NCBI GenBank assembly: GCA_009801085.1
Contig: VNWV01000001.1
Coordinates: 3,100,001 to 3,164,000, forward strand
Direction of reading: 5' to 3'
Length of the DNA stretch: 64,000 nucleotides
DNA from: Lasiodiplodia sp. COLG20
Taxonomy: Eukaryota; Ascomycota; Dothideomycetes; Botryosphaeriales; Botryosphaeriaceae
How positions within the stretch are numbered: the first letter of the stretch is position 1; each line of letters begins with the position of its first letter. The translations under genes and the position numbers were made by a program. Below the pieces are notes generated by a model that made no database searches, was not told the origin of the DNA, and worked only from the letters and a program-made list of their open reading frames with translations. Below are positions 1 through 64,000 of the stretch, one piece after another.

Positions 1-2769
1 TGACCTGTCCGAAACAGTTTCATCAGCAGTGAAGAACCCCACTTCACCGCGGAGCACAAGTAAAGGATCTCTTGACAGCGCCGCGCAGGAAAATGTCCCA
101 GTTGCGAGTGCAGCATGGTCGGGGTTTTGGATCACTACAAAACTTTAGCATTAGGAGACGAGTCCTTGGAGGTGTGTACTTACGCTCGTTTACGTTGAAC
201 GCATCAACACTCAGATAGAACCGAGCGGCGCTGGACCTCCCTTTCGCTACGCGTTCCGCCGCCTGGAAATCACCAATGTCCTCTCCCACATGAATATGGC
301 CTTCCATGATCTCTGTAAATCTTACACCCGCTCCCGAGTTGTTGGATTGGATCAGTCTGTCCGCCTCTTGGATGCCATATGTCATGGGAAGTGGTGTTTT
401 CGGTTCACCAAAAAGGTTCAGGGGACCATTTCGCGACCCATCGATGACCCATTTCTCTCTCTTCGCGAGGGTATCCATTGTTCGTTCGGCAAGAGCAGTG
501 ATAGTCGCGAAAGGGTTCACACCTGCAAGGTCAGCCAATAGTCTCTGAGAAACAATAGCTCAACAAAGTTACCTAAAGCTGTCGGTATAACAGCACCATC
601 AACGCAGACAAGGCCCTCGTGAACTTCATCACCGTCGCCCTTGAAAATCTCTCCAAAGTGGTTGGTGGCACCGGTACTACCCTCGCCGTTTCTGGCCATG
701 ATCAGTCCGCCCAACGGATGGACCGTGATCTCTTCACTGCTGTTGAATGCTTGGCAAAAGTGTTAGCTTAGCATCATTATGCTCAGAAATTGGGTTATAA
801 TCACCGGCATAGAACGGGGAGTTGATCATTGTGCCCCGGATTGCATCGGTTGCTTTTGTAAGGACGTTGTTCAGCTTTTTCACATGGTTGGTTCTGCCGA
901 CCCCAAAAAACTGGAGATACGGCTTGTCGTCAACGAGTGATAGTATGGCCTCATTGCTGTCGTGAGACATAATCAAATACGTCTGTGTTCGATTCACTGA
1001 ACTTCCCGTGGCATAGGGTCCCACAAGTCTGTTCTTGGTCCGCGATAACAGATGGCGCAATTGCTCGATGTATGCGTAGTGCGTAGGATAAATCCTACCG
1101 GGACATGCTTCCAGCATGGCCTGAAGAACCGGTGCCAATGCCGATGGGATAGCGCCTTCTTCAATGACGTGTCCGTCCAGAACATTTGGTGATGTCTTCG
1201 GGCCTCGATTATCGATAACGCCAGTGATGGTAGGACCAGGGGGCCGTTCGGATTGGGGCTTATCGCTGCCAATGCCATTGACGGTTTCGTCCGTGTTGTA
1301 GCCTACGGTCGACAGTCAGTAGCCGTTGTATCTATGATGATATTCTACCAACCAAAAGCCAGGATGTCTCCGTTTCCCGACATTTTCTGTCCGACGAATT
1401 GGGAGGTTTTCAGTCCATGTGCCTTCGAGCGGAGCATAATTCCTGTGCTTCCAATAGATCCAGCACCAAGGACACAGAGCTCTTTCTACAGCATTCATTA
1501 ATATATGTTCCCAAAACAAGGAGATTGGACTTACTGCGCGGACCCACATCAAATCGCTGTGAAATGCGTTCTTGAATGCTTTGCGTTCATCACCGTGCCA
1601 AGCATAGTAGACGACATACCCTTTCCCAGATGGATCCGGCAGAACATAACGCACTTCGCATTCGCAGAATATTTCTGTGCCATGGTTCCAGGCGTCGGGA
1701 ATGTAGTTCATGAGAACAGAGTTCTTGGACCCGTCGTTGACGCCCGTACAATCTTGGCCGGAGCCAGTTGATGCTTTCATCTCGACGCCAGCATTGTTGA
1801 ATCCGTTCTTGAAGAAAGTTGTCTGAGGCACACGGCGGAAGTTTTCCTTTTGGCCGAGGGCGATGGCCTGCTTCTCCAGGACGGAAAGCTTGTTCAGATG
1901 CGGATAGGACTCGGGGTACTCGGCCGGCTGAAGCATGTACTTGGCAAGTTGGTAATACCTGTCCAGCTCCTTCGGCTGGCTGCGGATTTCCTTGGGCCAG
2001 TTGCCCAACTGCAGAGTCCTTTCATCGCATTCGAGAAAAACGTTGGCATTGAGTAACGACGTTCCGCCCAGGCCTGAAAAAGAGAAGGTGCATCAGCATA
2101 GATTTCCGGAATGATATATTCCAAAGTGATCGTACCGTTGGCCACAAAAGCATTCTGGCCTTCACCAAGGATCAAATGATACAAACCCGTGTCGCCACCC
2201 AGAGCGACGTCAATTAGTGGACCGCTATCCCTGCCTGCGTTGCCCGATACATGGACTTCGGGCAAGGCTTCGACCAAGTTGCTGGGATATTCTCCGGCTG
2301 TATACGTACGTGGTCAGCACATCCCGTCTACGCAAGATAGAAATTAAATCCAGCACTCACGCCATTTTTCTTTGCCAAGCTCCAGGATTGCCACGCTCTT
2401 TCCAGCTCTTGAAGCTCTGCTGGCCGCAACGCCTCCACCATAACCAGATCCAATTACGACAACATCGTACTCGTGCCTGATGAGAGGCACTGGTTTGCTG
2501 AGCCTGGGGAATTTCGTTGGCCTGGCAGGCTGCTCGCGGCCTACAAAGAAAGAGGTATCGCCAACCATCAGACGATCTTTTAAGGTCTGCGACGGAGCCG
2601 CCTGCTGCATCGCTTTGCGGTCCCCGAATTTTACCTTTTTCGAGTTGACTCCACCGGGGTAGCCATCTTGCGTGTCGAATTTGGTCGCATTGGGGGGTTG
2701 GACAGCGCCGCCGCCAAAATCCTCTCCTGGTGGTGATGAACGTCCTTTTAGAGAGATACTCGGCGCCAT
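1..2769 (-). CDS. Cholesterol-oxidase-like GMC flavoenzyme (3' end beyond window)
   Basis: This is an FAD-dependent oxidoreductase of the GMC/cholesterol oxidase type, which oxidises a sterol or other alcohol. I read eight exons: 2769-2361, 2297-2136, 2073-1535, 1485-1353, 1302-805, 749-573, 522-184 and 134-1. They keep one frame for 797 codons up to the window edge. The FAD-binding motif GSGYGG lies near residues 107-112, GLGGTSL follows as exon 3 opens, and HPLGG, typical of cholesterol oxidases, lies near residue 591. The Met at 2769 is preferred to the in-frame Met at 2814 because a TATATA sequence at 2841-2848 lies about 75 bp upstream of it. No signal peptide is visible, so the enzyme is probably intracellular. 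The family is clear from the motifs; the substrate is not. The C-terminus lies outside the window. Confidence 0.9.
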
Positions 2770-5700
2770 GTTGACGAGTTTCTTGCGATTTAGTGGTCGA
2801 TCAGGAGTATTCAAACGAGCTCCCGAGAATGGATTGCTTCATATATACCTAAGGAACACCGACATGCGCAAGTGAAACCCCTTGGTTTTAGGTGCCGTGG
2901 ATACTATGCTGCAGACATCTTGGATCAGCACGTGAAAAATTCGGGATGGAAGTCTCAGCTGAAGTTCGCAAACATCGGCTGACGCGCTGAACAACCGCAT
3001 TCGTCTAGGTTTCATTGCGCAGCATGTGAGAACCAAAAGGCGCATCGTGCCAAGAGCCCTTAAAGTTCTAGCGCGGGGTTGTGTATTTCTTTGTTCGAAG
3101 GTGATCTCGGCAGGGCGCAAGCTGGTCACCCGACACTACAAACGATCGATTGATGAATGCAGCCTGGCTTCGGTCGTTCCAAGTGCAAAGTGCAAACCCA
3201 TGAAATGTGAAAAGAGTAGAGGCAGGAACTGAGTAATCTTGAAATTGAGCCTAAATATTGACTACAGCACCGAAAAGTCAGCGAGAGTATTTGAAAATAT
3301 TTCGAGAAACAGCTGTGCCTTTCTCTCATGCCATGAGTAGCTGGAACTGTCGTCTGGACGAGTGTTTTTTTTTTTTTTTTTTACAGTAGTCATCAATCAC
3401 AAAAGTCGAATCGACCACTTTTAATCCACCTTTTTCTACACTACCTACAGCCCTGCAAAATAGCACCAAGCCCCCCATAATTTATTGCTGAAAGTTGACT
3501 GTATCAGCTCGGCGTGAATCCACTCTCACCCTTCCCCCTTGATAATGGTAGACCTCGCAATTGTCGTCATCTTATACTTTTTTCATTCGCCTCTGCCTAC
3601 GCAGACAGCGCGCTAAAGTCCCGGCACTAATGCACGGCGCCCTAGCCGATGGTGTCCCAACCGTTAGATCCCAAGCCGATGGCGCCATCGAAGACAGGGT
3701 TGACAATCTCGAGCTTCGCGTCGCGCGCACATGGGCAGTTCCCGCAGGGAATTGAGGCAGTATTCCAAATTTGCCTCGTTCGCCCCGTCTGGCTTGCTGC
3801 CAGATATCAGTAACCTCTGCGCTGTTCCGACAGAGGCGCTATCATGTGTTGTGTGGGGGGAAAAATCGGGTTACGGTGATGCGCTGGGCTGGGGCGCGAA
3901 GCTGAGGAGGTAAACAAGTGATGTATTGAGCTACCCGAAAGAAAGCACTAAGTACCCCCTTGACCGTCGCACCTAGCAACAACGGGTCAGCCTCTCGTTA
4001 CTTAGTCCTAGCCTGTACCATCCCGGCGTGTGTTAAAGAGCGGGACCGCGCGGGGAGAATCTTATCATCCCCAGCAGTGCGGCTCGTGAAAGCTGGGAGC
4101 CCGAGTACCTCCGTCTTGGAATGAAGATTGTCGTGATCGTAGATGCAGAGGCCGCCACACAAAAATTGCCACATGCCGATGCAAAAATAGATGGTCCACC
4201 GCGCAGCTGATGGACTGAAATTTTAATCTGTGTTTGAAAGGAATACTCGAGACCTTGTCGACAGAGTAATGGGAATAAATGTGGAGTAGCATCAATGCGA
4301 AATGCCCAATTGAGTATTTGTTCCTTTCACTACATGTTGTGGATGCTGTAACTGCACCACCGCATTGCGTCAGCCACCAACACTCTGCAATTCTAGAATC
4401 CTTATTCATCATCATGTCCCCGGATTCGCACCAGTGAGATTGCTCTTCTAGCTGGCTAATCTTTGCATGACAACAAGAATCTAAGCGACGTTCTTGTGGC
4501 TTAAGCCATTAATTACTAGCTGTTTCCAATGTGGAGACTCCTACTTCTCGGCCCCCATCTAGCCTTTTTATCCGCGCTAATCGCGCATATCATTTACCTC
4601 CCGAACAACCGTTCAACCATGCTTAGCCGAATAGATACCTACATCCTTCGGAAGCCTCGGAACGGAAGCAGCCCGATGCACAACATACTGGCATCGTCTT
4701 GGACCCATTTCTGCAATCGACCCATTTGTGCAAGTCACCAATCACATTGTCCGGACGAGCGAAGTATGCACAGGCCAAGTTTGCCCAATATGAACGTAAA
4801 GTTTGACAGGCAAATAAGAGAAGCCGAATACAGCTGACAAGCTGTAATCTACATAAATGGGTCGCTTGCAGAAATGGGTCTGAGACGGTATGAGGATTCT
4901 AGACTCTACGATATAGAACTAAAACCCGGCAAGCATCAGAAGTTGTCCTCCCGGCCGTGTTGATTTGCGTGCCAACTAAAAGTTCATCCACAGCACACAA
5001 TTAATTGACCGCTTAATCCTTCGGCAATTCAGGCCAAGTAATGGGGTAATGGACTACTCATCAACCCCCATCACTGAAGGCGCGCGCCAAGCGAATGGAG
5101 ATGCTTATCCCATCCACGCGAACTTTCCTTTACCCTATCTCATTCCCCCCCACGCCAACGTCTGCTTGTAACACATCATAGTAGTGGCACAGCATCTAGT
5201 CATGGATGGCGCCCCCGTCGTGACACGCGTGTACGATGTTCCCGAAGGAGCAAATTCTGCGAGCCCATCTCACGCCCTATAGGAGGAAGTAATTGCAGTA
5301 GTGCCGGGCCGCGTAATGCCAAACTACCAGCCTGTGTCATGATCCGGCTCTTGCTTCGACTGCGTATGCGGAATGTGGGTCGTGTTCCACTGTTTCCGGA
5401 GCTAGTGCCGGCGGCTGCCGCAGAGACTATTATGCTGCCGGAGTTGTTTCCATGGCTTGCGGAAAAAACCAAAAAATAAAAACGACAATCCAGATTGGCG
5501 AGCTTGAATCCCGCTGCATGTTGTGGACCACAGCATAGATGACGTGATTGCTACTACCGCCTCCAGAGTTCGCGTCAATTTCTCACTCGAGTAGCAGATA
5601 TACCTTGTGATTGGACAAGGTGGGCTTACATCGTTCTAGAGTATCCTCACCAGACGCCATTCTCGGAGCTCGGATCATCGTTGTCCTCCGTTGAGTTGGT

Positions 5701-6060
5701 GGCGCCAGTCCAGAGGCTAGTGGCATGCTTCTTGAATACATTACTCCACGGATTATTCCGCGAGGTATCTGAAAATAATCGCGCCATCTGGGGCTTATCC
5801 CATCCTGCGATGCTTAAAATCATGTTTCATTGGTCATGAAGTCGTTCCAATAGCTCAATTCGAGATGTTACACGTTCGGAGCAAGCCGGATCAAGATCAT
5901 GAGGCGAGATATGCATGTCAGACATGAGCCGGAGCATACCGTTAAGGGTTGGATATCAGCCGTGAGGCAAAGGATTGCTCGTTGCTATTGCATATTACGA
6001 CTTTCCTCAAAAAGGAAGGTGCAAATTGGTTGCAAAACGTGAAGTTGTTGCCTGGAAGCA
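2770..6060. other. Long intergenic region, no gene seen
   Basis: About 3.3 kb with only short, low-quality reading frames on both strands and no recognisable domain. It contains an 18-nt T run at 3365-3382. The part next to 2770 is the promoter of the leftward flavoenzyme gene, and the part near 6060 is the promoter of the rightward repeat-peptide gene. Confidence 0.6.
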
Positions 6061-6068
6061 TTTTTCTG

Positions 6069-6076
6069 ATATATAA
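6069..6076 (+). promoter_or_regulatory. TATA box of the repeat-peptide precursor
   Basis: ATATATAA lies about 130 bp before the ATG at 6201, followed by a CT/AC-rich stretch typical of a fungal transcript start. A GTAGGT at 6133 and a CAG at 6178-6180 could bound a small intron in the 5' leader. This is inferred from position and sequence only. Confidence 0.5.
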
Positions 6077-6200
6077 ACCCCTCACCACTGGAGAGAAACA
6101 AACCATCTTCAACCCCTCCACGGAATAAAACTGTAGGTTGCCTTATGCTCTTCCGGAATCAGCGCTAAGATCAGGCAGCCAGCCATTTCCACCTACGACT

Positions 6201-6743
6201 ATGAAGTTCTCCGTCGCCCTCAGCGCCGTCGTCGGCCTTCTCGCCACAGGAGCTACCTCAAATCCTATTGCGAACCCGAACGCCGTCGAAGCATCTGCTT
6301 CGTCCGAAATCAGCCCCGAATGGGACTACGGAAAGCGGGATGACATTATCGAGCCCGAGTGGGACTACGGAAAGAGGGACGAAGTCACTGAGCCTGAGTG
6401 GGACTATGGAAAGAGGGATGAGGTTGTTGAGCCTGAGTGGGATTACGGAAAGAGGGACGAAGTCGAGCCTGAGTGGGACTATGGAAAGAGGGACGAAGTT
6501 GAACCGGAATGGGACTATGGAAAGAGGGATGAGGTTGAGCCGGAATGGGACTACGGCAAGAGAGACGAAGTTGAGCCTGAGTGGGACTACGGCAAGAGAG
6601 ACGAGATTATTGAGCCAGAATGGGACTACGGCAAGAGGGATGTCGAGGGTGAAGTTGAGCCTGAATGGGACTACGGAAAGAGGGAGGCTAAGGCCGAGGA
6701 GACGGATGCTGTCGAGCCTGAGTGGGACTATGGCCGCAAGTGA
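6201..6743 (+). CDS. Secreted Kex2-processed repeat peptide precursor (RiPP-like, 11 PEWDYG cores)
   Basis: This 180-residue protein has a signal peptide (MKFSVALSAVVGLLATGATS) and a short pro-region. It then has eleven copies of PEWDYG; ten are followed by Lys-Arg and the last by Arg-Lys and the stop. The copies are joined by acidic spacers: DDII, DEVT, DEVV, DEV four times, DEII, DVEGEV and EAKAEETDAV. The plan matches Kex2-processed repeat proteins, including precursors of dikaritins such as ustiloxin, phomopsin and asperipin, and alpha-type pheromones. Cleavage after KR and trimming of the basic residues would release peptides close to (DEV)EPEWDYG. The Trp and Tyr in each core are plausible cross-linking sites. 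I do not recognise the core as a known pheromone or dikaritin. The longer frame opens with a non-ATG codon, so the start is the Met at 6201, which begins the signal peptide. Secretion and repeats are read directly; modification is inference. Confidence 0.9.
   Translation: MKFSVALSAVVGLLATGATSNPIANPNAVEASASSEISPEWDYGKRDDIIEPEWDYGKRDEVTEPEWDYGKRDEVVEPEWDYGKRDEVEPEWDYGKRDEVEPEWDYGKRDEVEPEWDYGKRDEVEPEWDYGKRDEIIEPEWDYGKRDVEGEVEPEWDYGKREAKAEETDAVEPEWDYGRK
6318..6740 (+). repeat. Eleven coding tandem repeats (about 36-51 bp each)
   Basis: The units encode PEWDYG, then KR (RK in the last copy), with spacers of 4 to 11 residues. The nucleotide copies differ mostly at synonymous sites: Pro uses all four CCN codons, Glu GAA/GAG, Tyr TAC/TAT and Gly GGA/GGC. 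The core peptide itself is invariant. The four central units are the most uniform in length, suggesting recent unit duplication. Confidence 0.9.
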
Positions 6744-7534
6744 GATGCCAACGCCGAATAAGATAGCGCTACTCGGAGATATGGTAGCGTAAACAGTTTA
6801 TCGGACGGTTTTGACCTGCTGTTTTCCATACCGTTGTTCTGGTCTACGTGACAATCAAGACTGTGAGCATGTAAAAATCTGAGATATTCAAATGATCCAA
6901 TTGCACTTTTTATCTGATAGCTTCCTTGGCTTCTTCGCTCTACGCAAATTAATATTATTCAGGAGATTAGTACATCATCCTGCGGACCACTTTCAAGTTT
7001 CATGTCGGGCCTCCTACGGGCCTGAGAGAATAGCGCGAAACTCGAATGAATTCTCAAGTCGGCGTCCGATTCTAGTAAAACACTACGTGTGATTCTACAA
7101 CCTTCAACAACACGCAAGCGTTCAGTAATATTTTATAAACAAGTCTTACATACCAGCCGATCATGTATACGTTATATTTCCGAATAAGCTTAAAGCCGTC
7201 CGCTGTTTGATTTGTTTCGATCTGCGTACCTATCCCTGTGGTATTCTTATCCCCCGGTGCAGAAATGTTTGCATTCTATTAAATCATTGGCTAATATCTC
7301 TAAAATGATTGGCACGATGATCTCTTTGGTTTCTTATCTACCGTTGTCCGACGCGTCACATCATTGCCCTCTACGGTGGAGTTGTGTACCTTGAAGTCCC
7401 ACGCATTACGTCATCAACCCCCTCAATATGCGCATATATGGGTCATGCTTGTGAGGCATTCAACTCAAACCCAGCCGGAGGGATTTTGCCGAATAATTGA
7501 CTTTCGAAATCTCAACATCTGCCAGATTGTTGAA
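6744..7534. other. Intergenic, no gene seen
   Basis: AT-rich sequence holding the 3' end of the peptide gene and the promoter of the rightward oxidase gene. No convincing reading frame or structured RNA was seen. Confidence 0.6.
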
Positions 7535-9387
7535 ATGGGAGAACCCAAGTCAGTAGCTATTGTTGGCGGTATGTGGATTCACGCCGCTATGTTTCTCTAC
7601 AACACTAACGAAAAGGAAAGCGGGCGTCTTCGGCCTTTCGCTGGCTGTTGCGCTGAATGAACGGGGTACGTAGCAAGCGCGGAGCGAATGTCTTGAAAAC
7701 CCGCCGTCTAATAGAATGCCAGGCTACAAGGTCAAAGTTTTCGACCAGCACAGATACGACGAAACCGGCTATCAGCCCGGGATTGACGCTTCTATTCAGG
7801 CGGCCTCAGTAGACGAAAACAAGATTGTGCGTTGCCCACTGCAGTGTCATCATTGTTTCGAGCGGACAGAACTGAATCCTCCTAGTTCCGGGCGTCGTAC
7901 GGGACGAAGCTGCACTACCAACGACTTGCTCTTGAAAGCCGCGAAGCCTGGCAGCTACTTAACGAAACGCGTAGGCATAGGGAACCTTCACATGGACACG
8001 GTGAGGATCTTTTTGTTGGTTGCGGCATGCTTCGCGTACAGCCTACGGAGGACCTCGGAGCCTTGGAAAAGGAAACACTGGCGAATATGGAACGCGCCGG
8101 CCTGCGCGACACACAGTTTGTGGAGAGCAACCCGGCGGACCGTGAGCGTGCAGCGAGCTTGGGATGGGCGTCGAAGCTGCTTCAGTTCGAAATCCCCGAT
8201 GCGCCTGCGCACGCCACCTACGAGGCGGTGCTTGATTCCCTTGCGGGTTTCACGAAGTGCAGCGAAGCATGTGCTCACTTTCAAAAGATAGCTGCGGCCA
8301 AGGGAGTAGAGTTCCGGTTCGGAAGTCACGAAGGAGCGTTTGACTCGTTCATTGAGGACACTAGCTCGACATCGACAACACAGAAGCGGGCGGTTGGTTT
8401 GAAAACTCGAGATGGAGTTAGTCACAAAGCGGATGTGGTGGTTATTGCCGGTTCGTATGGCCAGATATCCTAAGTTCAGCTCTTGCTAATACGGCAGTAC
8501 AGCTGGGTCCTTCTCCACACAGCTGCTTCCTGACCTGTCGTATCATCTCGAGTCATCCGGAGGCAGCATTGCGACGTTCAAGATAGATAAGGATGACACT
8601 TACCTGTGGGACAAGTATTCACCTGAGAAATTTCCTGTCATGACATGGAAGAGCGCGCCACGTAACAGCAATGGGAAGGACACGGGCAGCGTCTACGTTT
8701 TCCCCCGGACCCCGGACGGCCTTGTCAAGATCGGCTACCGCGGCATCAAGGTGCTCAAAATACGTTGCTTCGCCTCATGACATGCGCTAATTTTCGCCAT
8801 CATCCCAGTTCACGAATTTTCAACCAGCCCCCACAGGCACTCCTTTCACCCAGGAGAAACAGTGGTCTGTGCCGCTCCCACCGGCTGAGTCGTTGACCAT
8901 TCCCCCACCAGCTGTAGCCGCGATCAGGAATTTCGTCTCCATTTTTCTCCCCGAATTCAAGGATGTTCCGTTCCACTCTACGAAGCTGTGCTGGTACACC
9001 GACTCGCTAGACAATTCCTTTGTGGTGAGGTATCCCGTTGGTTGCTCTGATCAAGCGTACTTGCTGACACCTGGCCATGGCAGATCGATTACGTGCCAAC
9101 CTACGCCGATAGATCAGTTTTCGTCTGTACGGGCGGCAGTGGCCATGGCGCTAAATTCCTGCCGGTCCTCGGAGAGGTGAGTTGATCTTACATGAACGGC
9201 GAACTGGAGCTTTCGATTGGCTAATTGGGCTCGCGTTTGCATGCAGCATGCCGCGGACATCTTTGAGAATGGGGATAAAAGTTCCTCGTACATGCGGCAT
9301 TTTTGGCGGTGGCGTAGCGATGCCCCGAGAGGGAACGGCCTCGAAGAAGGGCCCAACGGACCTCGTAATATTGCAACGGAAAAATAG
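7535..9387 (+). CDS. FAD amine oxidase, saccharopine/fructosyl-amino-acid oxidase family
   Basis: A DAO-fold flavoenzyme that oxidises the C-N bond of an amino acid or N-substituted amine. Exons 7535-7568, 7621-7665, 7723-7826, 7886-8450, 8503-8750, 8809-9024, 9084-9176 and 9247-9387 give 481 residues in one frame, a normal length for the family. The spliced N-terminus reads [14 protein letters not shown], the dinucleotide-binding motif. FRASYGT follows, VVIAAGSFSTQ occurs mid-protein, and near the C-terminus are KLCWYTD, whose Cys is the covalent flavin site in this family, and [11 protein letters not shown]. Relatives include L-saccharopine oxidase, amadoriases and FsqB of fumisoquin biosynthesis. 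It lies between the repeat-peptide gene and a Dal5-type transporter, so both peptide tailoring and nitrogen catabolism are open. The family is certain; the substrate is unknown. Confidence 0.9.
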
Positions 9388-10308
9388 GTCAATGGTGGAT
9401 CTCGCAGTCTTGTACAGCAAGCGAATATGTCCCTGATGCAGGCGGGGGTGAGGTCTTCGAAGAAATATGTTATGGAATAGGGTCACTTATCCAGGAGCTA
9501 CTTAGCATCAAATTGCCGTTTATCTCCATTTTAGCCCATATGCTGATGCTCCCTTACACCATGAACTCGCTACCAACAACATCTTGGAAGAGCAAGAGCT
9601 GTCATGTTTGCGCTGTAATCTGGCAGTAGTGCTCCACCTTGGTGTTTCCAGAAGTAATGTGCTTGAGATTGCTCTCAACACCGTCCGGTGATCGAAGAAT
9701 ATGCACCTTCTCGGTTTAGACAAGACGCCGCCCAGGCGGGCCATAATGACAAGCCTCGCAAAGCCTCCGGCTTAGAAGAGACAAGACGCCGCGAAGGCTT
9801 CGACACCATGCTGTACTGGATTACGTGGGCCTGGCCTTGGACATTCTTGGCATACCTGCCACTTGAAGAAAATCATACCGAATGGTGACTTGGCTCGGAA
9901 CTTGAGACGTGAAAATTTTGCTTAATCGCCACATCAGGGCATCTGATAGGAAGAAGCATGCAGGCGGCCAAGCCTTCCGCGTAGGTCGGATCTTACTTCG
10001 GAGCGGCAAGGCATCGTGAAAGTCTTGCCAAGGATGCATTCCCGGAGCTGCCAAGGTCATGCCAAGGCATTCTGGGTCTGTGGCTGTCTGCCGTGCTTCC
10101 ATGCAAATTGGTGCATTTACGAAAGGGCGGACTGCCGTTCTATCTAATAAGAAATATATTGAGACGTTTCTCGTCGTCAGTGACCAGAATCTCATTCTTA
10201 TTGTTGCGACACTTCTGATTAACGCTTCCTTGGATCAATTCTGAGGAATCCGGCGATTGCCTTGTCTGCTGTTCACCCCGAATCCGCAGCGGACTCGCAC
10301 TTCAAATT
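9388..10308. other. Intergenic, no gene seen
   Basis: Holds the oxidase 3' end and the transporter promoter. The 13-nt word GACAAGACGCCGC occurs twice, near 9719 and 9780. No gene was recognised. Confidence 0.55.
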
Positions 10309-12230
10309 ATGTCGTCGAACAAGTATGACTCTCCAAATTTTGCCAGATATATCTTTAAAAAGGGTAATGAGTATGCTAATGATACCATCTCAAGGGGAGT
10401 ACATGATGAGCCTGGAGCACCCCAGGAAAATGAGAAGGGGGCCGAATCCCGACCGGTGAACAGCCAGCATGCTGTTTCTTCGGGAGAACTCGACGATACC
10501 ACGGTCTTTTACAATCTACACAAGGACAAAGTAGAGCCCCTGACACCGGAAATTGAAGCCTCAATCGTTCGTAAGAACTTTTGGTTTCTCTTGGCGCAAA
10601 CGTGGTGGATCGCCTTCTGCATCCACCTAGACAAGTCGACTCTTTCCCAAGCCAGCACCATGGGAATCTTCAAAGATGTCAACATGACGAAAGCAGAGTA
10701 CAACGACCTTTTCGTGGTTTTCTACACTGGGTACCTCATTGCCCTCTGGCCAGGAGCGATAATCTCGCAGCGGGTCGGGCAGAAGCATTTCATCACTGCT
10801 TCATTGTTCCTATGGGCTCTATTGCTTGGGATGCACCCGCTGGTCAAGACGGGGAAGCAACTCATTGGCCTACGGTTCCTGCTAGGAATGGTCAGTCATG
10901 TCCCGACCGAATTCACATTGGAGCCTGCACTGATGCATATAATTCCAGACGGAATCTCAGATTGTGCCCAGCACTACGGTGGTGCACCAGGCTTTCTTTC
11001 CTCCGCGGAAGAGTCCATGGGTTCAGCTGTTGTGGTGGGCTTCTGGAAGCTTCGCAAACGTTCTCCTGACCATGGTCGCCTACAAGCTCATCAAGGACGA
11101 TAACGTGGGCGTTCTCGTGGGTGGAATCTCGTCGTGGAAGTGGCTGCATATCATTTGTGTCGTCATTACCCTGGCCGTCTTCGTTCCACTTGTGTTATTC
11201 CTGCCTAATTCCCCCGTGGACGCGAAGTGGTTGTCAACAGAGGAGAAAGTACACACAATCGCCATGATTCGCCGGGAGCGTGCTGGCATCTCAAACTCGA
11301 CCTTTAAGTGGTCGCAGGTGCGCGAGTGCTTCACTGATCTGAAAAGCTGGTTATTCATGTAAGTTTGCTGTCTCCTTAGCTTTTCGTAGCCGGTTCACTA
11401 ACAGATACCAGCTTCCACATGTTCTTCAACGAGCTTCCAAACAACACTTCACAGCAGTTGCCACTTATTGTTGTCGGATTTGGATTTACAGCTGCGGAGA
11501 GTGCGCTCTTCAATATAGCGAAGCCTTTGATCGGCTCGCTGCTGATTCTCGTCTCGGCATGGATGTTGTACAGCACACGCCTCGGCACTGGATACACGTG
11601 CGCCATCTCCTATATCCCCTGTTTCGTTGGTGGCATCATCGAGGTAAGAAATCATCAAGCCAACGAATATTACTATTTGGTTGCTTAACGTTTGCTCCTT
11701 CACGTAGCTCGCATCTCCATGGTCGAATAAGGTTGCCCTAGTCGTTGGGACTCAAATCTCTACATTTAAACCCTCGTATCTCCTGGGTCTCTCCTGGGCC
11801 GGGACAACGACGACTGGATATACTAAGAAACTCTTTGTCATGTCGAGCTGTGTCGTCGCTGCATCTGTTGCGAACATGATTTCGCCGGAGTAAGTTCCGC
11901 AACAGCACCTTTCCCCTTTTTCACAAACAGTGGACAGGACAACATCTGACAAAATACGTGCTCTCCAGATTTTGGCAGGAAAAATACAAGCCGCGGTATC
12001 GGCTGCCGTGGGCGTTCATGACAGCCTTCTGGTTCATCTCGCCTGCCATGTGTCTGATAATTCGCTTCTATCTCGTGCACGAGAATAACCGACGTCGGCA
12101 GCTGCTCGACCAGATTAACGAGGCTTCCGATAGCGATGTGTACGACACGGGTAGTCAGGTCATTGCAATCCACGACGATGATCTCGATCAGACAGATCGC
12201 CAGGATTTGAAGTTCGTGTATCCACTTTGA
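10309..12230 (+). CDS. MFS transporter, allantoate permease (Dal5/ACS) family
   Basis: A plasma-membrane symporter of the anion:cation symporter family, whose members import allantoate, nicotinate, pantothenate or related organic anions. Exons 10309-10890, 10949-11358, 11412-11643, 11708-11889 and 11969-12230 give 555 residues. After a hydrophilic N-terminus come about twelve hydrophobic segments. Family landmarks include NFWFLLAQTWW, the LDKSTLSQAS segment after TM1, and the LRFLLGM-TESQIVPS junction created by the first intron. The cytosolic C-tail is acidic. It sits between an amine oxidase and an amidase on the same strand, which suggests uptake of an amide or ureide substrate. Export of a peptide product would be unusual for this family. 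Confidence 0.88.
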
Positions 12231-12952
12231 GGCCGGGTAATCTGCCTTGAGATGCAGCAAGCCAGGAGGTCTTGGTGAAGGAGACCAAGGGCTGTGAGTC
12301 TGCTTCTATGTGTATCACATCAAGGATGAGGCTGCTATGTCCTGAATGTGGCAATGGGGGAATCAAATTGTGAAGCAGCTGGAGATACACCGCCTGATTC
12401 AATTTATTGCTATCTTCAGCATCTCATATAGACCGCCAAGCCCTTTTCTTATTGTCATCTTAAAAAGGGCAGCTGTAGGCTATGTGCTATCTGGATTTGG
12501 ATGTACATGCACTGCACAAGTTAGCCGCAGCTACTGTGAAGTCTTTTGAGTCAAAATTGAGCCGCACATCCGATTGGTAAGTGGGAAATACTAGAGAAGT
12601 AGCACGAGACCATAATTAAGCACGGGATATTGGCGAATAGCAGGTGCAGAGGCCGTTGACAATGTTTCGAAAGGGATTGTGGAATATGGAAAACACGGGG
12701 ACCCGCGACACCCTGATGGCTCTTATCTCGCATGATCGGCGTTATTCCCTGTCAGGACATCAAGGTATTTGATAGCATTCTCCACAGCTTCTAAAAATCG
12801 CGCGGAGCAGAGACTCTACTGAGTCATCCTTCGAAGATCCATCGCAGTTCCTGTAACCGTGATGGAATTTTCAACAAGCTTTCAACTGGATTTAACCAAC
12901 GTGGTGATGCTGTCATAGCCAAAGAAACCCCCCCTGCACCGAATAAGCAGCC
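12231..12952. other. Intergenic, no gene seen
   Basis: Contains the transporter 3' end and the amidase promoter. Reading frames here are short and lack domain-like sequence. Confidence 0.6.
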
Positions 12953-14944
12953 ATGCTGCATCTCACAGTTTTGCCGATTGTCCTTGTCTCTACACGTTTC
13001 ATCTTTATCTTCGCGATCCTTGGTGGTGCTGCGGCTAGCTTGAGCGATAATGGTAGAACGGCAACTCTAAACGATATTTCCTACTACATTAGCGGAGTCC
13101 CGGTTGCGCAACTCTCAACACCTTCCTCCAATGCCCTGCAAGATAGGTTCCTGGATGAGGAGCTGTTTGCACTTACGGTGATCCATGCTGAAGCTGGATC
13201 CGTGGAAGAATACAACTCGACACTTTCCAATTTCAGACAGGAGGACGACGTTTTCCAGGATGGCTTCCTCCAGGCCGTCTACATCAGCGACATTTCAGCT
13301 GAGGCACTCGGCGCCTGTGCCTCATTCTCGCATGAAAGCTACGGAACCAAGCTGTTCATGGCCATAGGCACGAACGTCACTGGCGCCGTCTCCGCTACAC
13401 TGAATACTACCATCCCGAGCGGCCCTTACTTCGTCTCCACTGCAACCGGGAACATTTTCAAGGCCTACAGGCTCTATCGGGATGACTATGTAGCCTTCAC
13501 ACAACCCGTCATCAGCGATGAACAGGACGGATTTCTCTCACTACCAGCAACAACCGGGGACTTAATGACCAGAAGCATCGCGGTACCGTCAAGGCTCTAC
13601 TCCACCCCCTCCGCATCCCAACCGCTCGCCGGGCTCCGTTTCGCAGTAAAAGACATCTTCCACGTCAAAGGCGTCAAGACCAGCGGCGGCAGCCGCGCGT
13701 ACTACTCAACCTACGGCGTCCAAAACACCACGGCACCATCCGTCCAGCGTCTCCTTGACCTCGGCGCCATTCTGGTCGGCAAGACGGGCACGGCACAGTT
13801 TGCCAACGGAGACCGGCCCACGGCCGACTGGGTCGACGTGCATTGCCCATTCAACCCCCGCGGCGACGGCTATCAGCAGCCCTCCGGCTCATCGACCGGA
13901 TCGGCAGTCGCAGTCGCAGCATACGACTGGCTCGACATGGCCGTCGGCAGCGACACGGGCGGCTCGATGCGCAGCCCGGCGCGGCTGAACGGCGTATTCG
14001 GCAACCGTCCCTCCACCGGCGCCGTGTCCATGGACGGCGTGCTCCCCTTGTCGCCGCACCTCGACACGGCCGGTCTGTTCACCCGCAGCGCCGCCCTCTG
14101 GTCCAACGTTACGCGGCACTGGTATAGCAACAACAACACGTCCAACTTCTCAGCGCCGACGTATCCGCGCAGCATATACATCTCGAGCGATTCGAGAGAC
14201 GGGTCCGTCCCCGAGGCCCTCGCCCTCTTCGACGCCTTCGTCACCCGCCTCGCCACCTTCCTCAACGCAACCCGCACCGACACCCTCGACGTGCGCCAGC
14301 GCTGGGCCGCCGACACCAACACCAACACCACCGCCGTCCCCCTCGACCACCTCCTCAACACCACCTACGCCGTCCTTACCGCCATCGACCAATACACCCT
14401 CCTCGGCGCCCCGCTCATCGCCGCCCACGCCGCCCGTCACGCCGGCGCGCACCCCTTCATCAACCCCAACCCGCGCACACGGTGGGCCTGGGGCCAGCAC
14501 CACACCTCCACCGACCCCACCGCCTACGCCGCCGCGCTGCGCAACATGACCCTCTTCCGCACCTGGTGGCGCGACACCGTCATCCGCCCCTCCGCCACCA
14601 CGTGCTCCGAGGGCCTGTACGTCTACCTGCGGTCGTCGGGCACGCCTAGCTACCGGGACGAGTATTTCGAGCCGAGCGAGCAGCCGCCGCTGGGCTTCGC
14701 GGACTGGACGATTGCGGGGTGGGCGGGCGCGCCCGAGGTCGTGCTGCCGGTGGGGGAGGTGGAGTACGTGAGCGCGGTGACGGGAAGGACGGAGTGGTTG
14801 CCGGTCGCGGTGACGGTGCAGGTGGCGAGGGGCTGCGATGGGATGTTGGCGGCATTGGTGGAGGGGTTGGAGGGGGCGGGGGTGGTGAGGGGGGTGGTGG
14901 GGGTGGGGTCGAGGTTGTATGGTGGGGAGGAGGAGGAGGAGTAG
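12953..14944 (+). CDS. Secreted amidase-signature hydrolase with long N-terminal extension
   Basis: An intronless 663-residue amidase-signature enzyme that hydrolyses C-N amide bonds. The Ser-cisSer-Lys triad can be placed: Lys233 in FAVKDIF, the cis-Ser near 314 in SGSSTGS, and the nucleophile Ser338 in GSDTGGSMR. The 24-residue spacing between the two serines equals that in FAAH-type enzymes. A hydrophobic N-terminal signal is followed by about 190 residues before the amidase core, and several N-x-S/T sites occur, so secretion is likely. The extra N-terminal domain is common in fungal secreted amidases but its function is not clear to me. The last 60 codons lie in a very G-rich strand and end in five Glu. 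It is codirectional with the transporter and oxidase. The class is certain; the substrate is not. Confidence 0.9.
   Translation: MLHLTVLPIVLVSTRFIFIFAILGGAAASLSDNGRTATLNDISYYISGVPVAQLSTPSSNALQDRFLDEELFALTVIHAEAGSVEEYNSTLSNFRQEDDVFQDGFLQAVYISDISAEALGACASFSHESYGTKLFMAIGTNVTGAVSATLNTTIPSGPYFVSTATGNIFKAYRLYRDDYVAFTQPVISDEQDGFLSLPATTGDLMTRSIAVPSRLYSTPSASQPLAGLRFAVKDIFHVKGVKTSGGSRAYYSTYGVQNTTAPSVQRLLDLGAILVGKTGTAQFANGDRPTADWVDVHCPFNPRGDGYQQPSGSSTGSAVAVAAYDWLDMAVGSDTGGSMRSPARLNGVFGNRPSTGAVSMDGVLPLSPHLDTAGLFTRSAALWSNVTRHWYSNNNTSNFSAPTYPRSIYISSDSRDGSVPEALALFDAFVTRLATFLNATRTDTLDVRQRWAADTNTNTTAVPLDHLLNTTYAVLTAIDQYTLLGAPLIAAHAARHAGAHPFINPNPRTRWAWGQHHTSTDPTAYAAALRNMTLFRTWWRDTVIRPSATTCSEGLYVYLRSSGTPSYRDEYFEPSEQPPLGFADWTIAGWAGAPEVVLPVGEVEYVSAVTGRTEWLPVAVTVQVARGCDGMLAALVEGLEGAGVVRGVVGVGSRLYGGEEEEE
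14860..14943 (+). other. G-rich tract with quadruplex-forming potential
   Basis: Several runs of four to six G lie within about 70 nt at the 3' end of the amidase gene, on the coding strand, so the transcript would carry them too. They encode a Gly/Val-rich tail before a (GAG/GAA)n end. Quadruplex formation is inferred from composition. Confidence 0.5.
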
Positions 14945-15372
14945 CGGTCGAGAGGGCTTGGGGAGGAGAGATGGCTGGCTTTGGGTTAAAGCTTTTCGTG
15001 TGGTAGGCGGAGGAAGCTAGTAGATTTTAAGATATCAATCGTGACTGTAGCATGTGCGTCAAGTTTCCTTAGCATTAGCTTCGCTACTAAACATGCTTCT
15101 TCTGCGATGTGGAAGCATCATCATGATAAGAGGAAACCAATCCAGCATGCCATCATGACCCGTGATATGCTCCTAACAATGCTAATGGATGTGAAATATG
15201 TACTGGTGAAATATGCAATTACAAGTGGTCAGACCAATGCAGGCAGAACAGGGATGTCGGATCAGGTCCTCTGAAAGTCCCGTCCGTCCAGTTTTCGACC
15301 CTTGGAGTTTGCCAAACCGACATTCCTCTTCGGCCGGTAAGGCTTTTGCGGGGCTCTTCCCTCTCAACCATC
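14945..15372. other. Convergent intergenic region, no gene seen
   Basis: Space between the 3' ends of the amidase and the leftward peroxidase. Nothing recognisable was found on either strand. Confidence 0.6.
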
Positions 15373-16358
15373 CTAAGGAGAGAAGAGGAGGGGAACGTCG
15401 CTCGGGCTGGCACTGAGCATTGCGGCACTCAGCGACTGCACAATAGAAACCTCGATCTCAGTGGCACCAGGCGTCCAGCCCAGCTCAACCGGCAGGCGCT
15501 CATTCCCTGCAACCAATTAGCATTCGTGTTCCAAATGGCGCCCACTGAACAAACTTACTGAAGAAATACTCGAAGTACTCCCTGTTCGCACCCGGATTCT
15601 CCACGCTTCCCCACACCAGCATCATCATGACGCTCTCGCCCACCATGATCGGGAGGTTTGTTGAAGTAATGGTGAACTCCGGGTTGATCTTGCTCATCTC
15701 GTACGCATGCTTGGCGCGAGCGACGGCGGTCTCGTTCACGCCAAGGACTGTGGCGTTGCTGTCGAAGTAGCTGAGAAATTCATCGAAGGTCTCTTCATTG
15801 AATTTGTTGGACGTGTCGAAATACATGTCGCGTCTGGACAGGCTACCGTCGTGCTCGAGGACGTTGTGCTTGTGCAGCATGTCGAAGTCGAACCACTAGC
15901 CAGGGTTAACGGGGTTCAAGTGTGCATGCTCGGATTGGAAATACGTACGGTGGCGTTGGGAGTGGGGTTTGTGCGCAGGCCGCCGTTGAAGAATGTTGTT
16001 GCCAGGGCTGGCGCAATGTTCATGGCACTTCCGAGAGCATCAATGGCTTTATCGAGAGTGATGTTCCGGCCGTTGTGGGGGAGGAACTCATGGTTGGCAA
16101 GAGTGTTGAGAACGGGGCAAGGAGCACGGACTGGGAAACAATCAGTATAAACATCAAGTCTTGAAAAAAGGCAGCTGTACCGTCGTCCTCGCCCGGAGCA
16201 GTCCAAGTGTAGTGGTGCGGCTTCAGTCCGCTGTCCCTGTTCTGAATCTGACGGGAAGCCTGGGCCGCAAGGCTACCACCATCGTGAGCAAGGTGGGAGA
16301 AACCGAGAGCAACCGGAAGGACTCCGATGCTCAAGCCGAAAGAAAGTTGCATCTTCAT
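15373..16358 (-). CDS. Secreted heme-thiolate peroxidase (short unspecific peroxygenase/CPO family)
   Basis: A secreted heme-thiolate enzyme that uses H2O2 for peroxidation, halogenation or oxygen transfer. Exons 16358-16181, 16130-15949, 15895-15559 and 15506-15373 give 276 residues, typical of short UPOs. A signal peptide starts at Met 16358 (a second Met lies two codons later). APCPVLNTLANH carries the proximal heme ligand Cys64. HNVLEHDGSLSR near residues 130-141 is the distal EHD-S motif of short peroxygenases, and ERLPVELGW lies near the C-terminus. A TATAAA on this strand (16421-16426) lies about 65 bp before the start. It could modify aromatic side chains, including those of the Trp/Tyr peptide encoded 9 kb away, but that link is inference. 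Confidence 0.93.
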
Positions 16359-16420
16359 TTTTTGTTGGTGTAGTACGGTTCGTGCTGTGCGGACGTCCAA
16401 AGGAAAGGAGAAGTCTCCGG

Positions 16421-16426
16421 TTTATA
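16421..16426 (-). promoter_or_regulatory. TATA box of the peroxidase gene
   Basis: TATAAA on the minus strand, about 65 bp upstream of the peroxidase ATG. Assigned by sequence and position only. Confidence 0.55.
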
Positions 16427-17943
16427 GAAACATAACATCCTCGGCATGTTCTAGTCTTTTCTCACGCATTGACAGCTCGGATCAATAACAGCACTTTCCA
16501 CGGACTTGTTGCTAAGATGTCATGTCAAGATAGCTACAGTGCCGGCGGCATGTTCGGGAGTACGGCCGAAAGGCCGCCAAGCCTATTACTCGTTACTCGG
16601 AACGCGCTAGGACTGTGCCCCCCTTAGGCTGTGTCGGTAAGCCGGGAACCCTGCACGAATCCGTATGGTGTAGCTCGTATTACTATATACCGGCTTTTGA
16701 TTGGCGAATCGTCGAAACACGGACTACACCTGCCCTGAGCTTTAAAATTTGCTTATGCCACGTCGCCACTCAAACAAGGAGTTTCCGTGCTGCAGCATCC
16801 GTCTCCGTCCGCATTTCCAGCCGCTTCAAACGTCCGTAAGCATCTGATGCTACAGAATGGCAGTCCTGAATGGGTAATTCTTAGCCGTGCTTCTCCTCAA
16901 AACGTTCAGTCGCCCCGGCGATGGCACCACCTTTTCATGTGCTTAGGTATTCTCAATGTCCCCTCTCACATTTGGAATGCCAAATATCTAGAGGATCCAA
17001 AATCACAGCCACCCAACATCTCATCGAGCGGGTACAAGCCACAGATTGCAGGCTGTGCAGAGGCTCAGAGGCTCAAAAGGGCCGTTTCACTGGCGTGGAA
17101 GGCCTGAATTTGTTGGTTGTTGGCATTCACTAGATGTCGAAAAGTTCTCCAGTATAATTCACGGCAGCATACCTTGAATTTAGGCAACAGCGGTAAATTG
17201 TAGACTTTCCGGTTTGTGGAAGGTGTCAGGGTGGATGGCATGAGCAGAGAAAAATTGCTAGTGCTGTGATCGATAAGATGATCGATAAGATCAGGCTGAT
17301 GTCGAATGATCAGCGAAACCCGGCAAGATCTCGGCCAAGCCTTTGGTGACAATGTGGGTAGCGCGGCCGGCGAGACGTAAATTGGGTGGGATATCACTTC
17401 TAAATTGAACGCTGAGAAGATTATATGGCTGATGATTTAACCTTTCTCACCTGCAAATCATAGAAACGCCGTGGCTTGAATTCCTCAAGCTACACATGTC
17501 ATCGGGCCGGGCCGTCGGTTACGTCGATCCCGCAAGCACGAGCCATGACAGCCGCCCCGCTGCTCACGAGTAGACCAGTCAGTAAACAGTGTTTCAACTA
17601 CGGCCCATGCCTCCAGCTTTGGCCACTGGAAACAAGCTCTCCGTCGCACAGGCTTGTCGCTAGAAGCGAAACCCATCTGCGCAGCCTTCTAGAACTCCCA
17701 CCCTTCTTGAGATTGAGGACATGAGTCTGTTTGCCAAAGTTCATGAAATAAAGAGTGATACTCGATGATGGTAGAAGTGAAGCTCTGCCGAAGTAATGTG
17801 AAGTTTCACGTAATAAATTTAGTTGTCAGTGGTTTGAAATTCAATCCTTTCCATTTCCACTAACACTATTCCCAAGCGAGGCCCGCATGCTCGAGTATGT
17901 CCGCATATATCTATCATTTTCTTCAAACGTTCCATCAAGTCGT
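16427..17943. other. Intergenic, no gene seen
   Basis: About 1.5 kb between the peroxidase promoter and the 3' end of the leftward membrane-protein gene. A direct repeat of ATCGATAAG occurs near 17270-17290. Reading frames are short and unconvincing. Confidence 0.55.
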
Positions 17944-20243
17944 TCAGTCTTCATGTATGATCAAAAACTCATTAGTTTTTTTCCCGCCGTGTTCCTCTGA
18001 CTCATCGGCGTTTTGAGGGGTTTCTGAAATTTCCACGGCTGTGCATGTGTGGTGAGGCAGTTTTCCGCTGAGAGTGTGGTCAGAGCTAGCCTTATCTGAA
18101 GCTGCCTCGTCACCCTCCTTGGAAGGTAGACTTTGGTCATCAGCGTTTCGGCGAGCGAGCAGCTCTTCGAAGTTCGCGGGTAGTGCTTTCAGGGTTGGGT
18201 GAGCGCGGTTGGTGATATCCAACGTAGCCAGCTTCTGCCCGTTATCCGTGTATGGGACAGCTTCCGCGCCGTCGTGCCACGTACCCGCCCCGAGCTCTTC
18301 ATGTGCCATGCGCTGCAGTTGCAATGTTTCATTCGCGCACCACTCGAGACGCGAGTAGGTGTCGAGATGACGGGGCCTCTGCAAACAGCGCGCCACAGGC
18401 TCGATGGAGTAGGAGAGGACAATGATTATGGCGCCGACGACGAGAGTGAGGCAGAGACCGAAAGTGTTGAAGTTGGTGTATGCAGTGGTGATGATTTTCT
18501 AAGCACAGAGCGGTTAGCGACAAACATGATCTGCTCTACCCACTTGAGCAAGAGGATGTGCTTACCTGACTTCGGCATATATTTTTCTCCGCATCATTTT
18601 GCGGTGTCTCGACCCACCGCATCACCTCCGGATCAGACGGACCTGTCGCAGCCACCACAAAGCTGCCCTGCAAGGTGGAAAGCCAGATCGTAAACCAATG
18701 TTCGACTTCGAGTTGCCATTGGTTGGTCGGTAGTGGAGACTGGAGCCCGACCCAGAGTGCGTATCTCGAGGTCAATCCCGAGTTTCCGAGGCCACCCGCA
18801 ATTCGCTCAATCGATGTTGACAGCGCATAGGAGAACCAGTCAAAGTTCTCTGCCTTCTTGAGGTCTTTTGCCCGTGTGAATGTGTCAGCCAAGGTTCCCA
18901 GCTCGGTGCATTCCTTTGAAGTGCAGAGTTGGTACTGGGAGACGCATGCAAGGGCGGAGGCGGCCTCGTCGGCGAAGTACATCCTCACCCTCCCCTCCAG
19001 GGTCGAGAAACCAATCAGATCAACATTTCTGTGTGCCGAATACCAAAGATCATCCGTCTCTGTCGTGAACAGCACATAGTTGGCGGACAGAAACATCAAA
19101 GTGACATCGCCTTCGACTTGGCGGAGCTCGGGGATAGGCGTAAACACGGAATCCCAAGTTGGAGCACCGTTGGCATACTTCGCTTGTCTGATGCTGCAAG
19201 TCGTGTCAGACTGGACATCTTGAAAGTACTGGACAGTATGATGAAAGAACATACCCGAGAACGTAGTCTGAGTTTGCACTCGTGCCGTTTTCGCCCCTTT
19301 TTTGTTCATACGACCCCACCGGATATTCATAAGTGTAGTTATACCCCGGCCTTAGCTCGCCGTAGTAATACCTCATGTACTTCACTTCCTGACCATCGAA
19401 TGAATGTGTGTACTCCTTCTTGTACCCATCACTCTTCATCGGCGCACATTGCAGTAGGGATCTGTATCTGAATTGCCGCTCTGGAGGATCATTCAGGCCG
19501 AGGTGGTCATTGCTGTTGATGAAGCCAGAGTCGAGCTCCAGGTTTCCGAACTGGCTCTTGCATAGATCTCCTCCAAATGGACAAGTCGCATTCCTATTTG
19601 CCGACCATGGCAGCTGTTGTTGGACGTATTTCTGGCATTCTTGGGAACTGGAGAGATTCGTGTAGCAATTCTGGGCGTAGTTGGCGAAATCCTTGTCCTT
19701 CTTCACTCTGTAGGGTGCGTAAACCGAGGTGTATAGCGATTGGTTTACTTCTCGCAGCTCGTCAAAGTGGCCACAGGATGGACTCGAGATGAGAACCTGC
19801 GATCCGGTCGAGGTCGCGATCTTGGAAGAAAAGATACCTGCTACTGCAAAGCAACAGAGACAGGTGGCAGTGAATACCAGTAGCGGTAGAATACGGCGAT
19901 GTGCTTGGGGTGCTTTGCGATGCCAAACCCATGCTAACTGTCCCAGGGACCAGAATCCGCTCACACTGGTGGCCGAGTTGCGAAGGATTGCCTGGCGCTG
20001 GTGGTAGATCCCGTCTCGAGGAGCCTCGGAAGAAAAGCGATGATGAAAGAAGTAACAAGAAGCTCTCCAGAACGCGGTTCCGGTCCACGTAATGAACAGA
20101 GCGATGAGCGATATCAAGAAACCACCATCACGCCTTGTGAGGGTGATGGTGCCTCCAAGGATTGCTCCATCTGACCAGTTGATCCACGGACCTGTGTGGA
20201 TGCCATAGTACTCCGCGGGATCTGATGTGGAAAAGTTACTCAT
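17944..20243 (-). CDS. Large fungal multi-pass membrane protein, function unknown
   Basis: Exons 20243-19255, 19193-18566 and 18498-17944 give 723 residues in one frame. The N-terminal part has hydrophobic segments (FLISLIALFITW, and ILPLLVFTATCLCCFAVAGIF near residue 120). A long Cys- and N-glycosylation-rich loop follows, then a further segment (FTIWLSTLQGSFVVA) and a final one (LCLTLVVGAIIIVLSY), and a hydrophilic cytosolic tail rich in Asp, Glu and Ser. This is the layout of a common family of Pezizomycotina membrane proteins without assigned function. The extracellular loop contains many paired cysteines. It reads toward the peroxidase gene. I do not know its role. Confidence 0.8.
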
Positions 20244-23200
20244 TGTGAACAGAGGTTGTGGTTGAAAAAGCGGATGAAGGTGAACGGACCTGGGGCAGAT
20301 ATCCTTGATTTAAGTTTCTGCTCAACACAACACCGGAAATTGCCGTCTTGATTTCTGGCTGAGAATTTTCCTGTGAGGGTGTCAACTGTCACCCACGGTG
20401 GTGCGCAGCCGTTGAGCCACAATTAGCACCTTGCGCTCCGACTGTGGGGTAGCTCAGCCATTCTGTGCTTCTACTGGTGGAGTGTTGTTCGACGTTATCG
20501 TGGAACACCAAAATAGAGTATTACCGATGTTTATTGCAGAAGTACAAGGTTCGTATCAAGCAGACTCTGTAGCAGGTCGAACCAGAATAGCACGGGAGCA
20601 TGGGTGCAAGGAGATGCCCGTGTGACATTTTGCCCGGCTGAGCGTTCCCAGATGTCGGGAGACGCATCCGGCGCTGCTTGATAATTTTAACAATTAAGCT
20701 GCGAGGCGCATCGATGATTGGCTGGATACGGCTCTGTCGGCTTTGTGGTGTCATGACCCTTGCATGCCAATCGGCTTACCGAGCAAAGATGATCAGGGCA
20801 GAGGGGGGCCAAATCCCCAGGAAAACAGGTCGATACGAAGTGTGGCAGGGGGTGAAGCTGACGCGCGCGGTGTCTACAGTGAACGGGTATCTTGATCCAG
20901 GTTCACGTCCCAGCATTCGATCTGTTCTGGCATCAAATTTATCTGATCGGCGAAGACCACGTGGACAGCTCCAGGCTGCTACTGCCGATCGCACAGGAGG
21001 AAAACGATTATTTTGTTTGCTGCTTGGACATTACAACTACCCACATCAACCGGGTGGGTCATTTTTTTCAAGTTAAGAAAAGATGTAAGTGGGGGTTAGA
21101 CGAGGTGCAGCGGCCTCAACCTCAATGCAGGCCGCTACCCCTGCAAGCAAGGGTTTTGGGAACAGGGTAGTACATAGTGCTGCAATGCCATTTTTAACAC
21201 CCTAGACGACAAAGCATATCATACATTCACCCATCACCTGGAAGAGCTGTACGCACTGGCAAGGCGAGCGGGACAATCCGCACAATGGAACAGGGGTCGA
21301 TCCCGTTTGCCACACAGAGTGCAGCTACGTGAGATTCAGCCTTGCGAATCCCAAGTTTCCTCACGCATGCCCGCCGGAGTCGCCATTTCTGCCTTCAATA
21401 CAACTTCTTTCAGGTGGCACTAGACGTACAGGTATTCCTCGTCGGAGATGTCCTTGTCCAATCGGCCATAAACGCCCTGATCTGCTGCCGTGTTTGCACC
21501 GTGCACGGCAGAGAGCATCTCTGTCGCTCAGATCGTCAAAGCAGCGGCCCTTGATGTCGCGGGGGGCTTCCTCGTTACAGTCATTGATGTGGGGGCCCAT
21601 TTCCTGGTGGTCTTGCGTGTAGCCTTCGACAGCGCACGGAATGCTCCGTGAGGCATACAACAGAACTGGGACATCTCGAAATACGAACTACCACCTTATG
21701 CGTCTCAATCCGGCGTGTCGGGTGGCCGAAGCAATGCCGTGTCCTCCCTGGGAGGTTTTTTTTTGGGGGCCGATAATGATGAGGGTTGGGGGCCGGAATG
21801 CTGTGGCAAGGACTTCCAAATTGATTGGATGCAAGCTGGTCTGAGCTTCTTTCTGTGCAGCGGTCACCATAAGAGGAGGGTTGGAGCGGAAGGTCCGGAG
21901 AGTAGGGGAAGCCATCCCACTTCCTACTCCGGAACGGGTGTCACTGGGAAAATCCTTCGAAGCTGAGTGTTCGGATCTTTGGAGCTCCGGCAAGCATCTA
22001 GGGAGGAAGCTTGGTGCTTTGGTGATAACGGTAGAGTTATTCTTGTCTTCATTTCAAAACAAGCACCCGTTCTCTCACGACATATGTAAGGCTCAGGCTA
22101 AAATCGCTTGTTGCGGTACTTGAATCAGTCACCATTCAGAAAACGGCTACGTGCAAGATGAGCGCATAGTGTGATGCAACTGCAGTGCAGTGAGCTCACA
22201 ATTGGACGAATGGGAACCGGGCTTCGCACGAAGCAGATTTCCAACAACGCAGACTTTAAAGAGCAGACAAGATCGCGAGTAGCTTTATCATGAGCAGAAG
22301 GAAGCTTATTCCCAACGTACTGCGCGAATTAGACACACATACAGCGTGATCCAGAACCAACACTGCGGCGAGGCCGACGGGGCGCGGGTTCACGAGCAAA
22401 CCGGGCTTAGCAACGAAAACCGATGGCGTGTCGCGGTAGAAGGACGCCAGCCATAATCACTAGCACCAGGCCGCTTGAGCTCAGCCTAAGGAGATGCCGC
22501 AGCAGAACGGTAGTGCTGCAACAGCAGCCTCAAGCCCCACAGACCCCAGGGTCTCCTGCCAAAGGAAGCCGCGTGCACGACGGACGTCTGGTAAGTAGGC
22601 CCTGGAATGGTCTTACAGCCTCCTCTGAACGGTCGGGGCTTTCCCAGTCGGACTTTGTTCCCAAGTGCAACAGCAAATATGGTATGTGTTCGGCCGGACG
22701 TTCGGCGGGGTGAAGATGGGTGTAGGAGGAGACGTACGCCGTGTGGCAGTGGCGAAAAGCGTCGATGTGCGACGGAGAGAGGCGTGGTAGTTACGGGGGT
22801 TGTCGAGGGCGTGGTTGGGAGGTGGAGGTGGACGCGTCTGGACTGATGGCGCGGTCGCGACATCGCGTCATGGGTAAGCTCAGACTAGGCCTAATTCAGT
22901 CAAGTGCCTCGGCCCGCCTTCCGCACCCCGCTGTCCCGTCGGCTCAGCTCGCTGCTGGAACGCTTTCAAATCCCCATTCATGTCCGAATCTTGGCTTCAG
23001 CTATCCACGTTCGAGGAACGCATCGTCTCTCAAGATACGACAGCGCCTTCAGCTGCGCCGCGGACACTCTTGCTCCGCTCGACTTCAGCGTCCTCCACTC
23101 CAATGCTTTCTTTCCCTCAGCTTTTTTCGTCCGCGCTCAGGTTCACGACGCGCCTTCTCGTTGATGGATGAACAAGCCTAACCTGCTGCTGTTGAGCTGG

Positions 23201-23580
23201 GTTCCGTGAACACATATTGAGCCGAAAATAATACGTCAGGGAAGAAGCCACTGTGGAATCAATACGGAAGAGAATCAAAGAAGATAAAATACAGGTGAGA
23301 GTACATGAAGGACATAGAGGAGAGAAAGGTCCACAGAAAGCGAAACTGGAGTCCTTCCACAAATGGTGGATCCAACACCGCTGCCTCTATCACGTCATTC
23401 CCTGAGTGTCGTTGCCTCGTTCTCGGAAACTTGCCCTTGAATCACAGGTTTGCAAATGAATCGCAACATCAGACCTTGGTTTGAGGTCATGATGCCTTCT
23501 TTGTACAGCTGATATCCACCAGGATTGCGTCGACGAGGCCACCGGTCGATAGGACTCCCGCTGCCAACGACAATGCTGTG
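20244..23580. other. Gene-poor region, no intact gene seen
   Basis: About 3.3 kb. Several overlapping frames at 21,330-21,990 and 22,420-22,860 are rich in Arg, Ser, Pro or Gly and look like composition effects. No conserved motif, RNA gene or transposon end was recognised. The first 200 bp hold the promoter of the leftward membrane-protein gene. Confidence 0.5.
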
Positions 23581-23975
23581 CTACTTGACCGCCACCTCCT
23601 CGAAATCAAACACCCACAGCAAAGTCGTAACAGCCAACGACAGCTCCACCAACGCCATGTCCTCGCCAGGGCAGCTGTAATGCCCAAATCTGAACGGATT
23701 GGACACTACACACTTGTGCTGTAGCCCGTCCTGTTCACACTTTGTCTCCCTCCCGGCATGATAACCACCGCTCCATCGCGAATTTATGCGGCAGTTCTGA
23801 GTACCTGGCGCGCTTGTGAATGCTGTAGATGACCATCTTGATGTTGATGCCTACCAGCAGCGCCTTGTCGTCTACTATGCACTTATCGCGCCTTACCTCG
23901 CGGGACGGCACACCGCCGACTTGGGCGATGACACGTATGGCTTCGTCAATATAGATGTGCAGACTGGTACATATG
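23581..23975 (-). pseudogene. Decayed cytochrome P450 C-terminal fragment
   Basis: The minus strand retains the order of P450 C-terminal landmarks. A K-helix ExxR (YIDEAIRVIAQV) lies near 23,955. It is followed by a PERW-like FAMERWL ending at a TGA at 23,735. After a frame change comes the heme-binding loop FRFGHYSCPGEDMALVEL, with the Cys kept but the usual Arg replaced, ending at a TAG at 23,581. The I-helix and the whole N-terminal half are not found upstream. It is therefore a truncated, frameshifted relic. A missed intron could explain the frame change but not the missing N-terminus. Confidence 0.75.
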
Positions 23976-24772
23976 GTCAGGACGGTTCCGCAGCGGATCA
24001 GCACGCGCAAGATGAAGGCGGCGCGGTTGGCGTTTGGGTGGTGGCGTGCTCGCCATGGTTGTGGCGGCGGTGGTGGAAAGCCATGGATCGCGCGGTTGCC
24101 GTTTTGGGCAGTGCTGCCTGGCATAGTAACAAAACAGATGGCGAAAAAGCAAAAGGCAAAAACCTAGCGGCACACTCCCCGAAATCGAACCTTGAACCTG
24201 ATGCGGCTCTCGGCAGCGGTGCGTAAGCATATAGGAAACCCTCACAAATCTGCTAAGTGGTTTTTTACCTTTCGGTACCTTTCGGTGACAAGAGAAGCTC
24301 GCTGTTTGGCTTATATACCCCACGTAAATCACCCACCAGTACATGACGGCCATAGAAATACAAAATGCTGCAGGTAGCCCAGCACCGTTCGGCCGATCGT
24401 TGGGCCCGCCTCATAGTGTGCTCTTTGTGAATCGCCTATGCTGCCTTACAGTGTGTTCATTTCTGAGATGCCAGCGCCCAATAAAATCACGTTGCTGGCT
24501 TTGACCATAGTTCCGAATGCACTTCGGCGAGAACGGACTCACGTAAGTGCTAGCAGGCCGTTCGGGCAAAGCGTGTTTTAGTAATTTCTGAAGCGACTAA
24601 TGAGCGTATTTAATGCACAACAATCCCTCGCACGTATGCCCCCCGTTCAGAAAACGTCAACCATCAAAGACCACAACTCAACAAAGAACGCTGCCCGAGA
24701 ACCACTTCTTCAGCGTCCAACTGGTTCGAAAACAGCAGTAAAGCTGCCTTCTACCATCCACACAGTATGTTT
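23976..24772. other. Intergenic, no gene seen
   Basis: Upstream side of the P450 relic and 3' flank of the small secreted protein gene. I could not recognise further P450 sequence here. Confidence 0.5.
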
Positions 24773-25182
24773 TCAATTACACCAGCCCCAATCCAAGTCG
24801 GCCTCGTCTCCACTATCCTTGTAGTTGTCCTAAATACAGAAGACGCATTAGCATTCATTCGGCCATCGGCATGGAATAAATAAGCAAAGTCACTTACCCT
24901 GCCACCATTCTTCTTGCCATAACATTCGTCAATGACACCCTGAAACCTGTCATAGCATGACTTCTGGTCATGGTAGTGGCCAGAGACACTGATCTTGGAT
25001 CTTCCCTTGCTATAAGAGCCGCCGGTCTTCCACCTATCCGAACCGCAATAATCCTCCCGGTATTTGTGTAAGTCGTCCTTGCTATCGCACGACTTGCTCC
25101 CACCCTGATCGTAGCAGCTGTATCCCGAAACGATCGGGGCGAGGACCAGAGTGGCGGTGAGGATGGTGAGCTCGAGACGCAT
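24773..25182 (-). CDS. Small six-cysteine secreted protein (effector-like)
   Basis: Exons 25182-24898 and 24829-24773 give a 113-residue protein. It has a clear signal peptide (MRLELTILTATLVLAPIVSG) and a mature part of about 93 residues with six cysteines in the contexts SCYD, SCDS, YCGS, SCYD, ECYG and WCN. That is enough for three disulfides. The middle is basic and Gly/Ser-rich, while the C-terminus, supplied by exon 2, is acidic and ends GWCN. A TATATAAA on the minus strand at 25276-25283 lies about 95 bp upstream of the ATG. Size, signal and cysteine content fit a secreted effector or antimicrobial-type peptide. I do not recognise a named family, so function is not assigned. Confidence 0.8.
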
Positions 25183-28024
25183 GGTCGCTGAGATAGTGTT
25201 CAAGGTTATGTAGCTTTGATAGAGTGGATGAAGCTGTTGATCTGTATCTCGTGTTTCGCTGCCGGACTGCGCATGTTTATATATTCGTGCCTCCTCCTTG
25301 ATACGAATGGAGCTCGGGCTGGCCGTCAACCCCGCTCCGTTGACGAGCTGCGATCTCTGTATTCCTTCACCAATGATGGTTTGCGGATATCGGCCTTGTT
25401 GATCGCGATGCAAGAGTTACCCCGCTGAACCAGAGTCTCGACCATCTCGACCGTTCGGCAATCAATCTCTTCAACCTGTAGATGGCGGAACCCTACATCC
25501 TGCCACAATGCGGCTGAGAGAGCTGAGATACAAAGCTGAGCAGGATGACTGTGTGCTATATTAGTTTCCTGAAAAAGGCGCACGGAATACCCCTGGGTCG
25601 ACGTGACGCGTGGCACTTTCTTACATCACTCATTGAAGCATTACTGAGATATCAGCTCTCACTTCTATCACAAGTATACATTCATCTATTACTTCTTCTT
25701 GACAATATTGTTCTACTTTAATGTCAATTACTTCGATAGTCTGCATCAATCTCTCAATGTTTGCAACTATTTCCCGATTTGAATTCAAGTGGATTGAGTG
25801 TCTAAACAAACCAGGAAGGTTACTTTGACCGGTAAGTACCCTCCATGCAGAAGAAGGACAATTCAGCTAGAAATTGAATTACGAGGTAATGCGACGGTTG
25901 GCTAGCCTGCGGGGTAGCGCAAACGGTTGCACTCTCTTAACCTAGACTATCTTAGTCGCCACTCTCCCAGCATTTTGGGCTAGCATAGGTTTACTAGCCC
26001 CATCTTCGATCTGCTCTACTAAGGCTTTGCAACCGCGCTTACAATAATTGTTGGGAGTAATTGGCCCGCCTACCTGCCGGCTTCCGCTTCGGTCATTGTC
26101 CGTCATTTTTATTATGTAACGCCTCCAACCTGCATGTCAGACTTACATCTACCATAGAAAGTTCCCGTTCAAGCTTTCTTGCCAAGGGCGATCTTCCGGC
26201 GCGGCATTAGAGATCAGCAAGGTCTAGGGCTTTGGCGCGGGATTTTACAGCCAATTCGACGCCACCCAGCTTTGTTATTCGCCCGGAGGACTGAGGATGC
26301 AACTTGGGAAGGTCCCGTGAAACCTTATCGCGCAGAATCAGCCCAACGCTAGGACATTAAAGACCCTGACCGGAGTCTCGATACATACTGCAGGATGGGT
26401 CCGGAGACGGCTCCTGGTTTTGATAATTTCCTGCAAGCTTGAAGTGTCCAGCTACAGTGACACTGGTGAAGAGAAGCCATCTATTCAATGCGGGGTGCGA
26501 TTGACCATAATCCCGACGTTGTCGAAAGCCCAGATAGGTACGGAATCATACCTCGCCCCAGGTTCCCGTACAGCTCGATTTCAACACGCCCAGCAATGCC
26601 ACTCAGAATCAGCCGCACGAGTCAAGTTTGTCCCTAAGCAAGGCAGCCTACAGCCCTTCATGGAGCGGGCTCGATACACTTAATTCTTGACGTTCAAAAC
26701 CGTGGCACAATGTGTCAAAGATGGTGTAGTTGTACTCTACATGCCAAGAGAGCCACAGGTTGCGGTTACAGTTGATGTACAAATATACGAAGGATTCTTG
26801 CTGATCGGCAAAACTTGTTTTTTTGGTCCCCTTGATTCCGGAATACTAGGTGAGCATACCTTCCTGCCACCAAAGAAAAGCTTTTTCGCGGCGGCGAAGT
26901 AGCCTTACTCGGTGTCCCTCACGGCAAGTTCCCCCTCAACTTCACATGCGTGGCCACTGTAGCCATCGCGGCCGCATCCAAACGGCCAGGTAATCAACAG
27001 CCATAGCAATTTCCGCCTCTGATGGTTGGTAAGGATGTGAAGTATCCAAGCAACGCTTGTGGAAGGAAGGAATCAGTCATCGCTGACTGTGCCGCCAACA
27101 CTGCGTCACATATCACAAATCTCAGCTGAAGCCATCCTCAACTTCAGCTGGAACCATTTCCACCCTTTCCGAGCGGGTCGAGAACATCTCTGGCTTTTTG
27201 CCTTTCCTCTTTCCCTCTTGAAGCTCTACTTAAAATGATAATTCATTGGCTACCAAACGTTTTATCTGGCTTTGTCTCGCCTCCATGCCTCTTTCTGTGC
27301 CCTCACATTCCTCAACCGAATACCACTCGGACGGGATCAGCGAGAATATTGTGGCGCGCGGGATGGCTGACACAAGCTTTTTGACACGACGATCAGTCGC
27401 GCCTGCAGCGCTGGCTGGATCCCGGGGCTGCCGCTGGCGCGTTGCTTAGCTTTCGGCCTCCGGACGTCTCCGAGACTTGCGTTTGTCGGAGCTTCTGACA
27501 GGCGAACTTATTGAGGTGATTTCTGGGGAGCCGGCTGGCGGCATTAGCATGAATCAGAGACCTTTGGCTTTGCTTGCTACTTGTGACGTCGCATGCATGT
27601 ACTCAAATAGCCCTTTGTTATTGCGACGCTCCATCCATCATGCTCATCTCGAGGCTGCACGAGAGCCTTTAAGGTGGTAAGAGGCAACAGGGCGGGTGGA
27701 AAATAGAAGTGACTAGACGCTTCTTGATATTATGTGGACGAAGGAAATAATGGAAACGTTTGAGTAGCCAGACGGCGGGAGGCGGAAAGATGAGAGTAAC
27801 TTCAAGGTGAGTGGGGAGTTACAACAGTAGTGTACTGTCGGCTGACCGCCATGCCAACGAAAGAGAAGGCGGTGGGAGTGCAACGGCCGGTGGGTGCCTA
27901 CTCTACGTCATTCCATGCCACTGTTATCTGAAAGCGCGTTTTCACGGCGAGAGATGGCTGGTACAGTAAACAGAATACAATGTATGTCAACTATGACCAA
28001 CCATAGTATCCGCCGTAGCAATGG
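25183..28024. other. Gene desert, no gene seen
   Basis: About 2.8 kb, with AT-rich and moderate-GC patches. Only short frames without domain-like sequence are present. No tRNA-like cloverleaf or transposon end was recognised. Confidence 0.5.
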
Positions 28025-28690
28025 CTCATCCCGCCCGGGCTTTTGTGTCGAGCAACCCTGACTCGATTTTTTAACCCCCGCCGAAGCGGTGATCCCGCCC
28101 ACCCAGGCTTTGATTATGGAGCAGCCCTGACTCCAGAGCTTCCACTCTTCCTCAAACCCCTATTGGAACAAGCGACAACCCAGAAGATTACCACCAAGCC
28201 AAAGACGTCCACGCATTGCTGTCGATGGAGCGCTCCAGCTCGCCGCTCCCGGCCCTTGCCTTCGGAGGTACAGATCACCGACCCGAGTTGCCGAGCCATC
28301 GTGCCGACCCTGTGAGGCGCAGTGCCGCAGGTTGAGGCTCAAGGCGCCCATGGCTATGGCGGTCCGGGGCGGGTCCTCCAGTCCGAATTCCAGACACCAG
28401 TGTCGTACGAGAGTTGCTCGACCATTAAGCTGACCCTATGAGGACGCTGCGCCGCAGGTTGAGAGCCGTGGCAAAATGGACCGAGTAGTTTCCTGCAGAG
28501 CTGCAAGCGCTGATTCCCGCATCGATGTCCTACTGGAGTTGCCCGTCCAGCCCTGTGAGGAGCCAGAGGGTAGTTTCCAGGGCGTTCTGACCTACCGGAG
28601 TTGCCCAGCGATTGAGCCGACCCTATGAGGCGCTGTGCCGCAGGTTGAGAGCTTGCAGAACAGCTGGGTAGTTTCCGGCATGGCACCAAT
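28025..28690. repeat. Imperfect tandem repeats of about 125 bp
   Basis: Units starting with GTTGC begin at 28287, 28413, 28538 and 28600. Three of them share GACCCTRTGAGG and GCCGCAGGTTGAG with the same internal spacing. The first two are about 126 and 125 bp; the third is a shortened unit of about 62 bp. A more diverged pair built on ATCCCGCCC and CCCTGACTC lies at 28025-28140. No long frame follows the repeats, so it looks like a degenerate minisatellite or repeat-element fragment. Confidence 0.65.
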
Positions 28691-29155
28691 GTCGAGGAAG
28701 GCTCGGGTAGGATGCACACGACTCCAAATGACGCTGTCGCCTCGCCCTGCCAGGCTTGCTTCTTCAGCGGCGATAGGCAGTCACTTGGGCGCGCTACGGC
28801 GGCTCGGTCGGCGAGTGATCTGTTCAAAAGTCAGCAATAATGATTATGACGTAGGAAGAAGAGCGAGCTTGGGCGCTTGGGGGGCTCAAGTAGGCTCTTG
28901 CTGGAGTTGCAGCGAATAGCGCAAGGAGATCATGAAACTTACTTCAAGTGGAAGCTGAAGAGGAAAAAATGAGAGTCGCGCAAATTTTGTCTATAGGTAT
29001 GCCTGGGCTGGAGGCCCGTGCGCAACGCCAGGCAGCAGGCCGCTGCGCGGGCGATCGGGAGGAGTGACGTCAGTGACCGTTGCTCGGGAAACCTTTCGCA
29101 AACGACTCTGTTGCGGCGGAGCACCCGCATAGCCATCCAATTTATCATTTGAACC
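28691..29155. other. Intergenic, no gene seen
   Basis: Flank between the repeat patch and the gene starting at 29156; it probably contains that gene's promoter. No convincing reading frame. Confidence 0.5.
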
Positions 29156-29793
29156 ATGGACTCCGCCACCGTGCGCTCATGGCTGAGTGATCTCAGTCCT
29201 TCTGTTGCCAGCGACGACGCCGCATCTATGCACCCAAACGAAACACCACACCCACATCCTCACGAGGCAGCAGATTCTCAAATCCCGCTTTCGCGAGCGT
29301 TAACCGCCGAACCTTCATACATGGCCGAGTCTGAACGCAATGTCGGCTTCCACGGCCGCTTAGTTGACGGCTTTTGTGACATCAAGTTAAACAAAGGTTT
29401 TCGCATCATTCTCCCCACGGACTTCCAAGATGGCGAGCTGCACGAGACGATGGACAAGCTTCTATACAATATCATCGATATATCGAAGGGCCACGGGATA
29501 GTTCCAGCACCAGTAAAGGTACGTGGCTGTGTCTTGGACTGTTTGATGTGGATTTTCCTTGCTTCCAACACACTCAAGCCTTCGATGGATCAGCTCCATT
29601 GGAGAACGAAGAACCAGTCTGCTCCGGCAACTACACCTCGGCTGAAGTTGGACCCCCGTCCGGGGAGGACCTTTCCGAGTACAAGACGCTCTACAAGATT
29701 GTGAGGAAATTGGAGACCTTGTCCGTGGAAAGGAAGATTGAGCATTTCGGATTCCTTCACGGATTTCGTTCGAAAGACAGAGATATGGATTGA
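29156..29793 (+). CDS. Small hypothetical protein with unresolved intron or frameshift
   Basis: The first part runs from the ATG at 29156 to about 29518 (121 residues, opening MDSATVRSWLSDL). A donor-like GTACGT at 29519 follows. The second part, in another frame, ends at the TGA at 29791-29793 and includes EYKTLYKIVRKLETLS and KIEHFGFLHG. The donor is phase 0, but the best acceptor (CTCAAG, ending 29578) would not restore this frame. Only a weak acceptor (TTGGAG, ending 29604) does, giving about 183 residues. It may use an odd intron or carry a real frameshift. The SWLSDL opening recalls fungal PD-(D/E)XK-nuclease-like proteins, but I do not claim that family. Confidence 0.5.
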
Positions 29794-30278
29794 ATTCCAT
29801 AACTGGACGCAATTGTGGGGCTACTCTTGCGTCCAGACATCCATCTCAGCTACACACTGAAGAGATTTTGGTTCTTTCTATTAGCAGCGAGATAGATTGC
29901 TGGGTTATTTTTGCGAGGGAGCGATGAGCGAGTGAGCAGATGGGAAATTACACCAAACTCTCCATGAGACATCCTAAACATTCGCATTAACTCCGTAGCT
30001 GGGGCACTTGGCGGGCGCCGCTAGCCGCTGCGCCTTCCTCGCCCACTCTGGTGTCTGACGTTCGCCCCTGCCTCATTCGATTATTGGACCCCGCCACCTC
30101 ACCCTCACCTTCGCAGCTCCGCCCAACGCCGTCCTTGTCCTCTCACACCGCATCTCTCGCGCGGTCACCGAAAATCCTTCCTCCGCTGCTTTTTCCCATC
30201 CAGTCTGCGCCGCAACTCCAGCATTGTCGACGCAACGATCCAGAGCCTCATTCTTGCACCAGAGCTCGATTGACAACC
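29794..30278. other. Intergenic; promoter of the BTB-like gene
   Basis: CT-rich sequence runs up to the ATG at 30279, as is usual for fungal core promoters and leaders. The upstream in-frame extension to 30051 is Pro/Ser-rich and looks like translated leader rather than protein. Confidence 0.5.
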
Positions 30279-31490
30279 ATGGCGCCTAAGAAACACAGCA
30301 TGCATCCCATTTCCGACTTTTTTTCCCCCGCAAAGAGGTCCAAGACCGTGAGCGGCTTCCCGCTCTTCGACGATGGCGACGTCGCTATTTGCGTGGGCGA
30401 TCTAGTCATGAAGCTGCATTCCAAGACGCTGCGCGACAACTGCGACTACTTTGCCACGTTCGAGGACCTTCCAAATCGATTTGTTCTCAAGCCCGACATC
30501 GATTCATCCATGGCTTCGTACATGGTTGTGCCTGCCACTTCCTATGACAATGGAGGAATGGATACTCCCGCATCCCGAGTTGCTAATAGCGTCTCGGGTG
30601 ATGATACCCCGAAAGTCGCCCAGAAAGACGCTCTTGCGGCTAACGAGACCGTTTTTCGTCTTCTCTACCGCAAGCCAATCTCGTGCTCTACCTCAGCTTC
30701 CTTCTACTGCGTTACAGCCCTGGCTCGAAAGTACGGATGCATCAACGCAATCAAAGACGACCTCATTACCACTCTGCTCAGAGTCAGCCTCGGCAGTCAG
30801 ATCTTCCGCAACGACCCTGATCTCCTTCTCTACACGGCATATCATCTGCGTGACAAGGCTATCTTTACAGAGGCTTTAGTCCACACAATTGGTCAACGCA
30901 AGTGCGACAGCAAATACCCCCCAGGAAATGTCAAAGGCTTGGTTGCCAAGGGTGTCGCTGAGATGGAGAACAAAGTCGGAAAATGCTGGGAGGCTGCAAT
31001 GCGCTGCTGTACGGCAAGCAGCATCAGGAGCGCACTTTCAGCCACACTGCTTCGTCAATACATCGACAAGCATATCCCGTGTATGCTCGGTAGCCCGCTG
31101 CGCACCGAAGTCTACCAAGCCCTGGGAGCCCTGTACCGCATGGAAGACGCCAAGCCCATGGTAGATTTCGACCTCATCTCCGAGGCGAACACCCTCTACC
31201 GCGCTCTCGATACCGCTAACGATAGCATACTCGAAGCTGATCTCCACGGTTATTGTGACTACGAGGAACATCGTGACACGGAATATTGCCTCGCCAAAGG
31301 TTTGGAGGTTGTCGTGTCGCATGAGAACGTGGTAATGGAATTGGAACGTATGTGGAAGGCGATCAAGGAAGTCATCAAGCCTCTTTTTGAGGGCGACCGC
31401 AACGTCGGCTACTTCACATGTTTCAAGTTCCAGGGATCCTTCCCGTGGGAGGGCCAGATTGGTGGCTCTGAAAATGCTATCATCGCATAG
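30279..31490 (+). CDS. BTB/POZ-like domain protein
   Basis: An intronless 403-residue protein. The Met at 30279 is chosen because its sequence opens with a basic nuclear-localisation-like segment (PAKRSKT) and the upstream extension is low complexity. The stretch around residues 35-60 (DVAICVGDLVMKLHSKTLRD, then YFATFEDLP) fits the start of a fungal BTB domain (V-x-F-x-V-H-x-x-L-L). It is followed by an insert and a helical region with repeated Cys/His. Such proteins usually mediate dimerisation or adapt substrates to cullin-3 ligases. The BTB call rests on a short motif; the partner and function are unknown. Confidence 0.65.
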   Translation: MAPKKHSMHPISDFFSPAKRSKTVSGFPLFDDGDVAICVGDLVMKLHSKTLRDNCDYFATFEDLPNRFVLKPDIDSSMASYMVVPATSYDNGGMDTPASRVANSVSGDDTPKVAQKDALAANETVFRLLYRKPISCSTSASFYCVTALARKYGCINAIKDDLITTLLRVSLGSQIFRNDPDLLLYTAYHLRDKAIFTEALVHTIGQRKCDSKYPPGNVKGLVAKGVAEMENKVGKCWEAAMRCCTASSIRSALSATLLRQYIDKHIPCMLGSPLRTEVYQALGALYRMEDAKPMVDFDLISEANTLYRALDTANDSILEADLHGYCDYEEHRDTEYCLAKGLEVVVSHENVVMELERMWKAIKEVIKPLFEGDRNVGYFTCFKFQGSFPWEGQIGGSENAIIA

Positions 31491-33157
31491 ATGTTCTACT
31501 CCCACTGACAGCAGATAGCCATGCTGTTATGGCCGATATTTCTTGCTTACGTTGCTCAAGGCTACAAAATTCCAGGGAAAAAAAAAGTCTGTGAGGGACT
31601 AATGTTTCATTGCTGGGGTTTCTTACGAGGGGCTGCGTCAAGATCGCTTGTTGTGATATATTATCTCTCCATGTATGTATTCTGGCTATGGCAAGGAGTG
31701 CATAAATAGCTTTTCTATTTAAAGACCACAAGAGATTCTGTGGACATCTCAACTACAACGAAATGAATCAAATAGGGTGATGTAATCCCGTCCGTGATCC
31801 AGGGTATCTGCAACTCTGTTGCAGCGTTCATTCATGGACATCCAGTTATACGATGGCTCGGGTTAAATCCTACAACTACTAAGACTCATGTGGGGCTTGA
31901 TCAATTCCATGACTGTGTCTGCCTGGCGAACTCCATGACTGAAGTCGGATTTTGATACACAAAAGTAGATTTCAGGCTGGACGCTGCTGGCATCTCCCAT
32001 TGACTAAAGAAGTCCGCAAAATTCAAGGCGAGTGAAATGAAAAGCCGTGTGGTGGAATGCGCTGGGAAGTAGTTCGGAAGTGACAGGCCGGCGCACTGTG
32101 CATCAATCGCATTTGCGATGATGACTACCACGTTTGGAAGGATTTCAGCCAGCGTCGCATTGACCTGCAATGACCCTTATGTCGCACCAAGTGTGAACTC
32201 ATTGGATTATTGCGCAAAGAAACATCGATTGATGCAGGCCACTTCAAATAGGTCTCGAAGAGTCACAATGAAAGAAGCATCATCATGCGACATATGGTAC
32301 AATGAACGCAATATTGTAGTATGAGCTGAGTAGGAGCCCCATAACGCGCTATGGGCCAGTCGACGACAATATTTCGGATCTCGTGTAAAGCCTTGGCGGC
32401 CAGCGTCCGACGCAGGATTTAGCAATTTGTAAGGTCTATAGGATGATCTTAAGCATCCAATGCGGAGCACCCCAGTCGAGGCCTTGAGCTATTGATTGGA
32501 TGTCGTTGGACATGGACTTGAAAAATGGAAAATAGGGTAGAGAATTCATTTTTAGAATGTTGTGTTAGGCTTGAAGGAATGAGCTGGATCAGAGTCCGCC
32601 ACGATTGCCCATGATTGTCTACTTGATGAGGTATTACATTTCTACGGAGTTAGATCGTCAGTAATACTGTCTTCCTCATGAATGCACAATACTTTCAGAT
32701 CTTTTGCTGTCAGTGCACTTGGTGGTGCATCAAAAACGAAAAATGAGAGAAGCCATTCTATCTAATTTCCCTATATACCTGCGCCTTGAATGAAGTATGA
32801 AAAGGAATTCCTTCCCCTCGAGGAGCAAATTAAAGGAGCTAAAAAGATGGAAGGGAGAATAGTGTCAGCCGCCAATGCAAAGCGCCTTTGAATCCGACTA
32901 AAAAGATTCCGGGTAGTTGAAAGGACTTTTAGAGAGGAGCAACTTTTCCGTCGGTCCTGCCAATTGGAACTTGTGAATATTTGGAGAGACTGGGTGCAGA
33001 TCTGATAAATCAAGAACTCCTGATGTGAATAAGGCTGTCCTTCATAGGTCGTTTGTGCTTGCTTTTCCTAGATCGTAGGCAATGGTGTGTATGTGAAGAA
33101 ATCAAGTTCAACCGGGGGCACCGTAGTATGGCGACGCCAGCAGTGCAAATGAGTGGA
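31491..33157. other. Convergent intergenic region, no gene seen
   Basis: About 1.7 kb, mostly AT-rich, between the 3' ends of the BTB-like gene and the leftward GTPase gene. No domain-bearing reading frame or structured RNA was recognised. Confidence 0.55.
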
Positions 33158-36100
33158 TCAGCTGGTAAGCTCGCCGCTCTCTGCGTATTCACGGCATCTC
33201 TTCACATGCTGGCTTATCTCCCCGGTGAGGATTTCCCTCCAATGAGGAATCTTAGCACGGAGCGTCTCCCGGAGCTGCTTTACCTCAGTTGTATCTGCTC
33301 CTTCCGTCATGAAGCCATGCGCGAATGTTTGGTTGAAGTTTTTAAAGACGTTGGTGACTTCTTGGGTAAACTTCTTCTCATGTCGTTGAATGACCTTCTG
33401 CGCATCCTTTTTGGCCAGGTCAAACATTTCCGAGAAGGGATCACGGACTTTGTGCGATATTTTGCTCCTCAGAGCCTCGGCGCGGTCTGCGTGAGAGCCT
33501 TTTCCTGTAAAATGTGTCAGTGTCATACTGCCATTTGCCGTAACGAAAATGGGGAGTACAAACCGGACATTCGACTGCAGTCGTCGTATGTCTTCTCCAG
33601 GCTTCTCACAAAGTAGGACTCCTCCATATCTTGAGTATCGGTGATTCTCTCTTTGACGTCGATGAGATCCCTTTGAAGCTTCTCCACTCTTGCTTTGCAA
33701 CTTTCTTCAAGAAGCTCTTGCTGCCTTTCAAGTTCCAGAACAAACAGGTTCATCGAGGTTGTCGACGAGCGATCGGCACCTGAGAATGGTTAGTTAAACA
33801 ATATTATGGTGAAACACTTGGCATACCATGAATCTCTGAGATCAGTTTGGTGATCTTTGCAACCAATTTGGCCGTAATGTTCTCCGACAAATCTCCCATG
33901 GCATCCTCCCAGCCATTCGTCTCCTCATCGATATCTTGAACGAGGAGCTCCAGCATTTCCTCATTCCAATCACGTCTTCCGACCGTTTCTGTGCGCCAGT
34001 TGCCCCTGTGGATGCAAAAGGTCTTGTAGGTCGAGTTATGCCAATACGACCATTTCGTAAGTTTTTCTGTCGCGTATGTAGCGTACGCGGCTTTGTTGGT
34101 CTTGATGATAGTAATTCCCGGGAGGATAGCTTCATCAAAGAACTTTTTGAAGAACTTCCTGACGTCTCCTGCTACAGTTTCCGATGCTGAAAGGAGGATC
34201 TTGTGGAGTTCCTCACGGCCATCTATCTTGGTCTGTGAACAGGTGATATCGAGATGGTTCAGGAGCGACGGTAGCACGTTTTCGTGGTGGTGTTCAAAAG
34301 CTTTGAACTTTCTCAATGCTGGAAGCACGTAGAGGAAGGCTCGTAGTGCTGGAATGTTGGTGTTATTGATGTCCACCATAGGGGGCTGCCCATTGTTGTT
34401 TGTGCACTTCGCATACATCAGATTGGAAACGCAAAAGACAGGCAGCTCAACTGGGTCATTCGTCCAGTCGGAATAATTCCGACGAATACTTCGGGTAGTG
34501 TCCTCGTTTCGCATCTTAACGCAGTATACGAAAAGGTTTTCCTCAAGAAGTTTCTTACGTGACCTTGTTGATGAAGTAGATTAGCGCATACGGAAAAAGG
34601 CGAAAAACGTAATGGAGGTGAAGCTTACTCGAGTTCGGATTGCCTATCTAACAGAGTGATGAGGAGGTCATTGTCCTGACGGACATGACCTTCTTTCAAC
34701 TCACTGGTGATTTTCTGGTGTTTCACCGATGCGGCATCTAACTGCTCTCGTAGAGTTGTCAAGTTCATTTCATCGACAGTATCCGCCGTATTGATCTTGT
34801 CGTCAAGGGATGTGCGGCTCATATCTACGGACTAAACAAAGTCAGCAAACAAATCCAAGTGAGGAAGAGATAAAACAGTCCAGACTTACATCTGAGTGGG
34901 TAGCAATCAGCAAAGTACTGGCTCTGTGCTTGCGGCGGAACGCATCGCGCAGATACGTTCGGACGTTATCGTCAGTCTGGAGACGGTTGCTCGTGGCTAC
35001 AACTCCGATGAAGTCAACGTCGTTCAGGTAGCGCATCGCGGTCCGTACTCGAAACTGGTTGGTATCTTGTGTTCCAGGAAGATCAACCAGAATAATGTCG
35101 TCTGAAAGGATTGGTCGGCCGTAAAATACTCTGTAAAACATACGTCAATCCTGCTATCTTAAAGTGGAATGGAAAAGGTAAAAGCATAAAGGCAAGGCAA
35201 AGGAAAGGGCTTGGTGATGAGGAATACCTTGCGACATCGACTAATGGCCAAGGGGAGGGAATCGAACTATCATGTCGAGTATACCGGCTCATCTGAGCGT
35301 GTAGCTTCTGAGGAGTATCTGCGGCGATGGATATCTTCCCTGAAACAATCTCGAAGTCGTTCAGTAACTCCTCCGTCCAGTTAGTCAACTTCAAGATCAG
35401 TCCCTCATAATTCTCGCGCTTCGAGGTGGAGACGAATTTCTTGATTGAACCGGGGTCTTGGCATTCATCACGATCACGGAAGAGCGAGAAAAGCCCTTGG
35501 ATGGCCGTCTCGGAAGCCTTTTCTTCTTGTTCAAAGCGATCGTCCTCGAGCTGCCCGCTCGAATGATCAGATGTGGATGCACATTCGACCCACTCTTTCA
35601 AGATTTTCAACCGGGCATCGGCTGTGTGAAATAGAATTTCGGCTTCGCATGCATTTCTCTGGTTGACACGCGGTTTGTGGTACTCATGCACAACCGAGGT
35701 GCATGCTTTGCCAGCGTCACCTTGTGGCGCCAGATTGGGGACACCAAGCAACGAGTTGATGACGCTGGACTTGCCTTGCAGAGAGTCAGCGTAGAGTACT
35801 GAAGAGGGATACGTTAAACTCACCAACACCAGAATCGCCCCTCAGACCGAGTTTCACCCCAGTTGTGGCTTTGGGTGACATGGCGGCTGCTGCCTTGTTC
35901 CTGATGTCCTTGACGAAATCAATGTCACCATGTGTGACCGAGCTCTGATCGATGATAGAAATAATTTCTGCGGGAATGTTGCGCGCAGCCCGTTCAGCTT
36001 TCTTGAAACTCGGATGGTCAATTTCTTTCTTTCGCGGCGGCTCTTTGCCAAAGGAGTATGGCTTGATGTCATCATCATCCTCGCGACTGATGAGATGGTA

Positions 36101-36486
36101 TTCTGAGTTCAAGATAAGCAATAATGACGCGGGGACGGTAGAGTGTTCATGCACTTACTGCGCTTTTTTTGTTGAGAGGTCGTCTTTCCAGAAGCCTGTG
36201 AGGGCTCACCATGCCTGGTGGTCCTGGAAGAAATTTCCGAAGATGAGGCCGGCGACGACTTGGAAGTGACAGGTAGAACGTGTGGTGCCACACCTGGTGC
36301 ACGAGGCCGCTCGACCGAGTTCCGCACTGTATTCGCTTCCGGTGAGTGAGAGCTAGGCGGCTGCATGCTCGGTAGTGCTGTAGCAGCTGCTTCAGCGAGC
36401 GATGTTTCTTCGAAGACTGCGTCGTCAGGTGAGGTTTCTCGGGTGAAAGGCGGCGACTGAACACCATCGCTCGGTTGGTGGCTCAT
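33158..36486 (-). CDS. Dynamin-like large GTPase (SLIP-GC-like)
   Basis: Eight exons (36486-36159, 36102-35824, 35774-35228, 35130-34890, 34831-34629, 34563-33827, 33779-33564, 33504-33158) give 965 residues in one frame. A Ser/Pro-rich disordered N-terminus leads to the P-loop GDSGVGKSS at 198-206, which is split by intron 2. G3 is DLPG at 401-404 and a G4-like THSD ends at 465. The remaining 500 residues are charged and helical, as in the stalk of dynamin-superfamily proteins. The architecture matches fungal proteins related to the nuclear GTPase SLIP-GC. It probably hydrolyses GTP with self-assembly; the target membrane or complex is unknown. The P-loop is canonical, so it should be active. 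Confidence 0.88.
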
Positions 36487-39400
36487 GATTGGCCAACCGC
36501 TGTGAAGCCGTGGATGGACTGAGGTGAGAAGTTCCGCCTTGGCACAGTGTTAGCTACAGCAACAAGCAGACGGGGTTGACGGGCACCCACCGAGGCTTGC
36601 CAATGGAATGAGGGCGTTCGCTGCTCCAAGTAACGTGATGAATGCTTGGGTAGAGCAAAAGGAGCATCAAGCAAGGCTTGGCGATGTTGAAGAAGAAGAG
36701 ATGGAGGCGGGAGGATGAATGGAGAGCTTATAAACACGTCGCCTTTGAATTTCCGACCTAAGCCTAAAGAGTAAAGAGAAAGAAGTTGCACCACGATGAG
36801 GAAGGCACGAAACGCTTGAGAAACAGCGAGAAAGGGAAACGCCGCAGTCATTGAATATGAGCAACACCTGACTGACATCTCACTTAGCAACACTATGCCA
36901 TTCACTAGTGATGTTATCTTCTCTTATTCTAAGCCGCCCTTTCTACAAGCCTTGGGTCATTTTAGTTGAGAAAATTCAAGTCGATCCAAGCGGTAAGCCC
37001 CATGCCATCGGAAATGTCCCTCATCTTCCCAGTGATAGGCTCTCTGCATGGCAAGGCCAGCTTAAGTCCTGGAGAGTGGCTTCACAACAGAGTCCGTAGA
37101 CACTAGCGCCGCAGTACAGCTCTAAGCAATTTTCAAACCCGCGCCGACAGGTGAGGCCGTGCCGTTGAGGTAGCTCTTGCAGTTACCTAAACAACAATCT
37201 TTGCCAATCGAATCCGCCGATTGTCGATAACTCTTAAGCTTCAGAATTGCTACCTGTAACTCGTCCTCTTGCAATGCGAAAAAAAATCTACTAAGTACCC
37301 GTTTTTTCCATTTCCACTGATTGTTCACGGGGCAGATGAAATTTCGTAAAGTAAAAAAAGCCATTCGCTTCTGTAGCTAACACAGCACAGTAGAGGCAGA
37401 AGTATTCTCCGGTGACCTTTCGGATTGAATTACATGCAAAGCGCTCATCGGCATCACAGATGTGTTAGCTGGGCTGAGGAATTGCTCAATTCGGACATTC
37501 CTTGTTTAGCTTACCAATGGTCGGAAAGCGGAAAGATTATTCCTCTATGGACTGGCAAGTGAGAAAGAGACTAAAGTGAAGAAAACCCTGCTAATATCCT
37601 CCTCATTTCAACTAAGCAGCGCATATCACCAAAGGTGTTCACATCTTGTAAAATGTCTGCAGTCGGCCTTACCGTCACAGGAATTCCGCGCCGGCCCAGT
37701 ATTTCACCCACGCTAATAGCGCCATCCGCTCTGTACAGAATATCTCGACCACTCACCTACAATAGTCGCCATAAGTGAGATCCTGCTACCTACCATATTA
37801 ACCCAACAGTGTTTTCGAAGAGCAGCGCCGACGCGGCGTCTTTCGCGGCCTCTAAGAGGAATGCACGCCTGTAGAATTGCTATGAAAATCTGAACGCTGC
37901 CAGTAACCGTGCCATAGCAAGCCCTCACCAAATCGAGTGGTGCACCAGCCCGTTTCTCTGATCTTCGAGGCATCGCTAACACCCGAGCAGAGTGTACTTG
38001 TAAACGCACTTGAGATTGTACCAGAAAGAGAAAGGTGTACGACACTCGAGTGAGATTCGAACAGTCCGGCCAATCTCCATGCGCACGCCTGCGCTTGCTC
38101 AATTTGGATATTTTTCATGACCGAGCGATCAACCGGTGGATACAAAGGACCGCGAGGTAACATGGAGAATTCATACCGGAGTTCAACCCCCCGATCAGCT
38201 CGCAAGGAAGCGATCAATCATTTCCTTTTCCAGTTCTGGCACACGTCTTCGAGCTGGATCATGGGAAAGAGAAGTCTTATACATGGGAGTGGCATTTCTC
38301 TGAGAACTGGAATCGCATGACGTATACCTGGGCACGAGCAAGGGTGAGCCTGCTAAGAGAAATGTTGCAAAGCGGAAGAGAGTATTGGCCATGTAGTGGG
38401 ACGTGTCTAAAAAGTGTGTCTTCGCCAATTAGGGCCTTTTTTCTTCTCGAAGACTGCAGAACACAAAGATGTGTGAACTATCTTCCACCTGTTCGGCCTC
38501 ATCACTCTGAGGGTGAAAGGTTTGAACATGGGTGCCATACCATACACCACGGAAAGCCAGCGGGGCATTATGGTATTTGTTAGCAATGTCAAAAGTTCGT
38601 GGGATACCTCAAGTCCCATTGAAGGTACGGAACAGTAGCCACACTATTGAGTACGATTCTGAAGTGATGCATTGCGGTAGGGCTGCTTCGGGAATACAAA
38701 TCGCCGTACGCTCCGTACTCTTGTACGTCACAGGATACTGTCTAACGAATCTGATGCAATTCTCGCATTTTTCAATTACGCTTTGATATATCGCATGACT
38801 TTAGTCAGAGCCATTGGAATCAAACAGCGACTGGTTTTGGGCACACTGAATCCGTTCCGCTGTTAGTCCCAACGAAATACTCAATGCAACTTACCCTTCA
38901 CTTTCCCGATTTCTCAATAGAACGGATATTAGGAGAGCATCATCATCCCTGAGATGTACGGTCGCACAGCGGAGGGTCTCGCACGGGTGACGTACGGCCC
39001 GGCGGGCGGACCAGATATTTCGGACGCCCACTCAATGCAGCATCGAATTTGGATAGTTGAAAGCCAAATTGTGCGTGATACGTCCTATCGTAGATATTCT
39101 ACATGGCGCTTTCGAATGCATTCTGAGACTCCAGTTTCGTGCTCGAGCTCCCACTAAGCCCGATATGAGCTATAAGCAACTTCCAAGGAGTCTTCTCGCA
39201 GGTGAGCAAGTCATGATAAAACTCCTTTGACCACGTCTTTCAATATCTGAACAGCCCTTTGCAGCGGCATTTAGTAGGCGTCGGGAACGCAGGCGCGCAA
39301 AGACGTACCAAAGCTGGTCTTTCAGGAGGGCCTAGACTTCAATATCGCGGTGGCACAGCGTGTGGAACAAATCGCGTCGATCTCGCCACTCGAATCATAG

Positions 39401-39722
39401 TTTGTAGTTTCCAACGGCAACGCGTTGCCCTTAACGCTGTAAACCAAGGACAAAGACGCATGCCAGAACTGCAGCTGGGTCTTATTTCACCTTGCCGAGG
39501 AAGGCGTTGGTCCGGCTGAGTGATCTCCAGTGCTGCTGTAATGCTTTTCTCACAGTCGCGCGACATATATCAAGCCGGTTTCCGCATTTTCGTTTCACAG
39601 AGAGAAGTGAATATTGCATGCTGGAATATCAATGTGGACAAACATCTTGCCAACCTGAGGAAAACAAGCTCAATCATACATAATGAGGGCAGAGTAGTAG
39701 ACCGCGAAACCTGCAAGAGAAG
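36487..39722. other. Gene-poor region, no gene seen
   Basis: About 3.2 kb. The first 300 bp include the GTPase promoter, with a minus-strand TATAAA near 36727. The rest holds only short frames without conserved motifs. A GATTCGAAC near 38051 resembles a tRNA T-loop, but no cloverleaf can be built around it. Confidence 0.5.
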
Positions 39723-39731
39723 AATAATGTT
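39723..39731. repeat. Left target-site duplication, AATAATGTT
   Basis: A 9-bp direct repeat identical to 40058-40066 flanks the inverted-repeat element exactly. Nine base pairs is the usual length for Mutator-type insertions. Confidence 0.85.
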
Positions 39732-40057
39732 GGGGTAAATACAAAATCGCATATATTTGATGGCCACCCGGTCCAAACAGCACACCTGGACCCAAACAGC
39801 ATACCTTGCAATCGCCAACTGCCTTATGAGTCATGAGCTCAACACCATGCCAAGCATCGTGAGCGGCCCAGTGAGCGACCTAGGAGGCGACCTAGTGAGC
39901 GACCCACGCGATCTACCAGTGGCGCAGGCGGCGCAGGCGTCGCTCCAACCAGATGAGGCAGTTGGCAATATGCACGGTTATAAGATATGCTGTTTAGGTC
40001 CAGGTGTGCTATTTGGACCGGGTGGCCATCAAATATATGCGATTTTGTATTTACCCC
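39732..40057. mobile_element. 326-bp Mutator-type MITE with long terminal inverted repeats
   Basis: The ends are GGGGTAAATACAAAATCGCA and its reverse complement. The inverted repeats match nearly perfectly for about 75 bp, with a few transitions. After a small indel they continue to about 100 bp through TGCCAACTGCC. Perfect 9-bp target duplications AATAATGTT flank both sides. The centre has no transposase, only short internal repeats of GTGAGCGACC and GGCGCAG. Long TIRs, a GGGG terminus and a 9-bp duplication point to the Mutator superfamily, non-autonomous. The near-identity of the arms suggests fairly recent insertion or continued pairing constraint. Confidence 0.85.
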
Positions 40058-40066
40058 AATAATGTT
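40058..40066. repeat. Right target-site duplication, AATAATGTT
   Basis: Exact copy of 39723-39731, directly abutting the right inverted repeat. Confidence 0.85.
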
Positions 40067-41023
40067 ACTGGGCTTTGTCGCGATGAGCAGCTTCACTTTT
40101 CACCTTCTGATATCGAAGCCAGTGGGGTCGCAATCCTTCAAATTCGTTGGTATCGGGCGACCATCTGCTTACAGAGCGTCAGTGTATTTTCGTGAAGCCC
40201 CACACTAATGACCGAGCCCATATCGCGTTCTGTGCCGCCGCTGCACTGAATACCGTGAGGCTGAAGATCATTAGCGACTCCAGCCAAAATGCATGCACCG
40301 ACCGCGGGAAAATATCGTTGAACCAGCCAAGCGCGCGGGAGCCAAGGTTATAAGCATTGAGCAACAACTCCAATATCATCCTTTAGGGGTAGAGTGGTCT
40401 CATGGCGGCTGTATTTTTGATACCGTAAATGCTGCCATCCCCGCTCCTGGGCTCGAGAACATAGCTAGGTACTTGTAGGCAAGGACATGCGGGGTGTAAT
40501 GCCTTCTGACTTAGGATAAACAGCGGGTCAAGGCCGGGTGATCAACCCATGGAATAAAGGTGGATATTTATGCCGCTAACAACAGTGATTAGCATTTGAG
40601 ACTTTCAACAATTACGACGACTCGACACTTGGTGCAAAGATGAATTTCATGCCACGGACCTTGAAAGGCTGAGATTTCAAAACTGCGCGTAGGGTGGAAC
40701 ATACGTTAGTTCACGTAGATCGCTTGAAGATTCGTATAGTTGAATAGTTATTATAATTCCAGTGGTCGAGTGGGAATTCAAGTATGAACCGCCTTGTAAA
40801 ACAATTTCATCCAGTCCGTATGTCATACACCCCCGGAACACCCATACCAGAAATAGAACCGCAGTCGTCTTCCACAGATAAGCCAAATAGAAAATGCTCC
40901 GATGAATGATCGGTATTAGTTCGCCGTCGGAGACGGAGCGGTCGGGAGCACATCTTCCACGCTCGAGTTTGCAGGCCCCCACATGACATGGATGGGAGGC
41001 ATGCTGGCGGCCTCGCGGAGTTT
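40067..41023. other. Intergenic, no gene seen
   Basis: Between the MITE and the 3' end of the FHA gene. No recognisable gene or RNA. Confidence 0.55.
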
Positions 41024-42482
41024 CTACTTCTCCTCGTTATCCACCTTTACGGGCTCAACTTCGACCATCCAAATAGGCGCATACATCACGCCTCCTTGCG
41101 GTGCATGCACGCCGCTATCACACGAGTCCAAGGGGCCCCCTCCAAGCCTAATAAATGCTCCGCTTTTGACCTCAACTGGTACATGCGGTTGAAGCCTCTC
41201 CCACTTGACTCTGTGCTCACCGCACCGCGAAACATCTGGAATACGGTGATCTACGAAGGTTCCAGACTGTGATGAGAGGTCCGTAAGCCAAATAGTCTGC
41301 CGAGGGCGTTGTCAGCTGCTAAACAGAACAGTGTTTACGAGCGCGGAATAGCTCAGTGCCTCAAAGCATGGGATACTAACAGTACCTGTTCCAGCAGTGA
41401 CTTGGGCATGCGGACTGGAAACGTTTTCGTTGTAGGTATAGAGATTGTTCGTGGCAGGCTTAATGCCATCAAGGCTGTCTGACAGACTAAATTCCCTATA
41501 AGTTTCGGCGGCGAGAATGAGCTCCCGAGGTGAAATATGTGGGTTCTCTTCACCCAGAAAATCACGCTCGGGCATGCCGTCGCGGGCCCATTGGGGAAGA
41601 AATTTGATCACTGCGTGCGGATATAAGCAAGTTGGGTGATATAAAATGCACAGTAGCTTACTTTGGATATGTTCATGTTTCGGCCCTCGCAGAGTAGGTA
41701 TAGGCGTATTGGCGGCATCTTCGCATAGCTTGGCCAAATCTTTGTCACGCCGCGTCACAATAAGCTTCCACGAGGGCGCATAGTGTATCCTGCCACTGGG
41801 TGCCACGTCCGTCGTTCCAAGTCTAATTATTGTACCCGTTTCAACCCTCGCATACGTCCCTCTTGGAATTCTTTCAAAAAAGGTTCCATGTTGACTGAGA
41901 GGTGGGTTCAACCGGACTTCGTTATAGTCCAAGAAGGTACCGAGGCTTGAATCAAGATCCGTGAGCCAGATGCTCTGCAAATGCTGCTGTCAGCAATTCT
42001 TTAAACTTCGACATCCCAGCTAGGGGTTCTTGACTCACCGTGTTCGATGGTCCGGCAGTAAGCCAGGCATGGTATTGTGAAGCAAGTGGATTAAAAGTCG
42101 TGAGGTTGCCACTACCCGGCACGCGAAATAGGTCGTCGGGGCGCTGAAAACATATAGACGCCCCAGGCGCGAGCACGAACTCTCGGACTCCGATTCTTTC
42201 ATTCGGGCGCCCTAAAGGATCCTTCTCCGGCAGGCCGTCACGATCAACCTCAGGAATAAGCTTGACCACTGCACCACGCTTGTTAGCAACCTTCTAGTGA
42301 TAGATTGCCTGCTGCTTACCTATGGGTTCGTCCACCTGAAGGAGGCGCATGGTTGTCACGATTGGGTCTGGCTCTCCTTGCAAAGGAGAATGAGGGTGCA
42401 GTAGGATTGTAATTTGGATCAGCGATGCCGGTTGTGGAAGCGGTTGGTTTCGAAAGGTATGCAAAAGGCACTGAGAAACCAA
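41024..42482 (-). CDS. Protein with two tandem FHA-like domains
   Basis: Exons 42482-42320, 42268-42039, 41974-41662, 41610-41381 and 41296-41024 give 402 residues. FHA domains bind phosphothreonine peptides. Two copies are visible. The first has SQYHAWLTAG and, after an intron, SIWLTDLDSSLGTFL and then GTIIRLG. The second has SSPHAQVTAG and, after an intron, TIWLTDLSSQSGTFV and then GAFIRLG. Each copy keeps the S-x-x-H and the W-L-T-D-L...G-T-F core, but the Asn of the usual NGTF is replaced by Leu or Ser. Introns fall at equivalent places in both copies, and exons 2 and 4 are both exactly 230 nt. The upstream boundary is the least certain part. The binding partner is unknown. Confidence 0.8.
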
Positions 42483-43156
42483 GTGATGTGTGGTAGTCGG
42501 TCAGTAAAAAGAAGTTTAAATACTTTTCGGACCCCAGAGAAAGTTCTCAACTCTCCGTCATGGACCAAAAATATCAAAGAGCCGGCCATTGTTGAATTGA
42601 AAGGATGCAGCCAGCAGCGAGAAATTTTGGCCGTTTCTTATGACCACAGCACCTAACCAAATACTGATACACTTTCATGTGCTCTCAAAATATTCTAAGA
42701 GAATTGAAAGGACGTGTTGCTACTTTGTTTAAAAGACTTGGTAGAGACAGCGAGTACAATCTCGAAGGTTACGTGGCACTGGCTTTAACTACCATTTTGT
42801 ATGTGTCAAAAACTCTTTATAAGAAAGAGGTGAGGTGACATTTACAACGCGCATGCTATTTCTCTGCATTCGCACCCCTGAATGATCGTGCTCGCATCCA
42901 GCACACACATTTGGATCGCGTGGCAGAAGTTGCTTTGTTAGCTGTCTGCTGGTAACATCTTCAGAGTCAAAATTATTTTCCGTGCGTTATGCTTGCCGAT
43001 AAATTCCTATTCTGAGGCTCTTCCTCACGGGAGACTCACAGGAGTCTAAGTTGAAGATAGAAAGCCACACTGTAACCCCTTCTACTAGGAGTCCCTTAAC
43101 CTTTTGGAAAAGCCATTCATTCGTGGTTGGAAAATTACTATTCTACAACATCATAC
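42483..43156. other. Intergenic, no gene seen
   Basis: Promoter side of the FHA gene and 3' flank of the hemerythrin-like gene, which read the same way. AT-rich with no gene. Confidence 0.55.
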
Positions 43157-43712
43157 TCACATTGGTAGCTGCTTCATTTCGTCGAGTGACCAGTATTTAC
43201 GCATGTTTTCCGCTCCCAACTGTTCCACTTCGTCATTCAGATGTTCCCACAATACAGCTCCAAACCCATCCATTATCTTCTTCATCTCTTGCATTTTGAA
43301 ATCCTGCTTCCCATCTTTTGAGTCCTCAAGGTACTTTGTAAGTTTCTCAAGTCCCGCGTGGATTTGCTTATGTTGACTCAGCATTTCGAGCTCTTTCCTG
43401 AAAGCTGGCATTTTCCTTGCGAGAATCGGAAAGAATATTGATTCCTCAAGGTTGTGGTGTTCCTCCAAATGCTGACAGAAGTCCAAGCCAAACCGCAGAA
43501 ATTGGTGTAAAGACATGCCGGCTGGTCGTTTATTGGCAACACAGGCCTCGTACATGGTTGTCCAGGAACGTCGAAACATGTCATGCTTGGAAAAGTTCGT
43601 TAACAATTCAATTTAAGATGTCCTCATTAGAATTACTCACGGAAAAATTCATCTTCACCGCGAAACGGTTGTACAGTTGAAATTCGCTGGCCGTCAACTT
43701 TGGTAGTGCCAT
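43157..43712 (-). CDS. Hemerythrin-like (HHE) domain protein
   Basis: Exons 43712-43641 and 43585-43157 give 166 residues, the usual size of single-domain fungal hemerythrin-like proteins. Candidate di-iron ligands follow family order: His25 at the exon junction (MNFSHDMF), His67/His68 and Glu71/Glu72 in EEHHNLEESIFF, His96 and His100 in QHKQIH, and His139 with Glu143 in WEHLNDEV. The protein is all-helical and has no signal peptide. Such proteins bind O2, iron or nitric oxide; the ligand here is not predictable. The Met at 43712 is chosen because LTASEFQLYNRFAVKM matches the usual family start. Confidence 0.85.
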
Positions 43713-44781
43713 TGTGTCTTGATTCACCGTTGCCCTATTCGAATTTTCAAGGGTTGAGCGAGGTGAAATGCTCATATGAATGAGTCTTTTTATTTTCTGC
43801 CACACCATTGCGTAGTACGGGCTTGGGAAATGTGACACTCCTATCTCTAATTAAACATCTTGCGAAGGTGATTTCCCAATGTAATATCTAAAGCCTATTT
43901 GTAAGCACGGGACCGTGTGATCCGTTGTCCCGATGCACACAGGGGCAATCTTTCACACGATTGTTTCTTCTTGTCGAATTCTGAAACGATAACATTTATA
44001 ATCTAAGGGCAAATATCGACCTGGCGGAAAGCTAAATGCTGAAAATGGCAAGATTCGACGAGCTGCTGCTTCAACGTAGCAAGCTCTTCAGGGTTCGTGT
44101 CGGAATCTAAGTTTCCCGCGCCCCGGCCTGTTTTGTCAGCAGTTCACTTGCAATCCAGAAATCTCCGAGGGGTGGCGCTTTATAATTCAAAATAAATCTC
44201 AAGTTCTCAACCAACAGAATTGCATCCAAGCGTCCTCTATATTCTCCGAGTACCAACATAACCGATCGGAAAAATCAGTCTGTATCTCTTTGGGGCTGAT
44301 CAAAATCCCCTTTGGAAGCTCATATTGAAAGATTTGTCGTTCAGGCAGCTGGATATCAGCCAGTATATTTAATTCGATTCTTATTCTTCGCTCATCGCGC
44401 CTTTTGTCCGCGCAATCTAGGAAAAGAAAATAGAAAGCTACATAGCCTGAAGGTTATACGCAGGGTGTTTCCAGAACGTAATCCCTTCAGGTCCGCCCTG
44501 GCGATAACCAGAGCGCTTTATTTGCACCATTTACGTTGTGAAACAGGGTCAATCCCAAACAGGAGATATCGAATTGAAGTTCTCGGCACGATACGGTGTT
44601 CCAACTACATCGTTCGACTGGGAACTCGGTCCAACGGATCGGTGGATCCATATGAAACCTCAGCTACTGCAGCTAACTGTGCATGGATCTGGAATCTACG
44701 TTTATGTTTCTCGTGCTGGCACAGATACCGGAAAATATCATGGGAAATTTGGGAGATCAAATAAATTGGAACACTACAAGG
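43713..44781. other. Intergenic, doubtful frames only
   Basis: A plus-strand frame at 44538-44807 contains a fairly protein-like stretch (GDIELKFSARYGV) but no recognised domain, and it overlaps the 3' end of the dehydrogenase gene. I do not call it a gene. Confidence 0.45.
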
Positions 44782-45659
44782 TTACCACTTCTCGACATAA
44801 GGTCTGATATCCAGCTCCCACGTAAAGCAGTTTCTTGGCTGCATGTGAAGGTACCAATAAGCGTCCGCAATCTGATAATCTGTTAGCAGAAAGAGAGCAA
44901 TCCTGGATAGGACACAACTTACAGCGGTAGGACTGATCATCGCGTCGGGATTTGTCTCCTTGACGAGTTCCCTGACCTGTGGTGTGTCGACGAAGCCATC
45001 AATAATCGCATGAGATACATGGACACCTTGTGGCCCGAATTCTTTCGCCAGAGACTGTGCTAGAGACCTCTGAATCCACTTTCCAGCGGCAAAAGCAGCC
45101 ATTTGAGAGGAGCTCTTGAGGGCGGCAGTTGCACCAGTGAAAATGAGCGAAGGTGGGTGTTGTGAGTTTGCAACTGAGGCAAGTAGAAGAGGGATTGTGG
45201 CCTGGGCGAAGAGGAAGGCCCCGGTGCCGGGAACCTCACAGCTTGAGGCGAATTCACCTTGGCTGAGCTCGAGGAACGGTTTCCTTACGAATTTTCCACC
45301 GGCATTGAAGATGGCAGCCTACAGTTCCTGGGTTAGTATCGGCATTTGAGAAGAAAGAGTTTATCCCCTAGTGTTCATGAGCGGAAATGAGTGGCAAGTC
45401 ATACCGAAAGACCATAACCCTCTCCGAATTCCGCACCAATGGTTGCCATAGCAGCCTGAAGGCTGGTCGAGCTAGAAAGATCTGTTGCGATGCCGAGAGC
45501 CTTCCCACCACTTGAGTTTATTTCAGCAACGACGTCGTTGAAGCTTTCTGGTTTGCGAGCCAGGCACACGACTGGATACTGGGATGCAAACTTCCGGGCT
45601 ATGGCTGCGCCTGCGCCTGGCCCCACTCCTGCCACAACGGCAAGTAACGGACGACCCAT
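44782..45659 (-). CDS. Short-chain dehydrogenase-like protein lacking the catalytic Tyr
   Basis: Exons 45659-45405, 45318-44923 and 44871-44782 give 246 residues, normal for an SDR. The N-terminal GVGPGAGAAIA is the cofactor-binding glycine motif, NAGG follows, and TGATAAL holds the Ser region. The usual YxxxK is read as FAAGK in MAAFAAGKWIQRSL, so the catalytic Tyr is Phe while Lys is kept. The C-terminal HVSHAIIDG matches a subgroup of divergent SDRs that carry this substitution. It may bind NAD(P)H without standard dehydrogenase activity or use another acid. A minus-strand TATATA lies near 45807. The substrate is unknown. Confidence 0.82.
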
Positions 45660-46486
45660 TGTTTGAATGATGTGGATCTAGAATCGAAATGGATCGTGTC
45701 AAGGGACAAATATGGTGAAGAGGTGAGTTCAATGGGGACGGGAGTTAAGAATTTTAGGCGATGACATGGAGAAGCTCTATGCAACTTGCACGGCCAGATG
45801 CACAGTTATATATCAAGATCGAGAAGGCATAGACTTCGACTAGTTCATCTGGCGCTAAGTATGCCGCAAACGTCAGTCTTCCCGTGGTGGCGTCGGTCCG
45901 ACCCCGAGCACTAACCGAACACGTTCATGTAGATCATTATTGGTAAGCCGCGCCTTCGGACAGGCCGAGCGCGCTGGATTATGTTATTCGGTATTTTTCT
46001 ATATACTACGCGCTGATGCATTATACAGCTTGATCAGGTCATTGGCCGAAGCTTTCATGAAAATCACACTTTTTCGTGCGTTGGCATTCTTCGTGACTCA
46101 GGTCAATCCGACACCTTGCATTTCGGTCTTGATCTTTATTCTCTTGAGATACTCCTCACTGAATAGCATTCGCGGCTGTCTAATACTGCTGGTGCTTGAG
46201 AAGAGAAATAATAAGTACTGACGCAAGCGAGGAGATGAATGCATCAGGGTTCACTGCTATCGATTGGGTCAGATCAATTCCGCGAGAGTATACTTTTTGG
46301 CCTCTGATAGTATGAAATCTCCAGATCTAGTTGTTCAATGTGAATCAGGCTCCATCACCCAGAAAATTCGGTCAATACTGGCTCGAGAGTACTACATGCG
46401 AAGACAATAGTCTATTTGATGAATTTTCTATTTGGTTGATACTGCAATCCCGCATCACTAACATCCATTCCCGTCGTGCCCCGTCA
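45660..46486. other. Intergenic, no gene seen
   Basis: Promoter of the preceding leftward gene and 3' flank of the next leftward dehydrogenase. No other gene was recognised. Confidence 0.55.
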
Positions 46487-47254
46487 TCAATCCACATGCA
46501 AACCTCCGCACGCAAAAAGATGAACACCATTAATCCAGCGAGCCTTCTCATCGCACAACATTCCAACCGCGTAAGCAATCTCCTCCGGTTCTCCCAACCT
46601 CGACCCGGCGGGTGTGAGGTCAATGAAAGGCTTGAACATGCCTGATATCTCCTCATCCGCCAAGGCTCCTTCCAACGCTCTTGTCCGCGTCGGACCAGGC
46701 GATACAGCATTGAAGGTACATCCGTACTTGGGCGGAAGCTCCTTTGCCCATACTTTTGTGAACGAGTCAACCATCCCCTTCGTTCCCGCATAGATGGTCT
46801 GCAGCGGAGGGGGGGCGCGGCTGGCAAGGCTCAGCACATTCACGATCCTGCTCGAGTCCTTTGTGAGGTGCTTCAAGGCGGCTTGCGTGATGAGGAAAAC
46901 CGAACGAGCGTTCAGATTGACGAGTTTGTCCCAGTCGTCAAGGGTCTGCTCCTCGAAAGGCGCGATGAGCGCGAGCGCCGCGTTGTTGATGACGATGTCG
47001 ATCTTTCTGAATGCCTCGACGGCCGCTTGGATGACGGCCAGAGGGCCTTCCACGGTGCTAAGATCTGCTTTCACGATGGTGCAACGTAGCGGTACCTCTC
47101 GGGCGAGCTCCTCGGCTTCCGACCTGGATTCGTTTGAGCGGTGGTGGATGACAACCGAGCAGCCTCTGGATGCCAAGTCACGAACGATAGCGGCCCTGAT
47201 CCCAGTGTTGGACCCCGTGACGATGGCGATGCGGGATCCTACCGGTTTTCCCAT
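46487..47254 (-). CDS. Short-chain dehydrogenase/reductase (classical SDR)
   Basis: An intronless NAD(P)-dependent oxidoreductase. The Met at 47254 (MGKPVGSRIAIVTG) places the cofactor motif at the usual distance. An in-frame Met at 47305 would add 17 residues and is the alternative. Motifs are TGSNTGIR, NNAAL, the catalytic Ser in LSLASRA, YAGTK as the YxxxK pair, and VSPGPTRT. The basic residues in VIHHRSNESR after beta-2 fit NADP(H) preference. Length is 255 residues. It is related to 3-oxoacyl-ACP reductase-like and tetrahydroxynaphthalene-reductase-like enzymes, but the substrate is not determined. Confidence 0.9.
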   Translation of the reverse strand: MGKPVGSRIAIVTGSNTGIRAAIVRDLASRGCSVVIHHRSNESRSEAEELAREVPLRCTIVKADLSTVEGPLAVIQAAVEAFRKIDIVINNAALALIAPFEEQTLDDWDKLVNLNARSVFLITQAALKHLTKDSSRIVNVLSLASRAPPPLQTIYAGTKGMVDSFTKVWAKELPPKYGCTFNAVSPGPTRTRALEGALADEEISGMFKPFIDLTPAGSRLGEPEEIAYAVGMLCDEKARWINGVHLFACGGLHVD

Positions 47255-47753
47255 GGCGGGTGCAAGTTGAGGCCGTAGGAGGGCTGGGAAGAGTATGTTG
47301 ACCAAGCTCTAGCCTTGCAGTGATGAGGAAACGTTGAGTGCTTGATTTAAAAATTTGATATTTCTAGGCAGTTGAACGTCGACATCTCGGCAAGCGTGCT
47401 ACTTACTTTTGTACGTCACCTTCTACACGAGGAGAGCATTGGTAGGAGTTGTATCTGGCGGTTTGCTCCACATTCAGCAGTTCCGAGCATGGGGATGAAC
47501 GCTCACACTCGCTCAGAACCATGTATCGCATTACGTCAGCTTCAAATCGGTAGTTCGGCCTTCGGAATGTCCGAGTGATTAACTAACTCGCGTTGAACGA
47601 TAGCGAGCGAACGGCCGTGCCGATTTCCAGCAACAACTGGTCATGATTCAGTGCTGCCGCTTGAAATTCCAACGCTTGCTCGTACTTCTGAGCTCCCAAA
47701 TCTCTCCACTGACTGTTTTCAACCAAAACACAAATTTCATTCACGATTTTCCC
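47255..47753. other. Divergent promoter region
   Basis: About 500 bp between the leftward SDR and the rightward small gene at 47754, likely serving both promoters. No other feature was recognised. Confidence 0.5.
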
Positions 47754-48319
47754 ATGTCTACTGCCATTCCCGTTATTCTTTGCGGCGCCATGCGACCAGT
47801 GGCTGCGCTGGTGAGGTCGCACATGCTACCCGAATACGACGGTACGTCCTCGTGTTCCACATGCGAAAGGCAACCGAACTGGCCCTCTAACCTGCCCTGA
47901 ATTTTATAGTCGTCTACGCCGGCTATGACATCGCTGCTGCTATAAAAGAAGTTCCCAAGATTATATCCGAATCGCCACCACCGTCCGCGTCTCTCCACAC
48001 CCAGATCGGCTCCAACGACTTCACAGTTCTTCCGCGCGCCGTGATCACCGGCGGTGGCTACAACGAAGAAGCTTTCCAGACTCTGTTTCGGGCGTGTGTG
48101 GAGGCCTGTGGATCGGAGGCTGCTCTGCCTGTGCCCTTCTTCAGGACAGACAATGCGCTCACTGATCAGTTGGCGGCCGAGGGGAAGGGGCCGGCGCATT
48201 CTTCCCCCGAATACCCCAAGGCCGTGACGAATCGGCTGAAAGCCCGGCTACGGGAGGTGGGTGTTGGGTCTGATGTGGTGGAGCGGCCTGAGAATAGAGG
48301 CAAGAGTTTCTTTTTTTAA
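47754..48319 (+). CDS. Small conserved fungal protein of unknown function
   Basis: Exons 47754-47841 and 47910-48319 give 165 residues. The pattern IPVILCGAMRPVAALVRS at the start, PEYDVVYAGYD across the intron, then PRAVITGGGYNEEAF and a C-terminal PEYPKAVTNRLKARL matches a widespread Pezizomycotina family with a Rossmann-like beginning and no assigned role. The glycine motif is incomplete for a nucleotide-binding enzyme. It is divergently arranged with the SDR gene, so shared regulation is possible. Confidence 0.75.
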
Positions 48320-49211
48320 GTCAGAATTGCGACACTGCTTGCGCTTTCTTTTCCCCCAATCTACACCGATGTCACTTGTGCCATTCAGCGTTAGGACCAC
48401 ATGCACTGCTGGCAGACGACAGGCAACTTCCTGTATTGTGGCTTCCTTCTATGGCTAGAGTGGATGATGCGGGATTCTGGCGCCAGAGATAAAGTTCTGC
48501 GATCTAAGATCACAAAGGCCTCCCTGTTTCCCATGGCAAATGCTTTCTCCTACGGTATAGATGCTAGCAATATTGATAAGACCCATGCGAGTATCGCATC
48601 AGTACACGTGAACATGCAGTCGTCACTAATCCAGCATCGTAGATGATGTATTCTCATCTGCGAAGAATAAGGTCAAAGTGTGGAAGTATTATCTGAAGAA
48701 GTCTGTGCTTGACGGAGACCTAACGCGACCGGCAGATGGTTCCGCGAAACGTGTTGCAACGGCCTGATTGGCGAAGGGATGTGGTTGAGCTAATGCTGGT
48801 GTAAGCAGACTTCCAGTTAGTCTGCCAATCGGTGTACATAGCGAGCCGTCAGCGGGCCGTGGGCGGCAAACGAGCCGTCCGCGACCAACTTCCGAACCGA
48901 ACAGATCAGTGGGTTTTTAGACAACGCATCATAAACAAGTCACTCTCATGCAATGTGCACCGTTACAATGGTTGAGACTGAACAATAGTTCGTCTGTTAT
49001 ACCTCCGCTAATCCTTTTCGGGCATTCAAAGAGACGGTGGCTACCATACAATATTGTACGCATCATAACCGACTACCAAACCTGTTTTCTACATGGCTTC
49101 CGCTCATGGTGACGAAAGGAAATTTTTGGAGAGAATTCCCTTAAGAATGATTGCTGAAGACGCTACAAAAATTCAATTCCAAGTTCTCCAAATCCTTCGT
49201 AAACCAACAAT
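48320..49211. other. Intergenic, no gene seen
   Basis: About 0.9 kb without a recognisable gene; the last part is the promoter of the membrane-protein gene. The sequence before 49212 is AT-rich with short pyrimidine stretches. Confidence 0.55.
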
Positions 49212-50095
49212 ATGGCAAGAAACGATGATACCCAAACCGGGTTACTTACCCGCTGCGTTCCTGACAGGCTGAAGGACTCTACACTCTACCGCTGGTTTCT
49301 CCGTTGCACACGTGTCTTTCAGTTCCTTTCATCCGTCATCTCTCTCGGTATTTTCTCGCAACGCCTGGCCAAAGTATACCGTCTCGTGAACGCTATCAAA
49401 CGACGACATGGGGTGAATCACGCTTACGGCGCCGTCGAAGGTATTCTTGCAGCTGCGGTGCTGTATACTCTTATCTCTATGCTCCTGTCTTGTCTCCTCA
49501 GAGGTCGTGGTCCCAGAATACTTCGCTGGCTCTGGGTGCTTTTCGACCTCCTCTTCGTCGGCGCATTCATCGCTGTCGCGGTGCTGACACGCCCACATGG
49601 AGGCAGCGCTGGCCCACATCATTGTTACAACACTGGAGACAACAACAGAACATCTACTGGCAATGGAAGGACTGGACGCAGGGATGACAGCTGCAATCTG
49701 CCCTGGGGTACCTTCATACTGGCAATAATTAGCACGTAGGTTTCTCGATCTCCTCTTCTTCTCCAGTGTTGACTTCAATTCTGACCTGCCCTGTATGATT
49801 GCTATACTAACGATTACATAGCGTTCTTCACGCCATTACAGCGGCTTTCCATGAAGTTCGAGAGCGCCGCCGGAAGCGATCGTCAGGCGACTACGAAAGC
49901 TCCAATGGAGTTTACGAAGAATCCAAACGCAGCATGGATCCACATGGACGCCACAGCGAAGGCAGACACAGCAATGTGGGTAGTAACGGAGGGGCTGGAG
50001 GCAATGGGCTGCACAACGGCGGGCATCGTAGTGCAATGGACAGCGACGAACACGCTGGACCCCGTGGAATCAACATTTCCTCTCCAGTACACTGA
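49212..50095 (+). CDS. Four-TM membrane protein, MARVEL-like
   Basis: Exons 49212-49735 and 49822-50095 give 265 residues. Four hydrophobic segments are visible: FQFLSSVISLGIF, GILAAAVLYTLISMLLSCLL, WLWVLFDLLFVGAFIAVAVL and TFILAIISTVLHAITAAF, the last one spanning the intron. The loop between TM3 and TM4 has two Cys. The cytosolic tail is basic, then rich in Ser, Gly, His and Asn. The layout is that of fungal MARVEL-domain proteins, which help organise membrane domains. Family assignment rests on topology. Confidence 0.75.
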
Positions 50096-50724
50096 AGCAG
50101 TATTCATGTCTTCCAACTCGAAGGCTGGCGGGTAGACGGGTTATCCTCCTAGAGCGAAGGGTCAAGTTCAGGATGGTCGTTATGCTGGTATACCAAAAGG
50201 CTTGGGAAAAGATATGGACGAAATGGATGTAATGGATGTAATCTTGTATTTCATACTTTTTGCATTGCTGAGATATATTTCCGTGTACTTTTTTCAAGTA
50301 CCATATTGTATGTAACAGACATAATTTGATGATCACAACCCCAACTTTACTTTCAAAAAATATACACTAAATCATTCAAAGAGTTGATCCGGTAATACCA
50401 CTGACGACCTCCACTTTCCACGCCCGAGCCATTGTGCGTTAGAGTACTTTGAGATTCACCTTTCTTCTCTTCGAGCTACAAGGTAGTTATTCGCGGCGTG
50501 GCAACACCCGCCGGTCAGCAGGCATTGGCAAAACCACCATGCTTATTGGCTAGAGTAGACCCGGCCGACAAGGAAGCCGCGCGCACAGATCACTCTACAA
50601 TCACCTCCACAGCTCAATGATTACCACATACAGAAATCGGGAGCGAGCGGACAGGCCGGCAATCATGGCCAAGCTCCCAACACTCCATTGCTTGGCTTCC
50701 AAGCATCCAATCCCATTCGACCCT
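50096..50724. other. Convergent intergenic region, no gene seen
   Basis: Space between two converging 3' ends, AT-rich near 50,200-50,350. No gene. Confidence 0.6.
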
Positions 50725-51705
50725 TTACTCCACCTTGATCGTCTCCGACTTCTCACCGCCCGCCGCCGTGTCCATCTTTCCCCGCGCAAACAAAGCAGCC
50801 GGCCGCCACTCGTACAGGATCCAAACAAACGCCAAAATCCCACCATACCACGCCGTCCACGCGAACGCCGCCAGCTCCGCCTCGGCCTTCCCCTCGTGCG
50901 TCGCCGGCACGCCCAGCACCTCCCGCTGCACCCTTTCCGGCACGAGCAGGTGCATCGTCCAGCCCGCGGCCATGCAGACCACGACGTTCACCCGCTGCAG
51001 CGTGATGGTGTACGCGGCGATGGTGTGGAACACGGCCCACTGCCGGTGCCGCGCCCACTCGCGCGCGCGCGCCGTCTCCGCCGTGCGGAACAGGCTGTAG
51101 AGGTAGAAGGGCGCCAGGAACCAGAGTGAGGACTCGAACGTTGGCCAGGTGAGCAGCGGGATGTACTTGCCTGCGATGACCGTGTGGATGTGGTAGAACT
51201 CGCGGTGTGTGTGTGACATGTTGCGGTTCAGGATCCAGAAGCCGCCGAGTGAGAGCAGGAGTGAGAGGCTGAGGACGAGGTACCCGTTGCGTCGGTGCAT
51301 CGCTGGGAAGCGGGCGCGCAGCGAGTCGACGTGCTGGAACGGCATCGCGACGGACCAGAGGACGGCGGGGCCCGCGTGGAGGGTGTGGTAGATGAAGCGC
51401 GGGAGTGGGCGGGAGGAGAGTGCTCGGAGGCGGTTGTTGAGGAAATGCTCGTCGATCTGTTGGAGTCACCGTCGTGGTTAGCATGAGAAATGGTCGAGCA
51501 CGTCCCAACTGGACTCGATGAGAAGTGTTTTTGAAATAGAGAGCCAACATACCTCGCTGTGTCGAAATGTTGTGAACGCCGGCTTTCCTGGCCAATCCAG
51601 TCGGTGGCCCGTAAAGGCAATGGATGCGAAAAGGATCATGAGCGCGCTGAGAGGCACGGCAATTTTCAGAGAAATATGAACCGGTCGGCGGGCCATCTTT
51701 GCCAT
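50725..51705 (-). CDS. Integral membrane protein, DUF2306-like
   Basis: Exons 51705-51553 and 51456-50725 give 294 residues (291 from the next Met at 51696). An N-terminal TM segment (IAVPLSALMILFASIAF) precedes the landmark HFLNNRLRALSSRPLPRF and YHTLHAGPAVLW, typical of fungal DUF2306-type proteins. Further TM segments follow, and the C-terminus is charged. Function is unknown for the family. A longer minus-strand frame through 51736 in another register is only a GC-rich shadow. Confidence 0.78.
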
Positions 51706-53744
51706 TGAGTTCCTGTGCAGTGTTTGACTCCTGCAATTATGGCTGTTGCTGGATTGAAGCTCAACTTATAGCTGGTAGAGTCATGTTTGCGAATGCTTGA
51801 CCCACTGAATTGCCGCGGTTTTGCCCTTGTTGTTATTCACATGCTTCCCTGTCCAAACTCCGAGCGGTAGGGCTGAGGGGTATTTCTGGAAGAAGCTCTC
51901 TATGAAAACATGAAGCTTCGGCCGTTGCACTGGCCAGGATTACTGATCGGGCAACCGAACGCCGAGTACATTCTGTTGGGATTCAACTAGCACCACCTGA
52001 CCAATAGTAAAATGGCTTTTTATATGAACGGGTATGTATTCGGTCAATCTGATTGGAGGCAATGCGTGTGTGTAATAGCGATCCGAGCTTACACATTTCT
52101 CGATAGCTAAATCAACTACTAAGGTCCTTTTCCAAATGGCTTCATGCACTCTCCACAATAAATAGAAGCTACGAAATCATTGAAGAGCGCCCTGAATCAC
52201 TGACTACTTCTGAACGAACCATGTACTGGAAATTTGCCTTTCTCTAAGAACATTCCTGAAGTTATAGAGCACTTATTAGCATCAAACAACGTTAGCCTGA
52301 TTTTCTCGAATGATTCAATGTCAATCTACAGAATTCAATGGCTTGGATTTATGTCAAAGGTCGTCTCGGGGTCATCGCAGCTCTTGGCAACGGCACGGAG
52401 TTTCTCGGTTCGTAGTTCTAGACAATTTCTCCGTCCTACGTCCTACGGTGCAGAAACCATGTACCGTGCACGGTTCAGCTTACTTACCCCGCTCGCGACA
52501 CCGACCTATCAGCAGCTACTCACGATGCGAGATTGTACCAGAAATAGTAACCGCAACGAATACTTACGAGTCATGCCTCCGGCTCCTATTAATGCCCAAT
52601 ATTACATCTTGAGATGAAGATTCTGAGGTGTTCAAAAGACAATGGCAGGCCTACTGTTCGGAGGTCAATCAACCTACTTCTTCTGCCAAGGCTTAGGCCA
52701 TCCCTGCTCTCACAGACCTCGACTTCGATTTCCTGGACATGGACGCCTAGATCATTCCATCCATATACATGCGGGAAACATTCAACATATTTATTCAGTT
52801 GAAACTTCCCTTCTGAACCCCGTTCTGAGTCTAGAACTTCAATCGCACATCGGCGCTTGGCGAGCCGAACGAATTTCCACCCCTCTAGTTCAAACACTTG
52901 CGCGAACTTTACAAATCATGTCCCTTTGGATTGTAGTACGATACACTCTTCCCACCAGCACGAGTCAAGGCTTAGGAGCGGATGGCAACCAGCGAGACCA
53001 TCCGGACGCAGCCCCGTCGCATTTATGCTAATTGGGTAAAAAGTGAGCCGGTGATTACGTTCAACAAATCACGGATAGAAGAGGACATGAGAACATAGAT
53101 TCGTACCGTCATAGCATCTTTCCAAAGGAGCAGTTACGGTATGGTACATAACCATGGGACCATTGCTTTCCCCTCTGTGCTGGAATTTAATAATAGAAAG
53201 GCCGAAAGACCGCAGTGGGGTCCGCGGAATATTCCCGCCGAGGCAACTTCAAAAATTGAAAGAGTGTGAAGTTTGGCGAGGCATTACTGTGCGTGTTCGT
53301 CAGGAATACCTTACTAACATCATGAGGCATTAATAAGCGCGTTGGTCAGTAAAGTGGAGCCAGCAGAGCGGAATTAAAGAATCGTGCACGGTCGTCACCC
53401 GATAAGCATGCAAGAGGAGAGGTAGATGAAGACCCCCGACAACTTTTTACTTGGCCTCAGAATTCTTCTCCAATCAGACAGCATGACAAACTTGATCAGT
53501 AAGCTAGCATGTTTTGATCAGCACGATGCTCGTATCGGGAGACAGACCGGCAAGAATCAATGGAATTTAGACCCTAAAAGCCGCGATGATGAAAGCATGT
53601 TGATTGCCACAGTTGATCTGCGTCAGGTGATATATCATTAAGTTTATCGCCTCAATCGTCCAACCCAAAATCCACTCCAACGTACCTCACCTAGCCTTCG
53701 GAACCCGAGCAGTGAGAATTCCCTGAATCAACCTCATTAACGTC
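51706..53744. other. Intergenic, no gene seen
   Basis: About 2 kb between divergent genes. Frames near 52,230-53,030 overlap each other in several registers and lack conserved motifs. Confidence 0.5.
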
Positions 53745-54893
53745 ATGGCGAAGGTTTTTGGTCGGTGCGACGACCGTTTCCAGCAGGTCAAGGAATTGCT
53801 TCAACAGTATCTGACTTCCGGCGAGGAACTCGGAGCCTCTCTTGTTGTCAATATCGATGGAGAAAATGTCGTCGACCTCTGGGGAGGCTACGCAGATACT
53901 TCTCGCACTCGCCTCTGGGAGGAAGACACCATTACCGCCGTGTGGTCCACATCGAAAACCGTCACCAGCCTAGCCGCCTTGATACTTATCGATCGAGGCC
54001 TCCTGTCGCCCTACGAGAAAGTTGCCAAGTACTGGCCGGAGTTCGCCGTGAACGGGAAGCACGACATCGAAGTCCGTCACATACTTTCGCACAGCTCTGG
54101 CGTATCTGGCTGGGATGCTCGTATGAGCATTGAAGATGTCATCGATGTGCCAGCATCAACGGCCCTTCTCGAACAACAAGCGCCCTGGTGGGTACCCGGA
54201 ACAGCGTCAGGCTATCACTCTTTCACAATGGGCCATCTTGTCGGGGAGGTCGTGCGCCGAGTTACCGGAAAGTCTCTGAAGCAATTTATTGCCGACGAGA
54301 TTGCGACTCCACTCGGTGCGGACTTCCAGCTGGGGGTTGCGGAGAAGGACTGGCCACGCACCGCCGATGTCGTTCCACCAAGCACATGGAGAAAGCCACC
54401 TCCTGCAGGCGATGTCGATTCCGTGTCCGCGAAGACTATGAGGAACCCTGTGTTTGAGATTTCAATCTCAAACACTCCAACATGGAGGCAGGCAGAGCTT
54501 GGCGCTGCGAGTGGGTTTGGGAATGCCAGAGGCGTTGCCCGCATGCTCTCTACTATTTCCCTTGGTGGACGTGTTGGCAACCACAAACTCCTGTCCTCAG
54601 ACACGATCGATCACATTTTTGAAGAACAGGCCAAGGGCATCGATTTGGCAACTGGCGAAGCCCTTCGTTTCGGTATTGGATACGGACTGACCGGGGCCGA
54701 TACAATGGTCAACTGGATACCGGAGGGGCGAATCTGCTTTTGGGGAGGACTTGGTGGTTCAATTGTTATCATGGATCTCGACCGCAGGATGACTATTTCG
54801 TATGTTATGAACAAGATGGAGAACGTGGGACTTGGGAATTACCGTACGAAACAGTACGTGAGAACCGTGTACAATGCTTGCATGGCTTTGTGA
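53745..54893 (+). CDS. Serine beta-lactamase-like hydrolase/esterase (class C fold)
   Basis: An intronless 382-residue enzyme of the class-C beta-lactamase/EstB-like family. The SxxK nucleophile motif is S68-T-S-K71 in AVWSTSKTV. LSHSSGVSGW around residue 115 is the usual loop. Tyr157-His-Ser159 is a YxS motif in place of YxN, as in family VIII esterases. WGGLGGSI near the C-terminus replaces the KTG box. There is no signal peptide, so it is probably cytosolic. Relatives include fungal transesterases of LovD type, but the acceptor is unknown here. Confidence 0.9.
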   Translation: MAKVFGRCDDRFQQVKELLQQYLTSGEELGASLVVNIDGENVVDLWGGYADTSRTRLWEEDTITAVWSTSKTVTSLAALILIDRGLLSPYEKVAKYWPEFAVNGKHDIEVRHILSHSSGVSGWDARMSIEDVIDVPASTALLEQQAPWWVPGTASGYHSFTMGHLVGEVVRRVTGKSLKQFIADEIATPLGADFQLGVAEKDWPRTADVVPPSTWRKPPPAGDVDSVSAKTMRNPVFEISISNTPTWRQAELGAASGFGNARGVARMLSTISLGGRVGNHKLLSSDTIDHIFEEQAKGIDLATGEALRFGIGYGLTGADTMVNWIPEGRICFWGGLGGSIVIMDLDRRMTISYVMNKMENVGLGNYRTKQYVRTVYNACMAL

Positions 54894-55406
54894 GGGTTCT
54901 GAGGGACATCGCTAAGCATTCTGCAAACCTTGGATGGAGAACTGCACCTTGTCAGATGTAAAGTCGGGACTATCGTAGCTTAGAAAAAACTAGTACGGTT
55001 ATTTGACTATAACACGATCGTCTAGAACGTTTCGCGTTGATGCACAAGCCGTTGTTTAGCAATGAGCAAGTAATAGCAGAAACCGGGGGTAGGCGAACCT
55101 CGTGTTCGATTAGATGTCCAATTTCCCTCTGGAGGAAACGTTTTCGCTGATATGGACCATTGAAGTCAAATGATTGAACGTTAAGATATTGAATTACCAA
55201 GGTTTCCCTTGGAGGATAGGGAGGCTGTGGTAGCACCGCGTTCTGTCCGGTCGACAGGCATTCTTACAAATGACCATACCTAAGCGAAGAGAAATTAGTG
55301 CGGGATTCGTCCGGACCTACGCGTCCCTTATGATTGAATATTGTAGCCCTACATAAAAGGTCACGGTTACGCAAGGCCAGAGATCAAGGCCAGCACCATC
55401 TTCAAC
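54894..55406. other. Intergenic; promoter of epimerase-like gene
   Basis: A TACATAAAA sequence near 55350 lies about 55 bp before the ATG at 55407. No other gene was seen. Confidence 0.5.
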
Positions 55407-56536
55407 ATGCCAAAGCTATTCGCGTAAGAATTAACTGCATCATCGTTTGAATGGGCTCTTACAACGGATATTAGTATAGGAGTTACTGGATACATTGGCG
55501 GCGACGCCTTTTACACCATTCACCAGCATCATCCCGAATACGAATGGACGTTCCTTGTTAGGGACCCCGAAAGGGTCGCACCGCTTCTGAAGCAGTACCC
55601 CAAGATCAGGTTTATCCAGGGCGACCTCGATAGTTACGACTTGATAGTTGACGAGGTTGCGAAGGCGGACATCGTGCTTAGTAGGTGGTATCCAACGTCA
55701 CTCTCTTCGATTTTGATCATTTGACCGTTTTCAATGCAGATTGGGCCAGTGCCGATCATCAGAAAGCAGCAGAAGCCATTAGAGCTGGAATGAAAATGAG
55801 AAGTTCACCGAGCTTCTTCATTCATACATCTGGCGCTGGCATTCTCGCTGCACCAGACATCCACAGTGGTACATTCGGAACAGGATCGACGGAGGTATAC
55901 AACGATTGGGACGGCGTGTCAGAAGTAACGTCCCTGCCAGAGGGCGCCCCGCATCGGGCGGTGGACAAGATCGTCCTCTCAAGCAACGCGGAATCTTCCC
56001 TAATCCACACTGCCATCGTTTGTCCCCCATGCATCTACGGCGAAGGACGTGGGCCGGACAAAACGCGATCGATCCAGATGCCAGAGTTGATAAGATGCAC
56101 GTTGGAGCGCAAGAAAGGGTTCCAAATTGGACAAGGCCAAAACAGGTGGTGCACTGTACACGTTCGAGACTTGAGCTCCGTGTATTTACGGCTCGTGGAG
56201 GAAGCCACTAAGCCCGGTGGAGGAAATGCAACCTGGGGCCTTGAAGGCTACTATTTCACCGAGTCGGGTGAGCACTACTGGGGCGATATTGCCAAAGCTA
56301 TCGCCAGCGAGGCTTTCAAGCTTGGGCTGATTCCTTCCCCTGAAATTGAGCGCCTAAGCGTCGACGAAGTGGAAGCGATACACCCGTTCGGAAGATACCT
56401 TTGGGGCACCAACTCAAGGCACACAACAATTAGGGCCAGAACAGTGTTGGGATGGGAGCCAGTCGATTCATTGTCACTTTCAGTGGAACTTCCTCGCATG
56501 ATGGAGGCTGAGGCTCGGAGGATGAAGCTGATCTAG
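55407..56536 (+). CDS. NAD-dependent epimerase/dehydratase-like protein
   Basis: Exons 55407-55423, 55475-55680 and 55740-56536 give 339 residues. The first exon is only 17 nt. Joining it to the second creates IGVTGYIGGD, the GxxGxxG cofactor motif, which fixes the start. GDLDSYD follows, IHTSGAGILA holds the Ser region, CPPCIYGEGRGP matches the family's conserved P-x-x-YG motif, and VHVRDLSSVYLRLVEEA is typical of fungal NAD-dependent epimerase-like proteins. No canonical YxxxK is evident, so catalysis may be altered. Substrate unknown. Confidence 0.85.
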
Positions 56537-58788
56537 TTGGTAAGAGGCTCCCGTGTCCCTGCTCTTAGTTGCAAAAAATATGAAAGATCGTATGCACCTG
56601 TCGATTATTTAAAATGCCCTCATAAGCAATTATTGCGACTTCTGGGCGGGTATAATTATCGGCTGCACGCCGTTGAGAAGCAACAGCAAGGGCCTAGGAA
56701 TTGTGTTTAGCCGACCTTATCTGCTCACAAATCCCTTACGTGTTATCAGCTACATACTAAGCTGCCATAGCGTTCCGCATGTGGCTCCGCTAAGCTGACA
56801 AATAAACTCAAATGCTTCGGACCGATCTGCCGGTGCATGATCCGATGCGCCAGGCCCACATCTGCCATTACATAGTTGCTCCGAGGTAATGCTCCCCATG
56901 CCGGCAGAACGGCACGGTAGAACGGTTGTCGTCCGATATCCGCACGCTGAACAGGCAAGACACTTATGACCGTTGCTTAAAAGAATCCAGCAGCTGAATG
57001 GAGGAAACTGTCGACAGCAGTCCTAGTAAGTAAACGAATTGCCGACTCATGAAGAAGCCGTCAAACACATCTTGACCCGTTTCCAGGATCACGTCCGGCA
57101 GGAGACACGGTTTACGCTTCCAGTAAACCCCAGCGAGAGTAAGCCCTTCAGAAGTTCAGAGCGAACATGCGCAAGCGCTGCCGAAATACACTGTCAGAGA
57201 GAGTTGACTTTTGACCACCTATCAGTCTGTTCTAATGGCACATTTGACAGTAGAGCCTTGCCCGAGTACCGTGACTGTGCTACCACAAGGGGTGATATCA
57301 GGGTGACTCTTGAAACGTCAATACCTTTTGATGGGACAAAACTGATTTCACCTCGTGCGCGGTTTCCGGTGGAAGCTCACGCGATCATAGATCCAAACGA
57401 CCACTTACGTATCGCGCAAATATACAAGATACCGGCCGTCTCCATGTCGTCGTCTAATCTCGCTCGAGGGTCCTCATCAACTACCGTTTATTTTCGCCCA
57501 GTTATCGAACACAAACACTTCGCTTCGGACGCTATGAAAGCTATTTCTAGAAAAGCAGATAGCTGAGGACATCTCCAGCCTCGCGGGGGGCACCAACAAT
57601 ATACTGCCAGTAGCACACGTAGAGCAAGTCCTCAGATAAATGGGTAATCCGGAGCGGAATTTTCAGGGGGGATAACTCTTTCGAGCGAAGCGAATGATTC
57701 GTTGGCTATATCAAAGCTGTAGGAAATAGTCTAGTATCTGAATGAGCACTCACACATGTTCGCAAAAGGCTGTCTGAGTAGCCTCGCGCAGGGTAAGCTC
57801 GAATGCTCAGCCAAGATTCACCCGGCGCCTGAATCATATATCCATGTCAAGAACAAAGAAGCATCGAACAGAAACGCCCCTTACAGAGGTACTGGAGCGA
57901 GAAAATGTCCGTTATCGAGGCTGTGTAGGCTTGGACTGAGTCGCTACTTTTCTTAAGAAACTTGAAACAAGGAAAGGAGAACCTTGGCAATGGCTGCCAA
58001 GCCTCTGCGCCATCGGTCTGTTCTAAGTGTTGAGAGTCTCATACTATTCATTTTGGAATGGAATCCTTTTATGAGCAAAATTTGAATTGAATTTGGCTAT
58101 TCATATTGAGAGAAGAGCGTGAAATGGTAACATAGAAGGTCTTTAATCGATCTCAGCTTTTGAGCCATCTATGTTGGCTGACGCTGCGTGTGGCGGAGTC
58201 ACGGCACTAGCCTATCGTAAGCGATTCATACCTAGACAGCTCGTATCGATGCAGGTCTGAATTGCGATCAAGTCACGTTGTTTGCGCCCATGCGCTTCTC
58301 TTCAATTATATATTTCAGAGAGAAGCTGATAAATCAGAATTAACGAGCAACGCTCTTACACAACAGCCGATGGCGTATCCTCTGCCGACAGACACACATT
58401 TCGAAACGTATTACCCTCTGGCAAATGTGGGTAATCCTTGCACTAGCTGCTCAGAGATTCTTTCAGTTGTCCCTACGACTAGTTTGGTAAGAGCTTTTCT
58501 ATCCTCAATCACCACAAACCCGATGATATCTGCGCCAGCGTGAGCTGTGGCTTTTGCGAGCCTGGAAAAAACCTGGATGACCACTTTAATGTGGGGACTT
58601 GTGGGTTCAGCAACGGTAGTACTACAACGCATTTACACGGGCGTTGGTGCGATGTCTTGTGACAAAAATCAGAACAACACCTATCTTCACTTCATACATC
58701 ATCCAAGACGTCACTATTATCGATTCAACACTAAATGAAGGCAGAGAATGAAGGATGCTCTAGTGAAAATGCTGACTAAATACAGGGC
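56537..58788. other. Long intergenic region, no confident gene
   Basis: About 2.2 kb. An open frame at 57039-57566 (stretches such as VEAHIIDPNDHLRIAQIY are partly protein-like) has no suitable ATG and no clear upstream exon, so it may be a gene remnant. Just before 58789, GTGAAAATG...CTGAC...TACAG looks like a small intron and may mark an upstream exon of the bZIP gene. Confidence 0.4.
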
Positions 58789-59550
58789 ATGTACAGCACC
58801 GCAGGATCAATTACGACGACCATCTCGCATAATTCTGGGAACACTGGGGCACAACCAACTTGGGGCTCAGTGGGGCAAAGAAGCCCTCTCATCTATGTGG
58901 AAAGCGCTGAAGGAGGCAACAGCAACGCTTTTGCTGAACTTGTGGGCAGCCCCACGAGCCAAAATCCCATCTCCGACAGTCACAAGAGCAATTCTCCCCG
59001 CGATTATCCTGTTCCTATTCAACCAGGCACCATTTGCGGCAACTCACCTTACAACATCGCTGCTGCGGAAGATCCATTGGACAAGGCGAAGCAACTACGC
59101 AGGCGCGCTCAAAATCGTGCCGCGCAACGTGCGTTCAGAGAGCGCAAGGAGCGCTACGCTGCGGATCTGGAACAGCGGGCCAAAGACACCGAAGCACGAT
59201 GGAACAGCTTACAGCAGGAGAATGAGCGGCTACGATCCGCCATTGTCTCCCTGCAGGCAGCAATTTCGGCGCTCTGGAGCCAAACTGTCACACCTCAAGG
59301 CGATAGCTCGTATGAAAGTCCGACCTGTGTCGTAGCCATCTCTCGTGATGTGTCAATCGGAGAGAATGATCAATTACTTAGCTTTACTGCAGCTTGGAAT
59401 CTCATCCAGGGGCATCCATCGGTGAAGAATGGCAGGGTTGATCTTCAGGTGGTGTGGGACCGCCTGAGGGGCTGTGCGATCCGCCAATCCTCAGGGTACA
59501 TGTTCACGCGCTTGATGGTTGAGATGGCTCTAGATGTTAATATCCAGTAG
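58789..59550 (+). CDS. Yap/Pap1-type bZIP transcription factor
   Basis: A 253-residue DNA-binding protein. The basic region KQLRRRAQNRAAQRAFRERKERY (about 101-123) carries the NxxAQxxFR signature of fungal AP-1/Yap factors, which bind TTAC-type half sites. The leucine-zipper heptads follow from about residue 127 to 160. The C-terminal domain (about 185-253) begins with a Gln/Leu-rich helix as in other filamentous-fungal bZIPs. The cysteine-rich redox domains of Yap1 are not evident, so it is more like a pathway-specific Yap-like factor. An upstream exon is possible. Confidence 0.88.
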   Translation: MYSTAGSITTTISHNSGNTGAQPTWGSVGQRSPLIYVESAEGGNSNAFAELVGSPTSQNPISDSHKSNSPRDYPVPIQPGTICGNSPYNIAAAEDPLDKAKQLRRRAQNRAAQRAFRERKERYAADLEQRAKDTEARWNSLQQENERLRSAIVSLQAAISALWSQTVTPQGDSSYESPTCVVAISRDVSIGENDQLLSFTAAWNLIQGHPSVKNGRVDLQVVWDRLRGCAIRQSSGYMFTRLMVEMALDVNIQ

Positions 59551-60255
59551 AAATGGATTTATATTTCATGCTACTGCTAATTCCAACCTCTACTGTGGTC
59601 TGGCAATGGGACAGCTGAGCAGCAATTCAGAGTTTACTTGACCTTTGTAAAGCTGGTCATCGTGCCGTGCAAGACTAAAAGTTTAATTTTGCATGCGATA
59701 AAAGAGGCTTCGAGAAAGGATAAGGTAGCCTCCAACCACTTGCTCAGCCGAAACTTGTCCCTGCCGGAATATTGAAGTCATTGTGAGCCGAAACCGATAG
59801 CGAATCCGAGTTATACGAGCGGGTACCAAGTTGGTCATGACTCGACGAAGAGAAGTAGATTGAGAAAGATACCGAAGTGGCGCTGATCCAGTCGTCATGG
59901 CATTCTTCAACTTGAAAAAGTGGAACTCCCACACAAGGATCGAGAAAGTTCTGCTCATTCGGAACATTTCCGCTCATGAGCGTCATTGAGGATGAATAAT
60001 TTCAAAGATGCTTAGATTTGCCCGATATGGATTAGTTTCTCATCGAATAGTATTACATCAGCAGCATGCGGAACAACACCTTGGCGCTGGGTCTGAGGAA
60101 TCTTGGCATGCGAGGCTTTAAGATATGGACTTAAGGAAGAAAAAAATGCTTTGTCATATTGCTGAGTCGTCAAGATTTCTCGGGGACTTCACCGCACTTC
60201 TGTGCCTGCGCTTTGGGCTCGAGAGACGCTAAAAATGGTAGAAGATCGAAAGGCT
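59551..60255. other. Intergenic, no gene seen
   Basis: 3' flank of the bZIP gene and upstream promoter of the secreted binding-protein gene. No gene or RNA recognised. Confidence 0.55.
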
Positions 60256-60261
60256 TATAAA
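60256..60261 (+). promoter_or_regulatory. TATA box of the secreted binding-protein gene
   Basis: TATAAA about 105 bp upstream of the ATG at 60365. Assigned by position and sequence. Confidence 0.5.
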
Positions 60262-60364
60262 TGCTTCAGGGATAAAGGAGGACTATAATAGGGTCACTTG
60301 TTTCCGGGTAATTCAATCAGCATCCTTCGCCTCAGAAAGGTCTTGACAAAGCCATACTCACAAC

Positions 60365-61566
60365 ATGCGGTCCTCCGTTTTCCCCTTGGTCCTGAGCGTT
60401 GCTTCTGCAGCCCTTGCATTCGATCCATTGCTTGGATTCAACAATTTTGTGGAGGTTGAGAACCGTACTCTTGATGAGATCTATCAAGAAGCTCTGAAGG
60501 AAGGAGGCGTTGTGACTGTCTGGCATGGAGGGTACGTTCGGGACCACAGGAGTTGTTACGCTGGCTGACTTTCTTGGTTTCCAAAGAGATGAGGTGCACC
60601 AGCAGGATGGCCTCAAAGAAGCCTTTGAAGCACGCTTCCCAGGCATGACGCTGAACCTTACCGTCGACCTTTCGAAGTACCACGATGTCAACCTTGATAG
60701 GCAGATCGCTACGAACGATCTGTACGTGGATAGCATAATACTCCAGACACTGAACGACTACCCCAGATGGAAATCGCAAGGAGCTCTGCTCCCTTACAAG
60801 CCCTCCGGCTGGGAGCATGTGTTTGGCGACTTCAAGGATCCTGGCGGTGCCTACACCGGTCTCTTCATCTACAGCTGGTCCAACGTCTGGAACACCGACT
60901 ATGTGGACAACGCCGCCGCGCCTAAGGAATTCACAGACTATCTGAAACCTGAGTTCAAGGATAAGCTTGTTCTGACCTATCCCAACGACGATGATGCCAT
61001 CCTCTTCGCCTTTGATTTGATGTGAGCCCAAGACCATCCTCCCCTCAACGTCAAAGCGTCACATACTGAACAGCCGCAGAATGAAACAGTACGGCTACTC
61101 CTGGTTCGACAAGCTTCTGGAGCAGAACCCCCGCTGGGTCCGCGGCACGGCCACGCCCGCCACCGTCGTCGGTTCATCAAACGGATCTTGGACCGCAAGC
61201 TTCACCACCACACTCGGCGGCTTCGTCACCGCTCCGTACAACATCTCGTATCCCGAGTCGGGCACATTCGTGACCTGGCCACAGACGGGTGCCATCCTCA
61301 GGGGCGCTCCGCATCCCGAGGGGGCGAAGCTACTCCACTCGTTCATGCTGTCGGAGGAACGCCAGCGCACGATGGGAGTGTGGAGCGTGCGCACGGATAT
61401 TCCGGGCCCGGCAGGCCTGCCCAAGATCCTAGATATGCCCGGGACGGATCCCACACTGTTCAGCAAGTGGATGTCGGACCGTGCGGCGGTTGAGAGGCTG
61501 CGGTTTTTCTTCGAGGACCGTCTCGGACCTGCGGACGCTATCAGCCCCCTGGACGATGATATCTAA
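60365..61566 (+). CDS. Secreted type-2 periplasmic-binding-like protein (Fe/polyamine SBP-like)
   Basis: Exons 60365-60531, 60587-61021 and 61080-61566 give 362 residues. A signal peptide (MRSSVFPLVLSVASAALA) precedes a fold resembling bacterial ABC-transporter solute-binding proteins: IYQEALKEGGVVTVWHGG, then EAFEARFPGMTLNL, and in the C-lobe WPQTGAILRGAPHPEGAKL. Fungi have such secreted orphan proteins without the ABC membrane partner. Ligands in bacterial relatives are iron or polyamines; here it is unknown. An ancient bacterial transfer is a common explanation for this family, but the fungal introns show full naturalisation. Spliced joins restore HGGDEVHQQDG and FDLIMKQYG, supporting the model. 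Confidence 0.85.
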
Positions 61567-62850
61567 ACATATCATATACACGGCAGCACTGTAATGTACT
61601 CATTTACAATCTGTAGAGCAATTTTCCCAGCTGATTTAATATCAATCCTGCCCCTTTCTTCATGTCGTGCCATGTGAATAGATGAAGAGAAGAATATTAT
61701 TATTTAGTAATGACCCGGAGAGATCCAGAGAATTCTCTTCAATTTAGCCGAGGCAAGTAGAGCGCCATTATACTCCCTCTTCCGTAGGGCGCAGCAGAGT
61801 TTCTTGCTCGCGCCGGTCAGGTCCTGTGCATGGTAGATATCCACCCATGATTCTGCCGATCAAGCAAGGGGCTTAAAAGAAGGCGAACTGTCGCCGTTTA
61901 CAAGCGTCAGCGCTTGATCCTGGAAGATCGATCCAGCAGACCCAGAATTCCCGCTTGTAAGCTGCTTGTTTGATTGCTCAAGGACTTTCCGAATGGCTGC
62001 ATTGCCTTATCGTATACTCTGCGCAATTCCGCAGCACGATGGCCTGCACAAGGGAGGAGAACGACGAGTGTAGCGATAGCTACGTGGGACCGACATGACT
62101 GTAATGAAGAGTAGGGGCGAAGATTCGGTAGCACGAAAGAGCGGGGCAGATAATCAGGTGCTCTTGGCAATTTTCTGGGGTCATGCAATGCCCCAATTCC
62201 TCACACCAGTCGCCTTCTAGCTTTCACTCCCACCCTCTACTATGGTTTATTTTTAAGAATCATACATCGACATTGTAATCTACCTCGATTGCTTATTACT
62301 AGATAAGTGTTCACTGATTTTTTTAGTGAAAATTGACTCCACGGGGGTAGAGTGCAAAGCAAGATCAGGCCCTACGCCCGCGAACAGTATGTACAAGAAA
62401 CAAATCTAAATATACATTCAAATTGAAAATTGATTAGATGGTGACCCCTGTCGCCAAGATTATGGATTTGGACTCCTTCCTAGGGTGATGATAGGTCAGT
62501 ACCCCAGTCCTTCCTGAAAAAGCAATTCGGTACTACTAATCAGCTGCAAGAGGAGGCTGTATGATAGGCGCGTGTGGTTCTCTTGTCATTGTGAGAGGAC
62601 GAAGGATTCCTTGGCGGCGCTTCTATGCGGCTGAACACGAAGCAATGGCTTGCACGAGGGCTCACACGAGGGCTTACACAAACAAATTGCGCTCGACCCA
62701 TGCATACTCAGCCCAGGCTGCAGTGAAAATTTTCAGGGGCAGTGTTGCTCTCTCTCCTCCTGTTTGAAAAAAAGCCCTCCCGTTCCGTTGTTGGCACAAA
62801 GAAGACTAACGCGATCATCGACCTGGCCGCAGCAGTCTGAATAAACCACA
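61567..62850. other. Intergenic, no gene seen
   Basis: About 1.3 kb, AT-rich at 62,220-62,450. No convincing gene on either strand. Confidence 0.55.
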
Positions 62851-64000
62851 ATGCCTGGGGAAGAATCCCCAATCGGCATCCAAAGGCTTGATGCCTCAGT
62901 CATATTTGAGGGAAAGACTGATGATGGGCCCATAGCTAAGTGCGTGTTCTCCGATCACCTCAGCCACGATAAGTTGTGAAAATATTTGCTTATTTATTCG
63001 CTAGTATCGTGTTCGTCCACGGCCTGGGTGGCCACCCTTACAAAACATGGCTCTGGAACTCCAGGTCGACTACGAAAGCCGCGAATTCTAATCAGGGAAG
63101 AGATCGCATTCGGAAACTTTTTCGCATGAAACGTGGCGGACAACCACAGCAACCTGAGGACGTAGAGAGGGAATGCGTCTATTGGCCTGCTGAACTGTTA
63201 CCTGAAGTTATCCCAGATGCGAGGATCATTACCTACGGATACGATGCAGACGTGATTGGCGGCATGTTCCAGAGCCACAACAAAAACAGTATCCTTCAAC
63301 ATGGTAGTGATCTGATGGTGAAGATTGAGAGATCTTTGCGTAATGAAGTAAGCTGAAGATATGTTTGAACATGAGGTGTTTCTCTAACTCGTCGATTTAC
63401 TGCAGAAACCGATCATTTTTGTTGCCCACAGTCTCGGTGGACTTGTCGTCAAGAATGTACGGCTCTCTGAGTTGTTGTGTTTCGCAATGCTAAAAAATAC
63501 GCCGGCAGGCTATTCAAAGGTGCAGAAACAATCTGAGCGAGAAATACCAGGCACTCTACCATCGCATTTGCGGGGTGGTGTTCTGAGGAACTCCGCACAG
63601 AGGAAGCGATTCTGCGTCCTGGGCTCAAATCGCCTCCAACTTAGCCTCAACCGTCCTGTATGACAGCAACAAGAGGATCATGCAAGACCTTGAAGTCAAC
63701 TCTCAGATTCTTGACATCATTCAGGACGACTTTATAAAGCTTTTGGATCAGGACAACAGTATCAAAGTTCACACATTCCAGGAAGGTCGGGGTCTATCCA
63801 GTGTCAAGGGATTTTCAGGAAAGGTACTTCTTCATTTGATGCTCCTTGGATCAAGTATCTGACGCTATAGATTGTGGATGAATTCTCGTCCAAACTCGGC
63901 CATTCACGGGAACTTGTCGAGTCCATCAGTGCCGACCATAGGGACATGGTCAAATTTGGGTCCAAGGATGATGCTGGATTCAGGGCGGTATCTGATGTAC
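62851..64000 (+). pseudogene. NLR/STAND N-terminal alpha/beta-hydrolase domain with in-frame stop, cut by window end
   Basis: Exons 62851-62939, 63005-63347, 63406-63456, 63509-63823 and 63871-64000 spell the N-terminal domain found on many fungal STAND/NLR-like receptors: NIVFVHGLGGHPYKTW, then FVAHSLGGLVVKN with the nucleophile Ser, then EKYQALYHRICGVVF, a TGA, and GTPHRGSDSASW. The TGA at 63584-63586 stands where relatives have Leu, Phe or Met. Sequence after the stop still matches the family, including SSKLG and the VESISADH motif, so decay is recent. Phases of all exons agree. The NTPase and repeat domains would lie beyond the window. Alternatives are a sequencing error or a rare readthrough. 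Confidence 0.75.

Follow-up and report, generated by a model that had tools for sequence, protein, structure and literature searches.

The precursor gene and its layout

The window analysed here is the whole 64,000-nucleotide stretch G000:C1:3100001-3164000, taken from a 43.5-Mb genome of 88 contigs. It contains an uninterrupted open reading frame for which ATG, stop codon, frame and coordinates are all exact, with no internal stops, and which a protein search returns as a single-copy gene in this genome. The features of this gene are listed below.

6070..6077, plus strand: TATA-like element, ~130 bp upstream of the ATG (consensus match only)
6201..6743, plus strand: uninterrupted reading frame, coding for the 180-aa WDYG-peptide precursor (calculated pI about 4.2)
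6201..6260, plus strand: putative signal peptide MKFSVALSAVVGLLATGATS (roughly residues 1-20), from the hydropathy profile, with an estimated cleavage site
6261..6314, plus strand: short leader NPIANPNAVEASASSEIS preceding the first core; the relative P0004 has a similar KPITNPDTVE
6315..6734, plus strand: array in which eleven PEWDYG cores alternate with ten KR sites and with acidic spacers 4-11 residues long
6639..6716, plus strand: the two longest spacers, flanking the tenth core (DVEGEVE, 6639-6659; EAKAEETDAVE, 6684-6716)
6735..6740, plus strand: C-terminal RK behind the last core, present likewise in P0004

Residues 1-20 have a hydropathy profile resembling that of a signal peptide. The eleven PEWDYG copies lie between residues 39 and 178, with KR after ten of them and the C-terminal RK after the last, and a dibasic pair thus stands directly behind the core in every case (11/11). 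The spacers read DDII, DEVT, DEVV, DEV (four times), DEII, DVEGEV and EAKAEETDAV, each followed by E and then by PEWDYG; the first core is preceded by S instead, and E-PEWDYG is the constant unit in 10 of 11 copies. Nine internal units of 10-13 aa each are bounded by KR. The longest spacer opens with an EA-KA dipeptide run that resembles the trimming signal of Ste13, for which the rule is XA or XP dipeptides following a Kex2 site (PMC6339444). There is no Cys anywhere in the protein. At the DNA level Tandem Repeats Finder resolves the array into 9.6 copies of a 36-bp unit, with 81% matches. A DNA pattern for WDYG plus a basic pair, which misses the eleventh core with its following RK, has 14 matches across the 43.5 Mb; ten lie inside the precursor gene, and the remaining four are isolated, in frames without repeats.

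The preliminary description of this locus had proposed a signal-like N-terminus followed by eleven PEWDYG cores with KR sites and acidic spacers, an anatomy that the exact reading frame confirms. Two Pfam matches to the precursor, GnHR_trans (E 2.2e-5, above the cut-off) and FKBP_C (E 0.0058, under the cut-off), were rejected as repeat-driven chance, no single stretch passing alone in either case. An antisense open frame of 179 aa (6258-6797, minus strand) spans the whole array, and is probably a by-product of the codon make-up of the repeat.

Apparent selection on the core

Across the eleven copies the 18-nt core has five variable sites, every one a third codon position, and all variants are synonymous. 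When all pairs of copies are compared, codon differences in the core number 134 synonymous and 0 nonsynonymous, against 28 synonymous and 106 nonsynonymous differences for codons -4 to -2 before it, which bears out the earlier claim that the cores are constant and the spacers variable. At least seven changes are required in the core. The chance that all would be synonymous lies between about 4e-6 and 3e-5 in simple mutation models with transition weights from 1 to 4, a p value that is indicative and not a formal test, the copies being related and possibly subject to homogenisation. Because the codons of the core differ while its amino acids stay the same, the peptide looks selected. The amino-acid sequence of the core appears to matter, with the spacer freer to change; varied N-terminal spacers look tolerated, and recognition seems to fall to the C-terminal (E/D)WDYG.

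Predicted Kex2 processing and products

Kex2-processed repeat proteins (KEPs) are defined by three or more tandem repeats between Kex2 sites, none shorter than 8 aa (PMC7329392), a definition to which the nine KR-bounded units conform. The class also requires Kex2. Two proprotein-convertase P-domain matches were found in the genome, one of them in an 801-aa reading frame on contig C88 whose top solved-structure match is Kexin 2id4 (E 2.9e-174), with furin next, and a kexin reading frame is thus present in the same genome as the precursor.

We conclude, with a probability of about two in three, that the gene product is a KEP, giving rise to secreted linear acidic peptides, not cross-linked in the UstYa manner, that serve as a signal or target other organisms. 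The precursor would enter the secretory pathway, where Kex2 would cleave behind every KR and a Kex1-type carboxypeptidase would take the KR off. The cell would then export some ten linear peptides, short and acidic, that end in EPEWDYG, with DEVEPEWDYG (neutral monoisotopic mass 1237.48) predominant. The nine predicted internal peptides are DDIIEPEWDYG, DEVTEPEWDYG, DEVVEPEWDYG, four copies of DEVEPEWDYG, DEIIEPEWDYG and DVEGEVEPEWDYG, and cleavage at KR is predicted to yield one further peptide from either end of the array. The cleavage, trimming and secretion of the precursor we infer from its sequence. Once outside the cell, the WDYG peptide would serve in signalling or be aimed at other organisms; WDYG peptides are probably a secreted signalling or interaction family and not of the cyclic toxin type.

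Could the precursor simply remain intact, an acidic protein of the wall or surface in which the KR pairs are incidental? The dibasic pair that follows every one of the eleven cores, and the kexin encoded in the genome, make this very improbable.

Gene neighbourhood and the dikaritin question

The following genes and matches surround the precursor gene in the window.

about 1634-2466, minus strand: GMC/FAD oxidoreductase (Pfam)
7535-9177, plus strand: split gene, by eye FAD-dependent amine oxidase-like, no Pfam match in the three frames scanned
about 10603-11380, plus strand: MFS transporter (Pfam)
12947-14941, plus strand: amidase (Pfam)
about 15557-16131, minus strand: family-2 (chloroperoxidase/peroxygenase type) haem peroxidase (Pfam), ~9 kb from the precursor
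about 24895-25083, minus strand: lectin-like match (Pfam)

Pfam coverage of the window comprised 1-2840, 9117-10234 and 15430-25419 on the minus strand and 7401-12402, 12947-14941 (one frame), 20600-26702 and 28000-31532 on the plus strand, together with ten single reading frames from 28357 onward, six of which gave a match, one of the six under the cut-off. Farther downstream these scans show DUF7605, FHA, short-chain dehydrogenase, beta-lactamase-like and epimerase domains, with DUF2306 below threshold, and the 10 kb upstream of the window, scanned on both strands, carry carboxylesterase, MFS, Tle1-like and Ysc84 domains. Scanning the window for Rfam families and tRNAs gave no match.

Does the core become a dikaritin-type RiPP, that is, a Kex2-cut Trp/Tyr core cross-linked by distant UstYa oxidases or by an unknown local oxidase? 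The signal-like N-terminus, the repeats, the Tyr-bearing aromatic core and the Gly before KR resemble precursors of the ustiloxin type, and those of ustiloxin, phomopsin and asperipin share with the window protein their Kex2-bounded repeats, aromatic core and acidic spacers. Where a KEP is linked to UstYa, 65.6% of its class's repeats contain Tyr, compared with 38.2% for other KEPs (PMC7329392), and UstYa genes are present elsewhere in this genome. A GMC/FAD oxidoreductase, an MFS transporter and a family-2 peroxidase all lie within ~10 kb of the precursor; oxidoreductase, peroxidase and transporter could be part of an unknown tailoring pathway, although such genes are not diagnostic.

At the locus itself, however, searches for UstYa and tyrosinase gave no match. 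The exon-level search for UstYa (PF11807, DUF3328) gave 26 matches genome-wide (E up to 1), 23 of them above the cut-off, counts that are lower bounds given the exon-level search. None was found in the window at this level, the nearest on the contig lying near 4.10 Mb, about 1 Mb off, and the UstYa gene expected in a dikaritin cluster is thus absent from the precursor locus by this search. For comparison, among the 7878 KEPs predicted across 1461 strains, UstYa is one of the 15 closest genes for 1758 (22%), at a mean distance of 3.09 genes, and is absent for 6120 (PMC7329392); with no UstYa near the precursor, the locus therefore sides with the majority of KEPs, which have no UstYa neighbour. 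Tyrosinase, a further mark of the ustiloxin and phomopsin clusters, has 40 matches in the genome, all of them outside the window; on this contig the closest (C1:3196974, 23 codons) lies ~33 kb beyond the window end. The window protein also lacks the EDYXI core that PMC6339444 names for ustiloxins and phomopsins.

A dikaritin-type RiPP is therefore an unlikely product, and a linear acidic peptide, chiefly DEVEPEWDYG, is the better reading. The preliminary description had spoken of a fungal RiPP or signalling peptide, with a product, '(DEV)EPEWDYG', that might be linear or cross-linked. Its secreted Kex2-repeat anatomy stands, and the RiPP alternative is weakened by the lack of UstYa and tyrosinase matches in the window; the linear form is favoured over the cross-linked one, for which no UstYa match was found within ~1 Mb. 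The product as then written is exact for the four DEVE spacers and does not describe the others. Dense UstYa groups are seen elsewhere in the genome, at G000:C7:294566-301323, C34:13567-17679 and C57:26752-30607, and are probably real dikaritin-type clusters.

Relatives carrying WDYG

Three protein database searches returned 21, 30 and 23 rows, giving 34 distinct relatives; the last two scored only the ~8000 candidates that shared most words. WDYG is present in 32 of the 34, a constancy that is partly built in, since the relatives were retrieved through words that include WDYG. Those with WDYG span five named genera (Colletotrichum, Seiridium, Truncatella, Didymella and Kalmusia) in at least two ascomycete classes. 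By taxonomy look-up Colletotrichum and Seiridium are Sordariomycetes and Didymella and Kalmusia Dothideomycetes; Truncatella groups with Seiridium.

The relatives differ in what surrounds the repeat. P0004 (105 aa) has four DWDYG units, a leader similar to that of the window protein and the same WDYGRK end. The Colletotrichum-type proteins (n = 24, 22 of them from Colletotrichum) comprise a signal-like start, a conserved pro-segment, 0 to 9 WDYG units and a C-terminal domain of ~100 aa, with junctions that are mainly KR, RARKR and RVRKR; the pro-segment is absent or altered in P0003 and P0015, and the C-terminal domain is shortened or different in P0018 and P0021. All 93 of the W-x-Y-G units in this group read WDYG, and one extra unit in P0005 reads WDYS. 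In Didymella exigua P0014, together with P0030, P0035 and P0036, RWDYG accounts for nine of 15 units and Ser follows the Gly in nine of 15. Seiridium cardinale P0032 and Truncatella angustata P0034 are stand-alone arrays. In Kalmusia sp. P0033, NWKKV, NWRKV and NWKKI repeats are followed by two PDWDYG units with no clear KR behind them; it is a short secreted-type protein that combines two kinds of repeat. P0013 (140 aa) has three WDYG units and a trimming-like KREAEA signal; its C-terminus is CSVM, a prenylation motif of CaaX-like type that conflicts with a secreted precursor. P0017, with one WDYG and one WGYG, is a weak relative.

The C-terminal domain of the Colletotrichum carrier is annotated at source as 'Ecp2 effector protein domain' in P0011, P0012, P0026 and P0028, and Pfam gave no domain above the cut-off in the six Colletotrichum-type proteins scanned. 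P0029 from C. kahawae and P0031 from C. jinshuiense have the pro-segment, the KR and the domain but no WDYG, and P0031 matches P0002 at 73% across 107 domain residues. The retention of pro-segment, KR and domain without WDYG implies that the array has been gained or lost within the family, unless these two are paralogues that never carried an array. The predicted structure of P0031 has a mean pLDDT of 34.6, too low to be of use. Array length differs among strains and species of Colletotrichum. A search of the window's own genome for the Colletotrichum carrier, run without a positive control, gave no match.

The position of these arrays raises the alternative that WDYG repeats are not the product at all, but cleavable pro-segments or chaperone-like spacers that are subsequently degraded. 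In the Colletotrichum proteins they do occupy the propeptide position, ahead of a C-terminal domain. There is, however, no other mature domain in the window protein, in P0004 or in the Seiridium, Truncatella and Didymella proteins, and the eleven cores of the window protein are free of any amino-acid change, making this alternative improbable.

Outside the array the similarity between the groups of relatives is slight, and array-driven E-values and profiles made from their own hits exaggerate homology. The scattered WDYG precursors may be either homologous or convergent. Their sequences suggest that WDYG cassettes are modular and housed in several different secreted precursors. The preliminary description had proposed a search for homologous precursors, and candidates were found, with different flanks around the same WDYG. 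A bolder reading, which we think less likely than not, is that filamentous ascomycetes share WDYG as a conserved, modular cassette for secreted peptides: one C-terminal tetrapeptide ahead of basic cleavage sites, carried on stand-alone precursors in two classes, in 1-9 copies within the propeptide of a secreted, effector-like Colletotrichum protein, and on one precursor with a CaaX-like tail.

A mating pheromone?

The same precursor logic is used by alpha-type mating pheromones, and the EA-KA run in one spacer, like the KREAEA of P0013, fits such a role. Three alpha-factor consensus patterns gave 0, 54 and 13 matches in the genome, none clustered enough for repeats within a single gene, and none of the 14 frames inspected among the 67 was precursor-like. 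No repeated canonical alpha-factor having been found, the usual pheromone gene is unaccounted for, although three patterns are not exhaustive and this is weak evidence for assigning its role to the window protein. The alpha-pheromone types described for Dothideomycetes are a two-cysteine type, known also from Leotiomycetes and Sordariomycetes, and a PYGxPxG type (PMC6339444). A mating-pheromone role becomes less likely because the PEWDYG core matches neither of these types, and WDYG arrays also occupy the propeptide of a Colletotrichum secreted protein. We consider it unlikely that the precursor is the alpha-type pheromone of this fungus, and prefer the linear KEP peptide described above.

Significance of the WDYG ending

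PEWDYG appears to be a new core inside a known precursor class, the KEPs. Full-text searches of the open-licence literature found no paper with PEWDYG or related strings, and none that joins WDYG with Kex2; where the letters WDYG do occur in open-licence papers, none of those judged by title and the start of the abstract is about fungal peptide precursors. The earlier remark that the core was not one recognised among dikaritins or pheromones is thereby upheld, as far as print outside the figures and supplements of the KEP surveys is concerned. To our knowledge, most predicted fungal KEPs have no known function.

The part worth following is the WDYG ending itself, which recurs across genera and on multiple carriers. 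If the cassette is truly conserved, this would suggest a single conserved receptor or target, fungal or belonging to the host, on which very different fungi rely. An ending of four residues, shared by five named genera and several precursor designs, leads to a testable 10-residue peptide of known mass, and offers a handle on the role of unmodified KEP peptides. The Colletotrichum carrier, whose array ranges from 0 to 9 units, would amount to a natural test of how such a peptide is delivered.

Comparison with known systems

The KEPs surveyed in PMC6339444 and PMC7329392 share with the window protein a signal-like N-terminus, dibasic-bounded tandem repeats and small secreted type; the main texts of both surveys are without a WDYG core, and their figures or supplementary tables may list such a type. 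Linear KEP peptides, some of them pyroglutamated, have been seen by mass spectrometry in Coprinopsis cinerea (PMC9769878). These are short and linear, like those predicted here, but have other sequences, come from a basidiomycete, and in several cases carry pyroglutamate. In one C. cinerea protein the peptide that Kex2 releases is joined to a GH128 domain at the C-terminus (PMC9769878), a parallel to the Colletotrichum carrier. Deletion of kep genes in C. cinerea gave no detectable phenotype (PMC9769878), and a function for the WDYG peptide is therefore not assured.

The Gly directly before KR is shared with animal precursors of amidated neuropeptides such as adipokinetic hormone. Searches of the genome for the amidating monooxygenase domains PF01082 and PF03712 gave no match, and the controls gave none either. 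An adipokinetic hormone echo (PF06377) in P0002, P0012, P0017 and P0032 was under the cut-off every time, the match in P0002 (E 0.0069) covering 12 residues, and was rejected.

The hybrid pheromone precursor HPP1 of Trichoderma reesei (PMC3068285) is described as lacking a predicted signal sequence, and the main text of that paper has no WDY; the window protein, for its part, has no CaaX motif. HPP1 carries three (LI)GC(TS)VM copies together with Kex2 sites, and P0013 likewise combines Kex2-bounded repeats with a terminal CSVM.
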